Part shown: in pieces, positions 1 through 64,000 of the stretch
Layout of the letters: each line of letters begins with the position of its first letter
How positions within the stretch are numbered: position 1 is the stretch's first letter
Origin: Sphingobium arseniciresistens
GTDB taxonomy: Bacteria > Pseudomonadota > Alphaproteobacteria > Sphingomonadales > Sphingomonadaceae
Direction of reading: 5' to 3'
Assembly: GCA_029167225.1 (NCBI GenBank)
Contig: JARFNK010000020.1
Span: 32,984-96,983 of the forward strand
DNA length: 64,000 nucleotides
Notes under the pieces: generated by a model
Database searches by the model: none
Told to the model about the DNA's origin: nothing
The model's input: the letters and a program-made list of their open reading frames with translations, nothing else
Program-made: the position numbers and the translations under genes

Positions 1-1491
1 CGAACGCCCTGTCAGCAGGCGCCGCGCCTGCGTGAGCGGCCCCCGCCCCAGACGCGGGCGGAAGCGGGGCGGCAGGATATCGGCCGTATCCCGCGCGCAC
101 GGATCGCCGCCGCATGGGCCCGCCCATTCCAGATCGGCGATCGGCACCGCACCCAGATCTTCCTCGTCGATCGTGCGGCCATGATCGACGAGCACGATAT
201 TGCCACGCGCAACGCTGACCTCCGGGATTTCCGCCGCGCCCAGTGCCTCATCGGCGATCGCGGACAGGCAGAGCGGGAATGGCAGCGCATCCTCCGCCTC
301 CCAGACGATTTCCGTCACCTCGTCACCCGTCACCGGATCAGTGAGCGGATTGGCGCCAACAAAGGCATCGACGCTGGTTAGCCGCACGGGATGGCGCTTG
401 GCGGCATCGGCGTCGGCGGGATTGCCCGTCCGTGGCCCGACCACTTCCTCCAGGATGATCACCTGCCCGGCGGCGAGATCAGGGAAATGTCCCGCCAGCG
501 TGGCCTGTGTCGCGCCTTTCGGCAGGATGCAGCGCGCATCGCTCCAGCTGTAGAAGGGCATGCGGTTGTGCAGCGCGAACAGGCCGGGCACGTCCTCCAT
601 CGCCTCGAACACTGCGGCCGCAGCGTCCAGTTGCGCCGCCGATCCGGCGATCGTCGCCCCCGCGCCCGCGATCACGCTGGTAAAGGCCGTACCCTGCGGC
701 ACGGCGGGGGGATCGCCGGGGTTGAGCGGCACGACATCGGCGCTGACCGCGATGTGAACGAGCGTGCGCGCATTGGCGCCGTCGCTCATCCGGTAATCCA
801 CCAGCCGCGCCAGACGGCGCACGGATGCGCGACGCCGCGCCCGGCCCAGATAGGCCTCGCTATTGGCATCGTCCTGCCGCCAGCTGATGTCGTCGCCGAC
901 ATAGGCCAGCATCTCCACCAGCGTCACGCCAAGGTCGGCGGGGTTGCGCTCCGTCCAGGCCGGCACGCTCGTCGCCATCCGGTCCAGCATGAAGCCGCGC
1001 AGGCTGTCATAATCGCGCGCGAGATAGTCGCTGACGTTGATGTCGTCTGGCGGGCATTCGCACACCCAGCGCGGACGGCAGTCGAAGCTGGACGGGCATT
1101 CGACCTTGAAGGAGAAATCGACACTGGCGAGCTGCGGATCGAACCCGGCCGGCGGCGAGGCGTCCACCGCGCTGGTGACGAGGCGCAGCCGATAGCCGGA
1201 AAAGTCGCCCGCCTCGTCCACCTCGACCTCGATGACATTGGCCTGCCCGGCAACGCCCATGGTGACGTTGGTCACCGCAATGTCGCGGATGCGCACGCCC
1301 CCCTCGATCCGCACATTGTTCACCGTGAAGACTGTCGGCGCCGGGTCTTTGAGCAGATGGAGGTGCAGGATGCGCTGGCGCAACGCCTGGCTCGGCGCAT
1401 CGAGATCGACCACCTCGATGAAGTCGATGCCGTTGAGCGGGCTGGCAGCGGTCGCACTGCGCCGCAGATTGTCGCAGCAGAAGTAGATCAT
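1..1491 (-). CDS. Putative baseplate assembly protein, gpJ-like (3' end beyond window)
   Basis: The reading frame is open from an ATG at 1491 to the left edge, giving 497 codons without a stop, so the C-terminus is missing. A central block (about residues 150-235) reads CPPDDINVSDYLARDYDSLR, then RNPADLGVTLVEMLAYVGDD and ending in RRRASVRRLARLVDYRM. This is the signature of the 'putative baseplate assembly protein' family related to phage P2 gpJ and Afp11. Such proteins form the wedge ring around the hub that anchors the sheath. The start overlaps the stop of the gp25 gene by four bases (ATGA), so it is translationally coupled to the rest of the injection-system operon. Confidence 0.85.
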   Translation of the reverse strand, partial: MIYFCCDNLRRSATAASPLNGIDFIEVVDLDAPSQALRQRILHLHLLKDPAPTVFTVNNVRIEGGVRIRDIAVTNVTMGVAGQANVIEVEVDEAGDFSGYRLRLVTSAVDASPPAGFDPQLASVDFSFKVECPSSFDCRPRWVCECPPDDINVSDYLARDYDSLRGFMLDRMATSVPAWTERNPADLGVTLVEMLAYVGDDISWRQDDANSEAYLGRARRRASVRRLARLVDYRMSDGANARTLVHIAVSADVVPLNPGDPPAVPQGTAFTSVIAGAGATIAGSAAQLDAAAAVFEAMEDVPGLFALHNRMPFYSWSDARCILPKGATQATLAGHFPDLAAGQVIILEEVVGPRTGNPADADAAKRHPVRLTSVDAFVGANPLTDPVTGDEVTEIVWEAEDALPFPLCLSAIADEALGAAEIPEVSVARGNIVLVDHGRTIDEEDLGAVPIADLEWAGPCGGDPCARDTADILPPRFRPRLGRGPLTQARRLLTGRS

Positions 1492-1856
1492 GCGCCCGTC
1501 TCCCGCCTAAAGACATCGCTGCGCAGTTCGCCAGTCGATCGCAGCGCGTAGCTGACCAGCACCTCGATCGCGCTGTCATTGGCGGTCACGCGCACCTCCC
1601 GCGCCTCGATCCGGTCGCCCAGCCATTGCTGGAGCGCGCCCTGCACGAGCATCTGCGTCGCCGCCGCAAGATCCGGGCTGGCCGGGCCGAACAGCAGCTG
1701 CGGCAGGCCGGTGCCGAAATCGGGCCGCATCACCCGCTCGCCCGGCGCGGTGAAGAGCAGCTGCATGATGAGGTCGCGCACATGCTCCGCCTCCGTCTCC
1801 GGGGCAGCCGTGCGGCCGAGCGCATTGAAGCGGTAGGGGAAGCTCACATCGGTCAT
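1488..1856 (-). CDS. Baseplate wedge protein, GPW/gp25 family
   Basis: A 122-aa protein starting MTDVSFPYRFN. It carries the gp25 lysozyme-like fold signatures: EHVRDLIMQLLFTAPGERVM, then RPDFGTGLPQLLFGP. This small protein (phage T4 gp25, Afp9 in eCIS) initiates sheath assembly at the baseplate. The open frame extends further upstream, but the extension is a shadow of the PAAR gene. The ATG at 1856 overlaps the PAAR stop and gives the usual family length. The order PAAR-gp25-gpJ is typical of eCIS. Confidence 0.9.
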   Translation of the reverse strand: MTDVSFPYRFNALGRTAAPETEAEHVRDLIMQLLFTAPGERVMRPDFGTGLPQLLFGPASPDLAAATQMLVQGALQQWLGDRIEAREVRVTANDSAIEVLVSYALRSTGELRSDVFRRETGA

Positions 1857-2176
1857 GTCGCAATCGCCCTTGGTTGCGCCATCACCGGCATCAGCGGCGT
1901 ACCGGTGGGCGCGCAGATCGACATGCTGTCCATCAGCAGCAGCGGCTGGCCCATTGCGAGGACGCGCATGGCGCTGGTGACGAACTGCCCGGTCACGCAC
2001 GGGCCGTTGGCGCCCGGAGGCGGCGGCAGCGCGCATCCCGCGACCAGCCATGGCGCGGGGAGCGTCGCCACCGGCTGGCCGCTGACCAGAACGCGCGGCA
2101 CCGGCGCGCTGGGCGTCGCCTGCCCGCCATGGGAACAGAGCACCGTGGCGCCCAGATGGAGGATCGGTCCCGGCAT
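1853..2176 (-). CDS. PAAR-like spike tip protein
   Basis: A 107-aa protein beginning MPGPILHLGATVLCSHGGQA and containing the late block GQPLLLMDSMSICAPTGTPL. Cys/His positions (C14, H16 and two later Cys) fit a metal-binding PAAR-like cone that sharpens the spike and can carry cargo (Afp10-like). The start overlaps the stop of the gpV gene (TGATG) and the stop overlaps the gp25 start. PAAR-like proteins of eCIS are divergent, so the assignment rests on both sequence style and position. Confidence 0.8.
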   Translation of the reverse strand: MPGPILHLGATVLCSHGGQATPSAPVPRVLVSGQPVATLPAPWLVAGCALPPPPGANGPCVTGQFVTSAMRVLAMGQPLLLMDSMSICAPTGTPLMPVMAQPRAIAT

Positions 2177-2694
2177 CACGTCACCGTCAGCGCGCCGAGA
2201 TTGATGTCCACCGTCGGCCCGACCATGGAGATCTGCGCGCCCTTGCCATTGTTGATGATGATGCCGACGTCGCTGACCGAGATGGTCGCACCGGTGGTAC
2301 TCTGCAGCACGATACCACCGACGCCCATCGGCCCCAGCCCGTCGGAAACCACGATGCCGTTCTTGAGCGGGGTCGAGATGGCGAAAGCGGGCGTGGGCGG
2401 CGGCGCGGTCAGCGCCAGCGCGGGCACCTCCGCCGCCGTGCCCCAGAAGCCGCCGACCCAGATGGGATAATCGGGATCGCCCTGTTCGAACTCGACCCAT
2501 ACGCCCGATCCGGGAATCGGCACCGTGAAGAAGCCCGTCTGGATGCCCGTCACCGGCAGGCACGGCATCGCCCAGCTCGACAGCATCACGCCGGAGACCG
2601 CGGGCACCAACACCTGGATGCGCCCGATCATCATCGGGTCAATATTGTTGACAACCGTTCCGCGGAACTTGCCATAATAGGGGCCGGTACTCAT
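2176..2694 (-). CDS. Baseplate spike protein, gpV / gp5 OB-fold type
   Basis: A 172-aa protein. Residues about 5-85 form the gpV/VgrG OB-fold: YYGKFRGTVVNNIDPMMIGR, then a GVWVEFEQGDPDYPIWVGGF motif typical of phage baseplate assembly protein V. The C-terminal half is a short beta-rich stretch (VLQSTTGATISVSDVGIIIN) likely to form the trimeric beta-helix needle. It sits between the gpD-like hub and the PAAR tip and should bridge them. It lacks a gp27-like domain, which here is in the neighbouring gene, so the VgrG-equivalent is split into two proteins. Confidence 0.88.
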   Translation of the reverse strand: MSTGPYYGKFRGTVVNNIDPMMIGRIQVLVPAVSGVMLSSWAMPCLPVTGIQTGFFTVPIPGSGVWVEFEQGDPDYPIWVGGFWGTAAEVPALALTAPPPTPAFAISTPLKNGIVVSDGLGPMGVGGIVLQSTTGATISVSDVGIIINNGKGAQISMVGPTVDINLGALTVT

Positions 2695-3821
2695 GCCGCG
2701 ATCCTGTTCGTCGTGGGCAGCAGCCCGTTGCGGCTCAGCTCGAAATCCTGCTTGAAGTCCCCCCGCACGATCCGGCTGGTGACGGAATCGACATAATAGA
2801 GCCCATCAAAGGCATGGCCCGCGCCGCGCACGCCAACGAGCTTGCGCGGCTCCAGCAACCGGCCATAGGCGCGCACGTCCAGCGTGCCCTTGCCCTTCAC
2901 GACCTTGCCGGAGGACTGCGCGGCCTTCGCCATGCCGATCAGGATGCCCTGGATGGGATTGTATTTCGCCGTCTCCGTGATCGGCTCGATCTTCATTGGG
3001 ATCGCCGGGATCGCGCCCAGCGGTGGGCTGAGCGGGGTGATGTCCGGCACCGGAATGGGGATCGGCACCTTGGTCTGCTGGTTGTGGATATAGACGATCG
3101 GCAGCACGGCCTGCGCGCTGTCATAGGTGAAGCTGATGTCCTCGATCGTCTTGGCCGCATCAAAGTCGAGGCTGAGCGCGGGCTGCTCCCGGCCGACCTT
3201 GATCTCCGGCCCCCAGTAACCGAAGGAGGTGCCCACCGTCGGGCCGGGCTCCATGTAGAAGACATAGCCCACGCGGTCCGCCAGCGACTTGATATAGGCC
3301 AGGTCCTTGCCCTTGTGCCGGGGAATGCTCTCGATCGGGATAGGCACGTCCAGCAGCACGCTGGGGATCACTTTGGGGATGATGCCGAGGAAGGCGTATT
3401 TCGCTAGGATCAGCATGACGCGGGCGAAATCCGGCATGGCGGGATAGGGAATGCCGCTGAAGTCGATGAGGTCGAGCACCCGCGACAGATCCTCGCCGAT
3501 CACCGTCAGCGAGGATGTGCCGGGCCGTGAGCCACGCCCAACCTCGTGATGCGTCATCACCCCGTCGATCAGGATCTGCCGCTGCGCCCCGATGCGGACC
3601 GCGATGACGACCCGGACGATCGGGATCGGCGCGCCGGCGCTGACGAGGAACAGCGTATGCAGCGGCGAGCGCGTCGAGACGTCGAAGCTCAACTGGAACA
3701 CGCTCGCGCCGCCGGCCGCCGTCGTGACGCTGACGGACACCAGCGCGTCGAGGATATCCTGCGACACCGCGATCGGCACGACCGGGCCAACGTAAAGTTC
3801 GAGCTGAACGGAATCACGCAC
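2691..3821 (-). CDS. Baseplate hub protein, phage late control gene D (gpD)-like
   Basis: A 376-aa protein with a GTG start at 3821, chosen because GAAGGAG lies about 10 nt upstream and the preceding LysM gene ends 8 nt inside it. An ATG-initiated frame extends further upstream only through that gene. Residues AYIKSLADRVGYVFYMEPGP and the later GLYYVDSVTSRIVRGDFKQD are typical of gpD/VgrG N-terminal (gp27-like) hub proteins. It should form the trimeric hub between tube and spike. The stop overlaps the start of the gpV gene. Confidence 0.85.
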   Translation of the reverse strand: MRDSVQLELYVGPVVPIAVSQDILDALVSVSVTTAAGGASVFQLSFDVSTRSPLHTLFLVSAGAPIPIVRVVIAVRIGAQRQILIDGVMTHHEVGRGSRPGTSSLTVIGEDLSRVLDLIDFSGIPYPAMPDFARVMLILAKYAFLGIIPKVIPSVLLDVPIPIESIPRHKGKDLAYIKSLADRVGYVFYMEPGPTVGTSFGYWGPEIKVGREQPALSLDFDAAKTIEDISFTYDSAQAVLPIVYIHNQQTKVPIPIPVPDITPLSPPLGAIPAIPMKIEPITETAKYNPIQGILIGMAKAAQSSGKVVKGKGTLDVRAYGRLLEPRKLVGVRGAGHAFDGLYYVDSVTSRIVRGDFKQDFELSRNGLLPTTNRIAA

Positions 3822-4170
3822 CGGCGCTGCTCCTTCCCGCCTTGCCAATGGCAATCTTAAGCCCGCGCCCCACCGGCTCCACCAGCGACTGGAACCCCTC
3901 GCCATTGGCATCGCACAGCCGCCAGGCCTGGGTGGAGTCGCCAAAATTATCGGCCGCGATGATGTCGATCCGCTCGCCCTGGCGCACGGCATGGACCCCA
4001 ATCTGCTGCAGGTCATCGGCCTGCGGGATGAAGCGCCGTTGCAGATAGGTGCGCTGGCTCCCGTCCGGCAGGGTGATCTGCTGCAGGCCGAGGCCATGAT
4101 AGCGGCTGGTGGGCGGATAGGTGGTGGCCTCCAGCCCCGGCGCGGCCAGCAGGGTGGCGATGTCGGTCAT
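3814..4170 (-). CDS. LysM-domain baseplate protein
   Basis: A 118-aa protein. The segment about residues 55-100 (VRQGERIDIIAADNFGDSTQ, followed by AWRLCDANG) is a LysM-like fold as found in tail and baseplate connector proteins. In many eCIS (Afp7) a LysM domain follows the CIS-tube-like N-terminal domain in one polypeptide. Here that N-terminal domain is in the immediately upstream gene, and the two genes overlap by 4 bp. The protein likely links tube-initiator and hub. The short Ala/Ser tail overlaps the next gene. Confidence 0.75.
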   Translation of the reverse strand: MTDIATLLAAPGLEATTYPPTSRYHGLGLQQITLPDGSQRTYLQRRFIPQADDLQQIGVHAVRQGERIDIIAADNFGDSTQAWRLCDANGEGFQSLVEPVGRGLKIAIGKAGRSSAGA

Positions 4171-4811
4171 GCGATTCCTCCGATGCCGAGCGTGTCGAGG
4201 CCGAACGCCGGCAGCTTGCGGGCGAGTTGTTCCTTGACGACGAGGTGATTGAGGAAGATCTGGCCGCCGCGCGCCGCAAAGCCGAGATCATCGACGGTCA
4301 GCACCCGCATCCCCAGCGTCACCGTGGCGCGGATCGGGTTGAGCGCGGGGTCGAACGCTTCCTCCGTCACCGAATAATCGGTGATGCGGACCGGCACGAT
4401 CCGGTTCTTGCCCCACACGAACAGCGTCATCGGCTGTTCCATGGGCAGGATCTCCAGCACGCCCTGCTGCGCCAGCCGATCGGACGACAGAAGTTGGTTG
4501 CTGCCCGGCGAGGTCAGCAGTTCCAGCGCGGCGAGATGCGGCCCGATGCCGCTCCGGGCCGTCTCCGCGTCGCCTTTTTCCAGCGCATCGGCGCCGTCGA
4601 TCGCGGCCTCAATGGTGATCGTCTCCACTGGCGGTCCGGTGAGCCGCAGCGCCTCCGACCTGTCGGCTTGCTCGCCCAGCGCCTTGGCCTTGAGCGAGCG
4701 GCTGAGGCGGGTGGGATTATACTGCATCGGGATGACGCGGATGACGGTCGCCTTCACGGGATCGGCGACGACGATGCCGGCTTTGGCGAGGCGGGGGGAA
4801 TTGTTCAGCAT
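4167..4811 (-). CDS. CIS7-type protein, contractile injection system tube N-terminal domain
   Basis: A 214-aa protein with the features VIPMQYNPTRLSRSLKAKAL near the N-terminus and MTLFVWGKNRIVPVRITDYS in the middle. These resemble the N-terminal domain of eCIS Afp7/gp53-like proteins, which cap the baseplate end of the tube. The usual C-terminal LysM is encoded separately just downstream. It starts at an ATG 7 nt after the stop of the DUF4157 gene. The family call is from memory of conserved motifs; the pattern 'F.YNP' before a basic stretch is characteristic. Confidence 0.72.
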   Translation of the reverse strand: MLNNSPRLAKAGIVVADPVKATVIRVIPMQYNPTRLSRSLKAKALGEQADRSEALRLTGPPVETITIEAAIDGADALEKGDAETARSGIGPHLAALELLTSPGSNQLLSSDRLAQQGVLEILPMEQPMTLFVWGKNRIVPVRITDYSVTEEAFDPALNPIRATVTLGMRVLTVDDLGFAARGGQIFLNHLVVKEQLARKLPAFGLDTLGIGGIA

Positions 4812-4818
4812 CGCGCCC

Positions 4819-6993
4819 TCACATCACCTTGAAACTGAGCGTGGCCTTTTCGACCACCGCGATGAACACCTTGCGATTGACGTCCTTGCCCTTCATGTCC
4901 TCGCGGCCGGTCTCGCTATAATCCTCCGAGCCCTTGGTCGCGGAGGTGGCATCCCTCGTGCCCTGCTTCTTGCCGGCGGTCGTGGCGCGCTTCTCGCCCT
5001 TTTCTACGCCTGTGCTCTTCTTCACCGCATCCTGTTCCTCCACGCTCTTGCGGTCGGCCTCGGAGCGACCGGCGCTCTGGGAACTGCCCTTCTTGCTGCC
5101 CTTGATGTCGGTCTCGCCCTTGGAGGACGACGAGCCCTCGGTCTTGGAGCTGAATTTCTTCCAGCCCTCGATGGAGGTCTTGGCGTGGAACTTCCCCTTC
5201 ACCGTCACCTTGCCGTCAAGGTCGAATTCGATTTCCATGTCGTCCTCGCCGGGCTTGAACAGGTCGAGGATCTTCTCGCCGATCGGCCCCAAGGCCTTCA
5301 GGATCGGGCGATATTGCTTCGGCGCGATCGACGGCCCGATCTTGAGCACCCAGCGCAGCCCCTTTTTGATCAGCCCTTCCTCGGCCTTCTTGAGCTCGCC
5401 GGTCAGCTTCGCGTCGACCTTGCCAGTCAGGTCGAAATTACCGTCGGTCGTCTCGGTGCCGCCGGACTTCTCATTGCCCTCGGTCTTTTCCTTGAACTCG
5501 CTTTCGTCCTTGCGGTCCTGATGCTCTTCATTCTCCTCCTCATAGACCGTGGAGCCCTTCTGCTGCGCCTTCTCGCGCTCATGCTTCTTGGCGAGGCGTT
5601 TCTCTCGGTCCACCTGCCGGCGCTCCAGGATGCTCTGCTCGTCCATCACCTCGACAGAATCCTCGCTGAAATCCTCATGGGTGTCGGTCTTGGAGGCGAC
5701 ATCCTTGTGGCCTTTTTTCTTCGTGTCGCGCCCCTCGGTCTTGTCGGTATCCGCGCCGATCTCGGCCGCGCGGACGGTCACGTCGAGTTCGGCCAGCACG
5801 CTGGACTTGAGCGGATCGATCTTGGGATAGTTGATCGGGTCGGTGGGCGTGTGGAGGTCCGTGGGCGGCGCGATGATCCCATCCTTGTCGATCGGGCCGA
5901 CCTGAAGCGAGGCGAAGCCCTGCCCGCCGGTATCGCGCGGATGGTTGACCGGCGCCTTGCCCAGTGGCTGCGTCTGGCCGGGCTTGAGCGCCAGATCCTC
6001 GTCGCTCGCCACCGTCTGCGCCTGCGCCGCGCCATCCGGGCGGAAGGAGAGGCTGCGCAGCAGCACCGCCTGCTCGCCCTGCGTCACCCGCGGATCGCCC
6101 CGCAGCGTGTAGCCCGCCGACCAGCTCAGCGGCACATCCGCATCCTTGGCATCATAGGCGTCGCTCAGCAGCGTCATGAGCTGCTTATATTCCTCGCCGT
6201 GGAAATTATCCTTCAGCTCGTCGCGGCCGACCTGCTTCACCAGCCACTGCCGCTCGGGCATCGTCGCATCGCGCAGGATGGTGAGGATCGCCTGTTCGTC
6301 CTCGTCCAGGGTTGCGCCGGAGATCATCTCGTCGATCAGCAGCTTGCGCATCTCGAGCGAGGTCATCTTCTTGGGTGAGAGCTTCTTGTGGCGGCCGGTG
6401 CTGACCACCTGCCGCGCCTTGTCGTCGCCTTCCATCCCGCCTTCGGTGGTGCCGCGTTCCTCAAGGCCCGCCAGATAATCGTCCAGTTCCGTCTTGTCGT
6501 AGCTCCCCTCGCCCACCAGCCGCGCGAACCATTCGCCAACGCCGATCCGCCGGACGACGCCCGAGCCATCCTGCCCCCTGTCCTGCGCGACCACATGGGC
6601 GAGTTCATGCGTGAGCAGGCCAGGCTCCGCCTCCGGCATGGCGATGTGATGATCGACGGCAAAGGCCCGCGCGCCGATGCTGTTTGCGGCCACAGCGGCG
6701 TCGGCGCCCCGATGCATCCGCACATGGGAGAAATCATGATCGAAGGCAGCGCCATAGCGGCGCTGGTCCCTCTCGGACAGCGGCTCGCCATCGCCGCGCA
6801 GGGCCGATGAAACGATCCGGGGTGCCGGACTCGTCTCGACATCGCTCTTGCTCGTCGCCTCGACCGCTGGCCGACCACCAAGCCCCAGCCGCCGTTCCGC
6901 CTGCCGGGCATGGACGTCCGCGCTGCGTTCAGCCTCGGCATGGGCATGGCCAACGCCGAGTTCGCCCGTCACCACCTCACGCGCGCCGCTCAT
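4819..6993 (-). CDS. DUF4157 (eCIS core) protein with long charged C-terminal region
   Basis: A 724-aa protein. Residues about 68-140 form the DUF4157/eCIS-core domain, with FDHDFSHVRMHRG and the metallopeptidase-like motif HELAH at 129-133. DUF4157 proteins mark eCIS loci and are thought to be cargo or cargo-loading factors. Residues about 150-420 are mixed helical. From about 430 on the protein is rich in Lys, Glu, Ser, Thr and Gly, with a predicted helical patch (GLIKKGLRWVLKIG) near 540, ending in the less polar VFIAVVEKATLSFKVM. I recognise no toxin domain. The gene sits inside the structural operon and its start overlaps the preceding 62-aa gene's stop. Whether it is effector, protease or scaffold cannot be told from sequence. 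Confidence 0.85.
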   Translation of the reverse strand: MSGAREVVTGELGVGHAHAEAERSADVHARQAERRLGLGGRPAVEATSKSDVETSPAPRIVSSALRGDGEPLSERDQRRYGAAFDHDFSHVRMHRGADAAVAANSIGARAFAVDHHIAMPEAEPGLLTHELAHVVAQDRGQDGSGVVRRIGVGEWFARLVGEGSYDKTELDDYLAGLEERGTTEGGMEGDDKARQVVSTGRHKKLSPKKMTSLEMRKLLIDEMISGATLDEDEQAILTILRDATMPERQWLVKQVGRDELKDNFHGEEYKQLMTLLSDAYDAKDADVPLSWSAGYTLRGDPRVTQGEQAVLLRSLSFRPDGAAQAQTVASDEDLALKPGQTQPLGKAPVNHPRDTGGQGFASLQVGPIDKDGIIAPPTDLHTPTDPINYPKIDPLKSSVLAELDVTVRAAEIGADTDKTEGRDTKKKGHKDVASKTDTHEDFSEDSVEVMDEQSILERRQVDREKRLAKKHEREKAQQKGSTVYEEENEEHQDRKDESEFKEKTEGNEKSGGTETTDGNFDLTGKVDAKLTGELKKAEEGLIKKGLRWVLKIGPSIAPKQYRPILKALGPIGEKILDLFKPGEDDMEIEFDLDGKVTVKGKFHAKTSIEGWKKFSSKTEGSSSSKGETDIKGSKKGSSQSAGRSEADRKSVEEQDAVKKSTGVEKGEKRATTAGKKQGTRDATSATKGSEDYSETGREDMKGKDVNRKVFIAVVEKATLSFKVM

Positions 6994-7178
6994 GGCCTGT
7001 CTCCCCGTACAGAATCCCGCACGGCACCGCGCACGGCATCGTCCACCGCCATCCGGTCGGGCGTGCCCTCATAGGCACCCAGCCGCTCGGCAAGGCGTTC
7101 GCGGAAGCCGGCCTCGTCAAAGCCGCGCCCGACGAGGCGGATGGCGTCGATCCGCACGATGGTCCGCCGCCGGCTCAT
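6990..7178 (-). CDS. Small conserved-position protein between ATPase and DUF4157 genes
   Basis: A 62-aa basic protein, MSRRRTIVRIDAIRLVGRGF at the N-terminus, ending in a helical acidic/basic stretch. The start ATG overlaps the ATPase stop (ATGA) and the stop overlaps the DUF4157 start, so it is almost certainly translated as part of the operon. I do not recognise a family. The phase-locked overlaps on both sides and its place directly before the DUF4157 gene suggest a chaperone or adaptor for that protein; this is inference. Confidence 0.65.
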   Translation of the reverse strand: MSRRRTIVRIDAIRLVGRGFDEAGFRERLAERLGAYEGTPDRMAVDDAVRGAVRDSVRGDRP

Positions 7179-9043
7179 GCCTGGCCCTTCGCAAGCTGGA
7201 GGTGCATGGGCATCTGCTCGGTCTTCGCGCTTTCGGTCGCGATCGCGCGCAGCAGGTGGGCAGAACCGATCTTGCCGCCCTCGGCCGCCGCCAGGAAGGC
7301 AGCATTGAGCGCGATGTTGCGGATGCTGCCGCCCGCGACGGAGAGCCGGCCCAGCTCGTCCCAATTGGGCGCATCGACCAGTTGGTCGCTCGGCAACGCC
7401 CGGCGCCACAGCTCCGCGCGCAGTTGCCGGTCCGGGAAAGGGAAGTGGATGATATAGCGGATGCGCCGGAGGAAGGCGTCGTCCAGCCCGCCCTTCTGGT
7501 TGGTGGTCAGGATAGCGAGGCCGCGATAGCGCTCCATCCGCTGGAGCAGGTAGCTCACCTCCATATTGGCGTAGCGATCATGGCTGTCGCGTACTTCGCT
7601 GCGCTTGCCGAAGATCGCGTCCGCCTCGTCGAACAACAGCACGCTGCCGCCCGCCTCGGCACCGGCAAAGACCCTGTCGAGATTCTTGCTGGTCTCGCCG
7701 ATATATTTGCTGACTACCTGAGAGAGGTCGACATGCAGCAGGTCCAGCCTCAGCGCGCCCGCCAGCGCCTCGGCCGCCGTCGTCTTCCCCGCGCCGCTCG
7801 GTCCGGAGAACAGGGCAGTAATGCCAAGGCCCCGCCCGCTGGCGCCCTCCATCCCCCAGCGGCCATAGACGGTCGCCTGATGCACGACCTGATCCTCCAG
7901 TGCGTCCAGCGACGCGCGCTGCGCGGGGGGCAGGACGAGATCGTCGAGCCCCAGTTTCGGCATGATCCGTGTGACATTGCCGCCAAGGTCGCGACGCGCG
8001 CGGATCCGTGCCTCGTTCCAGGCGGCCTCGATCCGGCGAGGGCCTTCCGCAAGCGAGCGCGCTTCGGCAGCAGCATGGAGCAGGTCGGCGGGATCGAGGG
8101 AGAACTGGTAGGCGAGCCGGGCGATCCCCTCTCCCTCTTCCGGTACTTCCAACGCGCGCGCCCAAAGCGACTGCCGGGCCGCATAGCTGAGCGCAGGCAA
8201 TTCGAAGAGCGCGACGGGCCGGGAGAGGTCGGCGGTTCCCCCGGTCAGGACTAATGGCGGCTCGAACTGTTCGGCAAAGCCCTCGACCGGAGCGAAAGCC
8301 ATGTCCGGCCCGGCACCCGTCACGGGCAGGTCGATCACCGGAAGCGCGCCGCAGAGCAGGGTTTCACGCTCCCACAGCCGCGCCAGTGCGCGCTGCTTCT
8401 CGCCTCCGGGGGGGATGTCACCGGCATTGACGAGCCAGGGTGACAGACCAAGAGCGAGCGCCGCGCGGCGCGCGACCATAAGGCGGCCCATGCGATCGAC
8501 GCCGCGCAGCAGGATCACGGGCGCGTCCCGTGCGCCGCGCAGGCGGCTGGCGATCCCCTGCGCGATCTCCTCCCAGCTTGCGGGCAACATGTCCGGCGTG
8601 GTGAGCGGCTTGGCCCCGCGCGCCGCGCTGCTGCAGCTGTCAGACAGGCCGGCGAGCCAGTCACACAGCCAGGGGTCGATCGACAGCGGCGCTGCGAGCC
8701 AGCTCCCGGCGCTCGACCAGTTGAGCAGCGACCAGCGCTGGAGCGCTGCGTCTGGGGCAAAGGCATCCCAACTGCCCCCCTCGATCCGCGCCATCGCCAG
8801 GGCCGGGGTAAGCCCACCTTCCGCGCCCAGCGCGACCGCAATCCGGGGGTCGAGGACAACCGCAGCCGCCATCAGCACAAGATCTATCTCGAAGGGGCTG
8901 AGCGAGAAGCGCTGCTGCAGGATGGCGATGCGCGTGCCAGCTTCCGGTTCGTTAGCGGCCGGCGCAGCCTCTCCACGCCAGCGATGCGCTGCACTGGCAA
9001 TCGCCCCGATCAGGGCGGCGCGGCTGTCTGCACGCCCGCTCAC
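7175..9043 (-). CDS. AAA+ ATPase of the injection system (Afp15-like)
   Basis: A 622-aa protein with a GTG start at 9043 that overlaps the stop of the DUF4255 gene (GTGA). Upstream in-frame sequence is a shadow of that gene. The N-terminal two thirds is a helical domain with a degenerate first AAA-like region. The C-terminal AAA module has Walker A GPSGAGKT (about 414-421), Walker B VLLFDEADAIFG (about 468-479) and sensor-1 ILTTNQKGGLDDAFLRRI. It belongs to the Cdc48/FtsH-like group found in nearly every eCIS locus and probably acts in assembly or cargo loading in the cytoplasm. Confidence 0.9.
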   Translation of the reverse strand: MSGRADSRAALIGAIASAAHRWRGEAAPAANEPEAGTRIAILQQRFSLSPFEIDLVLMAAAVVLDPRIAVALGAEGGLTPALAMARIEGGSWDAFAPDAALQRWSLLNWSSAGSWLAAPLSIDPWLCDWLAGLSDSCSSAARGAKPLTTPDMLPASWEEIAQGIASRLRGARDAPVILLRGVDRMGRLMVARRAALALGLSPWLVNAGDIPPGGEKQRALARLWERETLLCGALPVIDLPVTGAGPDMAFAPVEGFAEQFEPPLVLTGGTADLSRPVALFELPALSYAARQSLWARALEVPEEGEGIARLAYQFSLDPADLLHAAAEARSLAEGPRRIEAAWNEARIRARRDLGGNVTRIMPKLGLDDLVLPPAQRASLDALEDQVVHQATVYGRWGMEGASGRGLGITALFSGPSGAGKTTAAEALAGALRLDLLHVDLSQVVSKYIGETSKNLDRVFAGAEAGGSVLLFDEADAIFGKRSEVRDSHDRYANMEVSYLLQRMERYRGLAILTTNQKGGLDDAFLRRIRYIIHFPFPDRQLRAELWRRALPSDQLVDAPNWDELGRLSVAGGSIRNIALNAAFLAAAEGGKIGSAHLLRAIATESAKTEQMPMHLQLAKGQA

Positions 9044-10335
9044 GCCGGCACCGTGATGAATTGCGTGGGATCGAACACCGGCGGGACGGCGAGCCGGTCG
9101 ATCAGCCAGCTGTCTACGCCGTCGATGCGCAGCCGCGCGGCCTGGCTGCCCGGCTGCAGCCGCTCGAAGCGGAAGCGCAACTGGTTGCCAGCCACCGCCA
9201 GGTCGAGCGCCGTCGCCTCGCGCCCGCCAATGGTGAGCGTCGCGAACTGGCCGGGGCGGACATTGGGGACGAGTTGAAGATCGATCGTCACGCTCTGGTC
9301 TCCCGCGCGGGCCATGGCGGCAGGCGGCAAGGTCATGCGCGGCGCGATCGCGACGCCCAGCCCGTTGGTGCGGCGCGGCGAAGGCTCTCCGGCACGCTGC
9401 ACGTCCAGCTCGACCGTGAACGGCCCGGCACACCAGGCGGCGGGCGCATTGGGGATGGTCACGCGCACCCGGTCATGCGCGACATCGGCTGCCGCGACCG
9501 GTACCACGATGGGCGCGGCAAGCCGGGCGCTGGTGAAGCGCGCCGTCACCGGATTGCCATCCAGATGATGGCCGCGCAGGGTGATCGCCTCGCCCAGCCG
9601 CACGCTCGGCTGCTCGGCCGGCAGGATGACGGCAGTGATCCCCGGATAGGGCGGCACGAGATCGGGCTGGACGTCGACGCCGCGATTGTCCGGGCCGAGG
9701 GTCAGCACCGGCAGCGGCCTGACGGCGGGATCGCGCCGCTCGATAATGACGACGCTCGCCATATAGGTCGCCGCGCTACGCAGGTTCGTCTGGCAGGCCG
9801 TCCACAGGCGGGATTGTTCGTCCAGCGACATGTAGACCGGCGTGATCCGCACCTGCTCGAGCTGGTCGGCCAGGAAGGTCTGCCCCAGCGACTGGAGTGA
9901 AGGCGGCAGGTCGCCGCCGATCGCGGGCATCGCGTCGAGCGCCGTGCGGATCTCGGCCCGGCTGATGACGGGATGCTCATGCAGGATCTGCATCGCATAG
10001 CCGAGCAGGATCTCGCCATGCAGGTCGGCGCTGCCATGGGCGCTGATCAGATAATGGAGATCCAGCGCCAGCGGCGTGTTGGCGACCCGTCGGCCGGCCG
10101 GATCACGCGTCGGCAGGAATTCGTTGACCAGCCCCAAATTGGGGCTGACGCCGTGGAGGAAGATGTTGAGGGTCGAGTCCGCCTCGGCGCGCAGCCCCTC
10201 GGTAATGTCCGGCGGCCGCGCCCGCACGTTGACATTGCCGCCCAACGTGCCGGAGACGTCGGCATCGACGAGCCCGTCGTTCAGGATATCGCGCAGGATC
10301 TGCGTCACCCCGGCAATGGCAAGCGCGCTGCTCAT
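9040..10335 (-). CDS. DUF4255 tail terminator / cap protein (Afp16/Pvc16-like)
   Basis: A 431-aa protein. The N-terminal ~190 residues match DUF4255 (Pvc16 N-terminal domain): IAGVTQILRDILNDGLVDAD, NIFLHGVSPNLGLVNEFLPT, LDLHYLISAHG and the ILGYAMQ-like LGYAMQILHEHPVISR. The C-terminal part holds two beta-rich segments, with an IPT-like stretch RLGEAITLRGHHLDGNPVTA. Afp16-type proteins cap the distal tube and set length together with the tape measure. It overlaps both neighbours by 4 bp. Confidence 0.88.
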   Translation of the reverse strand: MSSALAIAGVTQILRDILNDGLVDADVSGTLGGNVNVRARPPDITEGLRAEADSTLNIFLHGVSPNLGLVNEFLPTRDPAGRRVANTPLALDLHYLISAHGSADLHGEILLGYAMQILHEHPVISRAEIRTALDAMPAIGGDLPPSLQSLGQTFLADQLEQVRITPVYMSLDEQSRLWTACQTNLRSAATYMASVVIIERRDPAVRPLPVLTLGPDNRGVDVQPDLVPPYPGITAVILPAEQPSVRLGEAITLRGHHLDGNPVTARFTSARLAAPIVVPVAAADVAHDRVRVTIPNAPAAWCAGPFTVELDVQRAGEPSPRRTNGLGVAIAPRMTLPPAAMARAGDQSVTIDLQLVPNVRPGQFATLTIGGREATALDLAVAGNQLRFRFERLQPGSQAARLRIDGVDSWLIDRLAVPPVFDPTQFITVPA

Positions 10336-11042
10336 CGCCGCCCTGCCCTGCGATCGGCGAGATAGGAGGACAGGGTTACGGTCCGCTCGCGCCGCATCGG
10401 CGCCGGCCCCGCTCCAGGCTGCATCGGGGGCACGAGTTCGATACGGCCGATTTCGATGATGAGGGTTTCACTTTCGTCCTCACCGCTGTCTGGATCGGCG
10501 GAGGCGGGATTTGGCCGAGAGGGTGTTGACGAGCCAGCCTGTTGAGATTGAGAAGGCTCCCCTTCGCCCTGAATGGGCGCGGACGGGAATGTCGGCGCGG
10601 CAGGCACGGGCCTCATCGCTACGGTGGCTTCGACCTTTGGTCCGTTCAACCCTTGGATCGGAGTTTCGCCAAGGGAGGCGGGCTTCAGCGGCTTTATGGG
10701 ATGGTCCTCCCCCCGTCCCGATGGCTCCCCCCCTGTCGCGAGGAAGGCAGGCGATTGCAGCTCAGGCGTCTGACGGAGCATGGCAGGCTGCTGCGACACG
10801 GCGACCTGCGCCGAAGGACTGGCGCGTGCCGGCGTGGGGCCATGTTCATCCACATCTGCCGAGATTGCGCGGCGGGCCTGCACCGGGCGATCTTCCACCA
10901 GATGCTCCTCCACCACCTCGCCGGCCCAGTCGGAATCCTCGCCAGCCGCCACCGCCGCGGGCTGCGCCGGCGCACGCAGGCCCGGTTCGCCCGAGGCATC
11001 GCCGGCGACGCGCGCGATCAGCCTGTCGAGCACGCCGCTCAT
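10332..11042 (-). CDS. Pro/Ser-rich eCIS operon protein of unknown function
   Basis: A 236-aa protein starting MSGVLDRLIARVAGDASGEP. The ATG at 11042 overlaps the preceding stop. Residues about 25-200 are low-complexity and rich in Pro, Ser, Ala and Gln, with no predicted fold. The C-terminus becomes ordered: ESETLIIEIGRIELVPPMQ, then RRERTVTLSSYLADRRAGRR. I do not recognise the family. An amphipathic N-terminus, disordered middle and short conserved-looking C-terminal peptide suggest a linker or docking protein, perhaps part of the length-control machinery, since no separate tape measure is visible in the window. Confidence 0.7.
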   Translation of the reverse strand: MSGVLDRLIARVAGDASGEPGLRAPAQPAAVAAGEDSDWAGEVVEEHLVEDRPVQARRAISADVDEHGPTPARASPSAQVAVSQQPAMLRQTPELQSPAFLATGGEPSGRGEDHPIKPLKPASLGETPIQGLNGPKVEATVAMRPVPAAPTFPSAPIQGEGEPSQSQQAGSSTPSRPNPASADPDSGEDESETLIIEIGRIELVPPMQPGAGPAPMRRERTVTLSSYLADRRAGRR

Positions 11043-11731
11043 CCCATCACCATGTCGACATAGGAGGCGCGGCGGCGCTCCGGCAGGGCAAGGATCGCGT
11101 CCTCGCTCCATCCATAGGCGCGGGCGAGCAGATGCACCTGCGTCAGCAAATTGCGTGCGCGCGTCGCCATCCGATCCCACAGAAATGCGGCGGCGTCGAA
11201 GCTGACCTGCTGGTCGGTCCCGCATTCCGGGCAGGACGTGGCGATCACGGGATCGAGCAGCGGATCGGCGGCGACCAGCGCCTGCCCGACCCGCTCGACA
11301 TCGCCGGGTGTCAGCGGTGCGCCTGCCTGATGCGCAAGGCAGGATTGCGCCAGCGCCCCAGCCGGGTCGCCGGCCTGCTGGCTGGCAATGATGTCACGGG
11401 TCGTCGGCAAGCGGAGATTGTGCGTGTCCCCGCTCGCCAGCGTGACACTTGCCTCACCCACCGGACCACAGGCCTCGGCGAATGCGAGAGCGTCGAAGCC
11501 GATCTCGATAATCGCGCCGCAAGCAGCGCAATCCGCTACTGCCTCGACATCCCGCCCGAAGCCTTCTGCCAGCACCGCGATGAACCGCCGGTCGCGTTCG
11601 CCGACCGACATGTTTTCGGCCGCATCGGCGTCACCCAGCAGGGCGAGCAGCAGCCGTGCCCGCTCCGGCGCGGTCGCGGTTCGGCCACCCTCCCAGGCGG
11701 CGATGACGTGCTGGTCGGACAGGAACGACAT
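11039..11731 (-). CDS. Zinc-ribbon baseplate protein, T4 baseplate hub-chaperone-like
   Basis: A 230-aa acidic protein with two CxxC pairs (CAACG about residue 88 and CPECG about residue 172), which together could bind one zinc ion. The arrangement and C-terminus (LLTQVHLLARAYGWSEDAIL, then LPERRRASYVDMV) resemble phage T4-type baseplate hub assembly proteins found in contractile tail operons. The '...YGWSEDAILALPERRRxxY' ending is common in this group. It lies 19 nt after the tube gene. The chaperone role is inferred from the family. Confidence 0.7.
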   Translation of the reverse strand: MSFLSDQHVIAAWEGGRTATAPERARLLLALLGDADAAENMSVGERDRRFIAVLAEGFGRDVEAVADCAACGAIIEIGFDALAFAEACGPVGEASVTLASGDTHNLRLPTTRDIIASQQAGDPAGALAQSCLAHQAGAPLTPGDVERVGQALVAADPLLDPVIATSCPECGTDQQVSFDAAAFLWDRMATRARNLLTQVHLLARAYGWSEDAILALPERRRASYVDMVMG

Positions 11732-11750
11732 GGGACGGCAGTCCTTTGGT

Positions 11751-12278
11751 TCAGCGCGGCTCGGTGTAGCTGGGCTCGGCTGGTTCCTTCACATCGACAT
11801 CACGCTCCCAGCCCTCATTTTCGAGCTTCAGCGTCTGGATGGCGATGGCGCTGCCCTTCGCGTCCAGTTCCGGCAGGGCCTGGAATTCGGACACCCAGCA
11901 GCGGAACAGGCGGTAGGCGATGGCAAGCTGCCCGGCCTCGTTATACACTTCCAGCACGAGATCCTTGCGGAAGTCCTTAAGCGACACTTCCGCGCCCAGG
12001 CCGGAACCGAAGTTCCACACCTTGTTCGCCCATTGCTCGAAATGCTTGTCATGGGTAACGCCGCGTTCCAGCGTGACCGCCTCGAACTTGCTCTGCCCCG
12101 GCGAACGCCGCACGCTGCTCGGGTCGCCGCCCTCGCGATGCTCGACGACTTCGGTGGTGCGCTTGAGTGCGCTGACCTTGGACACGCCGGCGATATAAGT
12201 GCCGCCGACCTCCTTCACCCGGAATTTATAGCTTTTATAGGGATCGTAGCGTTGCGCGTTGACCGTGAACTGAGCCAT
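11751..12278 (-). CDS. Injection-system inner tube protein (T4 gp19-like)
   Basis: A 175-aa protein with the hallmark N-terminus FTVNAQRYDPYKSYKFRVK, then VSKVSALKRTTEVVEHREGG and a C-terminal block ALPELDAKGSAIAIQTLKLE plus NEGWERD. This is the conserved phage tail-tube family of Afp1/Afp5 and gp19. Hexamers stack to form the rigid inner tube inside the sheath. Only one tube gene is visible, whereas Afp has two or three paralogues. It starts 12 nt after the sheath stop. Confidence 0.93.
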   Translation of the reverse strand: MAQFTVNAQRYDPYKSYKFRVKEVGGTYIAGVSKVSALKRTTEVVEHREGGDPSSVRRSPGQSKFEAVTLERGVTHDKHFEQWANKVWNFGSGLGAEVSLKDFRKDLVLEVYNEAGQLAIAYRLFRCWVSEFQALPELDAKGSAIAIQTLKLENEGWERDVDVKEPAEPSYTEPR

Positions 12279-12290
12279 GTCGCCTTCCCT

Positions 12291-14264
12291 TTATGCCTGC
12301 GCCTGGCCAGCGAGAAGCTGGAGGCTGATGATGACGAATTCGGCGGGCTTGAGCGGGGCGAAGCCGATGAACACATTGACGATGCCCGCATTGATGTCGT
12401 CCTGCGTCGTCGTCTCAGCGTCGCACTTGACCAGATAGGCCTGCCGCGGGGAGGCACCCTGGAAGGCGCCCTGCCGGAAGAGCTGCTGCATGAAGGAGCC
12501 CGCCGCCGCGCGGATCTGTGCCCAGAGCGGCTCGTCATTGGGTTCGAACACCACCCATTGCAATCCCCGGAACAGCGATTCCTCCACGAACAGCGCGAGC
12601 CGTCGCACCGGCGTATATTTCCAGTCGGATGCGAGGATATCCGCCCCGTCGAGCGTGCGCGCCCCCCATACCACGCTGCCGACCACGTCGAAGTTGCGCA
12701 GGGCATTGAGGCCGAGCGGATTGAGCTGGCCATGCTCGGGATCGGTCAGGGTATATTCGAGACCTGACACGCCGGAGAGCGTCGCCTCTATCCCGGCGGG
12801 TGCCTTCCAAACGCCGCGCGCGCCGTCGGTCCGGGCGTAGATGCCCGCCACGGTGCCGCTCGACCCGATCGTCCGCAGGCGGTTGCCGTTCAGCGGATCG
12901 GGCACCTGCACGCGGGGGAAATAGGCCGCCGCGTTGCGGCTGCGCAGGCCGTTGCTCGCGACCTCGCCCAGCCAGGTCTGTGCCGCGTCGAGGCTGGCGG
13001 TGTTGGGCGCGACGTCGATCAGGGCGAAGGCCCTGCGCTCGACGCAATAGGCGATCGCGCCGCTCATCACCGCCGCCAGATCCGTCACGTCGCCCAATGT
13101 CGCCGCCTCGGGGATCATCAGGATGTTGAAGAGGTTGACGTCCTCCAGCGCGAACAGCCCGGTCTTGTTCCCGCGCACGCCCAGCAGGGCGGCGGAGGTC
13201 AGCGCGCCGGCATCGGTGCCGGCCGTTGCCGCGCTCAGGAAACCGGCGGGCGCCGCAGTGCTGCCCAGAGCATATTGCTGGACATTCTCCACCGCATTGT
13301 CACCGGCCCGCAGTGACAATGTCGCGGCAAGATCACCCACATTGTCGTCGAACGTCATGATGAGGTCGGGCGCGTAATTGGGGCCGGAGCGACCGGCGAG
13401 TACCCGCAGCCGCCCGTCGCCCGTCACCTGCACGGTCGCCCCGGCGAAGAGGGGGTCGGCGGGACGACCGGCACGCAGCGCGCCTTCCAGCACGCCGCGC
13501 GCCTCGGGCAGAGAGGTGAGCGCGGCCGCGAGCACGGGCACCACGATCTGGGATGTCGTGCCGTCGATCGTGACATCGAGCGTATTGGTCAGCTGCATGC
13601 CGGCGAAACCGCCGACATTCACGACATCGCTGACGGTGCCGGTGGCGACCGGCCGCGCGCGGGTCCATCCGGCATCGCGCGACAGCTGGATCATCCGTGA
13701 TCCCGCGTTCACGATGTCGATCGCAAAGCTCGGGCCGTCGTCCATCAGCAGGTTGCGGAAGGTTTCCGACCGCACCACGATTTCTCGCCCATTTTCGGCG
13801 CGCACCTCGTTGACCGTCAGGTTGAAACCATTGGCGGCGTCGCTCGCCTCATGATCGACATCGATGCGGATATTGTCACCCCAGCTGCCGGGATCACCAA
13901 CGCTCGTGCCGCGCACCTGCCGGCCTGCGGTGGCCAGCAACGCCTCCGCCGCGCCGCCGGCGTCATTGTGGTTGAGCGTGGCATCGGCCGGCGCGCCGCC
14001 CGGCGCGACCCGCACCACCACCAGTTGCGATCCGCCGTTCAGGAAGAATTGCTTCACCTGATAGCTCGCCTCAGAGGCGGCGCTGAGCCCCCCGAAATCG
14101 CGTTCGAACTCACCGGGGTTGAACACGGTCAAGGCGGTGTCCGAGGGACCACGCGCAAAGCCGCCGACGATCGCCCCGATGGACGTCGCGACGCCTATGA
14201 TGGTGCGGATGCCGCTGGGAAGTTCCTGGACGTAGACACCGGGATAGGTCGGGGAAACGGGCAT
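12291..14264 (-). CDS. Contractile sheath protein
   Basis: A 657-aa protein starting MPVSPTYPGVYVQELPSGIR, a typical sheath N-terminus. A GGAGC ribosome site precedes the ATG at 14264. The C-terminal domain has LRNFDVVGSVVWGARTLDGA, then WKYTPVRRLALFVEESLFRG and QWVVFEPNDEPLW, diagnostic of phage tail sheath protein FI. The middle (about 110-370) is the variable surface domain. Contraction of this sheath drives the tube. It is the first clear gene of the operon. Its size is larger than Afp2-type sheaths, owing to the inserted middle domain. Confidence 0.95.
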   Translation of the reverse strand: MPVSPTYPGVYVQELPSGIRTIIGVATSIGAIVGGFARGPSDTALTVFNPGEFERDFGGLSAASEASYQVKQFFLNGGSQLVVVRVAPGGAPADATLNHNDAGGAAEALLATAGRQVRGTSVGDPGSWGDNIRIDVDHEASDAANGFNLTVNEVRAENGREIVVRSETFRNLLMDDGPSFAIDIVNAGSRMIQLSRDAGWTRARPVATGTVSDVVNVGGFAGMQLTNTLDVTIDGTTSQIVVPVLAAALTSLPEARGVLEGALRAGRPADPLFAGATVQVTGDGRLRVLAGRSGPNYAPDLIMTFDDNVGDLAATLSLRAGDNAVENVQQYALGSTAAPAGFLSAATAGTDAGALTSAALLGVRGNKTGLFALEDVNLFNILMIPEAATLGDVTDLAAVMSGAIAYCVERRAFALIDVAPNTASLDAAQTWLGEVASNGLRSRNAAAYFPRVQVPDPLNGNRLRTIGSSGTVAGIYARTDGARGVWKAPAGIEATLSGVSGLEYTLTDPEHGQLNPLGLNALRNFDVVGSVVWGARTLDGADILASDWKYTPVRRLALFVEESLFRGLQWVVFEPNDEPLWAQIRAAAGSFMQQLFRQGAFQGASPRQAYLVKCDAETTTQDDINAGIVNVFIGFAPLKPAEFVIISLQLLAGQAQA

Positions 14265-14280
14265 GGCGATAGCTCCGTCA

Positions 14281-14433
14281 TTAGCGAGAAGAAGGGGGAT
14301 CGATGTGCGGGTTGCGGAAGGGCAGCCAGCCGCCGAGCGCCTGGCGCGGCGGGGCATGATCGGCACGGAAAACCCGGTGTGACCGGCGGAAGGAAATCAG
14401 CTTTCCTCCAAAGTGGATCTGCGTTCTGGGCAT
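14281..14433 (-). CDS. Possible 50-aa leader protein before the sheath gene
   Basis: ATG at 14433 preceded by AGGGGGGTGT, a strong Shine-Dalgarno-like run; the frame ends 16 nt before the sheath start. The product is basic and aromatic (MPRTQIHFGGKLISFRRSHR at the start, with PPRQALGGWLPF later). No family is recognised. It could be a real first gene of the eCIS operon or a chance frame in the leader. Confidence 0.35.
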   Translation of the reverse strand: MPRTQIHFGGKLISFRRSHRVFRADHAPPRQALGGWLPFRNPHIDPPSSR

Positions 14434-15106
14434 ACACCCCCCTGTTATTTTGTTCTTTATCAGGCGCAGCAAAGCCTGCCTTTGGATCATATAATCCAAA
14501 GGATTACGACACATCATCCGCGCAAATACGGACAATGAAGAAAACATTTCTCAATATGTGGCTATAAATTCGCCCAATGAACCAAGACGAATTTCGCTCT
14601 TTTTTAGCGCGACCCTGTCATCGACTGTCAGGACATTTTCCTTTCGGTAGACCTGACTTAAAGCGAACTTGATTTTGCGTAGGAAAATGATCGGACTCAA
14701 CCCGCGCAACTGTCAAGATCAATCTGCATTAACCTCATATCGGGCGACCAGCGGTTGCATAATCGGGGTCGATGACATGCTGCATCGCAACGACTGTGCC
14801 GTTTTGGAACAGGTTTCAGCGGCGGATTGATGTCACAAACCCGTGTGCGGTCATCCAGCAATTATTGAGGTGAGTCGCCCCGGCTGTGGTGATTTTTCAT
14901 CGGGTCGATCCGGCTTTCGATCGACATGGCTTACCCAAAATCCGATCGACACATCCCCCTTGCTTCAATTCCATATTGCGATAGCATATCCCACATATAG
15001 AATAACCATGGACAACTCTCTGTACGGGACACGTCATATTTGGGGGAGAGACTATGCTGCTGCACGGTTCACGGCTCCGCGCCATGTTTCTTGTGGTGAG
15101 GCAGAA
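14434..15106 (+). promoter_or_regulatory. Divergent intergenic region between eCIS operon and galactanase gene
   Basis: About 670 bases without a convincing gene, much richer in A/T than the flanks around 14450-14720 (for example the run near 14660-14690). It must hold the promoter of the eCIS operon on the minus strand and of the GH53 gene on the plus strand. I see no clear operator palindrome. A longer in-frame extension of GH53 back to 14843 lacks family character and is not counted. Confidence 0.5.
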
Positions 15107-16333
15107 ATGACGGAGATCGATCGACGCGCGGCCCTGGGCCTGCTCGCGCTTCCCCTTCTCCCCGTGCCAGCCCTTGCCGCGACCAATCCATCCGGCGCCC
15201 GCCCCGGCCCCTATATGATCGGTGCGGACATTTCCTGGATCCCCGAGGACGCAGCCGCCGGCGCGCGCTATTTCGTGAACGACAAGCAGCAGGATCCCAT
15301 TGGCCTGCTGCGTGACGCGGGCTTCAACTATATCCGCCTGCGCATATTCGTCGATCCGGCCAGGGGCTATTCGGCGCGGGAACCGGACAAGGCATGGGCC
15401 GGGCTGGCGCAAACGATAAAGCTTGGCCGACGAATCAAGCTGGCGGGCATGGGGCTGGCGCTGAGCTTCCACTATTCCGACACATGGGCCGACCCCGAAC
15501 ATCAGAATGTGCCGGCCGCATGGGCCGGGCTCGATCTTCCTGGCCTTGCCCGCGCCGTGGAAGCCCATACCCACGACACGCTGGTCGCGATGCGAGCCGG
15601 CGGCGCCCCGGTCGACATGGCCGTGATCGGCAATGAGATCACTTTCGGCATGTTGTGGCCATATGGCCGCGTGCGCCTGTCCACGCCCACGGGCAATCCG
15701 GTGACGGACGCCAATCATCGCGATGTCGGCGCGGTCGGCGGATTCGACGGTCTCGCCGCGTTCTTGCGCGCAGGTATTACGGGGGCACGCGCGGCGGAAC
15801 CTGCAGTCCACATCCAGTTGCACAATCATCTGGGCAGGCACTGGCCGGTGGTCCGCGAATGGACCGACGAACTGCTCGCGCGGGACGTGAATTTCGACGT
15901 CATCGGCTTCTCCTGCTACCAGCAGCGCGCGCAGGGCGACTGGGCCGAGACCTTCGCGAACTTCCTGTCGCGCTATCCCGGCAAGGGCCTGCTCGCCGCG
16001 GAATATTCCAGCCGGAAGCGCTATCTCAACGATCTGGTACACGGCTTGCCCGACAATCGCGGCTGGGGCACGTTCATCTGGGAACCGACCCGCCATCAGG
16101 AAGCGATCTTCGACATGAACGGCAAGAATGCCGGCGAAGGGCCGAAGCCCGACCTGCTTTCGCAGGGGTTGAACAGTGCAGAGGCGCCGGGCGGCATCGC
16201 GGCAACCGGAAACGCGCCAAAACCGCCTGCCCCAAAGCCGGAACCGGGCAAGGCCATGGGCCATGGCGGCGACTATATCGCCAATGAGCTGATCGACGAG
16301 TATCGCAAGATGGCCAGGGATTATCTGCGTTGA
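15107..16333 (+). CDS. Arabinogalactan endo-beta-1,4-galactanase, GH53
   Basis: A 408-aa secreted enzyme. The ATG at 15107 follows GTGAGG and starts a twin-arginine-like signal (EIDRRAALGLLALPLLPVPA, cut near ALAA). The mature part shows GH53 motifs: ADISWIPEDAAAGARYF, DAGFNYIRLRIFVDP, acid/base E177 in VIGNEITFGMLWP, and nucleophile E299 in GLLAAEYS. GH53 enzymes cut beta-1,4-galactan side chains of rhamnogalacturonan I. A proline-rich tail (KPPAPKPEPGK) follows the catalytic domain. It overlaps or abuts the GH43-like gene and is read with it. Confidence 0.92.
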   Translation: MTEIDRRAALGLLALPLLPVPALAATNPSGARPGPYMIGADISWIPEDAAAGARYFVNDKQQDPIGLLRDAGFNYIRLRIFVDPARGYSAREPDKAWAGLAQTIKLGRRIKLAGMGLALSFHYSDTWADPEHQNVPAAWAGLDLPGLARAVEAHTHDTLVAMRAGGAPVDMAVIGNEITFGMLWPYGRVRLSTPTGNPVTDANHRDVGAVGGFDGLAAFLRAGITGARAAEPAVHIQLHNHLGRHWPVVREWTDELLARDVNFDVIGFSCYQQRAQGDWAETFANFLSRYPGKGLLAAEYSSRKRYLNDLVHGLPDNRGWGTFIWEPTRHQEAIFDMNGKNAGEGPKPDLLSQGLNSAEAPGGIAATGNAPKPPAPKPEPGKAMGHGGDYIANELIDEYRKMARDYLR

Positions 16334-16362
16334 GCGACCTGCGGGAAACGTCGGGGTTGTCG

Positions 16363-17349
16363 ATGGATCGCCGGACCTTCGGCGCCAGTCTTGCCAGCAT
16401 GGTCCTGCTGGGCGGCGCGCTGGGCGGCTGTGCCCTGCGCAATTCGGCAGGCGCCCGCGCGGCGCACAACGAAGACATCCTCCTCTTCGCCTATTTCGCG
16501 ACCGGCAAGGGCGAGGCGGACGGCCTGAAATTCGCTGCCAGCGAAGATGGCTTCAGCTTTCGCCCCCTTGCGCAGGGGCGAAGCCTGCTCGTACCGCAAG
16601 TGGGCGAGAAGAAGCTGATGCGCGACCCCTTCCTGTTTCGCGGCGATGGCCCGGATGCCCCCTGGCACCTGCTGTGGACGACAGCGTGGGACGGCGTGAC
16701 CATCGGCCATGCGAGCAGCCGCGACCTGCGCAACTGGTCGCCGCAGCGCGCATTGCCGGTGATGGCGACAGTGCCCGGCACGCGCAACTGCTGGGCGCCC
16801 GAAGCGATCTTCGATGCTGCGACGGGGCGCTATCAGATCTTCTGGTCGAGCACTGTCACCGGACGCTTCACCGAAACGGAAGGAACGTCGGAATCAGGCT
16901 ACAACCACCGCCTGTGGAAAACCACGACAGCCGACTTCGAGACGTTCGATCCCCCTTCCCTGCTCTATGATCCGGGGTTCAGCGTCATCGACGGCACCTT
17001 CGCGCGCGGCCCGGACGGCAGCCTGCACCTGATCGTCAAGGACGAGACACGCTATCCTCCACGCAAGATGCTGCAGACCGCAGCGGCCCGGTCTCCTGCA
17101 GGGCCCTTTGGCCCGCTTTCCGCGCCCTTCTCTCCCGCATGGGTCGAGGGCCCGATGACGGCGCAGGTGGGCGAGCGGATCATCTGCTATTACGATGTCT
17201 ATCGCGATGGCCGCTGGGGTGCCGCGGCCACGCGCGACTTCACCACATGGGAAGATGTGAGCGCCCAGCTCACCATGCCGCCGGGCGCGCGCCATGGATC
17301 ACTGCTGCGCGTGCCCCGCAGGATCGTCGACGCCATCGAGGCGGCCTAA
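16363..17349 (+). CDS. GH43-like five-bladed propeller lipoprotein
   Basis: Begins MDRRTFGASLASMVLLGG with a Tat-like RR and a lipobox (LGGCAL), so it is probably an outer-surface or periplasmic lipoprotein of 328 aa. A TTG at 16330 would overlap the GH53 stop (TTGA) and add 11 residues; both starts are possible. Blades include MRDPFLFRGDGPDAPWHLLW, then DGVTIGHASSRDLRNWS, CWAPEAIFDAATGRYQIFWS and IDGTFARGPDGSLHLIVKDE, the GH43/GH62-type pattern. Likely trims galactan or arabinan oligosaccharides released by GH53. Confidence 0.78.
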   Translation: MDRRTFGASLASMVLLGGALGGCALRNSAGARAAHNEDILLFAYFATGKGEADGLKFAASEDGFSFRPLAQGRSLLVPQVGEKKLMRDPFLFRGDGPDAPWHLLWTTAWDGVTIGHASSRDLRNWSPQRALPVMATVPGTRNCWAPEAIFDAATGRYQIFWSSTVTGRFTETEGTSESGYNHRLWKTTTADFETFDPPSLLYDPGFSVIDGTFARGPDGSLHLIVKDETRYPPRKMLQTAAARSPAGPFGPLSAPFSPAWVEGPMTAQVGERIICYYDVYRDGRWGAAATRDFTTWEDVSAQLTMPPGARHGSLLRVPRRIVDAIEAA

Positions 17350-17376
17350 CCCCTGCCGTGTCTCCCCGCAAGAAAG

Positions 17377-17407
17377 AGTGGCCGATCCGGGGTTCGGATC
17401 GGCCACT
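17377..17407. terminator. Perfect hairpin between convergent genes
   Basis: A 13-bp perfect stem (AGTGGCCGATCCG pairing with CGGATCGGCCACT) with a 5-nt loop, located between the ends of the GH43-like gene and the convergent TonB receptor gene. A pyrimidine run (CTCTTTCTTGC) follows on the minus strand. It probably terminates both transcripts. Confidence 0.7.
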
Positions 17408-17530
17408 CAGGCAATGGTTCGTTCAGGCGATTTACCCGAGGGGAAGACGAACCATTGAGAGAAATGATAACTGCATGGCCTGCAGGGAGACCGGCCGATG
17501 GGCGCCTCGCCATCTGCCGGTCCATCCCGA

Positions 17531-20509
17531 CTACATGCGGAAGTTGACACCCACCGTCACTGTTCGGCCGATGCGTGTCTGGAACAGCGTATCCTGGCGC
17601 TGGCTGTCGATGTAGAGGCGATTTTCCTCGTCGGTGAGGTTGGTGGCCTCGACGATGATCTTGAGCCGGTCCGTGATGTTGTACGAGGCCGACGCGTCGA
17701 CATAGAGCGTCGAGTCATTGCCCTGAAGGTCGCTGCCGGGCGACGCGGGAATGCCGCGAATGAAATTGTCGCGCCAGTTCGCCGTGCCACGGATGCTGAA
17801 TTTCTCATCCTCATAATAGAGCGTGCCGGACGCCGTATTCTTCGACAGGCCGACAAGGTCCGCCGTCGTCGTCACGGTCGGGACACCGCCGACACTGGCA
17901 AGGACATATTGGATCTTCGACGTCACATGGGTGTAGTTGGCCAGCGCGCCGAGATTGCCCAGGAAGCCGTCGATGAAGTCGAAGGGCACCTGCGCGTTGA
18001 CCTCGATCCCCTTGAGCGGACCGCCCGGCGTGTTGAATGGCTGCGACACCGTGAACAGTTCGGTCGGCAGGGTGTTGCTGTTTTCCAGCAGCGCGTCCGG
18101 CAGGCCCAGTTGGTTGAACGGCATCTGCGTGCTCACCGTCTGGATATAGGTGCCGATATCCTTGTAGAAATAGGCGGCCGAGAGCAGCGAGCCCGGACGG
18201 AAATACCATTCGACCGCCGCGTCGAAGGTCTTGGCGCGGATCGGCTGCAGGAACGGGTTGTTGACATTGCCGACACGGGTCACGGGATTGACGCCGCTGG
18301 TCGGGGTGAGCAGGCCCAGTTCCGGCCGTGCCATCACCTTGGCACCGGAGAAGCGCAGCAGGACATTGGTGATCGGCTCGATCACGATGTTGGCCGACGG
18401 CAGCCAATCGTCATAGTGACGGTTCGTCACCGCATATTGCCCGACCAGATTGGTGGGCGAGGTCGTGCCAGCCGGCGGTGCGACGGCGATATAGCCCGAC
18501 GCCATCTGGTCCGTCCGCACATAACGCACGCCTGCGTCGCCGCGCACCTCGACACCCAGCAGCTGGCCGAAGTCAAACGTGCCCATGATATAGGCGCTCT
18601 TCACATCCTCGCGGACGCGGCCACGGCCGCCGCCGCATTCGGTGCCGCAATAGCGGACATCGTCGAAGCCGAAGGTATCGGCCCATTTGTCAGGGTCGAT
18701 CGCCGCCCAGCTGGCCGGCGCACCATTGCCCCACAGCTTGTCGACACCAGTGATCTGGCGGGTGATCGAGGCCAGCGTCGTGCCGGCCGGGAGCGCCCGC
18801 ACGACGGTATCCGCATTATAAGGCCGCAGGAATGTCGTCGTGAAATCGCTCTGGCGGAACTGCGTGCCCGCCTTCAGCACGATGCCATCCGACACCGTCC
18901 AGGCGAAATTGACCTCGCCGGTGAAGTTCTTGGTCACGTTCTTGGACGGCTTGCCCTGATAGCTGAAGCCGCCCAGCACGGTGCCGTCGGCAAGCCCCGG
19001 CGCGTAAGTGAAGTTCGCCGGGTTCGACACGTCGAAACCGAAGCCGATCCTGGGCGTGCTGCCACCGTCGCGGAAGTCGATGGAGAAGCCGTCGGCGTCG
19101 ATCACGTCCATGAAAGTCTGCAGACGCTTCTTGCCGTCCCAGATCGACCGGTTCATGCCGACCAGCGCCGTCACCTCCAGATTGTCGGTAAAGCGGTGCT
19201 TGAAGTTGAAGTTCGCCTGCTTGAAGGTCGAAACGAAATGGTCGACCAGCCCTTCCGAGCGCACGTCGACGCCATCGAACAGGCCATAGACCAGCGAGCC
19301 GTTTTCATCGAATTCCACGTCGCGCACGGACACCATCGGCTGGCCGTTGTTCGCCACCGAGCGCGCGAAGGAGAGGCCCGCGATATAATTATCGCGCCGC
19401 GTCACGTCGAACCGGGAATAGAGCATGTCGAGCGAGATGTCGGTGTCGTCATCGGGCTGGAACTGCAGCGTCAGCGATCCGCCGATACGCTCCTGATCCT
19501 GCTCCGAATTCAGGTAGCGGGGGATGCGCGGGAAGAAGGCGCCGCTGCCCGGTGTGTTCGGCAGGTCGTCCCTGCGCAGGGCGGCAATGGCCTGATAGGC
19601 TGCCAGCGATCCGGTGCGAGGATTGCCGGTGCTGCAGTTCGCGGCGTCCGTTCCCTTCACGGCACTGACAGCCGGGTTGACCGGCGCGTAGCCGAGCGGC
19701 GAGCAGAACAGGCCGTTGGTATTCGCCGACAGGATATCGACGCCCGAATAGCCGACCTCGCGAATGTTGCGCTTCTGATAGGCGAGCGAGGCAAGGATGC
19801 CGAAACGGCCATCGCCGAACTTCTTCGAGATCAGCATCGACGCACGCGGATCGACCTTCTTGGACAGTTCGTTCCACACGCCACGCGCCGTCGTGGTGAA
19901 GACGAAATCCTCCTTCTGGCTGAGCGGCTTGGGCGCACTCAGATCCACGGTCGCGCCCAGCGAGCCCTCCTCGACATCGGCAGAGGGCGTCTTGCGCACG
20001 GCCAGGGCGGAAAAGATTTCCGTCGGGAAGACGTTGAAGTCGAAGCTGCGGCCGTTGTTGCCTGCGCCATAGATGTCCGAAGAACCTGTCTGCGCACTGC
20101 CTTCCATGCCGTTGATGCGAACACGGGTGAAGCCGGCGCCAAGGCCGCGAACGGAGATATTGCGTCCTTCGCCGCCGTCGCCGCGTGCCAGCGCGACACC
20201 GGGAATGCGCTGCATGGATTCCGCCAGGTTGGAATCGGGGAACTTGCCGATGTCCTCGGCAACGATGCTGTCGATCGCCGCGGCTTCAAGGCGCTTCTGG
20301 TTGAGCGCGCTGCTCAGCGAGGCGCGAAAGCCGGTGACGACGATATCCTGCTCGTCGGCGGGTGTTTCTGCCGAGGCCTGCGTCGGCGGCGCGGAAGTGG
20401 GAGATGCTGGTGCCTGTGCGGTCGCCGATGTCGCGATACTCATCGCGGAAATCATTGCGAGCGACGAAACTCCGTAAAAAGCGCACGGAATCATTCTGTG
20501 TCGAAGCAT
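17531..20509 (-). CDS. TonB-dependent receptor (Caulobacter/sphingomonad type)
   Basis: A 992-aa outer-membrane receptor. A signal peptide (LAMISAMSIATSATAQA) is followed by a Ser/Pro linker and a TonB-box-like segment DEQDIVVTGFRASLSSALNQ. The plug domain has FPDSNLAESMQRIPGVALAR and GRNISVRGLGAGFTRVRING. The beta-barrel ends in an aromatic-type terminal residue pattern (VTVGVNFRM). It belongs to the large oligosaccharide-uptake receptors of sphingomonads. The position between GH53/GH43 and SGNH/PL22 suggests uptake of pectin-derived oligosaccharides. A 1017-codon open frame on the opposite strand is only its shadow. Confidence 0.93.
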   Translation of the reverse strand: MLRHRMIPCAFYGVSSLAMISAMSIATSATAQAPASPTSAPPTQASAETPADEQDIVVTGFRASLSSALNQKRLEAAAIDSIVAEDIGKFPDSNLAESMQRIPGVALARGDGGEGRNISVRGLGAGFTRVRINGMEGSAQTGSSDIYGAGNNGRSFDFNVFPTEIFSALAVRKTPSADVEEGSLGATVDLSAPKPLSQKEDFVFTTTARGVWNELSKKVDPRASMLISKKFGDGRFGILASLAYQKRNIREVGYSGVDILSANTNGLFCSPLGYAPVNPAVSAVKGTDAANCSTGNPRTGSLAAYQAIAALRRDDLPNTPGSGAFFPRIPRYLNSEQDQERIGGSLTLQFQPDDDTDISLDMLYSRFDVTRRDNYIAGLSFARSVANNGQPMVSVRDVEFDENGSLVYGLFDGVDVRSEGLVDHFVSTFKQANFNFKHRFTDNLEVTALVGMNRSIWDGKKRLQTFMDVIDADGFSIDFRDGGSTPRIGFGFDVSNPANFTYAPGLADGTVLGGFSYQGKPSKNVTKNFTGEVNFAWTVSDGIVLKAGTQFRQSDFTTTFLRPYNADTVVRALPAGTTLASITRQITGVDKLWGNGAPASWAAIDPDKWADTFGFDDVRYCGTECGGGRGRVREDVKSAYIMGTFDFGQLLGVEVRGDAGVRYVRTDQMASGYIAVAPPAGTTSPTNLVGQYAVTNRHYDDWLPSANIVIEPITNVLLRFSGAKVMARPELGLLTPTSGVNPVTRVGNVNNPFLQPIRAKTFDAAVEWYFRPGSLLSAAYFYKDIGTYIQTVSTQMPFNQLGLPDALLENSNTLPTELFTVSQPFNTPGGPLKGIEVNAQVPFDFIDGFLGNLGALANYTHVTSKIQYVLASVGGVPTVTTTADLVGLSKNTASGTLYYEDEKFSIRGTANWRDNFIRGIPASPGSDLQGNDSTLYVDASASYNITDRLKIIVEATNLTDEENRLYIDSQRQDTLFQTRIGRTVTVGVNFRM

Positions 20510-20780
20510 GAACTCACCCTCCCCTATATTCGCCGCCCTGCACGGCGATGACCATGTTTCATTATGTGAAACTATATGTCAGAATATAGCAGCTGTTCAC
20601 TAGGAGGGCTAGAGCCCAATTCGCTTAAGTATGACAAACAGCCGATCATAAGCCAAAGCTCTGTAATCGTCCTGATTTTCTCCCTCAGGCGTCCGAAAAT
20701 GGCGTGTCCCGGCGATTTTCAGGGTGAGGCCGCCATTCGCCCGTTCCAGACTTTCAGGCGGCCTTGTTCTTGGATTCGGA
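20510..20780 (-). promoter_or_regulatory. TonB receptor promoter region with a short palindrome
   Basis: A 271-base gap between the SGNH stop and the receptor start. At 20556-20572 there is GTTTCATTATGTGAAAC, a palindrome with 6-base arms about 47 nt upstream of the receptor ATG, suitable for a dimeric regulator. A related but imperfect sequence (TTTCTCACATTGTGTAA) lies just upstream of the PL22 gene at about 23300. The regulator is unknown. Confidence 0.35.
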
Positions 20781-22028
20781 CTATCGCAGCGCCCTGAGCG
20801 GAACGGCGTCGCTCATCACCGTGAAGCCAGCATCATTGGGGTGGAGATGGTCGCCGCAGTCATAGGCCGCAGCCATGCGAGCGGGATCATTTTTATCAGC
20901 GATCGCAGCGTCGAAATCTGCAACGCCGTCCGCTTCCCCGCTTTCCTTGATCCATTTGTTGACGCCCTGTCGCGTCACTTCCCCTTCCGCGCTCCAGTAA
21001 CCGGCGCCCTTATAGGGCAATATGGTCGCGAGGATGACTTTCAGCCCCCGCTGATGCCCGCGCGCGATCATCTGGCGATAGGCGGCGACGATTGTGCCGA
21101 CAGTGGGCGGCGCGTTGTCCTTATCCCTTGCCGCGGCGCCAATGTCGTTCACGCCTTCGAGAATGATGACATGTGTGGCACCCGGCACCGACAGCACGTC
21201 CCGGTCGAAACGGGCAAGCGCATTGGGACCGGTGCCATCCTTGAGCAGGCGATTGCCGCTGATCCCCATGTTCGCGACGCTCACCGCCTTCCCCGCCTTG
21301 ACCAGGCGGGCGGCCAGCTGATCAGGCCAGCGGGTATCGGCGTCCGTCGTCGCACGCACGCCATCGGTGATGGAATCGCCAAATGCCACGACGGTCGGCT
21401 GCGCCTGCGGGCTCTCGACATCCACGCCCTTCAAGATCAGCCGCTGGTCGAAATGTGTCACCCCCGTCAGCACGGGCGAGGCAGCCTGATCGCCGGCAGC
21501 AAGCCAGCCGGTCGCCGCAGAATAGCTATGGACCGTCGGCTGTACCACGGGCGCGGCAAAATACATGCTGACAGCCAGCCGTGTAAGCGGCGTCACTTTC
21601 ATGGCGATGGGATCGCTCAGCATCGGTGCATGGTCAGGAATGGTAACCTCCGCCTGTCCACCAAAAGGCACCGGGCGGTCGCTGCCGGGTACGATCCGGC
21701 CTTCCTTGTCGGCAAGGGCGACACGGACGGCAGCGATGCGCAATGGCGCATCCGACATTTCATTGGAGAGGTTCAGTCGGATCGCCTTGCCGCCACTGCT
21801 CAGTCGCACGACCTGCCGCAGGGTTTTGCCCGCAAGCTCCGGGGCGGGACGAGTGGTGGATGTTTCAAGCGCACCCTGCGGCGCCACGGCCCAGCTGCGC
21901 GACCAATGCTGTGCCAAGGCAGGCTGCGCCGTGGCAGCCGCGAAAGCCAGACAGACGAAAAGGCGCGCGCCGCCGCTTCCTAATGCCTTGAAGGCAATCA
22001 TCTTGTTCAAAACAGGAAATTCTCTCAC
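20781..22028 (-). CDS. SGNH/GDSL-family esterase, probable polysaccharide deacetylase-type
   Basis: A 415-aa secreted protein (signal LFVCLAFAAATAQPALA). The SGNH blocks are visible: FGDSITDG (Ser nucleophile), MGISGNR (Gly), GVND (Asn) and DHLHPND (Asp/His). An N-terminal beta-rich domain of ~170 residues begins HWSRSWAVAPQGA. GTG at 22028 overlaps the PL22 stop (GTGA) with AGGGG upstream; an ATG at 22001 is an alternative. In this locus it may remove acetyl groups from pectin or rhamnogalacturonan fragments. The substrate is inferred from neighbours. Confidence 0.82.
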   Translation of the reverse strand: MREFPVLNKMIAFKALGSGGARLFVCLAFAAATAQPALAQHWSRSWAVAPQGALETSTTRPAPELAGKTLRQVVRLSSGGKAIRLNLSNEMSDAPLRIAAVRVALADKEGRIVPGSDRPVPFGGQAEVTIPDHAPMLSDPIAMKVTPLTRLAVSMYFAAPVVQPTVHSYSAATGWLAAGDQAASPVLTGVTHFDQRLILKGVDVESPQAQPTVVAFGDSITDGVRATTDADTRWPDQLAARLVKAGKAVSVANMGISGNRLLKDGTGPNALARFDRDVLSVPGATHVIILEGVNDIGAAARDKDNAPPTVGTIVAAYRQMIARGHQRGLKVILATILPYKGAGYWSAEGEVTRQGVNKWIKESGEADGVADFDAAIADKNDPARMAAAYDCGDHLHPNDAGFTVMSDAVPLRALR

Positions 22029-23281
22029 TTACCAACCCCTTCCGATGCGATCTGAACGGCATAAATCGCCGTTCGCCCTTCCATATTGCCACGGAATATC
22101 AGCCATTTGCCGTCCGGTGTATAATGAAGATTGGGCTCGAGCGTGTAATCCTGATGCGCCATGTCCACCAGTCGCTCCGTCTTGAGCTGGCCGGGCACGA
22201 TCAGTCCGGGCCTGGGCGCCTCGGTCAGAACCGGCTTGAACAGGCTGATCCATCGCGACGAATAGGTGCCATCCCCGGCGAAGGTGGCAAGACCGGGCGC
22301 GATGTTGAAGTGGACCGACAACTGGTCGGGCCGCACTTCATATTGCCGACGCTCGCCACTCAGCACGTCATAGCTGGCGAGCCAGAAAATCCGGTTCCTG
22401 GGCGTCTGCAGATCATACCAGATCGTCTTCCCGTCCGGGCTCCAGAACTCGTGCCCCGCAATTTCGCCCACCATGCTGCGCTGGTGTACCTTGCGCAGGG
22501 CCGAGCCATCGGTTCGGATCGTCCAGATGCGATCGACCTTATCCCATGGCCCCTCGTGGCAGAACATCAACAGTCCTGGATCCCTGGGCGAAAACTGCAG
22601 ATGGTTGAGCCAATCGGTCGCGCGATGAACGGTGCGCCGTTCGCCGGTCCGGATATCGATGGTGAACATTTCCATCGGCACGCGCGCCGCCAGCCGCGCT
22701 TCCATCCACTGCGCCTTCGCGTCGGCAAAGGACAGCGGCTTGCCGTCCGGGCCGGTGCCCGCATAAGAGGGCGATCCGGTCTTGGGATCGCGGCGCCCCT
22801 GACGTGCGATCTCGGGCGGCGGCGGCTCCAGTTCGCGCTGGCCGGCAAGCAAAGTCTCGTCTGCGTTGATCGTCTCGATCCGGCCGCCCGGCACGTCTGC
22901 GATCCTGCGGGTCTTGCCGGTATCGAGGCTGACCGCCCACAGCGTGACCGGCCCGCCATCGTCAACATTGGCCGCCTTTGTCGTGTAATAGGCAGTGTTG
23001 CTGCGCGTACCTGCGAACAGCAACCTGTCCACCTTCGTCCGCAGCACCAGCCTGGTACGCCAGTCATGCAGGTTGACCGTCCTGATGCCCTCCGCCGTCA
23101 GATAGACCATCCGGTCGCCCTTTGGCGTGAAGGCGTTATAGTTGAAATAGAGCGCGTAATTGCCCGGGCTGTCATCGATCCGCACGATGCGATGACCGGT
23201 TTGCGGATCCTTCCAGGAGGCTGGACTGACCATGGCAGCGGCCGCAGCCACCAAAGATGTCATCCACCAGCCAACCGACAT
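22025..23281 (-). CDS. Oligogalacturonate lyase, PL22 family
   Basis: A 418-aa beta-propeller enzyme starting MSVGWWMTSLVAAAAAM (short signal or signal anchor). GGAGAG sits 6 nt before the ATG at 23281; a TTG 15 nt further upstream is less likely. The diagnostic PL22 stretch WLNHLQFSPRDPGLLMFCHE, followed by GPWDKVDRIW, is present, with histidines later in SMVGEIAGHEFWSPDGKTIW. PL22 enzymes convert unsaturated oligogalacturonides to monomers by beta-elimination, normally in the cytoplasm; a leader here would suggest a periplasmic site. It forms an operon with the SGNH esterase. Confidence 0.88.
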   Translation of the reverse strand: MSVGWWMTSLVAAAAAMVSPASWKDPQTGHRIVRIDDSPGNYALYFNYNAFTPKGDRMVYLTAEGIRTVNLHDWRTRLVLRTKVDRLLFAGTRSNTAYYTTKAANVDDGGPVTLWAVSLDTGKTRRIADVPGGRIETINADETLLAGQRELEPPPPEIARQGRRDPKTGSPSYAGTGPDGKPLSFADAKAQWMEARLAARVPMEMFTIDIRTGERRTVHRATDWLNHLQFSPRDPGLLMFCHEGPWDKVDRIWTIRTDGSALRKVHQRSMVGEIAGHEFWSPDGKTIWYDLQTPRNRIFWLASYDVLSGERRQYEVRPDQLSVHFNIAPGLATFAGDGTYSSRWISLFKPVLTEAPRPGLIVPGQLKTERLVDMAHQDYTLEPNLHYTPDGKWLIFRGNMEGRTAIYAVQIASEGVGK

Positions 23282-23462
23282 ATCGCTCTCCAGCAATCAT
23301 TTCTCACATTGTGTAATCATGACCCATAATTTGCAATGCGAGGGACGGAAAATCTTGCCGGCGGCGAGGGCAAGCATGCGATCTTCCCGGCGATGGGAAC
23401 AGATTGTCATTCGCCTCCCCCATGCCTAGCATCGCGCGCTACCATCATCAGGAGCGATCATC

Positions 23463-24383
23463 ATGGTTGAACGGAAGGCCCCGGAGGAAATATCAGCGTC
23501 CTCGCACCCCGCCCTGTCGCGCGAAGTGCTCGACCTGTTCGACAAATATGTCCATGGCGCAATCAGCCGGCGCGGGTTCCTGGACCAATGCGCACTCTAT
23601 GCCGGCAGCACTGCAGCCGCAGGCACCCTCCTCGCGTTTCTCAGCCCCGATTTCGCCCGCGCCCAGGTGATCGCCCCGAGTGACCGCCGCATTGCCATAT
23701 CCAGCGTGGACATCGCCTCGCCGCAGGGCTCCGGCACCATCCGCGCCTATGTCGCCAAGCCGGCCGGCACGTCGACCAGCAAGCGCAAGCCGGTGGTGCT
23801 TGTCATCCATGAAAATCGCGGATTGAACCCGCATATCGAGGATATCACGCGCCGGCTGGCCGTCGATGGCTTTATCGCCGTCGCACCCGACGCGCTGACC
23901 GCGCTTGGCGGCTATCCCGGCGACGAGGACAGCGCGCGCACCCTGTTCGGCAAGCTGGACCAGACGAAGATCACCGAGGATTTCGTGGCTGCGGCGCATT
24001 ATGCGCAAGCGCTGCCTGACGGGAACGGGAAGCTGGGTGCCGTCGGCTTCTGCTACGGTGGCGGCATGGTGAATATGCTGGCCACCCGCATCCCTACGCT
24101 TCGTGCCGGCGTTCCCTTTTACGGCGCGCCCGCGCCTCTGGCGGGCGTCCCGGCGATCAAGGCCGAACTGCTGATACAATTTGCCGGCAATGACACGCGA
24201 ATCAATGGCATGTGGCCCGATTATGAGACCGCATTGAAGAAGGTCGGTGTCCGTTTCCAGGCCCATATTTATGAAAATGTCGAACATGGGTTCAACAACG
24301 ACACGACGCCGCGCTTCAACAAGGACGCGGCTACGCTCGCCTGGAAAAGGACTTTGGCCTTGTTCAAGCGGACGCTGGCATGA
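23463..24383 (+). CDS. Tat-exported dienelactone hydrolase family protein
   Basis: A 306-aa alpha/beta hydrolase. A twin-arginine motif in HGAISRRGFLDQCALYAGST precedes a hydrophobic stretch and a FARAQ-type cleavage site. The catalytic set of the DLH family is intact: E117 (VIHENRG), C197 (GFCYGGG), D244 (AGNDTRIN) and H275 (VEHGF). Such periplasmic DLH-like proteins hydrolyse small esters or lactones of unknown identity. It stands alone and is transcribed toward two terminator-like hairpins. The ATG follows AGGAGCGATCATC. Confidence 0.88.
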   Translation: MVERKAPEEISASSHPALSREVLDLFDKYVHGAISRRGFLDQCALYAGSTAAAGTLLAFLSPDFARAQVIAPSDRRIAISSVDIASPQGSGTIRAYVAKPAGTSTSKRKPVVLVIHENRGLNPHIEDITRRLAVDGFIAVAPDALTALGGYPGDEDSARTLFGKLDQTKITEDFVAAAHYAQALPDGNGKLGAVGFCYGGGMVNMLATRIPTLRAGVPFYGAPAPLAGVPAIKAELLIQFAGNDTRINGMWPDYETALKKVGVRFQAHIYENVEHGFNNDTTPRFNKDAATLAWKRTLALFKRTLA

Positions 24384-24581
24384 GGCCAGGCGTGATCCGC
24401 CGGCGCGCCATTCGGATGGGATCGTCGCGTCAGGGCAGCTTGCCAACACGGCCGAAAATCAGCTGAAACAGCAAGAAATCCGGCAAAACATCTGCAGATC
24501 GACCTCCACATAATTCCGTATGCGTGACGATGGTCACGCGCTCGCCCGGCCGAATCAGTTAATGTGTCTGTGCGACCCGAG

Positions 24582-24610
24582 GGGAATCAGACACTCCTGA
24601 TTTCCTTTTT
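24582..24610 (+). terminator. Intrinsic terminator downstream of the DLH gene
   Basis: GGGAATCAG pairs with CTGATTTCC (9 pairs including one G-U) around a 6-nt loop, followed by TTTTT. This is a classic rho-independent terminator on the plus strand. Confidence 0.7.
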
Positions 24611-24614
24611 CCTT

Positions 24615-24642
24615 GGCCCAGCAGCTTTCGAGTTGCTGGGCC
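24615..24642 (+). terminator. Second tandem hairpin with U-rich tail
   Basis: GGCCCAGCA pairs with TGCTGGGCC around a 10-nt loop and is followed by ATTTTGTTTTC. It lies only 5 nt after the preceding terminator. Either tandem terminators or the 3' end of a small RNA that starts between 24384 and 24580. Confidence 0.6.
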
Positions 24643-24738
24643 ATTTTGTTTTCAACGGCCTTTCCAGCGTCATGGTTCACTGTATGTAGCTGAGAATCAG
24701 TGTTGCAACGGGCACCTGATTGCCTTTGGGGGGCTAAC

Positions 24739-25392
24739 TTGCTGGAAGCGGAACGGCTGGCCGTTATCAAAACCGTTTTTTCCTGCGACCACGACAGTGC
24801 CGCGGCCCTTGGCGCCGTGGTGAAAGAAGTCGTCTTCCCCAACAAGAGCACGGTTGCCCATCAAGGCCACGCGACCCAGCATTGCTGGCTGGTCGTGGAC
24901 GGAACCGCGCAGGCCCGGATCATCTCGACAGACGGCCAGGAAGCGCTGCTCGCGACCTATGGGCCGGGAGAGGTATTCGGCAGTTATCCAGAACCCTCGC
25001 TCCTGCGGGCCGGCATTGTGGCGATCGGCTCCCTCCGCCTGCTCGCCATCGAAACGGTGACGCTGGTCGAACTCGCGCGCCAGCATGCGGATATCGCGTG
25101 CGGCCTTTCCGTGCTGTTCGCGAGGCAACTCGACATCGTTCTCGATCGCATGGCCGCGCGCACGACCCTGACGGCGACCGGACGCATCTATGCCGAGTTG
25201 CTTCGAATGGCCGATGAGACCGGGACGATTTCCCCGCCACCGGTTCTGTCCGCCTTGGCTCTCAACGTACACACGACACGGGAAACGACATCGCGTGCCA
25301 TCGCCCATCTCGTGCGACGCGGCATCGTCCGTCGGTCCGACGCTGCGCTGGAAATCACCTCGCCCCGGTTATTGGCTGAACTGATCACCTGA
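24739..25392 (+). CDS. Crp/Fnr-family transcriptional regulator
   Basis: A 217-aa protein if started at the TTG at 24739 (GGGGGG 7-8 nt upstream); another TTG at 24700 adds 13 residues. The N-terminal ~110 residues form a cNMP-binding-like beta-roll (VVFPNKSTVAHQGHATQHCW, YGPGEVFGSYP). The C-terminal winged helix carries LALNVHTTRETTSRAIAHLV, the usual recognition helix. No Cys cluster for an Fe-S centre is seen, so it is not FNR. It converges with the TPR gene and their ends overlap by 24 bases. Targets unknown. Confidence 0.85.
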   Translation: MLEAERLAVIKTVFSCDHDSAAALGAVVKEVVFPNKSTVAHQGHATQHCWLVVDGTAQARIISTDGQEALLATYGPGEVFGSYPEPSLLRAGIVAIGSLRLLAIETVTLVELARQHADIACGLSVLFARQLDIVLDRMAARTTLTATGRIYAELLRMADETGTISPPPVLSALALNVHTTRETTSRAIAHLVRRGIVRRSDAALEITSPRLLAELIT

Positions 25393-26922
25393 GGTCACGT
25401 CCGCGAAAAGCCCGAAGACGGGCATATCCCCGGCCGAGGTGCAGATATTGCCCATGGGCTGCACATTGGCCGCCGGCAGATGGAGCGCCATGGCGAGTGC
25501 CGCGCTTTCACTGACCGCGATGGCTCCGGCCAGACCGGCAGAAGCGATAAACCCCACCCGCTCCGCCTGGATATGCTGCTCGCTCGTCGAGGGAACGGCG
25601 CGGTAGTCGATACCCAGCCGCACACCGGGTTGCTTCGTCATGATCGCGGAGGCCGTGGCGGCGCAGTCCATCAGCGTCTCAAAGCCGAAAATAGCGCTGT
25701 TATCCTGCATCCCGAGCCATCGACCGGAACTTTCCTCCCCCATTCCATCCGACACTGCCTCGGGAACCGCGAGCAAGGCCAGCGGCTGCGTGGGAGGAGG
25801 CAGGGCGGAGCGCGCGTCGTTGCTCCTGCTGACCGGTACGCGTACCGTCTCGAACACCAGCCCATCCCAGATCGCATCACTGGAGGATGTTTCGGTTTCG
25901 CCCTCGCACGGGATGCGCAGGGCACAGGGGAAAGACTGGAGACGCCGGCTTTCCTGAATGGCAAGGCCCATCGCCGCTTCCCGGGCAACGACGACCGATG
26001 CTTCACTGAGCGGATGCCAGTCGTCAAGAATGAGCACCGACGCGGCTTGATCCATCAGGTCATGAAATTGCGTGACCCAGGCGTCACCGAAAGGCTGCAC
26101 CGACAGCTCGCAAAACAACTCCGCCGGGCACGGCAGGACGACATGGAGCTGCCCGCCCACCTGAACGGCAGCCTGCGCAATCAGGATGTCCGCTCCTGCA
26201 GCCAGCGCGCCGATCGCATAGCTTGGACCGATCGCCCGAACCTGCGCGTCAATCACTGAGCCCGCCGCAGCATCGTCGATCGCGATCCCCATGATGCCTT
26301 CGAAATGCATGCAGGGCGGTGGACGATAGGCGGCCAGCCAATCCTTGGAACAGCCCTTTTCCTGAAGAACCAGCCCGAATTGCCGCAGCGTCGAAGCATG
26401 ATCTTCCCACGCTTCTGGTTGGCAGCGAATAGCGACGCCGAGCGCGGCTTCCGCTTCGGTGATCCGGTCGAGCAGCAGCAATGCTTCCGCACGGGTCGCA
26501 TGCAGCCAATAGTCCGTTTCCGGCGCATAATCGCCGCTGTCGAGAAGCGCCAATGTCTCTGTCGCGAGACTTCGCGACTGCTCCTCCCGCCCGGCGAGGA
26601 AGGCAAGGGTCGCGGCATTGATGAGCGGATAGGTCGCACGCGAGAGTTCCGATGCGCGCGTATAGGCGGCAATGGCCTCGTTCAGCAGCTTTTCCCTGGC
26701 AGCGCCCGTCTCCTGCGCCGCACGATCCTTCAGCAGACGGCCATGGACGGTCAGGATGTCCGGGTCTTCCGACCCGGACAGAAAGCCCCCGCCATCGAAC
26801 AGAGCCCAGGCGCGTTCCAGAGCACCAGCCCGCGCCAGACGTGTAATGTTATTCAACTGTGCTCTCGTCATCTTGGCACTCTGTTCGACATATCGACGCG
26901 TCACTCCAGAGAAATCAGCCAT
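25369..26922 (-). CDS. TPR protein with weak class III cyclase-like C-terminus, TIR-operon partner
   Basis: A 517-aa cytoplasmic protein starting MADFSGVTRRYVEQSAKMTR; its start lies 8 nt inside the end of the preceding gene. Residues about 15-190 are helical TPR-like repeats (AIAAYTRASELSRATYPLIN, ALLLLDRITEAEAALGVAIR), similar to the 'TRAFs-binding' repeat proteins found beside bacterial TIR genes. The middle (about 200-330) is alpha/beta. The last 100 residues (GFETLMDCAATASAIM, VRLGIDYRAVPS, GAIAVSESAALAMALHLP) resemble a degenerate nucleotide-cyclase fold, but metal-binding aspartates are not evident. Possible role: sensor or scaffold for TIR signalling. Confidence 0.7.
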   Translation of the reverse strand: MADFSGVTRRYVEQSAKMTRAQLNNITRLARAGALERAWALFDGGGFLSGSEDPDILTVHGRLLKDRAAQETGAAREKLLNEAIAAYTRASELSRATYPLINAATLAFLAGREEQSRSLATETLALLDSGDYAPETDYWLHATRAEALLLLDRITEAEAALGVAIRCQPEAWEDHASTLRQFGLVLQEKGCSKDWLAAYRPPPCMHFEGIMGIAIDDAAAGSVIDAQVRAIGPSYAIGALAAGADILIAQAAVQVGGQLHVVLPCPAELFCELSVQPFGDAWVTQFHDLMDQAASVLILDDWHPLSEASVVVAREAAMGLAIQESRRLQSFPCALRIPCEGETETSSSDAIWDGLVFETVRVPVSRSNDARSALPPPTQPLALLAVPEAVSDGMGEESSGRWLGMQDNSAIFGFETLMDCAATASAIMTKQPGVRLGIDYRAVPSTSEQHIQAERVGFIASAGLAGAIAVSESAALAMALHLPAANVQPMGNICTSAGDMPVFGLFADVTSGDQFSQ

Positions 26923-27511
26923 CCGGCCCGGAATTCGTACCGTCCGGGTCGATCGCGAGCACGACTCCGCCCTTGACGCCATGTGCATAGGCCGCGCTGA
27001 TATAAATGTTAAAGATGAATCCCTGCGTTTCGCCTTCCTTCAGCGGCGCGCCGGTTATGCCATTGCGCAGGTAATTGCGGCAACGCAGTGCGGGCAGGTC
27101 GCATACCACGACCTTTTCCAGGCCATAGAAGCTCTTGTTGGGGACGACCGGCGCGGGCGGCGGGGGCAAGGACGAGTTTTCCTTCTTTTCCAAAAACCAG
27201 ATGGGGTCGGTGTCGGCGCCGTCGTGGAAGGAATAACCAGGAGAATCGAGGACAATGGTGAAGTAGCTCTTATATTTCGCGAAGGTGATACCCTCGAAGC
27301 CATAGCCCTGAAATTCAGGATACTGCTCCGGGTTGTCGGACTGAGCCAGCTTGAACAGCGCTTCTTCCGTCTGCTTCAGGCCCAGCTTCTCGATGCAGGA
27401 AAACCAGCGGCTGACGTTCCAGACGCCGTCCTTCACGCCGACATAGAGAAGGGTCACATAGTTGAATGCCGCATCCGGCCCGATTGTTTGAATGCTGTCT
27501 CCAAAGGGCAT
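26915..27511 (-). CDS. 198-aa protein of unknown family in the TIR operon
   Basis: Soluble 198-aa protein beginning MPFGDSIQTIGPDAAFNYVT. It has no signal peptide or membrane segment. Notable features are aromatic-rich stretches (KYKSYFTIVLDSPGYSFHDG), a proline hinge SLPPPPAPVVP near residue 115, and a C-terminal FIFNIYISAAYAHGVKGGVV ending in an Asp/Gly-rich tail (IDPDGTNSGPDG). I recognise no family. It lies 22 nt after the TIR gene and its 3' end overlaps the TPR gene, so the three are co-translated. Confidence 0.75.
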   Translation of the reverse strand: MPFGDSIQTIGPDAAFNYVTLLYVGVKDGVWNVSRWFSCIEKLGLKQTEEALFKLAQSDNPEQYPEFQGYGFEGITFAKYKSYFTIVLDSPGYSFHDGADTDPIWFLEKKENSSLPPPPAPVVPNKSFYGLEKVVVCDLPALRCRNYLRNGITGAPLKEGETQGFIFNIYISAAYAHGVKGGVVLAIDPDGTNSGPDG

Positions 27512-27533
27512 TAAATTCTCCTTAGAAAGATCG

Positions 27534-29228
27534 TCAGTTCAGATGAGCGATTGCGTCCAACCGTCGGATGGTTTCAGCCTGGAACCCCGGTTCTGCCGCG
27601 GATGTCGAACCTGCCTCTATCATCAGGCCGCGCGCCAGGCCGGAAAGCCTGACAACTTCGGCCTTGTGCCGTAGCTTGGCGGCCACTTCGGCCGCATCCA
27701 CGACGACGCGCAGATTTTGTTCGAACCAGCGCTTATTGGCGGGATCCCGCCGTCGCAGCTGGGCAGCCTGTCCCTCCGCCGTCTTGAGCAAATCGGCAGC
27801 GACCGTGAAATCCTCGACTTCATATGCAATTCTCGCCAAGGCCCTGGTCGCTACCAACCTATCATAGGCGAGATCTCCGTTATCCGGATCTTCTTTGCTC
27901 AAAGGTTCAAGTAATTTCAGTTGCATGAGCCGATGCCAGCGCGCGGCTCCATAATTGTGCAGGTCAAATTGCACATCGGAAATGCGGGCGTGACGTTCCG
28001 CAACTTCCATGCGGATATTGAGTGAAGCAGGATCGACAGCCTGTGCTCGCTGGAACCAGTAGAGCGATCGCTCATAATCCTTTAGCGCGTCAGCATATTT
28101 CGCCTGAAATTTGCGTTTGACCGATCCCATGTTGCTGAGCGCATAACCCACCTCCACAAAGCTGCGGGCCTTGTGCGGCTGGATCTTGATCAGTTGGAGC
28201 GCCCAGTAGAGATAGCCCTGATAGTGTTTCAGCGCATCTTCGGGCCGCTCCACGAGTTGGTCGACATAGCCGATCCAGAATTCGCTCTGCGAGTGGACGA
28301 AGATCCGCTCGGCATCTTCTGGATCGATGTCCAGCAGGGTCGCCGTCGTGCGATGCGCTTCCCTGAACTTGCTGAGCGCACCCGACAGATCGCCCCGTGC
28401 AATGTCATCCTCGCCCATGGCGTGCAGGATGCGCGCGCGTCGTTCCAGGCTGGGCACCGGCAGTCGCTCCAGGTCGCCCTGCGCACGGTAGTAATTCATG
28501 GCCTGCATGTTCGCCGCGGCGAGGGCATCGAGCCGCCCCACGCTGCGCAGCCTTTGTCGCAAATCGGTCAGCATGAATTCAACCAGTCCTTCAGCTTCAG
28601 AGCGTTGCTTCTCAGCTTCCCGCTGCGCTTGCCAGGCAAATACAGATAGCGTCAGGAGGCATAGCATGATGACCAGAGAGGCCACCGTGATAGCGGTCAC
28701 GCGGCGTATCCGCCGCTGCGCATCGCGCTGTACCAGCCGGTCGAGACCCACGCCGGTCAGCCCGGCAACCAGCTTCAACACGCCAAGCCGGGGACCATCC
28801 CCCTTGGCCCGCAAGTCGGCCGCCAGCGGCTCTCGCCCATCCTTCAGGGCGGCCGGAAACGCATCTTCCGGTTCACCCTCGACCAGCGCCGCCAGCACCG
28901 GCCGGTCGGGATGGAGTTGACGGAAGAGACGGATTTCCTTGTCGACCCATGAGGACGCTGCGGCAGAGGGCGAACATAGCACGATCAGCGCCTGCGACCG
29001 GGAAATCCCTGCCCTCACTGCCTCGGAAAGGTCGGCCGCCGCAGGCAGTTCATCCTGGTCACGAAAAATCGGCCCCAGCTTTCGGGAGCCTTGACCGTCG
29101 CTCAACCCTTTGGGCAGCCGATAGCCTTCCAGCTTGCGATGCAAGCGGCGCGCCTTGCCGACATCCTTGTGATTATAGCTGAGGAAGGCAGCATAGGGCG
29201 CCTCCGATTGCCTGTCGTCCGCCGTCAC
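27534..29228 (-). CDS. Membrane-anchored TIR domain protein with TPR C-terminus
   Basis: A 564-aa protein. Residues 10-150 form a TIR domain: AFLSYNHKD strand A, FRDQDELPAAADLSEAV loop, and SPSAAASSWVDKEI, where E98 matches the catalytic glutamate of NAD-cleaving TIRs (WVHKEI in SARM1). A single transmembrane helix spans about 178-200 (TAITVASLVIMLCLLTLSVF). It is followed by a coiled stretch and the motif EFMLTDLRQRLRSVGRLDAL, common in bacterial signalling TPR proteins, then TPR-like helices to the end. TIR should face the cytoplasm if the N-terminus is inside. First gene of a three-gene operon; likely conflict or stress signalling, function unproven. Confidence 0.88.
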   Translation of the reverse strand: MTADDRQSEAPYAAFLSYNHKDVGKARRLHRKLEGYRLPKGLSDGQGSRKLGPIFRDQDELPAAADLSEAVRAGISRSQALIVLCSPSAAASSWVDKEIRLFRQLHPDRPVLAALVEGEPEDAFPAALKDGREPLAADLRAKGDGPRLGVLKLVAGLTGVGLDRLVQRDAQRRIRRVTAITVASLVIMLCLLTLSVFAWQAQREAEKQRSEAEGLVEFMLTDLRQRLRSVGRLDALAAANMQAMNYYRAQGDLERLPVPSLERRARILHAMGEDDIARGDLSGALSKFREAHRTTATLLDIDPEDAERIFVHSQSEFWIGYVDQLVERPEDALKHYQGYLYWALQLIKIQPHKARSFVEVGYALSNMGSVKRKFQAKYADALKDYERSLYWFQRAQAVDPASLNIRMEVAERHARISDVQFDLHNYGAARWHRLMQLKLLEPLSKEDPDNGDLAYDRLVATRALARIAYEVEDFTVAADLLKTAEGQAAQLRRRDPANKRWFEQNLRVVVDAAEVAAKLRHKAEVVRLSGLARGLMIEAGSTSAAEPGFQAETIRRLDAIAHLN

Positions 29229-29485
29229 CCCAAAACTGCTCCCCGCGTCCCCAGCCCTTTCCTTAGCAAGCCAGCGCGCCTCCGCCTATCCGGGACTGCG
29301 GATCGGCAAACAGTTGGCATCCAGAAAGCCCGTCAATCACCGACGCATGTCTGTATCATACAATGCGATCCCGCATTCATGCCCTAGAGTGCGGCCAAAC
29401 AAGACTGGCGTCGCACTTCGTCTTGCATGTCGGGTTCCGGCAATTTCACCGGAAGCCTGGCTGCATAACCGACCTGAGGGAAGGG
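29229..29485. promoter_or_regulatory. Divergent promoter region, TIR operon and amidase-like gene
   Basis: About 260 bases between the TIR gene (minus) and the short plus-strand frame at 29486. It must contain both promoters. No strong inverted repeat is seen. Confidence 0.4.
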
Positions 29486-29617
29486 ATGACCGTGACACCG
29501 GATTGGGCCGCAAATCCCGACATGTTCGTACGCAGTGCCGGAGCATTCTGCGTGATCACCGGCTTTCCGGACGCCCCTCATCACCCCCACCATCACGAGA
29601 GAGGTAAAACAGCATGA
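29486..29617 (+). CDS. Possible 43-aa coupled small protein
   Basis: ATG at 29486 directly after GAGGGAAGG, a strong ribosome site, and a stop overlapping the start of the next gene (ATGA at 29614-29617). The product begins MTVTPDWAANPDMFVRSAGA and ends in a His-rich stretch. The overlap is what a translationally coupled leader would show, but no family is recognised. Confidence 0.4.
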   Translation: MTVTPDWAANPDMFVRSAGAFCVITGFPDAPHHPHHHERGKTA

Positions 29618-30315
29618 CAATCCGTGAGATACAGCAGGCCCTGGCGAATGCGGGATTTGTGACCGGGCCGGTCGACGGCATCTGGGGACGCCAGACGCAG
29701 GCTGCGGTACGCGCCTTCCAGAGCAAGCATGGGCTCAACGCCGACGGCATCATCGGCCCACAGACGCTGGCCGCGCTCTTCCCCACGGCATCCGCTCCAA
29801 CCAGCGGACTTGATGACCCGCAACTGGTCTGGTTTCAGGAAGCCCGGCGGTTGCTGGGGACGCGCGAAAAGCCGGGCGTCGGCAACAACCCCACGATCCT
29901 GGATTGGGCGGACGATCAGGGTATCCAGTATAAGAGCGACGACATTCCCTGGTGCGGCCTGTTTGTCGGCCATTGCATTGCCGCGACCCTGAGCAACGAA
30001 CCAACGCCTTCCGGCCTGCTGCGGGCACGGGCATGGGAACGGTTCGGCATCGCCAGCCCTGCGACGCCCGGCACGGTTCTGGTTTTCTGGCGCAAATCCA
30101 TCGGCAGCGGCCTCGGCCATGTCGGCTTCTATGCCGGGGAGGACGATTCAGCCTATCGCGTGCTCGGCGGCAATCAGTCGGACAGCGTTTCGCTCGCATG
30201 GATCGCCAAGGATCGGCTGGTCGCGGCCCGCTGGCCAGCCACCGTCCCCCCTCACCCACCCAAGCCCGTAAAGCTCTCCAGCCGCACGGAAGGCCTGTCG
30301 TGGAATGAAGCCTGA
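29614..30315 (+). CDS. Leaderless peptidoglycan-binding / CHAP-like amidase protein
   Basis: A 233-aa protein. Residues 1-57 are a PG_binding_1 domain (IREIQQALANAGFVTGPVDG, TQAAVRAFQSKHGLNADGII). Residues about 70-210 match the TIGR02594/NlpC-P60-CHAP-like family, with catalytic C114 (DIPWCGLFVGHC), H169 (GLGHVGFYAG) and a polar residue in VLGGNQSDSVS. There is no signal peptide, like endolysins and some toxins. A RBS GAGAGG precedes the ATG. No holin is nearby, and no phage genes. It is divergent from the TIR operon. Confidence 0.85.
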   Translation: MTIREIQQALANAGFVTGPVDGIWGRQTQAAVRAFQSKHGLNADGIIGPQTLAALFPTASAPTSGLDDPQLVWFQEARRLLGTREKPGVGNNPTILDWADDQGIQYKSDDIPWCGLFVGHCIAATLSNEPTPSGLLRARAWERFGIASPATPGTVLVFWRKSIGSGLGHVGFYAGEDDSAYRVLGGNQSDSVSLAWIAKDRLVAARWPATVPPHPPKPVKLSSRTEGLSWNEA

Positions 30316-30695
30316 AAGGGATGCTCCGGCGGAGCGGGGCCAACACAGGCCCCGCTCCGACGAGCGATCGCCGCGCATCAAAACATGGCGAGGCGAGGCT
30401 GGGGAGAGGTTGAACCCGCCCCACAGCCACATCGATGGCTGGAGCGGTATTCGCGACCAGCATGGGTGCTGGCTGAATCAAAGGCAAGAGAGCTGACCTG
30501 CCCTGCGAATGTCAGCCGGGGCCACGCACAATTGCGCGATGCCATATGCGCCCGTCGAAACCGTACACGGGATTATATTCTACCTTTGACTGGCTCTCAT
30601 CCAGCGGCTAGGTAAATTGGGCAGCCCATTTCAAAAGGAAGCGACTGCAGGCAACGGGAGCCGCCGGATGCCGTAGGAGAAGGAGTAGAACCACG
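30316..30695 (+). promoter_or_regulatory. Intergenic region before the quinoprotein gene
   Basis: About 380 bases with no convincing gene. The last 40 bases hold the ribosome site GGAGAAGGAG for the quinoprotein. Nothing else recognisable. Confidence 0.4.
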
Positions 30696-32549
30696 ATGCG
30701 ACTGTTGTTCCCTTTGGGTTTGGCGGTTTTGCTCCCGGTAGCAGCGGCAATGGCGGACGGCCCCGCCTCCCCTCCTCAAAGCGCCAGTGCGCTGAGCGCC
30801 CGCGGCGCTCAAGTCTTCCAGACACGGTGCGCCATGTGCCACGAAAATCCCGTAGGGCGCACGCCCAGCCGGGCCTTCTTGCGCCAGACCCGCTCTCCCG
30901 AGTTCATCTTGAGTGCCCTGACGACAGGTGTGATGCGCGAGAATGCGGAGGGGTTGAGCCTTGATGACAAACGCGCCGTCGCAACCTATCTGATCGGTTT
31001 CCCGCCGGGAAGTTCCGCCTCGATCAACCCGGATGCCAACCGTTGCAAACTCCGCCCGGCGTCACTCACCCTCGATGGCCCGGCGTGGAATGGCTGGTCC
31101 GGCTCGGGAGTGACGAACGCACGATTTCAGCAAGATCCGGGATTTTCCGTCAAGGATCTGCCGCGTCTGAAGCTTAAATGGGCCTTCGCCTACCCCGGCG
31201 GCGTTGCAAACGAACCCACGGTCGTCGGCGACCACCTGTTTGTTTCCAGCATGACCGGCATCATGTTCGCACTTAACGCCAAGACCGGCTGCACCCAATG
31301 GTCGGTCAATTTGGGCGTGCCCGCGCGCGCGATGGCCTCGGTCGGCAAGCTTCCCTCGGGCAAGCCGGTCCTGTACACAACCGACTGGCATGGCAATGTC
31401 TATGCCCTCGACACCGATACGGGCGCGCAGATATGGAAAACGACGGTCGAGGATCATCGGGCCGTGCGCCTGACCGGATCGCCAACACTGTACCAGGGTC
31501 GGCTCTACGTGCCGGTCTCGTCCGGCGAAGAGGCCATCGCGCCCGACCCGCACTATCCCTGCTGCAGTTTTCGCGGCAGCCTGGTGGCGCTGGATGCGGC
31601 CAGCGGCAAAATTCTCTGGAAGACCTATACAATCGATGAAGCGCCCCGCCCACTGGAAGACGGGCACCGTTATGGACCATCGGGCGCAGCCGTCTGGATG
31701 GCGCCGACGGTCGATGCAAAACGCAAGGTTGTTTATATCGGGACCGGCGACGACTACAGCAATCCGGTGACGAAATCATCCGACGCGATCATCGCCATCG
31801 ACATGGACACGGGGGCGAAACGCTGGACCACCCAGATCATCGCCGGCGATACCTTCCAACTGGGCTGTGATGGAAAAGACCGCCATGTCAATTGTCCCAC
31901 CGGCGAGGTCGGGTCAGACTATGATTTCGGCTCCTCGGTCATCATCGCAAAGGCCAAGGATGGCAGTGACGTACTCGTGGCGACATCCAAGAGTTCGACA
32001 GTGTCCGGCCTGGATCCTGACACAGGCAAGGTCCTCTGGGAAAAGAGGCTGGGACGCGGAGGCGAACTGGGCGGCATCGAATGGGGGGCATCGACCGACG
32101 GCCATGTCATCTACGCACCCGTAGGAGACACCAGCAGGGATCCGTCGGCGATAGAGATCGCCAGAGGGTTTCCGGCCAAGCCTGGCGTACATGCCATCTC
32201 CGCCGATGGCCAGGTGCTCTGGTACGCACCGGCACCCCAGAAGCCGGTCTGCTCATGGGAGGGTTCATGCCGCAACGCCTTCACTGGCGCATCCGCCCTG
32301 ATACCCGGAGCGGTCTTCGCAGGCTCCTGGGACGGCCATGAACGTGCCTTCTCCACCGCCGACGGCAAGATATTGTGGGACTTCGACACCGGCCGGACAT
32401 TCGACGCGGTGAACGGCGCGCAGGCGTCCGGCGGCACGATCGACCATGGGGCCCAGGTGATTGCAGGCGGCATGCTCTATGTAAATTCCGGCGGACGGCA
32501 GGGGCATCCCGGCAACGCCCTGCTCGCATTTTCGATCGACGGTAAATAG
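30696..32549 (+). CDS. Cytochrome c-fused PQQ dehydrogenase, polyvinyl-alcohol-dehydrogenase-like
   Basis: A 617-aa periplasmic protein with a signal peptide (LFPLGLAVLLPVAAAMADG). An N-terminal cytochrome c domain has the heme motif CAMCH near residue 47. From about 130 to the end is a PQQ-type beta-propeller: ALNAKTGCTQWSVNL, ALDTDTGAQIWKTTV, ALDAASGKILWKTYT, GLDPDTGKVLWEKRL. An adjacent-Cys pair (YPCCSF) is present. The cytochrome-propeller order matches polyvinyl-alcohol dehydrogenase (cytochrome). It oxidises an alcohol and passes electrons to the respiratory chain. The real substrate is unknown; in this locus it may feed the CoA pathway. Confidence 0.85.
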   Translation: MRLLFPLGLAVLLPVAAAMADGPASPPQSASALSARGAQVFQTRCAMCHENPVGRTPSRAFLRQTRSPEFILSALTTGVMRENAEGLSLDDKRAVATYLIGFPPGSSASINPDANRCKLRPASLTLDGPAWNGWSGSGVTNARFQQDPGFSVKDLPRLKLKWAFAYPGGVANEPTVVGDHLFVSSMTGIMFALNAKTGCTQWSVNLGVPARAMASVGKLPSGKPVLYTTDWHGNVYALDTDTGAQIWKTTVEDHRAVRLTGSPTLYQGRLYVPVSSGEEAIAPDPHYPCCSFRGSLVALDAASGKILWKTYTIDEAPRPLEDGHRYGPSGAAVWMAPTVDAKRKVVYIGTGDDYSNPVTKSSDAIIAIDMDTGAKRWTTQIIAGDTFQLGCDGKDRHVNCPTGEVGSDYDFGSSVIIAKAKDGSDVLVATSKSSTVSGLDPDTGKVLWEKRLGRGGELGGIEWGASTDGHVIYAPVGDTSRDPSAIEIARGFPAKPGVHAISADGQVLWYAPAPQKPVCSWEGSCRNAFTGASALIPGAVFAGSWDGHERAFSTADGKILWDFDTGRTFDAVNGAQASGGTIDHGAQVIAGGMLYVNSGGRQGHPGNALLAFSIDGK

Positions 32550-32616
32550 CGAACGCCCGCAAAGACGGTACCGGTCGACCTAAAAAAATGAATGTCGGAT
32601 ACGGGGATGCCAGCCC

Positions 32617-34083
32617 ATGAATGTCACGCCCAGCCGGACCGACTGTCCGCCCGATCTCGCGATCGATCTTGCGCACTTTGCCTCCGGGCTTGATCCGACG
32701 ATATGCGATCCAGCGGTTGTCGATGCGGCCAAGGCCAACATCTTCGACACGCTGGCGTGCGCGCTGGCGGGCTCGTCGGCGAAGGCCGTGCCAGAGATCG
32801 TCGGACTGGTGCGAGACTGGGCCGGAGCACCCCAGGCAGACCTGATGGTGCTTGGCGGACGCTATCCGGCGCACCATGTCGCCTGGGCAAACAGCGTGAT
32901 GTGCCATGCGCGCGACTATGACGACACCCATGACGCGGCGATCCTGCATGCCGGGGTGTCGGTTGTCCCGGCGGCGCTCGCAGCCTGTCAGTTGCGTGGC
33001 GACGCCAGTGGCGCCGACATGATTGCAGGCGTAATCGCCGGGCTGGAAGTGATGTGCCGGCTCGGCACGGCGACCAAGCTCGACCTCATCGAAAGCGGCT
33101 TCATCTATTCATCGCTGATGGGCTATTTCGGCGCGACGGCCGCAGCTGGCCGTGCCCTTGCCCTCAGCAAGGCCGAGATGGCCCAGGCATTCGGCATCGT
33201 CTATTCGTCGGCGGCGGGCAATCATCAGGTCACCCGCGACGCCTCGCTGATGAAGCGGACCCAGCCCGGACTGGCCGCGCAGGCCGCGATCGTGGCGATA
33301 CAACTGGCGCGCAAGGGTATTCGCGGCGCGCAGAACGTGTTCGAAGGGGCGGACGGTTTCTTCCGGGTTTATCTCCGTGGCGAGGTCGATGGAGCGATGG
33401 TGCGCGCCGGACTGGGCGAACACTACGAAATGCTCAACCTCAGCTACAAACCCTATCCCTGTTGCCGCGACACCCATTCAGCGATCGACGCCATCCTGGC
33501 GCTGCGGGCAACACATGGCCGCGACCCGGCCGAAATCGACTTCATCAGTGTGGGAACCACAGCGGGCGGCTATCAGATGGTCTGCGTCCCCGAAGCAATT
33601 CGCCTGGCGCCTAAAACCATCGTCGAGGCACAGTTCAGCATTCCCTATACCGTTGCAGCGGCGTGGATCGACGGCCGTGTGGGGATTGGCCATTTTTCCG
33701 ACGAAGGCATGGGGCGGGAGGACATCCTCGCGCTCAGCGCCCGTGTACGGCCCTATATCGACGAGGAAATCGAGCGCGACTGGAGCCGGTTCGTCCCGCC
33801 CGCGAAGGTCACGATCCATTTCAGGGACGGATCTTTCGCGCACGGCCGGGTCGATTACGCCAAGGGCCATCCTGCAAACCCGATGACCCAGGCGGAATTC
33901 ATCGCGAAGGCGAGCGATTGCCTGACCTTTGCTGCCGAGGCCATGCCGCAGGACACGATTAGCACGCTCTTTGAGGCAATCGATGGCCTTGAACAGGCGC
34001 AAGCCGTCGATGCCGTGATTGCGGCGATGACCGGGACGCCCTGCCCTCCCGGTCCGGGTCGGCGCCTCCCGGCAACGGCATGA
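32617..34083 (+). CDS. MmgE/PrpD family protein 1
   Basis: A 488-aa protein with family motifs NIFDTLACALAG, then HARDYDDTHDAAILHAGVSV, GNHQVTRDASLMKRTQPGLA and LSYKPYPCCRDTHSAID. MmgE/PrpD enzymes dehydrate 2-methylcitrate or isomerise related tricarboxylates and iminosuccinate-type substrates; many have other, unknown substrates. It is closely similar in motif sequence to protein 3 at 49093. It starts 67 nt after the quinoprotein stop. The actual reaction cannot be read from the sequence. Confidence 0.85.
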   Translation: MNVTPSRTDCPPDLAIDLAHFASGLDPTICDPAVVDAAKANIFDTLACALAGSSAKAVPEIVGLVRDWAGAPQADLMVLGGRYPAHHVAWANSVMCHARDYDDTHDAAILHAGVSVVPAALAACQLRGDASGADMIAGVIAGLEVMCRLGTATKLDLIESGFIYSSLMGYFGATAAAGRALALSKAEMAQAFGIVYSSAAGNHQVTRDASLMKRTQPGLAAQAAIVAIQLARKGIRGAQNVFEGADGFFRVYLRGEVDGAMVRAGLGEHYEMLNLSYKPYPCCRDTHSAIDAILALRATHGRDPAEIDFISVGTTAGGYQMVCVPEAIRLAPKTIVEAQFSIPYTVAAAWIDGRVGIGHFSDEGMGREDILALSARVRPYIDEEIERDWSRFVPPAKVTIHFRDGSFAHGRVDYAKGHPANPMTQAEFIAKASDCLTFAAEAMPQDTISTLFEAIDGLEQAQAVDAVIAAMTGTPCPPGPGRRLPATA

Positions 34084-34487
34084 CTTAGCCTGGCTCTTTT
34101 GAACTCAGCATTTGCCGGACGACGAACGCGCATCTTCCCTCGCCGAAGACGCAGCCTGGCGGATCGCCATGCAGTTCAGATCGCAATGACGATAGGCCCC
34201 AAAGAACGTTCGTCCCAGCGATATCATCGGTCATGACTGACGCAGATCGGAAGGCACCACGCCCATAGGAGTGCTGGCAACGAGGGAGGCATCGCGTAAC
34301 GGCCTCCCGGATTCTCGCGGCAAAACGCATCGGCATCCCCGTCTAATGGGCGCCCTTTTACGCCCCTGTCCGCAGCCAGCGGCGCCGTACGGCACGCTTG
34401 CTTGCCAAAATGCCTGAAATCCAGCCGTCAGGGCCAGAAATCACGCTGGCGCGGCGACGCGGATTTTCGTAGGAAGACCAGTCGTGT
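34084..34487 (+). promoter_or_regulatory. Intergenic region before the GntR regulator
   Basis: About 400 bases. Short open frames on both strands lack ribosome sites and family signals. AGGAAG about 12 nt before the GTG at 34488 is the only clear element. No copy of the AAAAGGTCNGACCT motif was found here, so autoregulation by that motif is not supported. Confidence 0.4.
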
Positions 34488-35357
34488 GTGCGTGTCGCAA
34501 CTCGTACGTCCAAAAAGTGCGATAAATCAGCCGGGAGCGCCGAGATTAGCAAGGTCACAAAAGCAGGTTCCTCCGCCACGCGTCGCCGGAGATTGCCTGG
34601 ATTGCATCGCGACGCCAAGCGCGGTTCATCCACAGTATCCCAAACACTTGGACGCAAATTACAGGACGCGATCCTGTCTGGCCGGCTGCAGGTCGGCAGT
34701 TCGCTGGGAAGCGAGCGCCACCTCATGGCGCAATATCGCTGTAGCCGCGCAACCGTGCGGGAGGCCCTCAGGGGACTGAGGGGACAGGGCCTTATCGAAG
34801 TCAAGCGCGGTCGCAACGGGGGATGGTTCATCTCCGACCCGTCGCATGACCCGCTCGTCCAGTCGCTCGACCGCATGATCAAGGGCCATACGTTCCGCTG
34901 GATCGACCTTGTCAATGCGCGGGAAGCGATCGAGGCCGCAGCCGCAGTTCAGGCGGCCCACTTTCCCGACGAGGAAAAGCTGGCGAAGTTGCGGGAAGCG
35001 AACGAGGAATGCGAACGCAGCCTCAACGACCTGGACGCCTTCGTCGATGCCAATCTTCGCTGGCATGTCGCCTTGGCCGAAGCCAGTGGAAATGCCCTCT
35101 TCGTCGCCTTTCTGAACTCCATGCAGCGCGCCATGCACAGCGCCACGGACCTCGAGGAATTCGACGCCTCCGTGCGCAAGGCCGTCATCGGCATTCACTG
35201 GCAGATCTACAACGCTATCCGCGACGGCGATCCGGACGCCGCGCGACGCCGGACATTGCGCCATCTGAGCGCCTATCGCAGGAAACTCACGACCGTCGAT
35301 GAACTTCCAAGCCTGGAAAATGATGGGCAGGACGGCCTGTTTACCGAGGAAAATTGA
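34488..35357 (+). CDS. GntR-family transcriptional regulator, FCD subfamily
   Basis: A 289-aa protein (GTG start; the first ~50 residues are basic and poorly conserved, so the true start may be later, for example a TTG near LPGLHRD). The winged helix spans about 50-115: LGRKLQDAILSGRLQVGSSL, then AQYRCSRATVREALRGLRGQ. The C-terminal FCD ligand domain has the metal-binding pattern with AEASGNALFVAFL and a late histidine in GIHWQIYNAIRDGDPDAARR. FCD regulators sense carboxylates or acyl-CoAs. It is the only dedicated regulator inside the catabolic region and is a candidate to bind the palindromes described at 37932, 46628, 51517 and 60931. Confidence 0.88.
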   Translation: MRVATRTSKKCDKSAGSAEISKVTKAGSSATRRRRLPGLHRDAKRGSSTVSQTLGRKLQDAILSGRLQVGSSLGSERHLMAQYRCSRATVREALRGLRGQGLIEVKRGRNGGWFISDPSHDPLVQSLDRMIKGHTFRWIDLVNAREAIEAAAAVQAAHFPDEEKLAKLREANEECERSLNDLDAFVDANLRWHVALAEASGNALFVAFLNSMQRAMHSATDLEEFDASVRKAVIGIHWQIYNAIRDGDPDAARRRTLRHLSAYRRKLTTVDELPSLENDGQDGLFTEEN

Positions 35358-35377
35358 GCGCCCCCCGGGCCTGGCTG

Positions 35378-36304
35378 TCAGAATGTCACCAGATCGCCAC
35401 CCTTGAGCGCCAGCATTGCCCGCGCATCGTCCGGTGACGCGATCTCATACCCCAGACCCTCGACGATCTCGCGCACCTTTCGAACCTGCTCGGCATTGGA
35501 AGCGGCGAGCTTGCCGCGGCCGATGAAGAGCGAGTCTTCCAACCCGACACGGACATTGCCGCCCATGCTGGCGGCAGCCGCGGCGAGGGGCATTTGGGCA
35601 CCGCCCGCGCCAAGAACCGACCATTGATACTGGTCACCGAACAGCCGGTCGGCCGTCCGCTTCATGAAGACGAGATTGTCGATCTCGGGTCCGATGCCAC
35701 CGAGAATGCCGAAGATGAACTGGATGAAGATGGGAGCCTTGAACAGACCCCGGTCCATACAGAATTTCAGATTGTAGAGATGGCCGACATCGTAGCACTC
35801 ATGCTCAAACTTGATGCCGAGTTCGCCCAGATCCCTCGCGACATTGGCGATGTCCGCAAAGGTGTTGCGGAAGATGTAGCTGTCTGAATTTTTTACATAT
35901 TCTTCTTCCCAGGGATATTTCCACTCGGTGTAACGATCAGCGAGCGGATGGAAGGAGAAATTCATCGAGCCCATGTTGAGCGAACACATCTCGGGCGAGG
36001 CACGCTTGGCTGGTTTCATCCGATCCTCGATCGTGGTCAGCAGCGAACCGCCCGTAGAGATGTTGATCACGGCATTGGTCGATTGCTTGATCGTCGGCAG
36101 AAACGCCATGAAATGATCCGGGTCTAGCGAAACCGACCCATCCACGGGATTACGTGCGTGCAGGTGCAGCACAGCAGCCCCCGCCTCCGCCGCGTCGATC
36201 GCCTGGCGCGCAATGTCCTCGGAACGGAACGGCAGCGCATCCGACATGGTGGGCGTGTGAATGGCGCCGGTGACGGCGCAGGTGATGACGACTTTCTTCG
36301 GCAT
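35378..36304 (-). CDS. 3-keto-5-aminohexanoate cleavage family (BKACE) enzyme
   Basis: A 308-aa TIM-barrel enzyme starting MPKKVVITCAVTGAIHTPTM with GGAGG upstream. The zinc-binding HLHAR (H47, H49) and the C-terminal GNVRVGLEDSLFIGRGKLA are diagnostic. BKACE enzymes condense a beta-keto acid with acetyl-CoA and cleave it to acetoacetate plus a new CoA ester. Substrate range is broad and depends on pocket residues. It is the last gene of a minus-strand operon with the CitE-like and MaoC-like genes. Confidence 0.9.
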   Translation of the reverse strand: MPKKVVITCAVTGAIHTPTMSDALPFRSEDIARQAIDAAEAGAAVLHLHARNPVDGSVSLDPDHFMAFLPTIKQSTNAVINISTGGSLLTTIEDRMKPAKRASPEMCSLNMGSMNFSFHPLADRYTEWKYPWEEEYVKNSDSYIFRNTFADIANVARDLGELGIKFEHECYDVGHLYNLKFCMDRGLFKAPIFIQFIFGILGGIGPEIDNLVFMKRTADRLFGDQYQWSVLGAGGAQMPLAAAAASMGGNVRVGLEDSLFIGRGKLAASNAEQVRKVREIVEGLGYEIASPDDARAMLALKGGDLVTF

Positions 36305-36357
36305 TTCAGAAGGCCTCCAATGTTCGCCCCATATCCAGAGCAACGACGGCGCGCTGC

Positions 36358-37245
36358 TCAGATTGCGTGCGCGTCGCGCAAGGCAAGGATATGACGGGCC
36401 TGTTTGAGATGTGGCATGTCGAGCATCTTTCCGTCCAATGCGACGACCCCGGCATCCGCTTCGGCGAACGCCGCAACGACGCGCTCGGCATAGGCAATTT
36501 CCTCCGCGCTGGGGCTGAATGCCGCGTTGATCACATCGATCTGGTCGGGATGAATGGCGAAACGGCCCGTGAAGCCTTCACGCCGCGATGAAAGCGAATC
36601 CTGCCGCAGACCTTCAAGGTCACGAAAGTCGGGATAGACGGTGTCGATCGCCTCCACGCCAGTGGCCTTGGCGGCCATCAGCATCAGGCTGCGGACGGTG
36701 CGATAGGTAAGGTCAAGCCGCCCCTGGTCATCCTTGTTGGTGCTTGCGCCAAGGGCTGAGCTGAGATCTTCTGCGCCCCAGGTCAAACCGAACAGGCGCG
36801 AGAGGCCGGCGTCCGGATATTGGTGCAGCGTCAATGGCGCACCTGCGGTTTCCGTCGCCACCGGCATGACGGCGATGCTACCGGGCTCGATGCCCTCCCG
36901 AACCTCGAGCGCATCGAGATAAAGGCCCAGTCGCGCGACATCCGCCGGCCCCGCCGCTTTGGGCAGGAGGATGCCGGCGGGACGTCCTGCGACAATCATG
37001 GCGAGGTCGGGCAGCGCCTCGGGCGTGTCGATGGGGTTGATGCGGACCCAGTGCGCAACGCGGCTGCCCGCATCGCCCTGCTTCAGCACCGCCGCAACGG
37101 TTTCGCGCGCGATCGCCTTGCGCGCATGGGCCACCGAGTCCTCCAGGTCAAGTACGATGGCATCCGCCCTCGATGCCTGTGACTTCTCGATCTTGCGCTC
37201 GCTGTCACCGGGAACGAAGAGTATCGAACGGATGGGCGCGTTCAT
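36358..37245 (-). CDS. CitE/HpcH-HpaI family CoA ester lyase
   Basis: A 295-aa protein starting MNAPIRSILFVPGDSERKIE. Family motifs are clear: DAIVLDLEDSVAHARK, VRINPIDTPEALPD, AVMPVATETAGAPL, LTWGAEDLSSALG and GRFAIHPDQIDVINAAFSP. These bind Mg2+ and the CoA ester of a malyl-type acid. The start overlaps the MaoC stop (ATGA), so hydratase and lyase are made together. Likely cleaves a citramalyl-, malyl- or methylmalyl-type CoA ester; the exact one is unresolved. Confidence 0.9.
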   Translation of the reverse strand: MNAPIRSILFVPGDSERKIEKSQASRADAIVLDLEDSVAHARKAIARETVAAVLKQGDAGSRVAHWVRINPIDTPEALPDLAMIVAGRPAGILLPKAAGPADVARLGLYLDALEVREGIEPGSIAVMPVATETAGAPLTLHQYPDAGLSRLFGLTWGAEDLSSALGASTNKDDQGRLDLTYRTVRSLMLMAAKATGVEAIDTVYPDFRDLEGLRQDSLSSRREGFTGRFAIHPDQIDVINAAFSPSAEEIAYAERVVAAFAEADAGVVALDGKMLDMPHLKQARHILALRDAHAI

Positions 37246-37700
37246 GCCGCAGGCCTCTTCATCATGAGGGCGGAACGCTTGCATTGACCGACCAGCACAT
37301 CGTCCTGATTATAAGCGCGGTGGTGGAAGGTGACGATGCCCTGATCAGGCCGTGACTTGCTCTCGCGCAGGTCCAGCACCTCTGTTTCCGACCGCACGGT
37401 GTCGCCGTGGAAGACAGGGGCCGGGAAACGGACTTCGTCCATACCCAGGTTGGCGACTGTGGTGCCAAGCGTAGTGTCGGCAACCGACAGGCCGATCATG
37501 AGGCCGAAGGTGAAGCCACTATTGACGATCCGCTGGCCGAACACGGTGTGTTCGCGGCAATAATGCTCGTCGAGGTGCAGGGCGGCCGGATTGCACGTTG
37601 CGGTGCTGTACCAGACATTATCGGCCTCGGTCACGGTGCGGCGTATCTCATGCTTGAACACCTGCCCGACCTTAAACTCGTCAAAATAGAGCCCAGCCAT
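37242..37700 (-). CDS. MaoC-like hydratase paired with CoA ester lyase
   Basis: A 152-aa hot-dog-fold protein starting MAGLYFDEFKVGQVF; GTGAGG lies just before the ATG, favouring it over upstream ATGs at 37739 and before. Catalytic-loop residues are CNPAALHLD (N37, H42), of the mesaconyl-CoA-hydratase-like type. Coupled to the CitE-like gene, it probably hydrates a branched enoyl-CoA such as mesaconyl-CoA to the hydroxy-acyl-CoA that the lyase cuts. First gene of its operon. Confidence 0.87.
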   Translation of the reverse strand: MAGLYFDEFKVGQVFKHEIRRTVTEADNVWYSTATCNPAALHLDEHYCREHTVFGQRIVNSGFTFGLMIGLSVADTTLGTTVANLGMDEVRFPAPVFHGDTVRSETEVLDLRESKSRPDQGIVTFHHRAYNQDDVLVGQCKRSALMMKRPAA

Positions 37701-38009
37701 ATCCTCACCATTAATTGTCAGTCCATTGTTTCGGGACATAGGCCAAGATTTTTTGGTGCGCAAGGCGAAGGCTGATACAAGCGATCCGAAGCGCTGAAGC
37801 GTAAAGCGGTTAAGGGCGATAAGTTATGCGACAGCACATTCAGCCTCCTCCAACATGCCGGCATTTCCTCATAAAATGGCAAAACCCCGCCCAATGCCCT
37901 TACGCGCAGTGCGGTCGCAATCTGCTAGACAAAAAGGTACGACCAATATAAGCCTGTTTCCGGTCGCCGATATGCGCTGCGCAAATGAACGCAAGACCGG
38001 GAGAGAAGG
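37701..38009. promoter_or_regulatory. Divergent promoter region, MaoC operon and CaiB operon
   Basis: About 310 bases between the MaoC start (minus) and CaiB start (plus). It contains the motif described at 37932 and a ten-base palindrome ATGCCGGCAT at 37855-37864. Confidence 0.5.
37932..37945 (+). promoter_or_regulatory. Candidate GntR/FCD operator, copy A
   Basis: AAAAGGTACGACCA, 65 nt before the CaiB gene. GGTNNNACC fits the T-GT-N-AC-A style of FCD regulators. Related sequences occur at 46628, 51517, 60931 and 60964. Confidence 0.45.
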
Positions 38010-39236
38010 GTGAATCGTCAAGAGCTTGACCATCAAAACGTGCGCGCCCTGCCGCTTGACGGAATAACGGTTCTCGATCTCGGCCAAATCTATAACGGGC
38101 CCTATGCGGCGTTTCTGTTCGCGACGAACGGGGCTCGCGTCATCAAAATCGAGCCACCGGGCGGAGAAAATATGCGCCGCCGCGCATCGGTCAGCGATGG
38201 TGCGATGCTGCCGTTCGCCATGCTCAATTCCTGCAAGGAATTCGTCACCATCAACCTCAAGGCAGATGCGGGACGGGAACTGTTCCTGCAGATGGTGCGC
38301 AAGGCCGACATCCTGATCGAGAATTTCGCGCCGGGCGTAATGGACAGGCTCGGCGTCGGACCTGCGCGGCTGATGGAGGAAAACCCCCGGCTCGTATATG
38401 CAGCAGGTTCAGGCTATGGCTGGAGCGGCCCATATCGCGATTATCTGGCGATGGACCTGACGGTCCAGGCGATGTCTGGCATCATGGCCTCGACCGGCTA
38501 TCCTGATCGGCCGCCGGTCAAGGCCGGCGCGGCGCTGTGCGACTTTTTCGGCGCGGCGCATCTCTATGGCGCGGCGGTCACGGCCTATGTGGACGTCTTG
38601 CGCACGGGGCGCGGCCGCTTCGTGGACGTCGCGATGATGGACGCGGTCTATCCCACGCTCAGTTCGCCGCTCGGCCTCTATCACGCACTCGGCAACAGGA
38701 ATCCCCCGCGGACCGGCAATCGCCATGGAGGCCTCGCTGAAGCGCCCTATAATGTCTATTCTACCAGTGACGGTTATGTGGCGCTGTTCTGCGTCAGCGA
38801 ATCGCACTGGGTCGGCCTGACGAAAGCGATGGGCCGAGACGATCTGCTGGCCGATCCGCGTTTTGCCGATCTTGCCGCGCGCGTCAGCAATATCGACGCG
38901 CTGGACGCCGTCATCGAAAGTTGGGCGAATGGCCTGAGCACGGACACACTGCAGGTCGCCTGCGCGGCGCAGCGCGTGCCCTGCGCGCCGGTGCGTGACC
39001 TCGATGAGGTCGTCAACGACCGGCACATGCATGAGCGCGGCGCATTGCAGCATGTCCACCATCCAGATCTGGGCGAGATCGTGCTGCCAGCCGGCACGAT
39101 GCGCTTTGCCGACGCCCCGTCGATGCCGCTCAGGCCCAGCCGAGCGGTGGGCGCGGATAATGAGGCGGTTTTTCGGGATTGGCTTGGCCTGGCCGAGGAA
39201 GACATCGGCAGGCTTTCGAGAGCGGGCGCGATCTGA
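38010..39236 (+). CDS. CaiB/BaiF (family III) CoA transferase 1
   Basis: A 408-aa protein with a GTG start preceded by GGGAGAGAAGG. N-terminal ITVLDLGQIYNGPYAAFLFA, ARVIKIEPPGGENMRRR and the active-site region YRDYLAMDLTVQAMSGIMAS (candidate Asp at D149) are typical. C-terminal region has VPCAPVRDLDEVVNDRHMHE. Family III transferases move CoA between carboxylic acids via a glutamyl/aspartyl-CoA thioester. Followed 51 nt later by an acyl-CoA dehydrogenase. Likely activates the pathway's acid. Confidence 0.9.
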   Translation: MNRQELDHQNVRALPLDGITVLDLGQIYNGPYAAFLFATNGARVIKIEPPGGENMRRRASVSDGAMLPFAMLNSCKEFVTINLKADAGRELFLQMVRKADILIENFAPGVMDRLGVGPARLMEENPRLVYAAGSGYGWSGPYRDYLAMDLTVQAMSGIMASTGYPDRPPVKAGAALCDFFGAAHLYGAAVTAYVDVLRTGRGRFVDVAMMDAVYPTLSSPLGLYHALGNRNPPRTGNRHGGLAEAPYNVYSTSDGYVALFCVSESHWVGLTKAMGRDDLLADPRFADLAARVSNIDALDAVIESWANGLSTDTLQVACAAQRVPCAPVRDLDEVVNDRHMHERGALQHVHHPDLGEIVLPAGTMRFADAPSMPLRPSRAVGADNEAVFRDWLGLAEEDIGRLSRAGAI

Positions 39237-39287
39237 TGTGCATGCCCCTCAAAGGGGACGGCCTCGAGTGATGGATAGGGTGTAAGG

Positions 39288-40454
39288 ATGGATTTCGATT
39301 TCACCGAAGATCAACTGGCCATTCGCGAAGGCGTTCGGGCGGTCGTTACCGGATTCGACGATCATTACTGGCTGCAACGCGATAACGACGGCAGATTTCC
39401 GCATGAATTCCATCGTGCGCTGGCGGATGGCGGATGGCTCGGGATCACCATGCCGGCGGAATATGGCGGCTCCGGCCTCGGCGTCACCGAAGCGATGCTG
39501 ATGATCAACGAGATCGCGAAGCATGGCGGCGGCATGGCGGCGGCTTCTACCGTCCACATCAATCTGTTTGGTCCGCATCCAATCGTCGTCTTCGGGACGG
39601 ACGATCAGAAGAAGCGATGGATTCCTCGGCTCGTCGCGGGCGAGGACAAGTGCTGCTTTGGCGTCACTGAGCCCGATGCCGGCCTGGACACCACCCGCAT
39701 CCGCACATTCGCGCGCAAGGTCGATGGCGGCTATCTGGTGAACGGGCAGAAAATTTGGACCACGACGGCCCAGCAGGCGAGCAAGATCCTGCTGCTGACC
39801 CGGACCACACCGATCGAGGAGTGCGCCAAGCCGACCGATGGTCTGACCATTTTCTACACGGATCTCGATCGCAGCAAGATCGACGTCACGCTCATCCCCA
39901 AGATGGGTCGCAAGGCGGTCGATTCGAATTCGATCTTCATCGACGGCCTGTTCGTACCGGATGAAGACCGTATTGGAGAAGAAGGTAAGGGCTTTCGTTA
40001 TCTACTGCACAGCCTCAACCCGGAACGCATTCTGGTAGCGGCAGAGGCGATTGGTATCGGGCAGGATGCCTTGTCGCGCGCGTCGAAATATGCGCAGGAA
40101 CGGGTGGTTTTCGGCCGCCCGATCGGTCGCAATCAAGGCATTCAGCATCCGCTCGCGACCAATTGGGTCGAACTGGAGGCCGCCTTCACCCTCGTCCAGA
40201 AGGCGGCCTGGCTCTATGACAATAAGCGGCCATGCGGCGCTGAGGCCAATGCCGCGAAGTTCCTGTCGGCCCGAGCGGCCTACTCCGCCTGCGAGAATGC
40301 GGTCTTCACCCATGGAGGGCTGGGCTACGCCAAGGAATATCACGTCGAACGCCTGCTGCGCGAGGTCATGCTGACGCGTATCGCGCCCGTCACCGAACAG
40401 ATGATCCTCTCGTTCATCGGCGAGAAGGTGCTTGGCCTGGCCAAAAGCTATTGA
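39288..40454 (+). CDS. Acyl-CoA dehydrogenase
   Basis: A 388-aa flavoprotein. N-terminal DFDFTEDQLAIREGVRAVVT; CFGVTEPDAGLDTTRIRTFA and VNGQKIWTTTAQQ for FAD binding; C-terminal FTHGGLGYAKEYHVERLLRE. In the place where medium-chain enzymes have the base Glu (YEGT), this has RIAPVTEQM, so the catalytic base is probably elsewhere, as in several variant families. Introduces an alpha,beta double bond in a CoA ester. It is followed 10 nt later by the acetyl-CoA hydrolase/transferase gene. Confidence 0.9.
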   Translation: MDFDFTEDQLAIREGVRAVVTGFDDHYWLQRDNDGRFPHEFHRALADGGWLGITMPAEYGGSGLGVTEAMLMINEIAKHGGGMAAASTVHINLFGPHPIVVFGTDDQKKRWIPRLVAGEDKCCFGVTEPDAGLDTTRIRTFARKVDGGYLVNGQKIWTTTAQQASKILLLTRTTPIEECAKPTDGLTIFYTDLDRSKIDVTLIPKMGRKAVDSNSIFIDGLFVPDEDRIGEEGKGFRYLLHSLNPERILVAAEAIGIGQDALSRASKYAQERVVFGRPIGRNQGIQHPLATNWVELEAAFTLVQKAAWLYDNKRPCGAEANAAKFLSARAAYSACENAVFTHGGLGYAKEYHVERLLREVMLTRIAPVTEQMILSFIGEKVLGLAKSY

Positions 40455-40464
40455 GGCGTTGGGT

Positions 40465-41709
40465 ATGCTGAGTTTCTCCTCCCGCCTTTCCGGGCAGCTT
40501 TCGGCAACGCGCAGCCTTTATGTCTCCGCCTGTGCGGCAGAAATTGACGGGTTGCCGGACATGTTCGAAACAGGTGGCCTGCGCGATGCGGTCATCACCG
40601 GTATCTTCAGCCCGCTGGTCAACCAGCGTTCTTATGCGGATCCCGACCTGAACGTAAAAGTCAGGACCTTCCTTCTGACGCGTCCGCTCAAGGCGGACAT
40701 GGGGCGCGGGCTGATCGAATATTGCCCATGGCGGTACGCCATGGTCAACCGCTGGCTGGTGGCTCCGGACCGCTTCGACACGGCAATCGTAATGCTCTCG
40801 CCGCCCGATGAAGCCGGGATGTGCAGCCTTGGCGTGCAGGCCGACTTCTTCCCCAGCTTCCATCGCAGCGTCCGGCGTATCATCGGCTTCATCAATCCAC
40901 AGCTTCCGCCGACTCACGGCCATGATCGCGTGCCCTATGCCTCTCTCGCCGCGGCCATCGACTATGATGTGCCCTTACCGGAAATGGCCGCACGCCCCTC
41001 GGACGCCGCCACGGTGGCAATTGCAACATTCATCGGCAATCTCGTCCCCGACGGCGCCACGGTTCAGGTGGGAACGGGCCAGTTACCCAGCGAGGTGCTG
41101 GTCCAGCTCTCCCACCACCGCAACCTCAAGGTGCACACGGGGATTATCGATGACAATATCCTCAAGCTCGAAGAAGCCGGAGCATTGTCGCGCGCAGGTC
41201 CGATTGTCACTGGAACGGCGATCGGAACCCGACGCCTCTATGATGGCCTTGCCGACAAGGGGCGGTTCGCATTCAAGCCCGTCGCCTATACCCATGCCCA
41301 CGGCAACATTGCCGGGGTCGATCGCTTCACAGCCATCAACTCCGTGCTGCAGGTCGATCTGCTCGGCCAGGTTTCCGGTGAGGCCATCGGTGGGCGTATC
41401 GCAGCAAGTCCAGGCGGCCTTCCCGATTTCGCCCGCGGGGCCCAGGGCAGCCCCGGCGGGCAATCCATCATCGCTGTACGCGCCAGCGGCGGTGCCCGGC
41501 AGAACGGGATCGTTCCACTCATCGACAACCCGGCGATCATCACGAATGGCGCAGTTGACGCGCATCGGATCGTTACCGAATTCGGTGTCGCCGATGTGCG
41601 CGACCTCTCCATGGATGCCCGGGCGCAAGCCATCATTGCAATTGCCGCCCCGGAAGCGCGCGATAGCCTGGAGCTGGAATGGCGCAAGATAAGGCAAGGT
41701 TTTTTTTGA
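40465..41709 (+). CDS. Acetyl-CoA hydrolase/transferase family protein
   Basis: A 414-aa protein with ATG at 40465 just after the dehydrogenase. The C-terminal half carries IDDNILKLEEAGALSRAGPI, FTAINSVLQVDLLGQVSGEA (E of GQVSGE is the likely thioester glutamate) and a late FGVADVRDLSMDARAQAIIA. This fits the family of 4-hydroxybutyrate and acetyl/propionyl CoA transferases. The gene ends in a T8 run. Probably transfers CoA to or from acetate in the pathway. Confidence 0.85.
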   Translation: MLSFSSRLSGQLSATRSLYVSACAAEIDGLPDMFETGGLRDAVITGIFSPLVNQRSYADPDLNVKVRTFLLTRPLKADMGRGLIEYCPWRYAMVNRWLVAPDRFDTAIVMLSPPDEAGMCSLGVQADFFPSFHRSVRRIIGFINPQLPPTHGHDRVPYASLAAAIDYDVPLPEMAARPSDAATVAIATFIGNLVPDGATVQVGTGQLPSEVLVQLSHHRNLKVHTGIIDDNILKLEEAGALSRAGPIVTGTAIGTRRLYDGLADKGRFAFKPVAYTHAHGNIAGVDRFTAINSVLQVDLLGQVSGEAIGGRIAASPGGLPDFARGAQGSPGGQSIIAVRASGGARQNGIVPLIDNPAIITNGAVDAHRIVTEFGVADVRDLSMDARAQAIIAIAAPEARDSLELEWRKIRQGFF

Positions 41710-41914
41710 CGCAGGCACGGGCGGCGGGTGTCGATGGGTTCGATATCAAGCCCGAAGGAGCAAGCATCATGCGGATCCGCAATATACTGAGCGCGACCGG
41801 GCAGGCGCGGAGGGCGCCGGGCTGCAACCCGATATCCATCCAGGCAAACACGGTTGGGATGGCAAGTCTTGCCAATGCGCCGATCGTGCCCGGTATCGTC
41901 CCGGAGAGGAAATT

Positions 41915-43588
41915 ATGGCGCCACGCTTCCATCTTGATCGCCGCGGCTTCGTGTCGGGCACCTGCTGCACGCTCGCAATGACCAGCCGTCGTGCCAGTGC
42001 CACCGAACCGGCGGTCGTCGAAATCGAAAACGGCAAGCTGCGCGGCATTCATGCGAACGGCGCGATGTGTTTCAAGGGCATTCCCTACGCGGCGAGTACC
42101 GAGGGCGCCAATCGCTTCATGGCTCCGCGCCCGGTGGAGAATTGGGCCGGCGTGCGCGCGGCTGACGCATTTGGCGACCGCTGCCCTCAGGAACAGTCGG
42201 CGGAAGCGAACCTCATACCTGACGGAACCGACTGGTTCTCCTGGTATTACCGGAAGGATGCGACCTACAGCGAGAATTGCTGCGTCCTCAACCTTTTCAC
42301 GCCAAACCTGGATTCCTCCGCCAAGCGGCCGGTGATGGTCTATATCCACGGCGGCGGCTTTCGCAGCGGTGGCGGCGACGGCTCCGGCCTCGACGGCAGC
42401 AATCTGGCTCGGCTGGGCAATGTCGTCGTGGTCACGCTCAATCACCGGCTCAACCTGCTGGGCTATCTGCAACTCGGCCATCTTGACGAGGATTTCGCCG
42501 ACGCCGGCAATGCTGGCCAGCTCGACCTTATCGCGGCCCTGCGCTGGATCAGCGCCAACATCGCTGTCTTCGGGGGCGATCCGAACCGCGTTCTCCTCTT
42601 CGGACAGTCGGGGGGCGGATCCAAGATCGCGACGCTGATGATCATGCCCGGCGCACGGGCACTGCTGCACCGGGCCGTAAACATGAGTGGCACCACCGCC
42701 TATGACATGGGGCCGGCCCAGGAGCGCGAACCTGTGACTGACGCCTTCATGCGGCACCTTGGCCTTGCCAGGGGCGATCTGCGCAAATTGCAGAAACTGC
42801 CACCCGAACAGCTGCTGATGGCCTATCGGCAAACGGTCACCGAGATGAAGATGGACGACTTCCGGCCAGTGATCGACGGCCGCCATATACCTCATGGCCC
42901 GCTCACGCCCGAAGGTCTGGCGGTCCACGCCGATGTGCCGATGATGATGGGAACCACTGAGACGGAAGCAAGCTTCTGGCTCGCGCGAAATCGGCGCAAC
43001 ATCTCGGCCACCTCCGATGAGGTCAAGCGACGCATCATGGCTCAGTTTGACCTGAATGAGGTGGGAGCCGACGCGATCTACAGGGCGTACAGGGACGACG
43101 CCCAAAATCGCACCCCTTGGGACATATTGGCGGCGCTGGCGACCGACGTGCTGTTCCGCCATCGCATGCTGGTTGGCGCGGAAGCCAAGGCCAGGGCCTG
43201 CCAAGCGCCCGTCTATCTCTACAATTTCTCCTGGCCGCTGCCGGTGGACGGCGGCATCTGGCGCTCGCCGCATACTGCCGACATTCCCTTTGCGTTCGGC
43301 AACGTCGACCGGGCAAGCGTGATGACGGGCGCGGGCTCGATTCCACATGCGGTTGAAAATAGCCTCATGTCGGCGTTCATTGCCTTCGCGCGCAACGGCA
43401 ATCCTGACAATGCAGCCATGCCGCACTGGGTGCCCTATGATGTTGGCAACCGGCAAACGATGACGGTTGACCATCCCTGCAGGCTGATAAGCGATTTCCT
43501 GGGTGGCGGACGCAAAGCCAGCGACGCCCTGATGGGGCAAGCGGCCTACCAGATACTGGGCGGACCGCTTTTTCGTGCCGACCCGTGA
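41915..43588 (+). CDS. Tat-exported type-B carboxylesterase
   Basis: A 557-aa protein with GAGGAAATT before the ATG. A twin-arginine signal (FHLDRRGFVSGTCCTLAM) leads it to the periplasm. Type-B motifs: MCFKGIPYAA, SENCCVLNLFTP, VYIHGGGF oxyanion hole and S232 in FGQSGGGSK, with a glutamate in GTTETEASF and histidine in GSIPHAVENS. Cuts a bulky ester. It is one of three exported esterase-like enzymes in the catabolic region. Confidence 0.9.
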   Translation: MAPRFHLDRRGFVSGTCCTLAMTSRRASATEPAVVEIENGKLRGIHANGAMCFKGIPYAASTEGANRFMAPRPVENWAGVRAADAFGDRCPQEQSAEANLIPDGTDWFSWYYRKDATYSENCCVLNLFTPNLDSSAKRPVMVYIHGGGFRSGGGDGSGLDGSNLARLGNVVVVTLNHRLNLLGYLQLGHLDEDFADAGNAGQLDLIAALRWISANIAVFGGDPNRVLLFGQSGGGSKIATLMIMPGARALLHRAVNMSGTTAYDMGPAQEREPVTDAFMRHLGLARGDLRKLQKLPPEQLLMAYRQTVTEMKMDDFRPVIDGRHIPHGPLTPEGLAVHADVPMMMGTTETEASFWLARNRRNISATSDEVKRRIMAQFDLNEVGADAIYRAYRDDAQNRTPWDILAALATDVLFRHRMLVGAEAKARACQAPVYLYNFSWPLPVDGGIWRSPHTADIPFAFGNVDRASVMTGAGSIPHAVENSLMSAFIAFARNGNPDNAAMPHWVPYDVGNRQTMTVDHPCRLISDFLGGGRKASDALMGQAAYQILGGPLFRADP

Positions 43589-43631
43589 TCCGGCCATTGT
43601 CAGGACCGTGTTGGGACGGGCTAGGCTTCGC

Positions 43632-43649
43632 TTAAGGGCACGCCCTTAA
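43632..43649. promoter_or_regulatory. Palindrome upstream of the lipocalin-like gene
   Basis: TTAAGGGCACGCCCTTAA: 8-base arms around AC, 32 nt before the GTG. A possible operator or, since the AT-ended stem is strong, a hairpin. A half-site (TTAAGGGCGATAA) lies at about 37810. Confidence 0.3.
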
Positions 43650-43680
43650 CCACTGCAATCGAGAAAGATGAGGTATTGGC

Positions 43681-44082
43681 GTGAATGACGAGTTTGAGCC
43701 CGAGCAGCTCTACGGAACCTGGACGTTGACCGCGGCGACCGCGGAGGACGAATATGGCCGGCCCCTCCCCCCGCCTTATGGCCCGACGCCCATGGGAAGC
43801 CTGGTCCTTGCGCGGAACGGGCGCATGATGGCGGTGCTGAGCGACGGACGCCCCACATTGCCTGCAGGAGAGAAGCGAGCCTACGCATCCTATTGCGGCA
43901 ATTTTCGGATCGAGCAGGATCGTCTGATCACGCGGGTCGATGCCGCGCTGATCGCCGCTCGGATAGGCGGAGAGCAAGTGCGGCGGCTGGAACTTCAGGG
44001 CGACACGCTCATCCTGTTTCCCCCGAGACGCACCGACGGCGCGCAGCGGAAAATCTCGTGGCGCCGCATCGGCTCTGATTAA
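43681..44082 (+). CDS. Lipocalin-like domain protein
   Basis: A 133-aa protein (GTG start) of the lipocalin-like PF13924 type: PEQLYGTWTLTAATAEDEYG, PTPMGSLVLARNGRMMAVLS, AYASYCGNFRIEQDRLITRV. These small proteins occur beside CoA-dependent catabolic genes; function is unclear, perhaps ligand binding. No signal peptide. Preceded by the palindrome at 43632. Confidence 0.78.
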   Translation: MNDEFEPEQLYGTWTLTAATAEDEYGRPLPPPYGPTPMGSLVLARNGRMMAVLSDGRPTLPAGEKRAYASYCGNFRIEQDRLITRVDAALIAARIGGEQVRRLELQGDTLILFPPRRTDGAQRKISWRRIGSD

Positions 44083-44165
44083 CTTCCATGGGGGCGATCT
44101 GCAGCGTGCTCGTGCAAGCAGCCATCCGGCCGAACATCCTTTCAGTGCTCGCTGCCGTCCTTCGG

Positions 44166-45155
44166 CTAATCGCCGACCGGCCGGCCGCGCTTGGTGTCGG
44201 TGGGTGCCGGCGGATCATTTTTGAGAACCTCCTCGATCCGATCGCTCTCAACCTTGATGCTTACCCCGGCGCGCTCCTGCGGCAGAAGCATCACCGCACG
44301 CGCGTCGCGCTCCGCCCAACCGCGGTTCATCGCCTCATAGACATCCGCCAGCGCCAGATTGGCGAAGCGCATCGGCACGCGAAGCTCCCGGCCAAGCTGG
44401 GTCGCAAGTTGCAGATCCTTCTCGATGATGCGCAGCGCGGCATGTGCGACATCATATTCCCCAGGCAAAAATTCGTCGACCAGCCCGTCGAAGCTGCGAC
44501 GCCGGCCGACTGACCCCTGCCGAATGGCCGCCCACAGCGAGAGCGGATCGGCGCCCGCGCGCACGCCCAGCGTGAACACTTCTGCGATGGCAGCCTGGGT
44601 TGCCTGGCTGGCGCAATTGTGAACCAGCTTGGTCACTAGCCCAGCGCCGATTTCGCCGACATGGATCGGGCGGTCACCCATCGCCTTGAGCACGGGTTCG
44701 AAGCGGTCGTATGTCGCCCTATCGCCACCGACCCAAATTCCCATCTGCGCGCGCTGCGCCCCCAATGCGCCGCCGCTCACCGGCGCGTCGAGCACCTGGG
44801 CATCCTTGAGCAAGAATGCGGCGTGGAGCCTGTCGAGCAGATCCCTGGAATTGGTCGACATTTCAAAATAGGCTGCGCCCGGTCGGATACCCTCGATCAG
44901 TCCGTCCCCCCCCAAAGCGACCGCCTGGATCGCCGAAAGGCTTGGCAGACAGGTAAAGATGACGTCGCTTTGTGCGGCCAGTTCGGCGGGAGACGTGGCC
45001 CAGAGAGCACCGGCCTGCAACTGCGCCTGCGCGACCTCCTGCCGGACGTCATGAACGACGACCCTGAAGCCGGCCTTGAGCAGATTGAGCGCCATCGGCC
45101 CACCCATGACGCCCAGCCCGACATAGCCGATCATGATCTCGTCCTTGGCTGTCAT
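44166..45155 (-). CDS. 3-hydroxyisobutyrate dehydrogenase family oxidoreductase
   Basis: A 329-aa NAD(P)-dependent enzyme starting MTAKDEIMIGYVGLGVMGGP; MIG (7 codons on) is an alternative start. Rossmann motif GLGVMGGPMALNLLKAG, substrate loop DAPVSGGALGAQRAQMG and the catalytic lysine in GLVTKLVHNCASQ are intact. It may oxidise a beta-hydroxy acid of the pathway. The start overlaps the stop of the carboxymuconolactone-decarboxylase-like gene (ATGA). Confidence 0.9.
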   Translation of the reverse strand: MTAKDEIMIGYVGLGVMGGPMALNLLKAGFRVVVHDVRQEVAQAQLQAGALWATSPAELAAQSDVIFTCLPSLSAIQAVALGGDGLIEGIRPGAAYFEMSTNSRDLLDRLHAAFLLKDAQVLDAPVSGGALGAQRAQMGIWVGGDRATYDRFEPVLKAMGDRPIHVGEIGAGLVTKLVHNCASQATQAAIAEVFTLGVRAGADPLSLWAAIRQGSVGRRRSFDGLVDEFLPGEYDVAHAALRIIEKDLQLATQLGRELRVPMRFANLALADVYEAMNRGWAERDARAVMLLPQERAGVSIKVESDRIEEVLKNDPPAPTDTKRGRPVGD

Positions 45156-45496
45156 GTCGCGATTTCCTCGTCGATGAGCCCCAATTCCGCAAGCAACGGC
45201 TTGGCCGTCAACGCGGCCGAAATGGCCGCCGGAAAACCGGCGTAGATCGATAAATGGGTAATCATTTCGCCTATTTCTTCGGCGGTGACGCCATGGTCGA
45301 GCGCCTTCTCGAAATGCGAACGCATCTGATCGGTCTGGCGCATGGCGATCAGCGCGGCGAGCGTGATCAGGCTGCGGTCGCGCCGCGACAATTGCTCGCG
45401 CTGCCACAGGTCGCCATAGACAGTGCCTTCGATCAGTTCGAAAAGCTTGGGAGCGACAGGGCGGATCTTGCCCTTGGAGGAGGAAGGGTTTGCCAT
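45152..45496 (-). CDS. Carboxymuconolactone decarboxylase family protein
   Basis: A 114-aa AhpD-like helical protein: LWQREQLSRRDRSLITLAAL, then EEIGEMITHLSIYAGFPAAI. It has no CxxC, so it is of the decarboxylase type rather than peroxidase. Such proteins act on lactone ring-cleavage products. It lies 6 nt after the amidohydrolase gene and is coupled to the following dehydrogenase. Confidence 0.88.
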   Translation of the reverse strand: MANPSSSKGKIRPVAPKLFELIEGTVYGDLWQREQLSRRDRSLITLAALIAMRQTDQMRSHFEKALDHGVTAEEIGEMITHLSIYAGFPAAISAALTAKPLLAELGLIDEEIAT

Positions 45497-45502
45497 GATA
45501 TC

Positions 45503-46486
45503 TCAGCTCAATCGATAGATGCGACGGGCGGTGCCCGCGAAAAGGGCGGCCTTTTCATCAGCCGAACAGCCCGCGGCGACCTTCTTGAAGACCGTCCACA
45601 GCGTACGATAGTCGGCAGCAACGCCATCGACCGGGAAATTGCTCTCGAACATGCACCGTTCCGCGCCAAACGCCTCGATGCAGGTTTCGATATAGGGAGC
45701 CCAGTCAGCAATCAGCTCCGCTTCGGTCGGCCGCTCCGCGCGTTGACGATAACCAAAGCCGGTCCGGTCATGCGACAGGCCGCCGATCTTCATAGACATG
45801 TTGGGATGTTTCGCCAGTTCGACGATCTGCGCCTTCCAATGGCCGAAATTCTCCGGCCCCGAATAGGCCCGCTTGCCGACCAGACCGCCGCAATGGCCGC
45901 AGACGATCGTAGCGTCGGGTACGGCATCCGCCAGTTCGCCGAGATCGCTGAGCTGCGGATAATATTGCCATGCGTCATAGACGAGATTGTGGTCCGCCAG
46001 CATTTTTACTCCCGCGCGAAACGCGGGATCAGCCATGAGGCCCTGCGGCGCATAGGCCCGCGCGCCGGGCGCCAGATCAGGGTCTGGATCCCAGGTCGCC
46101 GAGCTACGGATGCCGCGCAGCCGGCCTTCGCTCGCGTCATGCAGAGCGACAAGCGTTTCCTCTATCAACGGACCAGAGGTGAGATCGGCATGCCCCACAA
46201 ACCCCTCGCAGGCGCGCGTTGGTCCGAAATGACCGGTCTCGGCCAGGCGCGCCATCACGGCTGCAAAAGCCGCTTCGCCCGCCGGGCGCAGATGATCTGG
46301 CCCCGACATGCGCTGCAACATTCCACATTCGACATATATGGTGGAGACAATCCGGTGCCCGCTCCCCAGGTCATGGGCAAATTCGGGGAGCAGATAAGGG
46401 CTGCCGTCGGTCCAGTGATTGCTGGAGTAGAGGTGATGATGCGAATCGATGATCGGCAGATCAGCGTCCAGAACAGCCTCGGCCAT
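45503..46486 (-). CDS. Amidohydrolase-2 family metal-dependent hydrolase
   Basis: A 327-aa protein; start MAEAVLDADLPIIDSHHHLY is favoured by AGAGGA 6 nt upstream (an ATG 18 nt upstream is possible). Metal ligands: HxH at 16-18, histidine in ATIVCGHCGGLVG and Asp/Glu region CMFESNFPVDG. Close to lactonase and 2-pyrone-dicarboxylate-hydrolase-like proteins. Together with the decarboxylase-like and dehydrogenase genes it forms an operon that may open and process a lactone. Confidence 0.88.
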   Translation of the reverse strand: MAEAVLDADLPIIDSHHHLYSSNHWTDGSPYLLPEFAHDLGSGHRIVSTIYVECGMLQRMSGPDHLRPAGEAAFAAVMARLAETGHFGPTRACEGFVGHADLTSGPLIEETLVALHDASEGRLRGIRSSATWDPDPDLAPGARAYAPQGLMADPAFRAGVKMLADHNLVYDAWQYYPQLSDLGELADAVPDATIVCGHCGGLVGKRAYSGPENFGHWKAQIVELAKHPNMSMKIGGLSHDRTGFGYRQRAERPTEAELIADWAPYIETCIEAFGAERCMFESNFPVDGVAADYRTLWTVFKKVAAGCSADEKAALFAGTARRIYRLS

Positions 46487-46819
46487 GAATATCCTCTTCC
46501 CCATCCCGGCTTCAGACGGCTCGTAAATGCTCGTTGCGCGCCGCCGCGCCTTAGTGTCGCGGTTGCCGAATATGTCTCCGGCGCCGGCGGGAATCAGAGT
46601 TACAATCACGCGATGGGCAGGTCAATTAAAAGGTCCGACCTCTTGCGATTGACGCGCCAAAGTGTAAGGTGCGCGTCATCCGCAGCAGGCGGCGCACGAT
46701 ATGGAGCATGGGGCGTCGCTTAGGATCGCGACGTCATTAAGCGTCCAACGACCTGGATCGAACGACGCCGTCGGCGAAAGCGTCTGACGGCGCTGCCTTT
46801 AGGAGGGGCGGAAGAGTAT
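46487..46819. promoter_or_regulatory. Divergent promoter region, amidohydrolase operon and SDR operon
   Basis: About 330 bases with no gene. It holds copy B of the shared motif at 46628, and the strong ribosome site AGGAGGGG before the SDR gene. Confidence 0.5.
46628..46641 (+). promoter_or_regulatory. Candidate GntR/FCD operator, copy B
   Basis: AAAAGGTCCGACCT; AGGTC-C-GACCT is a perfect palindrome. It lies between divergent operons, 142 nt from the amidohydrolase start and 179 nt from the SDR start. Confidence 0.5.
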
Positions 46820-47674
46820 ATGGCTGAATTTGAGACCGTCGAAGGGCTGCCGGGGGGCAAAGGCAACCGCGTCGCCGGCAAGGTCGCCCTGGTCAGCGGC
46901 GCGGGTTCCTCAGCGGATGGCATCGGCAACGGCAGGGGGTCAGCCATTTTGCTCGCGCGGCACGGCGCAAGCGTCGGCCTGTTCGACTATAATCTCGAAG
47001 CGGCCGAGGAAACGGCGCGAATGATTCGCGCGGAAGGCGGCACCTGCTTCGCTATTCAGGGCGATGCGAGCGTGGAAGCCGATTGCAGGCGCGCAGTCGA
47101 GGAAACCGTGAACCATTATGGTCGGCTCGACATCCTCGTGAACGTCGTGGGCACCAGCAAGATCCGCGGCGACGCCGAAACAGTCGATCTCGACGAATGG
47201 GACCGCGGCATGGCGCTAAATATCAAATCCATCGTCATGATGACGCGCTATTCCGTACCGGAGATGCGCAAGGTCGGCGGCGGATCGATCATCAACATCG
47301 GCTCGGTCACCGGTCTGCACGGCGGCCACCCCAATCTCTTCTACCCGACGTCAAAGGGTGCGATCGTCAATCTCACCCGCACGCTTGCCGGCAATCACGG
47401 AAAGGACGGCATCCGGGTCAACAATGTCGCGCCCGGCTTCGTTTACACGCCGGTAGTCTATGGCAAGGGTCTACCCGATGACGTGCGCGCATATCGCCGC
47501 GAGATATCGGTTTTGAAGACAGAGGGCACGGGCTGGGACATCGGCTATGCCGTACTGTTCCTGGCCAGTGACGAAGCACGCTGGATCACCGCCGTCACCC
47601 TTCCGGTCGATGCGGGCGTCAGCTCGATTTCTCCTTATTTCCAGACAACCACGCCTAACCGCAAGCTGGGTTAG
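46820..47674 (+). CDS. SDR-family oxidoreductase 1
   Basis: A 284-aa NAD(P)-dependent dehydrogenase. Cofactor motif VSGAGSSADGIGNGRGSA (GxxxGxG with an insertion), catalytic Ser in INIGSVTG, and YxxxK in FYPTSKGAIVN. The C-terminus is longer than usual (SSISPYFQTTTPNRKLG). The AGGAGGGG site lies 13 nt before the ATG. It starts an operon that continues with two MmgE/PrpD genes. Confidence 0.9.
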   Translation: MAEFETVEGLPGGKGNRVAGKVALVSGAGSSADGIGNGRGSAILLARHGASVGLFDYNLEAAEETARMIRAEGGTCFAIQGDASVEADCRRAVEETVNHYGRLDILVNVVGTSKIRGDAETVDLDEWDRGMALNIKSIVMMTRYSVPEMRKVGGGSIINIGSVTGLHGGHPNLFYPTSKGAIVNLTRTLAGNHGKDGIRVNNVAPGFVYTPVVYGKGLPDDVRAYRREISVLKTEGTGWDIGYAVLFLASDEARWITAVTLPVDAGVSSISPYFQTTTPNRKLG

Positions 47675-47686
47675 GAACGACCGGGG

Positions 47687-49096
47687 GTGACGGAGGCAGT
47701 GCTCCAAACCGATCCAGAACATAAGGGCGGCCTTTCGCCGGGCGGCGTGGACAGGGACGATGGCCTGACCCGCGCCCTGGCGCGCTATGCCGTCGGCGTA
47801 CGTTACGCCAGTCTGCCCTCCGTCGTGCGGCATGAGGCAGCACGCGCCTTCCTCAACTGGATCGGGGTCGCTATCGGCGGCAGCGAGGAAGAGGCATCAA
47901 GGATCGCGGCGCGATATGTGGCCGAAAAGCACGGTGGCCAGAAGGCGGCACTCATCGGCCATCGCCTGATGAGCGACGTGGCCAGCGCCGCGTTCGTCAA
48001 CTGCATCTCATCCTCCGTGCTCGCCTATGATGATGCACATCTCCCGACCGTCGCGCATCCCAGCGGGCCGGCGGCGGCTGCCCTTTTTGCGCTCGCGCAG
48101 ACACGGCCCATCGATGGCGAAGCATTCCTCCGTGCGTTGGCGCTGGGTATCGAGATGCAGTGCCGCGTCGCCAACATGCTGGTGCAGCCGCCTTCCCCGA
48201 TCGATCCGAACTTCTACGTCAACGGGTTCAGCGGCCCGATCGGCGTCGCGGCAGCCGTTGGCTGCCTCGTCGGGCTGGACGAGCAGCATATGGTATGGGC
48301 AATCGGCCTGGCGGCATCCCAGGCATCCGGTTTCCGCTCGACACATGGCACGATGACCGCCCATTTCCGGCCCGGCTACGCCGCCCAGGCGGGTGTGCTG
48401 GCCGCGCTGCTCGCGGCTCACGGCTTTGATTGCACAGACAATGCGCTTGAAGCGCCGGGCGGGTTCATCGACGTCTATGCCAAGGGCACGGATGCCGCAA
48501 TTGCGCTGGATGGCCTGGGCGAACGCCACGAAATGCTGGAAAACAGGTACAAGCCCTACCCCTGCGGCATCGTCATCCATCCGGTGATCGATGCCTGCCA
48601 GCAGGCTCTGGCGCAGTTGCCCGTCGGTGCGACGCTCGCGCGCATTCAGCTCATCGTAAACCCCCTCGTCCTCAAACTGACCGGCAAGCCTACACCGCAA
48701 ACACCGCTGGAATCGCATGTCAGCGTCTTCCACTGGGCGGCGGTGGCGCTGCTTGGACGATCGGTGGGACTGGCCGCGACGCAAACGGAAAGCATCTTCG
48801 ATCCGACGGTCGTCGCCCTGCGCGACCGGATCGGGGCGGAGGCCGATCCCCGCCTGGGCAAGGGCGAGGCGAAGGTCCAGATCATATTGGCCGACGGCGC
48901 GGTGATCGACGCGCATGTCACGCATGCGCGGGGCAGCCGGGAGCGACCGATGACCGACAGCGAACTCGATGCCAAATTCGATGAACTGGCGATGCGCAAA
49001 CTGTCGCGCGACGCATCGGACAGGCTGCGCGATGCCTGCTGGCAGGTTGCCGGCATGGCCGACGTCGGGCTCGCTATCGGCCCATTATTGCCATGA
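47687..49096 (+). CDS. MmgE/PrpD family protein 2
   Basis: A 469-aa protein with GTG start. Motifs: NWIGVAIGG, SSVLAYDDAHLPTVAHPSGP, and the ENRYKPYPCGIVIHPVIDAC signature. It differs clearly from proteins 1 and 3 (for example GFRSTHGTMTAHFRPGYAAQ instead of THQVTRDGALTKRMQPG), so it probably acts on a different substrate or step. It ends in ATGA overlap with protein 3. Confidence 0.87.
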   Translation: MTEAVLQTDPEHKGGLSPGGVDRDDGLTRALARYAVGVRYASLPSVVRHEAARAFLNWIGVAIGGSEEEASRIAARYVAEKHGGQKAALIGHRLMSDVASAAFVNCISSSVLAYDDAHLPTVAHPSGPAAAALFALAQTRPIDGEAFLRALALGIEMQCRVANMLVQPPSPIDPNFYVNGFSGPIGVAAAVGCLVGLDEQHMVWAIGLAASQASGFRSTHGTMTAHFRPGYAAQAGVLAALLAAHGFDCTDNALEAPGGFIDVYAKGTDAAIALDGLGERHEMLENRYKPYPCGIVIHPVIDACQQALAQLPVGATLARIQLIVNPLVLKLTGKPTPQTPLESHVSVFHWAAVALLGRSVGLAATQTESIFDPTVVALRDRIGAEADPRLGKGEAKVQIILADGAVIDAHVTHARGSRERPMTDSELDAKFDELAMRKLSRDASDRLRDACWQVAGMADVGLAIGPLLP

Positions 49097-50586
49097 CGCT
49101 GGCTCAGGCTCCGTCGCGCAAAACCAGCCAGCCCGGAGGTACGGATACAATGCTGATGGAAAATCCAAACACGAAGGAGCAGGAAAGCTCCGCGGACTTC
49201 GCTCGAATCTTTGCGGAATTCTCGTCCCGCCTGACCTTTGCCGATCTGCCGCCCGCCGCGGTCGCGGCGGCCCGGCTCAATGTCTATGACACGCTGGCTT
49301 GCGCGATCGCGGGCTATCGCGCGCCGGGTGTTCAGGAAGTGCTCGATGTCGTGCGTGACTGGGGCGGCAAGGGCGAGTCGCAGGTGCTGTGGACCGACCT
49401 GCGCGTACCCGCCCCCAACGCCGCCTGGATCAACGGCATCATGGCCCATGCCTGCGACTATGACGACACCCATGACAAGGCCATCCTGCATGGCGGCATC
49501 TCCGTCGTTCCGGCCGCGCTCGCCGCCGTCGAAATGGCGGACCGACCCGTCAGTGGCCAGGAATTCTATACGGCCGTGGCGACGGGCCTGGAGCTGATCT
49601 GTCGACTGGGTGTCGCCACGCGCATCGGCCTGATCCAGGCAGGCTTCATTTACAGCGCGCTGTTTTCCTATTTTGCCGCCGCGGCCGCTGCAGCGCGGAT
49701 CCTGAACCTGAGCGTCGAGGACACGGTCAATGCGATCGGCATCGCCTATACCCAGGCGTCCGGCACACATCAGGTCACTCGCGATGGCGCGCTCACCAAG
49801 CGCATGCAGCCCGGCTTCGGCGCACGCGCCGCGATGACGGCCGTAGCGCTGGCACGGAAGAATGTCCGCGGCGCCCAGAATGTGTTCGAGGGTATCGACG
49901 GGCTGAGCCGGACCTACCTGCAGGGCGCGCTCGATCCGGACGTCTTGCGGGATGGACTCGGCGAGCGCTATCACTTCATCGACTTGTCCTACAAGCCCTA
50001 TCCCAGCTGCCGGATGAACCATTGCGCCATCGACGCGGCGCTTGAGGTGCGCAGTCAGGCCGGATTTGACTGGACCAAGGTGACAGAGATCCGCGTCCAC
50101 ATCAATTCTCAGGGCAATCAAGCGGTCGGCACCCCGCTTGAGGTTCGCCGCGCGCCCGACACTGTGGTACGGGCGCAGTTCAGCATCTGCTACAATATCG
50201 CCTGCGCCCTGGTGAACGGTTCGGTCAGCCTGGCCGATTTCACGGCAGAGGCGCTACACCGTCCCGACATTCTCGCGGTGGCCGCGAAGGTGACGCCGAT
50301 CGTCGATCCGGAGTTCGAACGCACCATGGGCCGCAACGTCACGCCCGCCAGGGTCGAGGCGGTCATCGGCGATACGGTCTTTTCGGCGCAGGTGACTGAG
50401 GCAAAGGGCAATTTCATGATGCCCATGTCGCGCGCAGACCTGCGCCGCAAGCTCATGGACTGCCTGGCTTTTGGCGGCTTCGACAAGGCCGGTGCCGATG
50501 CGTTCGAAGCGACGATCGAAGGGCTGGCTCAATCCGCCGACATCGCGGCTGACATGCGGGCGCTGAATGACCGGCTAATGGCCTGA
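49093..50586 (+). CDS. MmgE/PrpD family protein 3
   Basis: A 497-aa protein with ATG overlapping the stop of protein 2; a later ATG (MLMENP) is possible. Motifs: NVYDTLACAIAG, HACDYDDTHDKAILHGGISV, GTHQVTRDGALTKRMQPGFG, LSYKPYPSCRMNHCAIDAAL. It is a paralogue of protein 1 at 32617. Proteins 2 and 3 may form a hetero-complex or act in sequence. Confidence 0.87.
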   Translation: MTLAQAPSRKTSQPGGTDTMLMENPNTKEQESSADFARIFAEFSSRLTFADLPPAAVAAARLNVYDTLACAIAGYRAPGVQEVLDVVRDWGGKGESQVLWTDLRVPAPNAAWINGIMAHACDYDDTHDKAILHGGISVVPAALAAVEMADRPVSGQEFYTAVATGLELICRLGVATRIGLIQAGFIYSALFSYFAAAAAAARILNLSVEDTVNAIGIAYTQASGTHQVTRDGALTKRMQPGFGARAAMTAVALARKNVRGAQNVFEGIDGLSRTYLQGALDPDVLRDGLGERYHFIDLSYKPYPSCRMNHCAIDAALEVRSQAGFDWTKVTEIRVHINSQGNQAVGTPLEVRRAPDTVVRAQFSICYNIACALVNGSVSLADFTAEALHRPDILAVAAKVTPIVDPEFERTMGRNVTPARVEAVIGDTVFSAQVTEAKGNFMMPMSRADLRRKLMDCLAFGGFDKAGADAFEATIEGLAQSADIAADMRALNDRLMA

Positions 50587-50688
50587 TCGATACGGCCGCC
50601 TCGCCGTTTGCGAGGAGGCTCTTTGTGTCCAACAATTTTTGCAGGCACGCGCGAGGCGGCCACGGATCGAAGGAGAGAAGCGTTGAGA

Positions 50689-51435
50689 ATGGAAGGCAAG
50701 GTGGCGCTCGTCACCGGCGGCGGCGGCGGCATCGGCCGCGCTTCGGTGGAACTGCTTGCCCGCGAAGGCGCCAGGGTCGTCATCGCGGAATATAACGAGG
50801 AAACGGGCGAGGCAGCGCGCCAGGCCGTACTCGCCGGCGGTGGAGAGGCGATCTTCGTGCCGACCGACGTCTCCGATGAGACGCAGATGAAGGCATTGGT
50901 GGATACCGCGATCCGCACCTATGGAAAAATCGATGTCCTGCACAACAATGTTGGCGGATCGACGCTGAACGACGGACCGATCACACAAGTTTCCAACGAC
51001 GAATTCTGGCTCAAGATGCGGGTTGATGTGTTCGGAACCTGGCTGGGCTGCCGGCTGGTTATCCCGCACATGATTGAAAATGGCGGCGGGTCGATCGTTA
51101 ACATGACCTCGGTCAACGCGATCATCGGCGTCAAGGGCCGCAACGCCTATGCCGCCGCCAAGGGCGCGGTTTCCTCGCTGACGCGGGCGCTCGCGGTCCA
51201 ATATGCCGAATTCGGCATTCGAGTGAACTGCATCGCGCCCGGCCGCACCCTCACCGAACGCGTCATGGCGCGGCAGGGCAACCGGAAGCCGACAGATCTC
51301 AAGGACGACAGCCACCTGCTCGGCCTCATCGAGCCCGCAGAGGTCGCCCGCACAGTGCTTTATCTGGCGACAGAAGACTCCAGCAAAACCACCGGACAAG
51401 TGCTCGTCGTCGATAGCGGGCTGACTATCCAGTGA
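50689..51435 (+). CDS. SDR-family oxidoreductase 2
   Basis: A 248-aa classical SDR starting MEGKVALVTGGGGGIGRASV; a TTG two codons earlier is closer to the AGGAGAG ribosome site. NNVGG, catalytic Ser in NMTSVNA and YAAAK in NAYAAAKGA are present, and the GQVLVVDSG end is typical. Probably oxidises a hydroxy intermediate. Confidence 0.9.
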   Translation: MEGKVALVTGGGGGIGRASVELLAREGARVVIAEYNEETGEAARQAVLAGGGEAIFVPTDVSDETQMKALVDTAIRTYGKIDVLHNNVGGSTLNDGPITQVSNDEFWLKMRVDVFGTWLGCRLVIPHMIENGGGSIVNMTSVNAIIGVKGRNAYAAAKGAVSSLTRALAVQYAEFGIRVNCIAPGRTLTERVMARQGNRKPTDLKDDSHLLGLIEPAEVARTVLYLATEDSSKTTGQVLVVDSGLTIQ

Positions 51436-51516
51436 CGGCAATCCGCCTTGCCAACCGAATGAAGCGAGAGGCCGGGCGTTACGCACTTGACATCGGCTCG
51501 TATGCAAAGGACTATT

Positions 51517-51530
51517 AAAAGGACGGACCA
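51517..51530 (+). promoter_or_regulatory. Candidate GntR/FCD operator, copy C
   Basis: AAAAGGACGGACCA, 31 nt before the MFS gene. It is the most divergent copy (GGA in place of GGT). Confidence 0.35.
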
Positions 51531-51560
51531 TTAAACAGTGGCTGGCGGAGAGGAACTCTT

Positions 51561-52832
51561 GTGAACAAGATCGACGCATCTACTCCCCGTGGGGCCTGGC
51601 TGGCGACCGCACTGTTCACGATCGTTTACACGCTGCACTCGGTAGATCGCTTCGTCATTTCCGTCGTGATCGAGCCGATCAAACATGAATTTCAGCTCAG
51701 CGACACCCAACTTGGCGCGCTGGGCGGCGTGGCACATGCGCTTGCCTTTTCGATCTTCATCCTGCCGATGGGCTGGCTGCTTGACCGTACCAATCGCGTG
51801 CGCCTGTTTGCGCTCATGCTCGGTATCTGGAGCGCCCTCACCACGCTCGGCGTCGCCGCCACGAGCTATTGGCACCTGTTTGCGATGCGCATGGGCGTTG
51901 GCGCAGCCGAATCTGCGACTTCGCCTTCAATCCAGTCGCTCATTTCGAACCTGTTTCCGGCAAAGCAACGCGCAAGTGCCATGGGGGTGGTCTTTTCCGG
52001 CGTGGCCATCGGCACGGGTCTCGTCTTCGCTGCGGGAGGGGCGATCGCGCACACCTGGGGCTGGCGCCATGTGTTTCTGGTTGCCGGACTGCCAGGCATC
52101 ATCATGGCCTTCATCATGTGGTTCTCGCTCGAAGAGCCGAAACGAAAGAGCGACATTGGCGGCGTTGCCGCGTCCCCGGCACCGATGAGCGAGGCGATAC
52201 TCTTCTTCATGAAGTCGCCCACAATCCTGCTCAGCACCGCCGGGTTTACCCTGGCATCGATGAACGTAGCCTCTGTCTGGACGTGGATCACGCCTCTGCT
52301 CATCCGCGAGCAGGGCTTTTCCCTCGTAGAGGCCGGCTTCATCGTTGGCCTGGCCGCGGGCGTCGTGAAATTCGCCGCGACCTTCCTCTCTGGCTTTCTG
52401 GGCGACTGGATCGCCAAGGGCCGGGTCGATCGACTGTGGATCGTGCCGAGTTGCGCGCTCACCTTGTCCTTGCCCGCAGCGGCGGGAATCGCCTTCGGTC
52501 CGGAACCGTGGATCGTCATCCTTTTTGTGCTGCTGCTCGGCTTCACGCTTGGCACCCATTATGCCGCGCCGCTGGCTGTCATCGTTTCAGTCACGCCGGA
52601 ACGCATGCGCGGCTCTGTTGCCTCGATCGAACAATTTCTCGTCAACCTGCTCGGCGTCGGCCTGGGTCCGCTGATGACTGGCATGATCTCGGACTATCTG
52701 GGGGGTGCCAATTCCGTTGGCCGGGCGCTCATCGCTACGCTCGGCCTCAACGTCATCGCTGCCCTTTGCCTGTGGCTGGCCTCGCGCGGAGCGCGCGACG
52801 TCGATGAGGCAGCGCCGGCGGCCGCGAACTGA
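51561..52832 (+). CDS. MFS transporter, spinster-like
   Basis: A 423-aa inner-membrane carrier with about 12 hydrophobic segments; GTG start after GAGAGGAACTCTT. The loop 2-3 pattern GWLLDRTNRVRLFALML and SLISNLFPAKQRASAMGVVF are typical of spinster-like MFS of sphingomonads and other proteobacteria. It is placed between catabolic enzymes, so it probably imports the pathway substrate or an intermediate acid. Confidence 0.9.
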   Translation: MNKIDASTPRGAWLATALFTIVYTLHSVDRFVISVVIEPIKHEFQLSDTQLGALGGVAHALAFSIFILPMGWLLDRTNRVRLFALMLGIWSALTTLGVAATSYWHLFAMRMGVGAAESATSPSIQSLISNLFPAKQRASAMGVVFSGVAIGTGLVFAAGGAIAHTWGWRHVFLVAGLPGIIMAFIMWFSLEEPKRKSDIGGVAASPAPMSEAILFFMKSPTILLSTAGFTLASMNVASVWTWITPLLIREQGFSLVEAGFIVGLAAGVVKFAATFLSGFLGDWIAKGRVDRLWIVPSCALTLSLPAAAGIAFGPEPWIVILFVLLLGFTLGTHYAAPLAVIVSVTPERMRGSVASIEQFLVNLLGVGLGPLMTGMISDYLGGANSVGRALIATLGLNVIAALCLWLASRGARDVDEAAPAAAN

Positions 52833-52906
52833 ACTTACACCGAAGGCAGCCCTCCCCGTCAGTGGAGGGCTGCAGAGAGACAATTGTGCATGAGAAGGTT
52901 GGAACC

Positions 52907-54100
52907 ATGACATCTGGGCCGCTCACCGGCATCCGCATCCTTGACGCCGCGACGTTTCTTGCAGCGCCCTATGCCGCCTCGCAGCTTTCCGAATATGGCG
53001 CGGAAGTGATCAAGGTCGAACAGCCGCAGGGGGACTGGATGCGGCACATCCCGCCGATGCGAGGTGACATATCTGTCTGGTGGAAAGTTATCGCGCGCAA
53101 CCGGCAAAGTATCACACTCGACTTCAACAGCGAGGAAGGCCGAGACGTCTTCAAGAGTCTGGTGAGTCATTGCGATATCCTGATCGTGAACTTCCGCTCT
53201 GCAGCACTCAAGAAGTGGGCGATGGAGTTTGAGGATCTCGTGAAGTGCAAAACGGATCTCATCTATTATCACCTTACGGCTTTCGGCTCGGGCCCGTATG
53301 AAGAGCGCCCCGGTTTCGCCCGTGTGGCCGAAGCGTTCGCAGGGCTGACCAATCGCACAGGCCTGCCAGGCGGACCGCCAATACAGTCCGGCTATGCCAT
53401 GCTGGGTGACGGTATCGCCGGAATCTACGGTGCCTTTGCCCTGATGCTTGCGCTGCGCCAGCGGGATCTGACCGGCGATCCACAAAAGATCGACCTGGGT
53501 CTCTACGAACCAATCCTCAGCATGATGGAGGACATGATAGTCACCTATGACGAGACCGGATCGCGCATGGAGCGGATGGGCAATTCGAGCCCACGCTGGT
53601 CGCCACATGGCCTCTTCACGACCAAGGACGGGCTCTATGCCGTCATCGCCTGCTCGACTGAGAAACTCTGGCGTCAGCTGCGTATCGTCATCGGCGACGA
53701 AACGCTCAAAGTCTTTGACAATGACGCCGCCGGCCGCGTTACGCATCGGGCGGAAGTCGAAGGCAAGGTGGGTGCCTGGACGCAGTCCCTCACCATGTCC
53801 GAGTTGCTCGATATCTGCGGCAGGGCCGGGCTTGCGGTTGGCCCGATCTACTCGGCGGAGGAAATCATTGCAGACCCGCACATCAGGGCACGCGGCTCCA
53901 TCATCACGCTCGATGATCCGGAAACCGGCAAACCGGTGCGCATGGCTTCTCCCGCAGGTCGCTTTTCAGGGTTCAAGGGGGAGGTCCGGCACCTGGGGCC
54001 GAAGATCGGGGAGCATACGGACAAGATCCTGCACGAACTGCTCGGACTGTCCGGCGAAAAGATCGCAACCTTGCATGCGAAGGGCGTTATCGGAAAATGA
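52907..54100 (+). CDS. CaiB/BaiF (family III) CoA transferase 2
   Basis: A 397-aa protein starting MTSGPLTGIRILDAATFLAA with AAGG 9 nt upstream. Clear family motifs: AAPYAASQLSEYGAEVIKVE, YYHLTAFGSGPYEERPGFAR and VGPIYSAEEIIADPHIRARG. Where most family members have the nucleophilic Asp after PGF/PGY, this sequence has PGFARVAEAFAGL (Ala in place of Asp), shared with some racemase-like members. It may be an alpha-methylacyl-CoA racemase-type or use another residue. Confidence 0.85.
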   Translation: MTSGPLTGIRILDAATFLAAPYAASQLSEYGAEVIKVEQPQGDWMRHIPPMRGDISVWWKVIARNRQSITLDFNSEEGRDVFKSLVSHCDILIVNFRSAALKKWAMEFEDLVKCKTDLIYYHLTAFGSGPYEERPGFARVAEAFAGLTNRTGLPGGPPIQSGYAMLGDGIAGIYGAFALMLALRQRDLTGDPQKIDLGLYEPILSMMEDMIVTYDETGSRMERMGNSSPRWSPHGLFTTKDGLYAVIACSTEKLWRQLRIVIGDETLKVFDNDAAGRVTHRAEVEGKVGAWTQSLTMSELLDICGRAGLAVGPIYSAEEIIADPHIRARGSIITLDDPETGKPVRMASPAGRFSGFKGEVRHLGPKIGEHTDKILHELLGLSGEKIATLHAKGVIGK

Positions 54101-54169
54101 GCGCGCGGCGATTTCACGCGGCGGCCGCCGATGGCCGGCACAACAACCGGACAAAATGCGAGAATGATC

Positions 54170-55372
54170 ATGGCTGATGTGAACGGATATTGCGACCCGC
54201 GCTTTGACCGCGTCCAGCAACTGCTCGCCGACAATGTCGCCGCCGGGCGCGAAGTCGGCGCCAGCCTTTACGTCAGCATCAACGGCGAGCCGGTGATCGA
54301 CCTTTGGGGCGGCTGGCGCGACAAGGACCATTCGGGACCATGGACGCAGGACATGATCGTCAATGTCTTCTCGGCAAGCAAGACAGTCACCAGCTTGGCC
54401 GTCCTGATGCTCGCGGACCGCGGTGAACTCGACCTGTTCGCGCCTGTCGCCGACTATTGGCCGGAATTCGCCCAGAACGGGAAGGAAAAGGCGCAGGTCC
54501 GCCACCTCCTGAGCCATACGGTCGGTCTGCCGGCATGGGAACCGCCCTTCGATCTTGCCCTGGCGATGGATATGGAAGGGGCGACAGCTCGGCTCGCCGC
54601 CCAGGCTCCCTGGTGGGAACCGGGAACGCGTGGCTCCTATCATGCCAGTTCGTTCGGCCATCTCAATGCCGAACTGGTGCGACGAGTGACCGGCAAAAAG
54701 CTCAGCCGGTTCATCGCCGACGAGATCACCGGTCCGCTCGACGCCGATTTCTACCTCGGCCTTGCCGATGACATGTTCGGGCGCGTAGCGACGGTCTATC
54801 CCGCCGAGCAATCCAATGGCCCCAACACGCCTGAAGCCGCGACCGCGCCAGCGGACCCGGATGACGGGCTGGCTGTAGAGCGAGACATCTCGATCCGCAC
54901 GCGCCTGGGCTCCTTTTCCGGGCAGAAGCGCGACGCGCAGGCCCTGTTCAACTCGCCCGAATGGCGGCGCACCGAATTTGGCGGCAGCACCGGTCATGCC
55001 AATGCCCGTGGTCTTGGCCGGATCATGACCGTGCTGAGCAACGGAGGCGTGTCGCGCGGCGTCAAGCTGCTCTCGCGCGAAACGATCTCGATGATCTTTC
55101 AGGAACAGTTTCGCGGGATCGACTCCTACTATATGAAGCCTATCCGCTGGGGTCTTGGCTATGCCCTCGCCCCGCTGGAGAAGAAGGAGCGCGGTCCCCT
55201 GCCCTTCATGCGACCGAGCCCGCGGACCTGCTATTGGTATGGCACCGGAGGGTCGCTTTCCATTGCCGATGCCGAGCACGGTATCGCGCTCAGCTATGTG
55301 ATGAACCAGTGCCAGTTCGGGGCAAAGTCTTTGAACGGTGTCTATTACAACGCCATCTATGACTGTCTGTAG
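54170..55372 (+). CDS. Serine hydrolase, beta-lactamase/esterase VIII type
   Basis: A 400-aa protein (ATG at 54170; 54164 and 54131 also possible). SxxK motif FSASKTV (S68, K71), the Tyr region GSYHASSFG and the KTG-like WYGTGGSLS are present. No signal peptide, so it is cytoplasmic, in line with EstB-type esterases and not with a resistance enzyme. Probably hydrolyses an ester or lactone. Confidence 0.87.
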   Translation: MADVNGYCDPRFDRVQQLLADNVAAGREVGASLYVSINGEPVIDLWGGWRDKDHSGPWTQDMIVNVFSASKTVTSLAVLMLADRGELDLFAPVADYWPEFAQNGKEKAQVRHLLSHTVGLPAWEPPFDLALAMDMEGATARLAAQAPWWEPGTRGSYHASSFGHLNAELVRRVTGKKLSRFIADEITGPLDADFYLGLADDMFGRVATVYPAEQSNGPNTPEAATAPADPDDGLAVERDISIRTRLGSFSGQKRDAQALFNSPEWRRTEFGGSTGHANARGLGRIMTVLSNGGVSRGVKLLSRETISMIFQEQFRGIDSYYMKPIRWGLGYALAPLEKKERGPLPFMRPSPRTCYWYGTGGSLSIADAEHGIALSYVMNQCQFGAKSLNGVYYNAIYDCL

Positions 55373-55403
55373 CCCTGTTCGTCCCGCCAGAACGAGTGGT
55401 CCC

Positions 55404-55865
55404 ATGTATATTGATCGCGAACGCGCCCTGAAACACCCGATAGCCTCTCTTCCCATAGAGCTCGAACGCGGTCGGCTGCGTTTCTTTTCACGCACCATCG
55501 GCCTGACCGACCCAATCTATCTCGACGTCGATGCCGCCATTCGGGCGGGGCACCGAGACTTGCCGGCGCCGCCCACATTTCTCAGCAACGCCATAGAGCT
55601 GGACATCCCCGATCCATTGGGATGGCTCGCCGAACTTGGCGGCGACCTTACCAAGACGACCCATGCGGAACAGAGTTTTACCTATCTGGGCATGGCTTAT
55701 GCCGGAGACAGCCTGATGCTCCGCCGCAGGATCACAGATGTCTATACCAAGAAAGGCGGCCAGCTCGAGTTCGTCGTCAAGCGGACAACCGTCATGCGCG
55801 GTGAGGAAACACTGGCGGAGATCGATTTCACCATCGCCCTTCGCCACCCGGAGGCGACAACATGA
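55404..55865 (+). CDS. MaoC-like dehydratase, N-terminal-domain type
   Basis: A 153-aa hot-dog-fold protein starting MYIDRERALKHPIASLPIEL, the FAS1_DH-region type that pairs with a catalytic hydratase. It has AAIRAGHRDLPAPPTFLSN and HAEQSFTYLGMAYAGDSL but no NxxxH catalytic loop. Its stop overlaps the next hydratase gene. The two most likely form a heterodimeric R-hydratase. Confidence 0.85.
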   Translation: MYIDRERALKHPIASLPIELERGRLRFFSRTIGLTDPIYLDVDAAIRAGHRDLPAPPTFLSNAIELDIPDPLGWLAELGGDLTKTTHAEQSFTYLGMAYAGDSLMLRRRITDVYTKKGGQLEFVVKRTTVMRGEETLAEIDFTIALRHPEATT

Positions 55866-56260
55866 GCACGTTCCCCCTTGCCGTAAACATGGAGCTTCCC
55901 CCGCTCGCTATCGACCCGATTTCGCGCAAGACCCTGGCGCTGTTTGCGGGTGCATCGGGAGATCACCAGCCCTCGCACATAGACATTGACGCCGCCAGGG
56001 CAAAAGGGCGCGACGATGTGATCGCGCATGGCATGCTGATCATGGCCTATATGGGGCGGGTATTGACGGATTTTGTACCGCAGGAACGCATCCGCGCGTT
56101 CAGCACGCGCTTTGTGGCGGTCACGCCGGTCCATGGGGCGCCGACATGTCGCGCGCGGGTGGTCTCGATCGAAGAGGGTTTGGCCACTGTGGAACTCGTC
56201 ACGACCCTGGCCGACGGCAAGATCGTCGCGCGTGGTGAAGCCCTGATCGATATTCGCTGA
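55862..56260 (+). CDS. MaoC-like enoyl-CoA hydratase, catalytic subunit
   Basis: A 132-aa protein with hydratase-2 motif FAGASGDHQPSHID (D34, H39) and AHGMLIMAYMGRVLTDF. ATG overlaps the preceding stop. Together with the 153-aa partner it is expected to hydrate an enoyl-CoA; only this subunit carries the catalytic residues. Confidence 0.88.
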   Translation: MSTFPLAVNMELPPLAIDPISRKTLALFAGASGDHQPSHIDIDAARAKGRDDVIAHGMLIMAYMGRVLTDFVPQERIRAFSTRFVAVTPVHGAPTCRARVVSIEEGLATVELVTTLADGKIVARGEALIDIR

Positions 56261-56347
56261 AGGGCCTTGCGCTCCTCGGCCGCATCAGGATGGATGGATC
56301 AGTCCCCGCACGTAAGCGTCCGGCTTATCGCATCAGGCGCCACACAC

Positions 56348-57478
56348 TCAGTCCAATCGCTTCTTGCGCAGAAATTCGGACATGAGATCGGCGATCTGCA
56401 CATTGTTGAGGTCGGAAAAGGGGAAATGCGTGTTTCCCCTGATACCGATTTCCGGCAGATGTACCAACGTGACATCCCCACCGTGTCGGTTGACGGCATC
56501 TCTCCACAATTTCGCCATCTGCAGGCGCGCGCGCCACAGGTCCGGTCCGCCATGGGGTGTGGGTTCCGCCGGAATATTATCGCCATAGTAGATGACGATC
56601 GGAATGGTGGTGAGGCGCATGAAGTCGTCCCTGGCGATGCCGTCGGCTGCGAGATCACTGCCTGAACTCCGGACAGGTGGTGGCACTTCGCCTTCCGGAA
56701 AGACGAAATTACTGCCCGGTTCATAAGCAACAATGCCACGAATATTTTTCGATTTGATAGCCGTGCGCCATCCCTGGCCGCCACTTTGCGAGTGCGTAAC
56801 AAGAATTCCCGGACCGATCTTCTCGAACAATTCCGCCATCGCGGCCGTATTGACGGCCATATCATATGAGCCGGTGTTTGGCGTCATTTGACGAAAATAC
56901 TGATTCAACGATTCGGGATCACGCGGAAACTGGACACCGGGGAAGTAGCTCGGCCACATGCCTATACGGAAAATCTCATAAAATTGCTGGTCGTCGGTCG
57001 TTGCAGGGATCGACGCCGCCACCGTCGACCGACCGGCATTCCCACGTCTGGGCTGATCGACGAGATAGACTTTGAAACCCCGCCGCAAAAAGATGTTTTG
57101 ATAGCCCTCGCGACCGTCCGGCGTCGTCTCCCACGTCTTCGAAAACTGACCATAGCCATGCCACATGACGAGCGGCAGCTTTCGCGGATTTTCCGGGACC
57201 TGATAGAATGTGTAGAGATGATCGCCATGCAGCGTCTGTCCAGCGGGCGCGACATTGCCAGTCGATGTCACATTCGTGGAGTCGAACACGCCTGGCGTCT
57301 TGACGACCGTCCCCCCAACCATGAAGCTGCCCTGATCCTGAACGACCAACGGCGAGGGAGCGCCGGCGCGCCGGCCTGCAGGTGGCGCGGCAATAAGCCC
57401 GGGGGCTACAGTGGCGGCCGAGAGAGGAAGCAAGGCCCGTACGCCTTGAAGAAAGTGGCGCCGATTGAAGCTGGACAA
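56348..57478 (-). CDS. Tat-exported alpha/beta hydrolase
   Basis: A 376-aa protein with twin-arginine leader SSFNRRHFLQGVRALLPLSA. Motifs: LPLVMWHGYGQFSKTWETTP (oxyanion), VTHSQSGGQG (nucleophile) and a histidine in GNTHFPFSDLNN near the end. It belongs to secreted lipase/esterase-like alpha/beta hydrolases. It is convergent with the MaoC genes and reads away from the TonB receptor. Confidence 0.85.
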   Translation of the reverse strand: MSSFNRRHFLQGVRALLPLSAATVAPGLIAAPPAGRRAGAPSPLVVQDQGSFMVGGTVVKTPGVFDSTNVTSTGNVAPAGQTLHGDHLYTFYQVPENPRKLPLVMWHGYGQFSKTWETTPDGREGYQNIFLRRGFKVYLVDQPRRGNAGRSTVAASIPATTDDQQFYEIFRIGMWPSYFPGVQFPRDPESLNQYFRQMTPNTGSYDMAVNTAAMAELFEKIGPGILVTHSQSGGQGWRTAIKSKNIRGIVAYEPGSNFVFPEGEVPPPVRSSGSDLAADGIARDDFMRLTTIPIVIYYGDNIPAEPTPHGGPDLWRARLQMAKLWRDAVNRHGGDVTLVHLPEIGIRGNTHFPFSDLNNVQIADLMSEFLRKKRLD

Positions 57479-57688
57479 GGCTTTACCTCCAGTTTTTTAA
57501 AATGTGGCCGCAGGCTGGCAGTCAGTATTTCGCGCCAGAACCGTTTCCAGGCAGGTTGAAATCCTGCGGTTCCGGAAAAAGGCGCTCAATCCAAAATCCA
57601 GGCTCGCCGAACCGATGCAATCGCATCGGAATCAGTTCCAGAACAGTCCGTTCGGCACGCGCGCGTTTGCACCCCGCCCAGGACGGGA

Positions 57689-57718
57689 CCGGTCCTGCGA
57701 CGAAAATCGCAGGACCGG
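57689..57718 (-). terminator. Hairpin downstream of TonB receptor 2
   Basis: CCGGTCCTGCGA pairs with TCGCAGGACCGG (12 bp) around CGAAAA, beginning 12 nt after the receptor stop. No U-tract follows on the minus strand, so termination efficiency is uncertain. Confidence 0.55.
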
Positions 57719-57729
57719 CACCAAGACCG

Positions 57730-60579
57730 TCATAATTTGAACCGCACGCCGACCGTCACCGTGCGTCCGATTGGGCTGTAGGTGTTGACATAATATGGTG
57801 TGAACAGCCCGGGAGCAGTCTGCTGCGCCGGCGTGATCGGCGGGTGCGTGTCCAAAAGGTTATTTACCACGGCGAACATCTCGACTTCCCCAAATTTGTT
57901 TGGGATTTTGTACGAGACATTCATGTCCGTATAGACAATCGACGGCACATGATTGGCGACGTAATATTGTACGTGGGACCGATCAAAGGAGCCGATATAG
58001 CGCTCCTGTATGCCGGCGGTGAAGCCGCCGCTGACATAGGTGACGTCAAAAACGCCGCGCCATTTCGGAAGCGGCGTGGTCGCGAAATCGGCCGTCCCCG
58101 CCAATGCGCGCACCGGCTGGCCGGCCGCGTTCTGCTGGTTGAACTTAAGCACTTGCGTCGCGAGCGCCCGGACGCTGACACGCCCGCCGCCCAGATCGAA
58201 GGCATAGGCAAGCTCATAATCAATGCCACGGACAAGCTGGCTGGCAAGGTTCGCATTCGTCACGAGGATCGCTGTCGGGAAATTACCCGGAGACGGATCC
58301 GTTGCACTGATCGGCCGCACCACATTGTCACAAACGGGCGCGGTATAATTGCTTATGGCACAATTATCGAGAATCTGCTGCGCGGTGAACGGCGATGAAA
58401 TTGCGGCCTTGATGTCGATATTATAATAATCCATCGAGAAACTCAGGCCCTGCAAGAAAACGGGCCGCAACACTACGCCAAGCGTCAGAGTCTTGGCGAT
58501 TTCCGGTTTCAATGCTGCGTTACCGCCAGAGACGATCTGCAACGTGGCGTTGCGCCCGGTTAACTGATCAAAGAAACTCTGTGACGAGTTCTGCTGAGCC
58601 GAGAAGAGTTCGAACAGTGTAGGTGCGCGGATATCGCGAGAATATGATCCACGAAACCGTAAGCCTTCCAACGGCTCGAAAACACTACCTACTTTCCATG
58701 TGGTAACACGGCCGCTGGTACTGTAGTCCGTAAGACGGATACCACCGTTCAGGTCGAGAGATCCTATGCCTGAATCTTTCAGAACCGGGACATCCAGTTC
58801 TCCGAATATTTCCTTTACGTTCTGAGATCCGTTGCCAACACCGTTGTTGTTCAAGCGGAATTTCGTTCTCTGATTACTCAGGACACCGCGCAGTCCGGTG
58901 AAGTCAATCGCGATGCTGGGATCACCATTGCTGGTCTGGTCTATCGATACATGGCGATATTCAGCACCCAGCGCAAATGACACCGCTCCGGCGGGCAGTT
59001 TGAAAAGGTCGCCGGTCAGTGTCGCCTGGATGCTATCCATTTTATTTTTTGTCTTGAAGAAGGACGTATCCCAAAAGTAATCATAGGCAGCCTCTTTGGC
59101 AGCGTTGGTCCCGTTATTACCGAAGATGTTGAGTGGAGCGCAGCTGGCGTAGCGGGCCCTGATCGCCGGATCGGGATCGAGCGTGGGCCGACAGACGATA
59201 TTGCCGCTGACAGGATCACGAACGGCATCGACCGACGCATAGAATTTCGAGAACTGGATATCACGCTGCCCGCTGTAAAAATCCGTCTTGGAATGCGAAT
59301 AGCCGATGTCCCACTTGAAGCTGCCCCCGAGATTCCCCTTCAGCCCGGCGTTGATAACAAGGCTGTCACTCTTCTGCGTGACGTCGTGCTGTGGCCCTTC
59401 GGTGAAGATGCGTCCGACATCGAAAGACGATGTGGAGCCCAGTGCCGCGACCTGGGCGGGTTTCAGATAGGCATTATCATTGAATATCCGGATTTGCCGG
59501 ACGAAGAGAGCGCCTGGATTTCCCTTATATTTTGATGTGTTGTAACCGACCGACACGAACCCGATGATGCCGCTGCCGAAATCATATTCAGGGCGCACGA
59601 AAAACTGGTTCATGAGCTGGGAGGAAGCGGTTGTCCCATTCAGCTGATCGAAAATACCGCCATCGCCGCCGATGCTGATCCCCGGAACCGACGTGGGCGT
59701 CCCTAAGTTGAGCGGCACGATGTCGCCATTCGCATTGAACTGCCCGGCAAGCGGTCCGGATGCAACGATGCCCTGGTTGGAAAGCAGCGTCGTACGCGTT
59801 CCGTTGATCGCCGCAAACGGGCTTCCGGCAGTCCCGTTGCCGTTGAGCGACCATGTCTGGCCGATGATCGGCAAATATCGCCGGTCTAGCGGAGCGGTGT
59901 AGTAGCGCTCGGCACTAGCCACGATATGCAGGCGATCGTCCATGAGCGAAACGCCGCCTGCGAGGCCAAGGCGATATGACGGGAAATGGCCATTGGTCGC
60001 AATACCCCCTTGGGCCAGCCCCTTGAGCCCGGTCAGATGCTTGTCGAGAATGAAGTTAACCACGCCAGAAACGGCATCAGATCCGTAAATTGCCGAGGCT
60101 CCGCCAGTGACAACCTCAACCCGCTCGATCAGCATGGAAGGCACCAATGAGATGTCCACGCCACCATTATTGCCGCTGACCGGCATCCGCAGGCCATCCT
60201 GCAGCACCAAAACCCGGTTTGGGCCAAGAGCGCGCATGTTCAGATAATTGCCCGTATTCTGCGCGCCACCCGTGCTGGTCGCTCGGCTCTGCGTGTTGAT
60301 CGAGTTCTGGAACTGCGGCAACTGATTGAGGCCATCGGCGATTGCACCGGGGGCCTGTCGCGCAAGATCTGACGTCTGAACGGCAGTAACGGGGGTCGGC
60401 GCTTCAAAGCCTGGACGAGCGATACGGCTCCCCGTCACGATGATATCCTCAACCGTCGCGGACTGAGCGGACTGAGGAACAGGCTGCGGGTTGAGCGGTG
60501 CTTCGGACTGAGCGTGAGCAGGCAGAGCGGCTGCGAACGCAATTACGCTGGCCGTAGCCAGTATCGAGAAATTCTTCAT
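57730..60579 (-). CDS. TonB-dependent receptor 2
   Basis: A 949-aa outer-membrane receptor. Signal ILATASVIAFAAALPAHAQS, TonB-box-like VEDIIVTGSRIARPG, plug ADGLNQLPQFQNSINTQSRA and VEVVTGGASAIYGSDAVSGV, then a long beta-barrel ending IGRTVTVGVRFKL. It is of the TIGR-type 'TonB-dependent receptor' common in sphingomonads that serve aromatic or hydrophobic substrate uptake. The gene follows an unusually AT-rich leader. It probably imports the substrate of the catabolic region. Confidence 0.93.
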   Translation of the reverse strand: MKNFSILATASVIAFAAALPAHAQSEAPLNPQPVPQSAQSATVEDIIVTGSRIARPGFEAPTPVTAVQTSDLARQAPGAIADGLNQLPQFQNSINTQSRATSTGGAQNTGNYLNMRALGPNRVLVLQDGLRMPVSGNNGGVDISLVPSMLIERVEVVTGGASAIYGSDAVSGVVNFILDKHLTGLKGLAQGGIATNGHFPSYRLGLAGGVSLMDDRLHIVASAERYYTAPLDRRYLPIIGQTWSLNGNGTAGSPFAAINGTRTTLLSNQGIVASGPLAGQFNANGDIVPLNLGTPTSVPGISIGGDGGIFDQLNGTTASSQLMNQFFVRPEYDFGSGIIGFVSVGYNTSKYKGNPGALFVRQIRIFNDNAYLKPAQVAALGSTSSFDVGRIFTEGPQHDVTQKSDSLVINAGLKGNLGGSFKWDIGYSHSKTDFYSGQRDIQFSKFYASVDAVRDPVSGNIVCRPTLDPDPAIRARYASCAPLNIFGNNGTNAAKEAAYDYFWDTSFFKTKNKMDSIQATLTGDLFKLPAGAVSFALGAEYRHVSIDQTSNGDPSIAIDFTGLRGVLSNQRTKFRLNNNGVGNGSQNVKEIFGELDVPVLKDSGIGSLDLNGGIRLTDYSTSGRVTTWKVGSVFEPLEGLRFRGSYSRDIRAPTLFELFSAQQNSSQSFFDQLTGRNATLQIVSGGNAALKPEIAKTLTLGVVLRPVFLQGLSFSMDYYNIDIKAAISSPFTAQQILDNCAISNYTAPVCDNVVRPISATDPSPGNFPTAILVTNANLASQLVRGIDYELAYAFDLGGGRVSVRALATQVLKFNQQNAAGQPVRALAGTADFATTPLPKWRGVFDVTYVSGGFTAGIQERYIGSFDRSHVQYYVANHVPSIVYTDMNVSYKIPNKFGEVEMFAVVNNLLDTHPPITPAQQTAPGLFTPYYVNTYSPIGRTVTVGVRFKL

Positions 60580-60930
60580 ATGAAAATCCCCTCCATTTTA
60601 CCCTATTTTTAATATTAATATGCAAACTATAAGTAATAATGCATATTATATTCTTATAAGGATTATTATTTTTATTATATTTATTATCTTTTGTAATTTT
60701 ATTACGAATTATATTTTAGGAAACTTCAAATAAATGATCTATTTCACGTAAATTCAACTGTTAAACATCGAAAAGCTTAACGGACGCCACCTCCAAAAAA
60801 TGTCGCGAAAGCCACATTTCATGCCTTTCACGCCGACCGCTCCACAAACTACGTTTGCCACATGAAGACTCATGGATCGAGCAGCCTTGCCCCGATTGCA
60901 CTTTATGTCCCGCGAAGCTCGACAAAAGTC
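60580..60930 (-). promoter_or_regulatory. AT-rich leader and promoter of TonB receptor 2
   Basis: The 180 bases before the receptor are extremely A/T-rich for this genome. A perfect 9-bp inverted repeat TAATATGCA (60616-60624) and TGCATATTA (60640-60648) lies about 37 nt from the ATG and may be an operator or 5' hairpin. From 60780 on base composition returns to normal and no gene is seen. Confidence 0.5.
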
Positions 60931-60944
60931 AAGAGGTCAGACCT
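60931..60944 (+). promoter_or_regulatory. Candidate GntR/FCD operator, copy D
   Basis: AAGAGGTCAGACCT; the core AGGTC-A-GACCT is a perfect palindrome equal to copy B except the central base. About 350 nt upstream of receptor 2. Confidence 0.45.
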
Positions 60945-60963
60945 ATTGTGAGGAGATCACAAA

Positions 60964-60977
60964 ATGTATGACCTTTT
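60964..60977 (-). promoter_or_regulatory. Candidate GntR/FCD operator, copy E (reverse orientation)
   Basis: Read on the minus strand: AAAAGGTCATACAT, 11 of 14 positions like copy B. It sits 19 nt after copy D, giving a two-site cluster. Confidence 0.35.
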
Positions 60978-61632
60978 ACACTGAGGAGCCCCGCTCCTGC
61001 CGGCGCAGAAGCACGCGGCAAACCGTCAAAGGCGGCCTTCGTAGCACCAACGAAAAAGGAAGAAACTCATCTGAACGTAGCGCCCGTTGCTCTGCTTTTC
61101 AGGAAAGACATGAAAATCTTGGCAAAGGCCCGCCGCCACCTGGGTCTGCATCCTGATGCGACAAGCCATAAATAGATTATAAGGAGAGGCCCGGAGCAAT
61201 GGCGACCTTTTCTTTCGAACGTCGATCGCTCGTGAGCTCCTGCGTGCGATCCCGGCCCGGATCACCCTGACGATCCCTTCCAACCATGCCCCGTTTACAT
61301 CTCGCCCTTTCGGCACAGCAATCGAAGCGGCAACGGCATTGGCAGCACGGCACGATTACAACCACATCGGGCCGCACTCGAAACTGGGCGGGAAGCCCCC
61401 GCCGAGGTGATGGCAATCATCGTGAAGGAACGAGACCCTACGTCTGAATGGCAACAACCAAGGGAACACCTCAATGACAGGACGCCGAAACCGCCCCTGA
61501 CAAAACAAGATTATGCCAAAGCCACGATTCTACCACCGTGTCAGACCCGCGTGACGAATTCTTGGAAAAATTTGCTACAAGCTCAACGGTCTCGAGCAAT
61601 ACAAAAAGGACTGATTTCAGCCAGTTTTTTGA
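60978..61632. other. Gene-poor stretch before tRNA-Leu
   Basis: Apart from the transposase remnant I see no credible gene. Short frames on both strands lack ribosome sites. It looks like a decayed insertion site next to a tRNA gene. Confidence 0.5.
61218..61440 (+). pseudogene. Decayed transposase fragment (IS3/IS481-like)
   Basis: One frame gives RELLRAIPARITLT, then RHDYNHIGPHSKLGGKPP, the C-terminal tail of DDE transposases of the IS3/IS481 type. It stops at 61410; a one-base shift in the CCCCC tract would continue into AEVMAIIVKE, as in intact elements. No start, no catalytic core and no terminal repeats remain. Confidence 0.65.
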
Positions 61633-61717
61633 TGGTGCGGGCGGTCGGAATCGAACCGACACTCCTTTCGGAACCGGATTTTGAGTCCGGCGCGTCTACC
61701 AGTTTCACCACGCCCGC
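61633..61717 (-). tRNA. tRNA-Leu(CAA)
   Basis: 85 nt on the minus strand including an encoded CCA. The acceptor stem GCGGGCG pairs with CGCCCGC, the D-arm contains TGGTAGACGC, anticodon loop CTCAAAA gives anticodon CAA, there is a long variable arm (TTCCGAAAGGAGT) and the T-loop is GGTTCGATTCC. All class II tRNA-Leu features are present. Confidence 0.95.
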
Positions 61718-61822
61718 ACGGTGGCCAGCCTATAGCGCCTCATTTATATCCTGCAACCGGAAAGGCGATCCTGCCTTGCTCCAGGCAATGAAGCAGCGGC
61801 AGCGCCATCCTCGCGGTTGCAC

Positions 61823-62242
61823 CTAATACAGCGTCATGCCCGGAGGCACATCGGCAGGCATTTGCCCGTCGATCGCGGAAAAAGCGGCGGAAACGGCATG
61901 TGTCAGGCGGTTCTGTGGAAAGGGTTTGGCGAGGCAGCCCAGCGCAACCTGGCCGGCATCCTCCGCCGAAGGGCAGTTGCCGCTGATGAACAGGCACGGG
62001 ATATCGCGTTCACGCAGCATCACGGCCACGTCCAGCCCGCTGTCTCCTCCAAGCAGTTTGATATCGCACAGCACCATGTCGGGCGGATCGAGGGCGACCA
62101 TGGAACCAGCGCCGTTGAGAGTATCGGCGATCCAGGCAACCTCATATCCCTGCTCGATCAGCACTTCCTGGATCATCATCGCGATCATCGCCTCGTCCTC
62201 GACAATGGCGAGGCGTTGGCCCCCTTGCATCTCCACGCTCAA
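61823..62242 (-). CDS. Single-domain response regulator
   Basis: A 139-aa receiver protein. Acidic pair E15/D16 (VEDEAM), phospho-acceptor D60 (LCDIKL), S87 (FISGN) and K106 (LAKPF) are intact; no output domain. TTG at 62242 overlaps the kinase stop (TTGA); an ATG at 62230 is also possible. It is probably phosphorylated by the neighbouring kinase and acts by protein contact. Confidence 0.9.
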   Translation of the reverse strand: MSVEMQGGQRLAIVEDEAMIAMMIQEVLIEQGYEVAWIADTLNGAGSMVALDPPDMVLCDIKLLGGDSGLDVAVMLRERDIPCLFISGNCPSAEDAGQVALGCLAKPFPQNRLTHAVSAAFSAIDGQMPADVPPGMTLY

Positions 62243-63387
62243 CCGCGCGCTCCCGGTCGGGTCATGCTCAGCGTGAAGCCATCCATCGGGCGATCATGCC
62301 ACTGCACGCTCGCACGCAACTGCCGCAACACCGCCCCCATCACTTTCTCGTTCGGTTGCGGCTCGGAAACAGGCTCTGCCCCCGTCCTGCCCGCAATCCG
62401 GCAGTTGAGGTCGATCCGTCCGCCCTCCTCGCTGGCGATGCATATCTGGACATGGCTTTCACGGTCGATCCGCCCGGCAAGGCAGGCGCGCAGCAACTCG
62501 TCGAACGCGATCGCCAACGCCACTGTCGCCTCCACTGGCAAGGAAACCGCATCCGCATCAACCACGGATGCACGCTCGTGCCCCTCCAGCACGCCGCTCA
62601 CCAGTTCAGTCAGCAAGCCGCCGATGGCAACATCGCCGAGTACCCCACCGACATAAAGGCGCTGATGCACCGCCGCCATCACCAATATCCGGTCCGCGGC
62701 CTGCCTGATGGCGCGCCGCGGATCGACCTGCGACGTGCTGTTCGCTTCGAGAGACAGCAGGCCGACCACAAGCTGCAGCGAATTACGCACCCGGTGGTTC
62801 AGTTCCTCGAGCAGCGCCTCCTTTGCCTCCAGCGCTTCGCGAAGTATCCGCTCCTGGCGGAGCCGATGCTTGGCGAGGGCTACATAGTCGCAGATGCTAT
62901 GCAGGAAATGCAGTTCGTCATCCTCGAACCGCTCCGCCCAGCGCCGTCCAAACCCTAGCGTGCCAAGGAGGGTGTCGCCCTGGACCAGCGGGGTGCAGGC
63001 ATAGGCGTTCAGCCCGACGTCGCGCACGAACGCCACCAGCGGTTCATCCGATTGCTGGACGCGCGTCGCATGAATACGGGCACGGTCCCGCGCTGCGCAG
63101 CCGCATACCGCCTGACCGATCTCCAAAGTAGCCCCGGCTGCCGCCTCGCTCTCCGTCAGGCCGCCATGGGCCTCAAGCTCCAGCCGTCCATTCGCAAAGC
63201 GATAGTTGAAGAAGACATCGAGCCTGAGTTCCCGCTGGATGAGCAGGAACAACTCATCAACCATGATCGCGGGATCCCGCGCGGCGAGCAGCTTCCCGGC
63301 GACCTGCGCAATCAGGGCCAGATAGCGGGCAGGTCTATCCATGTCCTGAGGGTCTTCGACCAGTTCCGTCCCGAGTGCCCCCTTCAT
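62239..63387 (-). CDS. GAF-domain sensor histidine kinase, HisKA_2/HWE type
   Basis: A 382-aa protein starting MKGALGTELVEDPQDMDRPA. A GAF domain covers about 20-165 (VAFVRDVGLNAYACTPLVQG, GTLGFGRRW). The H-box EELNHRVRNSLQLVVGLLSL (phospho-His at 198) is HisKA_2-like. An HATPase part follows with a conserved AIAFDELLRACLAGRID in which the usual N-box is altered (no ENA), as in some HWE kinases. No membrane helix, so it is a soluble sensor. Operon with the receiver protein. Confidence 0.88.
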   Translation of the reverse strand: MKGALGTELVEDPQDMDRPARYLALIAQVAGKLLAARDPAIMVDELFLLIQRELRLDVFFNYRFANGRLELEAHGGLTESEAAAGATLEIGQAVCGCAARDRARIHATRVQQSDEPLVAFVRDVGLNAYACTPLVQGDTLLGTLGFGRRWAERFEDDELHFLHSICDYVALAKHRLRQERILREALEAKEALLEELNHRVRNSLQLVVGLLSLEANSTSQVDPRRAIRQAADRILVMAAVHQRLYVGGVLGDVAIGGLLTELVSGVLEGHERASVVDADAVSLPVEATVALAIAFDELLRACLAGRIDRESHVQICIASEEGGRIDLNCRIAGRTGAEPVSEPQPNEKVMGAVLRQLRASVQWHDRPMDGFTLSMTRPGARG

Positions 63388-63796
63388 CTTGCTACCATTC
63401 TCCAAGGATGGCCTTGACGCCACGAGGCCATGGGATGTTCATTTTTCTGCCGGACCAGAACCGATTGAATATGTTACACTTTTCCTCATTACGCCGCAAC
63501 CGCCCAAGCATGTGGCCTGATCGACAATCGTTCTCGTTCATTGTGCATCGCAAAGCGAACCCACCCCACCAGACCAACAGCAACACCTTCTTCCCAGCAT
63601 AGCAAGAGCGTCTGCAGCAGCGCTGCGCTGCAACATGAACGGAGAAAATCTCGGGATTTTATCGTCTGTTAGCTGGCATGTTTGGGCGTCGACTGCATCT
63701 GCGGGTCAGCGGAAATCCCATGATCGAAACCAAGACTCGTGGGCGCGCCTGTCACGCCGGCCAAGACCGGATGCCAATAGCTCCGCGTCGGCGGGT
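63388..63796. other. Intergenic region, kinase to CheW
   Basis: About 410 bases between the kinase start and the CheW stop. A 64-codon minus-strand frame (63392-63586) has no family features. Nothing else seen. Confidence 0.5.
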
Positions 63797-64000
63797 TCAG
63801 GCTGCGGTGGCGTTTGGGTTTGCGAGTGTTGCGGGGTCTTGAGAGAAGATGCGGGCGATGTTGACGAGGACGACGAAGCCTTCAGGCCTGCGGACGACGC
63901 CGGCGATATAGTCGGACGGCCATGGGGTGCCGATGTCGGGTGCGGGCTCGATCTGGTCGTGGCGGAAGCTGCCGACCTCGAGCACGCGGTCGACCAGGAG
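63797..64000 (-). CDS. CheW-like chemotaxis coupling protein, C-terminal end (5' beyond window)
   Basis: The frame is open to the right edge. The visible C-terminal 67 residues read LLVDRVLEVGSFRHDQIEPA, then SDYIAGVVRRPEGFVVLVNI ending ARIFSQDPATLANPNATAA. 'DRVLEV...I.G......G.V.LLD...' is the CheW signature. It couples receptors to CheA; start and N-terminus lie outside the window. Confidence 0.85.
   Translation of the reverse strand, partial: LLVDRVLEVGSFRHDQIEPAPDIGTPWPSDYIAGVVRRPEGFVVLVNIARIFSQDPATLANPNATAA

Follow-up and report, generated by a model that had tools for sequence, protein, structure and literature searches.

A TIR-TM-TPR cassette of Sphingomonadales with an exchangeable TPR half and partner gene

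Composition of the cassette

The locus lies within a 64,000-nucleotide stretch of Sphingobium arseniciresistens DNA (contig JARFNK010000020.1; hereafter the window), for which an initial annotation had proposed an operon of three genes. The open-reading-frame listing places this operon on the minus strand at 25369..29228 (Table 1), and in relatives the cassette comprises four genes, encoding a TIR-TM-TPR protein (gene 1), a small middle protein (gene 2), a protein with TPR-S, SLOG and degenerate class III cyclase domains (gene 3), and a Crp/Fnr regulator. Gene 1 was found upstream of gene 3 at 57 of 60 loci, and a Crp/Fnr gene adjoined gene 3, tail-to-tail, at 53 of 58. Of 396 genomes of the window's order, sampled without selection, 49 contained a gene 3 match of at least 300 bits and 43 of these carried gene 1 directly upstream, with the middle gene present between the two in the cassettes that were read, confirming that the proposed genes occur together across genomes.

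Table 1 Features of the cassette, in window coordinates
Feature	Position	Strand	Basis or remark
Crp/Fnr regulator	24700..25392	+	PF00027 and PF13545 over cut-off; tail-to-tail with gene 3, 24-nt overlap
Gene 3, 517 aa	25369..26922	-	8-nt overlap with end of gene 2
Class III cyclase-like domain of gene 3, aa 376-508	25399..25797	-	Without catalytic Asp motifs
SLOG-type Rossmann domain of gene 3, aa 201-366	25825..26322	-	Fold match
TPR-S domain of gene 3, aa 5-199	26326..26910	-	Pfam PF20308
Gene 2, middle protein, 198 aa	26915..27511	-	ORF; comparison with relatives; second half of exchangeable module
Start of conserved C-terminal tail, IDPD, aa 187-190	26942..26953	-	Middle-protein alignment
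Gene 1, TIR-TM-TPR protein, 564 aa	27534..29228	-	ORF, Pfam, alignment of five cassettes
Variable TPR part, aa 291-564	27534..28358	-	Co-variation with middle gene in relatives; first half of exchangeable module
Constant juxtamembrane stretch, aa 206-290	28359..28613	-	Relatives: exchange boundary inside or just past stretch
Single transmembrane segment, aa 179-197	28638..28694	-	Hydropathy and charge count, N-side more positive (N-in)
TIR domain, aa 15-140	28809..29186	-	PF13676 and PF08937 over cut-off
Glu98 codon	28935-28937	-	Invariant in 55/55 rows covering it

The gene 1 product had been described as an NADase-type TIR protein held in the membrane by one helix, and both features were borne out, with a TIR profile accompanied by the catalytic-type Glu98 in every relative covering that position (NADase activity being predicted) and with one predicted transmembrane segment. 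A sequence search of solved structures with the gene 1 protein alone returned no match, and the gene 1 profile matched designed TPRs only.

For the gene 3 product, the earlier description of TPR repeats followed by a degenerate nucleotide-binding-like C-terminus stands in that TPR-S and a degenerate cyclase-like domain are present, and has to be extended by the SLOG domain between them. PF20308 is exceeded on the window protein (46.9 against a cut-off of 27.6 bits), whose Pfam matches are TPR-S and MAP3K_TRAF_bd only, and TPR-S was found in all 44 aligned relatives at E values up to 0.01. Fold matches comprise SLOG, cyclase and ASK1-type TPR, and place the middle domain in the SLOG superfamily. 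Cyclases are among the Foldseek matches listed, at an rmsd of about 4-6 Å; those listed by VIA-align are mostly to the cyclase domain, and the absence of other folds there carries no meaning. A likeness to O-GlcNAc transferase and SPINDLY in the top Foldseek rows was rejected, as the rmsd of 17-21 Å over the whole alignment reflects a match of the TPR superhelix only. Neither the gene 3 protein alone nor its profile matched a solved structure by sequence.

The middle protein had been assigned to no known family, which holds for the window protein, whose match to PF20301 (pNTSase1) reaches 16.6 bits against a cut-off of 25 and covers the C-terminal 41 residues only, but not for its relatives, 33 of 54 of which match PF20301 at E values up to 0.01. 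Matches of the middle-protein profile to solved structures were at chance level, and no stretch of the window fitted a codon pattern representing part of the tail.

The Crp/Fnr neighbour in the window has a phosphate-binding cassette without the Glu and without the Arg-Ser/Thr, and on the window's branch the cyclase motifs and the Crp pocket are both degenerate. Gene 3 retains the cyclase Asp motifs in ten cassettes from two other families of the order (f5 and f7), and in these same ten the Crp protein has a canonical cNMP pocket; by an alignment-based count, the pocket Glu is present in 10 of 10 cassettes with the Asp motifs versus 4 of 58 otherwise. On the gene 3 tree there is a single change of cyclase state, so that the association represents one event rather than ten. 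Because the ten cassettes keep both the Asp motifs and the canonical pocket, cNMP signalling may be the older output of the cassette, with loss likelier than gain on a tree that is unrooted.

Gene 3-like proteins occur patchily, in 85 of the 396 genomes, and the genes flanking the window's cassette are likewise patchy within the genus (9 and 3 of 31 genomes at 1e-60). Plasmid searches gave no match by DNA and one by protein, on a Novosphingobium megaplasmid where the protein is unannotated. Promoter and terminator signals at the locus were no more frequent than in shuffled sequence, repeats there are short and two-copy only, and no Rfam family was found within positions 24000-31000. An eCIS-type protein is encoded in the window about 18 kb from the cassette.

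Exchange of the TPR half and the middle gene among relatives

Comparison among relatives resolves the cassette into constant arms, namely the TIR-TM (N-terminal) half of gene 1, gene 3 and the Crp/Fnr gene, and between them a variable module consisting of the C-terminal TPR part of gene 1 together with the middle gene. This was assessed in 18 pairs of loci with gene 3 (TPR and SLOG) identity of at least 75%. In 12 of them the middle genes are unrelated, and all 12 have TPR C-parts only 15-29% identical next to TIR domains 79-88% identical, while in the six pairs with related middle genes the TPR C-parts are 61-89% identical. The 12 swapped pairs, drawn from three clades, are not independent of one another. 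At the DNA level, blastn of five swapped pairs gave two homologous blocks with nothing between them, and one unswapped pair gave a single continuous block of 9.6 kb. On these alignments, the TPR half and the middle gene have been exchanged between related strains in several clades, mostly as one block.

One example is the genome pair L085/L094, with two homologous blocks, one of 3.4 kb at 94.7% identity and the other of 4.7 kb at 95.2%. In gene 1, residues 1-285 are 98% identical and residues 286-700 only 35%, gene 3 is 98% identical, and over the roughly 10 kb compared the two chromosomes differ mainly in this module. In another case, L034, the best match for both TIR and gene 3 is L032, and the best match for the middle protein (score ratio 0.27) and the TPR C-part (33%) is L040.

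Across loci, similarity of the middle proteins follows that of the gene 1 TPR-N, with a partial rank correlation of 0.44, and that of TPR-C, at 0.24 (a value reached by 0 of 2000 Mantel permutations), and not that of the TIR domain (-0.06) or the gene 3 domains (-0.10 to 0.10). Agreement of nearest matches is weak overall: among 47 loci, the best middle and TPR-C matches coincide in 22, and the best middle and gene 3 matches in 21. Coupling also has exceptions: L085/L094 keeps a middle protein 76% identical despite its 35% TPR half, L118/L123 keeps the TPR part (similarity 0.77) with a differing middle protein (0.26), and L052/L057 combines a middle protein at 44% with a TPR-C at 72%. No swap was seen within the window's own clade (the window and L015-L018) or within a 12-locus clade, each of which has one middle type.

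The module is also low in GC. The GC content is 57.0% in the window's gene 2 and about 56.5% in the variable TPR part, and at all 45 loci compared the middle gene is lower in GC than either constant arm. Additional middle genes, together with a second but truncated copy of TIR-TM in L069, resemble orphan modules.

A recognition module and its alternatives

These observations led us to propose, with about even confidence and from sequence comparison, that the cassette is a TIR-based signalling system in which a polymorphic recognition module, a receptor/partner pair, is mounted on a TIR chassis; the exchange pattern suggests that the specificity of a recognition system changes through exchange of parts. 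In the best-supported step, the gene 1 TPR half and the middle protein encoded beside it would be a cognate pair, binding either one another or a shared target. A change in the pair, brought about by loss, by a non-self partner that does not match or by the product of an invader, would then cause the membrane-anchored TIR to assemble and process NAD+, and the TPR-S/SLOG protein would read an NAD-derived nucleotide or the TIR itself, as the ThsA SLOG reads the ThsB product in Thoeris. Output via the neighbouring Crp/Fnr regulator, NAD+ depletion or both would be the last and least supported step. Against a cognate pair, adjacent DNA can be exchanged jointly without any interaction of the products. 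There is also a paradox of topology: the TPR half should be periplasmic, as hydropathy and charge count predict an N-in orientation for 53 of the 55 gene 1 proteins examined, yet an N-terminal hydrophobicity test was positive for just 2 of 48 middle proteins. A more specific and quite speculative form of the proposal, which we put forward tentatively, is a bacterial counterpart of Toll-like receptors, in which a single-pass membrane protein would join a cytosolic TIR to an exchangeable TPR ectodomain outside the cytoplasm, a small partner or ligand would be exchanged along with this ectodomain, the conserved C-terminal tail of that partner (IDPxxxNPP or GGIHPP type) would dock on a constant part, and specificity would be renewed by block swap rather than by point mutation.

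Antiphage abortive infection, in which the module would be a sensor of phage proteins exchanged in an arms race, the TIR would kill via NAD+ depletion, and gene 3 and Crp would set the threshold, is possible though on balance doubtful. It is consistent with the conserved TIR Glu, the TPR-S, pNTSase1 and SLOG assignments, the patchy presence in the order and the low GC of the variable module. Against it, only 2 of 97 flanking proteins matched PADLOC at 1e-15, a level that gives no defence-island signal around the cassettes, and the commonest flank families (among the best 25 of 74) are metabolic. A scan of viral contigs confirmed no relative, phage records gave no match, and abortive infection alone leaves the joint change of middle gene and TPR half unexplained.

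We consider it unlikely that the cassette serves kin or self-recognition of a toxin-antitoxin type, with an immunity-like middle protein inhibiting the variable TPR half and the TIR triggered by mismatch between neighbours or after gene exchange. A constant N-part, a variable C-part, an adjoining variable partner and block exchange together match the polymorphic toxin/immunity layout, and the orphan-like modules point the same way. However, the TIR domain lies in the constant part, whereas polymorphic toxins have the toxin in the variable part, and no delivery part was noticed in passing beside the cassettes.

A role for the middle protein as a nucleotide synthetase, in keeping with the Pfam name pNTSase1, that makes a signal read by the gene 3 protein seems improbable. 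Besides the family matches among relatives, this idea draws on genome G019, where the same cassette position holds a PF20301 member over the cut-off (147 bits), and on the 17 invariant columns within the PF20301-type group of 15. Over all 54 aligned middle proteins, however, Asp188-Pro189 are the sole invariant residues, and the conserved tail is absent from 4 of 59; this counts against a synthetase, since enzymes sharing a reaction should retain more. The window protein itself is under the Pfam cut-off, and its group aligns with the PF20301-type group in the C-terminal third only (hhalign 3.3%). Equally improbable is an ordinary stress-response or regulatory system with a fast-drifting receptor ectodomain, which the Crp/Fnr partner and the metabolic surroundings would suit, but against which stand the sharp blocks of divergence and, in four closely related pairs without a swap, a dN/dS of 0.07-0.25 for the middle gene and the TPR half, never exceeding that of the highest other segment.

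Relation to known systems

The proposal that the system is undescribed stands in part. PADLOC assigned no specific system to the window's three proteins, returning a single weak, TIR-only match (SAVED_TIR, E 7e-4), PHROGs and NCBIfam gave nothing useful for any of the three genes, and a literature search, which left most subscription papers outside, had nothing on this cassette among the matches listed. TPR-S and pNTSase1, however, are already named Pfam families, reportedly introduced by Burroughs and Aravind in 2020 among predicted prokaryotic immune systems. The cassette resembles those predicted TIR/TPR-S/pNTSase systems in that TPR-S defines gene 3 throughout the relatives, PF20301 members occur among the middle genes and a TIR gene adjoins; the module exchange, the C-terminal tail, the SLOG and degenerate cyclase domains on the TPR-S protein and the Crp partner come from this analysis.

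Thoeris consists of the TIR protein ThsB and the SIR2-SLOG protein ThsA, whose SLOG domain reads the ThsB product (PMC9503650). The cassette likewise has a TIR protein beside a separate protein with a SLOG-type domain, but its TIR is membrane-anchored with TPRs, its SLOG protein carries TPR-S and a cyclase-like domain in place of SIR2 or another known ThsA effector domain, and it has an extra variable partner and a Crp gene; none of the PADLOC Thoeris models matched the window proteins at E values up to 1. With regard to CBASS, no CD-NTase was among the Pfam or PADLOC matches of the three proteins.

Pycsar pairs a class III cyclase with a cNMP-gated effector. The likeness lies in the class III cyclase fold, the TIR and membrane parts, and the ten cassettes with Asp motifs and a canonical Crp pocket. 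The window's cyclase-like domain, however, is catalytically incomplete, and no cNMP-binding domain is among the Pfam matches of the TIR protein, this domain residing on the separate Crp regulator with its degenerate pocket. The animal ASK1 signalosome differs in that no kinase domain is among the Pfam matches.

In a study of diversity-generating retroelements (DGRs), putative sensor parts of bacterial conflict systems with TIR and similar effectors are diversified by these error-prone elements (PMC10907252), whereas the cassette changes by block exchange of half a gene and its partner.

Polymorphic toxin/immunity and fungal incompatibility loci combine a constant part, a variable part and an adjoining variable partner. 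The first of these layouts is seen in relatives of the window, with exceptions, and not within its own clade; both differ in that the cassette's TIR lies in the constant part and no delivery system was identified.

What triggers bacterial TIR systems, which are known to act as NADases or to make signals, is often unknown. Here, the sequences point to the site where the trigger would be read, as the part that changes is the TPR half with its adjoining partner gene. Natural swapped and unswapped pairs exist, including two related chromosomes that differ mainly in the module over the stretch compared, and the ten cassettes with intact motifs offer a route to the role of the gene 3 protein. Should the two partners prove to be receptor and ligand, this would be a case of receptors diversifying through block exchange within bacterial innate immunity or self-recognition, and the TIR-TM-ectodomain layout would invite comparison with Toll-like receptors.

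Organization and spread of the cassette

Gene 1 (encoding a TIR-TM-TPR protein), gene 2 (the middle gene) and gene 3 (TPR-S, SLOG and a degenerate class III cyclase-like part) are closely packed on one strand, with 8 nt common to gene 3 and the end of gene 2, and the three-gene operon of the initial annotation is thus present where it was placed; with the adjoining Crp/Fnr gene, they form what is here called the cassette. In gene 1, two Pfam TIR models scored above cut-off and a single hydrophobic segment has positive charges toward the TIR side, in keeping with the membrane-anchored TIR first described, but the TPRs of the C-terminal region were matched by Pfam only below cut-off. The TPR repeats claimed for gene 3 were recovered as a Pfam TPR-S match, alongside MAP3K_TRAF_bd. 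Elsewhere in the window, an eCIS_core protein and an AAA ATPase are perhaps part of a contractile-injection-type cluster.

Features of the cassette and of other parts of the window
Feature	Position	Strand	Remark
Gene 1, 564 aa	29228-27534	minus	ORF call
Gene 2 (middle), 198 aa	27511-26915	minus	ORF call
Gene 3, 517 aa	26922-25369	minus	ORF call
Crp/Fnr gene	24700-25392	plus	tail to tail with gene 3, 24 nt overlap
Peptidoglycan-binding TIGR02594-family ORF	29614-30315	plus	head to head with gene 1
eCIS_core (PF13699) protein and AAA ATPase	4819-9433	minus	4819-6993, adjoining 7175-9433
Large TonB-dependent receptor	17531-20509	minus	first of two
Large TonB-dependent receptor	57730-60579	minus	second of two
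MmgE/PrpD paralogue	32617-34083		first of two
MmgE/PrpD paralogue	49093-50586		second of two

The four-gene cassette is conserved. A non-exhaustive scan of one genome per species in 84,980 species, with a pair of peptide patterns drawn from aligned gene 3 proteins, returned 62 loci, mostly from Sphingomonadales and also from Caulobacter, Brevundimonas, Asticcacaulis, Phenylobacterium, some Alphaproteobacteria or Proteobacteria and one Nevskia. On contigs long enough to show it, gene 1 lay upstream of gene 3 in 57 of 60 loci, and in 53 of 58 a Crp/Fnr gene followed downstream within 700 bp, tail to tail in 50 of the 53. Of 396 genomes taken from the order without selection, 85 encoded gene 3-like proteins (E up to 1e-20) and 112 encoded gene 1-like proteins. 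The expected co-occurrence held for strong gene 3 hits (at least 300 bits), 43 of 49 having gene 1 directly upstream with 138-2017 bp between, but was rarer for weaker ones (at least 6/21 at 200-300 bits and at least 1/16 below 200 bits), and 50 of 100 examined gene 1 rows had no gene 3 beside them. The window's middle protein had a relative in 4 of the 396 genomes, itself counted. Among 60 genomes drawn from the class, seven held gene 3-like proteins, only the window's own exceeding 300 bits. One genome, G019, was the sole carrier of a hit above cut-off to the Pfam family PF20301 (pNTSase1), both among 385 genomes from the class and among 299 from the phylum. Four further loci (L081-L084) encode TIR-TM-TPR proteins of 678-724 aa with partner genes absent from the surrounding 13 kb by profile search.

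Exchange of the gene 1 TPR half and the middle gene

Across 45 loci, median pairwise identity was 16% in the middle protein, against 44% in gene 1 and 36% in gene 3. Eighteen close pairs of loci were defined by at least 75% identity in the TPR and SLOG parts of gene 3. Twelve of these had unrelated middle genes, with TIR domains 79-88% identical and the C-terminal part of the gene 1 TPR region (TPR-C) only 15-29% identical, while in the six with related middle genes TPR-C was 61-89% identical; lowering the gene 3 limit to 60% gave 19 pairs at 15-29% against 35 at 42-89%. In five such swapped pairs, blastn returned one block from at or near the gene 1 start to gene 1 nt 720-980, no similarity from there through the middle gene, and another block beginning within 30 nt of the gene 3 start, whereas the unswapped pair L033/L039 gave a single 9.6-kb block from gene 1 nt 125 to past the cassette. 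The sharpest case, L085/L094, compares two genomes of the same genus and has flanking blocks of 3.4 kb (94.7%) and 4.7 kb (95.2%), with identities of 278/285 over gene 1 aa 1-285, 146/414 over aa 286-700, 130/171 in the middle protein and 548/559 in gene 3. The swapped pairs stem from three clades.

When all other domains were held constant, in 1081 pairs drawn from 47 loci, similarity between middle proteins correlated with TPR-N (0.44) and TPR-C (0.24, reached by none of 2000 Mantel permutations) and not with the TIR, juxtamembrane or gene 3 domains (-0.10 to 0.10). The nearest match agreed with that of the middle protein in 22/47 loci for TPR-C, 21/47 for gene 3 and 16/47 for the TIR; agreement is hardly higher for TPR-C than for gene 3, which counts against the module. 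Coupling of TPR and middle parts is loose in L085/L094, L118/L123 and L052/L057. Among close pairs of a further sample, L108/L109, L110/L111 and L124/L125 retain both parts, L090/L093 differ in both and L096/L097 are intermediate. On the gene 3 tree, 21-26 changes were needed for 18-27 middle types (set at three thresholds), which reflect divergence as well as exchange; as labelled, the five-locus clade of the window and a twelve-locus clade each hold a single type.

GC content was lower in the middle gene than in both constant arms in 45/45 loci, and in the TPR part in 42/45 (means: TIR-TM 63.9, TPR 59.2, middle 54.1, gene 3 64.9), with the same dip in the window (64.0, 56.5, 57.0 and 63.0). 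Exchange as one block could follow from mere adjacency of the DNA; however, the exchange boundary falls inside gene 1, and it is this that speaks for a functional unit. Rapid point substitution does not account for the blocks: in four close unswapped pairs dN/dS was 0.04-0.25 across all segments, and neither the TPR part nor the middle gene went above the highest value of the other segments. In L069 (4514-8964), two middle genes flank an additional gene 1 copy that is cut down to its TIR-TM and juxtamembrane parts and has a disturbed TIR frame; it resembles a remnant of module exchange.

Families at the middle position

Middle proteins range from about 145 to 306 aa. The window's copy, initially assigned to no known family, indeed scored below the PF20301 cut-off (16.6 bits against 25), but 33 of 54 aligned middle proteins match this family (E up to 0.01). 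The only invariant positions of that alignment are Asp188-Pro189. The fuller list has 59 middle genes, of which 50 fit the tail pattern, L044 wrongly so; of the nine non-fitting tails, six (L015-L018 and both L059 copies) are the same Asp-Pro tail with another following residue. After the tails were read, 55 of 59 had Asp-Pro, and four (L028, L032, L036 and L044) had a GGIHPP-like tail instead. The distance of the tail Asp from the C-terminus is 10-43 residues, with a median of 13 (by a script count that includes the L044 false fit). In profile comparisons, the window's group joined the L033/L039/L042 group over nearly its full length (99.6%) and aligned with the PF20301-type group in the C-terminal third only (3.3%); the latter has its tail in common with a third group (79%), and nothing in common was found between it and the GGIHPP group. 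The middle gene is thus a slot that several families occupy, the majority of them sharing one kind of tail. Four loci carry two different middle genes beside one cassette (L013, L059, L069 and L093), in tandem in all except L069.

Signalling parts, possible function and known systems

Glu98 of the TIR was invariant in all 55 rows covering that position, consistent with the NADase-type glutamate initially proposed. The Asp motifs and an Asn are active-site residues of cyclases; both Asp motifs were kept in 22 of 85 gene 3 proteins tested, and the usual Asn was Ala, Ser or Thr in those inspected. The motifs were present in 7/7 gene 3 rows with neither a same-strand gene 1 nor an adjoining Crp gene (L103 lies at a contig end). 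Five such TPR/SLOG/cyclase proteins of 591-807 aa (L079, L080, L086, L089 and L103) are likely relatives of the gene 3 ancestor. Across 68 loci with scored gene 3 and Crp, the phosphate-binding Glu and Arg-Ser/Thr of Crp occurred together in 10/10 loci with the Asp motifs and in 0/58 without, Glu alone occurring in four. The cyclase state changed once on the tree, and the association therefore counts as a single evolutionary event, with a difference at either end of the presumed cNMP link. This favours, though it does not prove, an earlier link between gene 3 and Crp through a cyclic nucleotide that no longer operates in the window's branch.

An N-in orientation was predicted for 53/55 gene 1 proteins tested, so the TPR half should be periplasmic. 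Only 2/48 middle proteins passed an N-terminal hydrophobicity test, and those of L049 and L074 look exported only when judged by eye; a topology problem remains between the two predictions. Antiphage defence is plausible from the cassette parts, without support from context: PADLOC matched 2 of 97 flanking proteins, the commonest flank families were metabolic, the scan of viral contigs confirmed no relative, phage records gave no match to the cassette, and one megaplasmid carries a match. We read the variable module as a pair of polymorphic recognition parts carried by a TIR chassis, with phages, neighbours or the cell itself as candidate targets.

PADLOC gave no specific system hit for the cassette proteins, bearing out the earlier view that no named defence system fits. 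The TPR-S and pNTSase1 families reportedly originate with Burroughs and Aravind in 2020, who are said to have predicted that TPR-S reads NAD-derived signals. A passage of a 2021 paper cites that work for NAD-derived signals from TIR domains (PMC8195603); passages elsewhere describe the TIR-to-SLOG logic of Thoeris (PMC9503650) and DGR-diversified sensors in conflict systems (PMC10907252). The proposal of an undescribed system holds for the cassette and the exchange of its module, on which nothing appeared among the literature matches listed, but not for its parts, TPR-S and pNTSase1 being established Pfam families, and we read the cassette as belonging to an already predicted kind of system.
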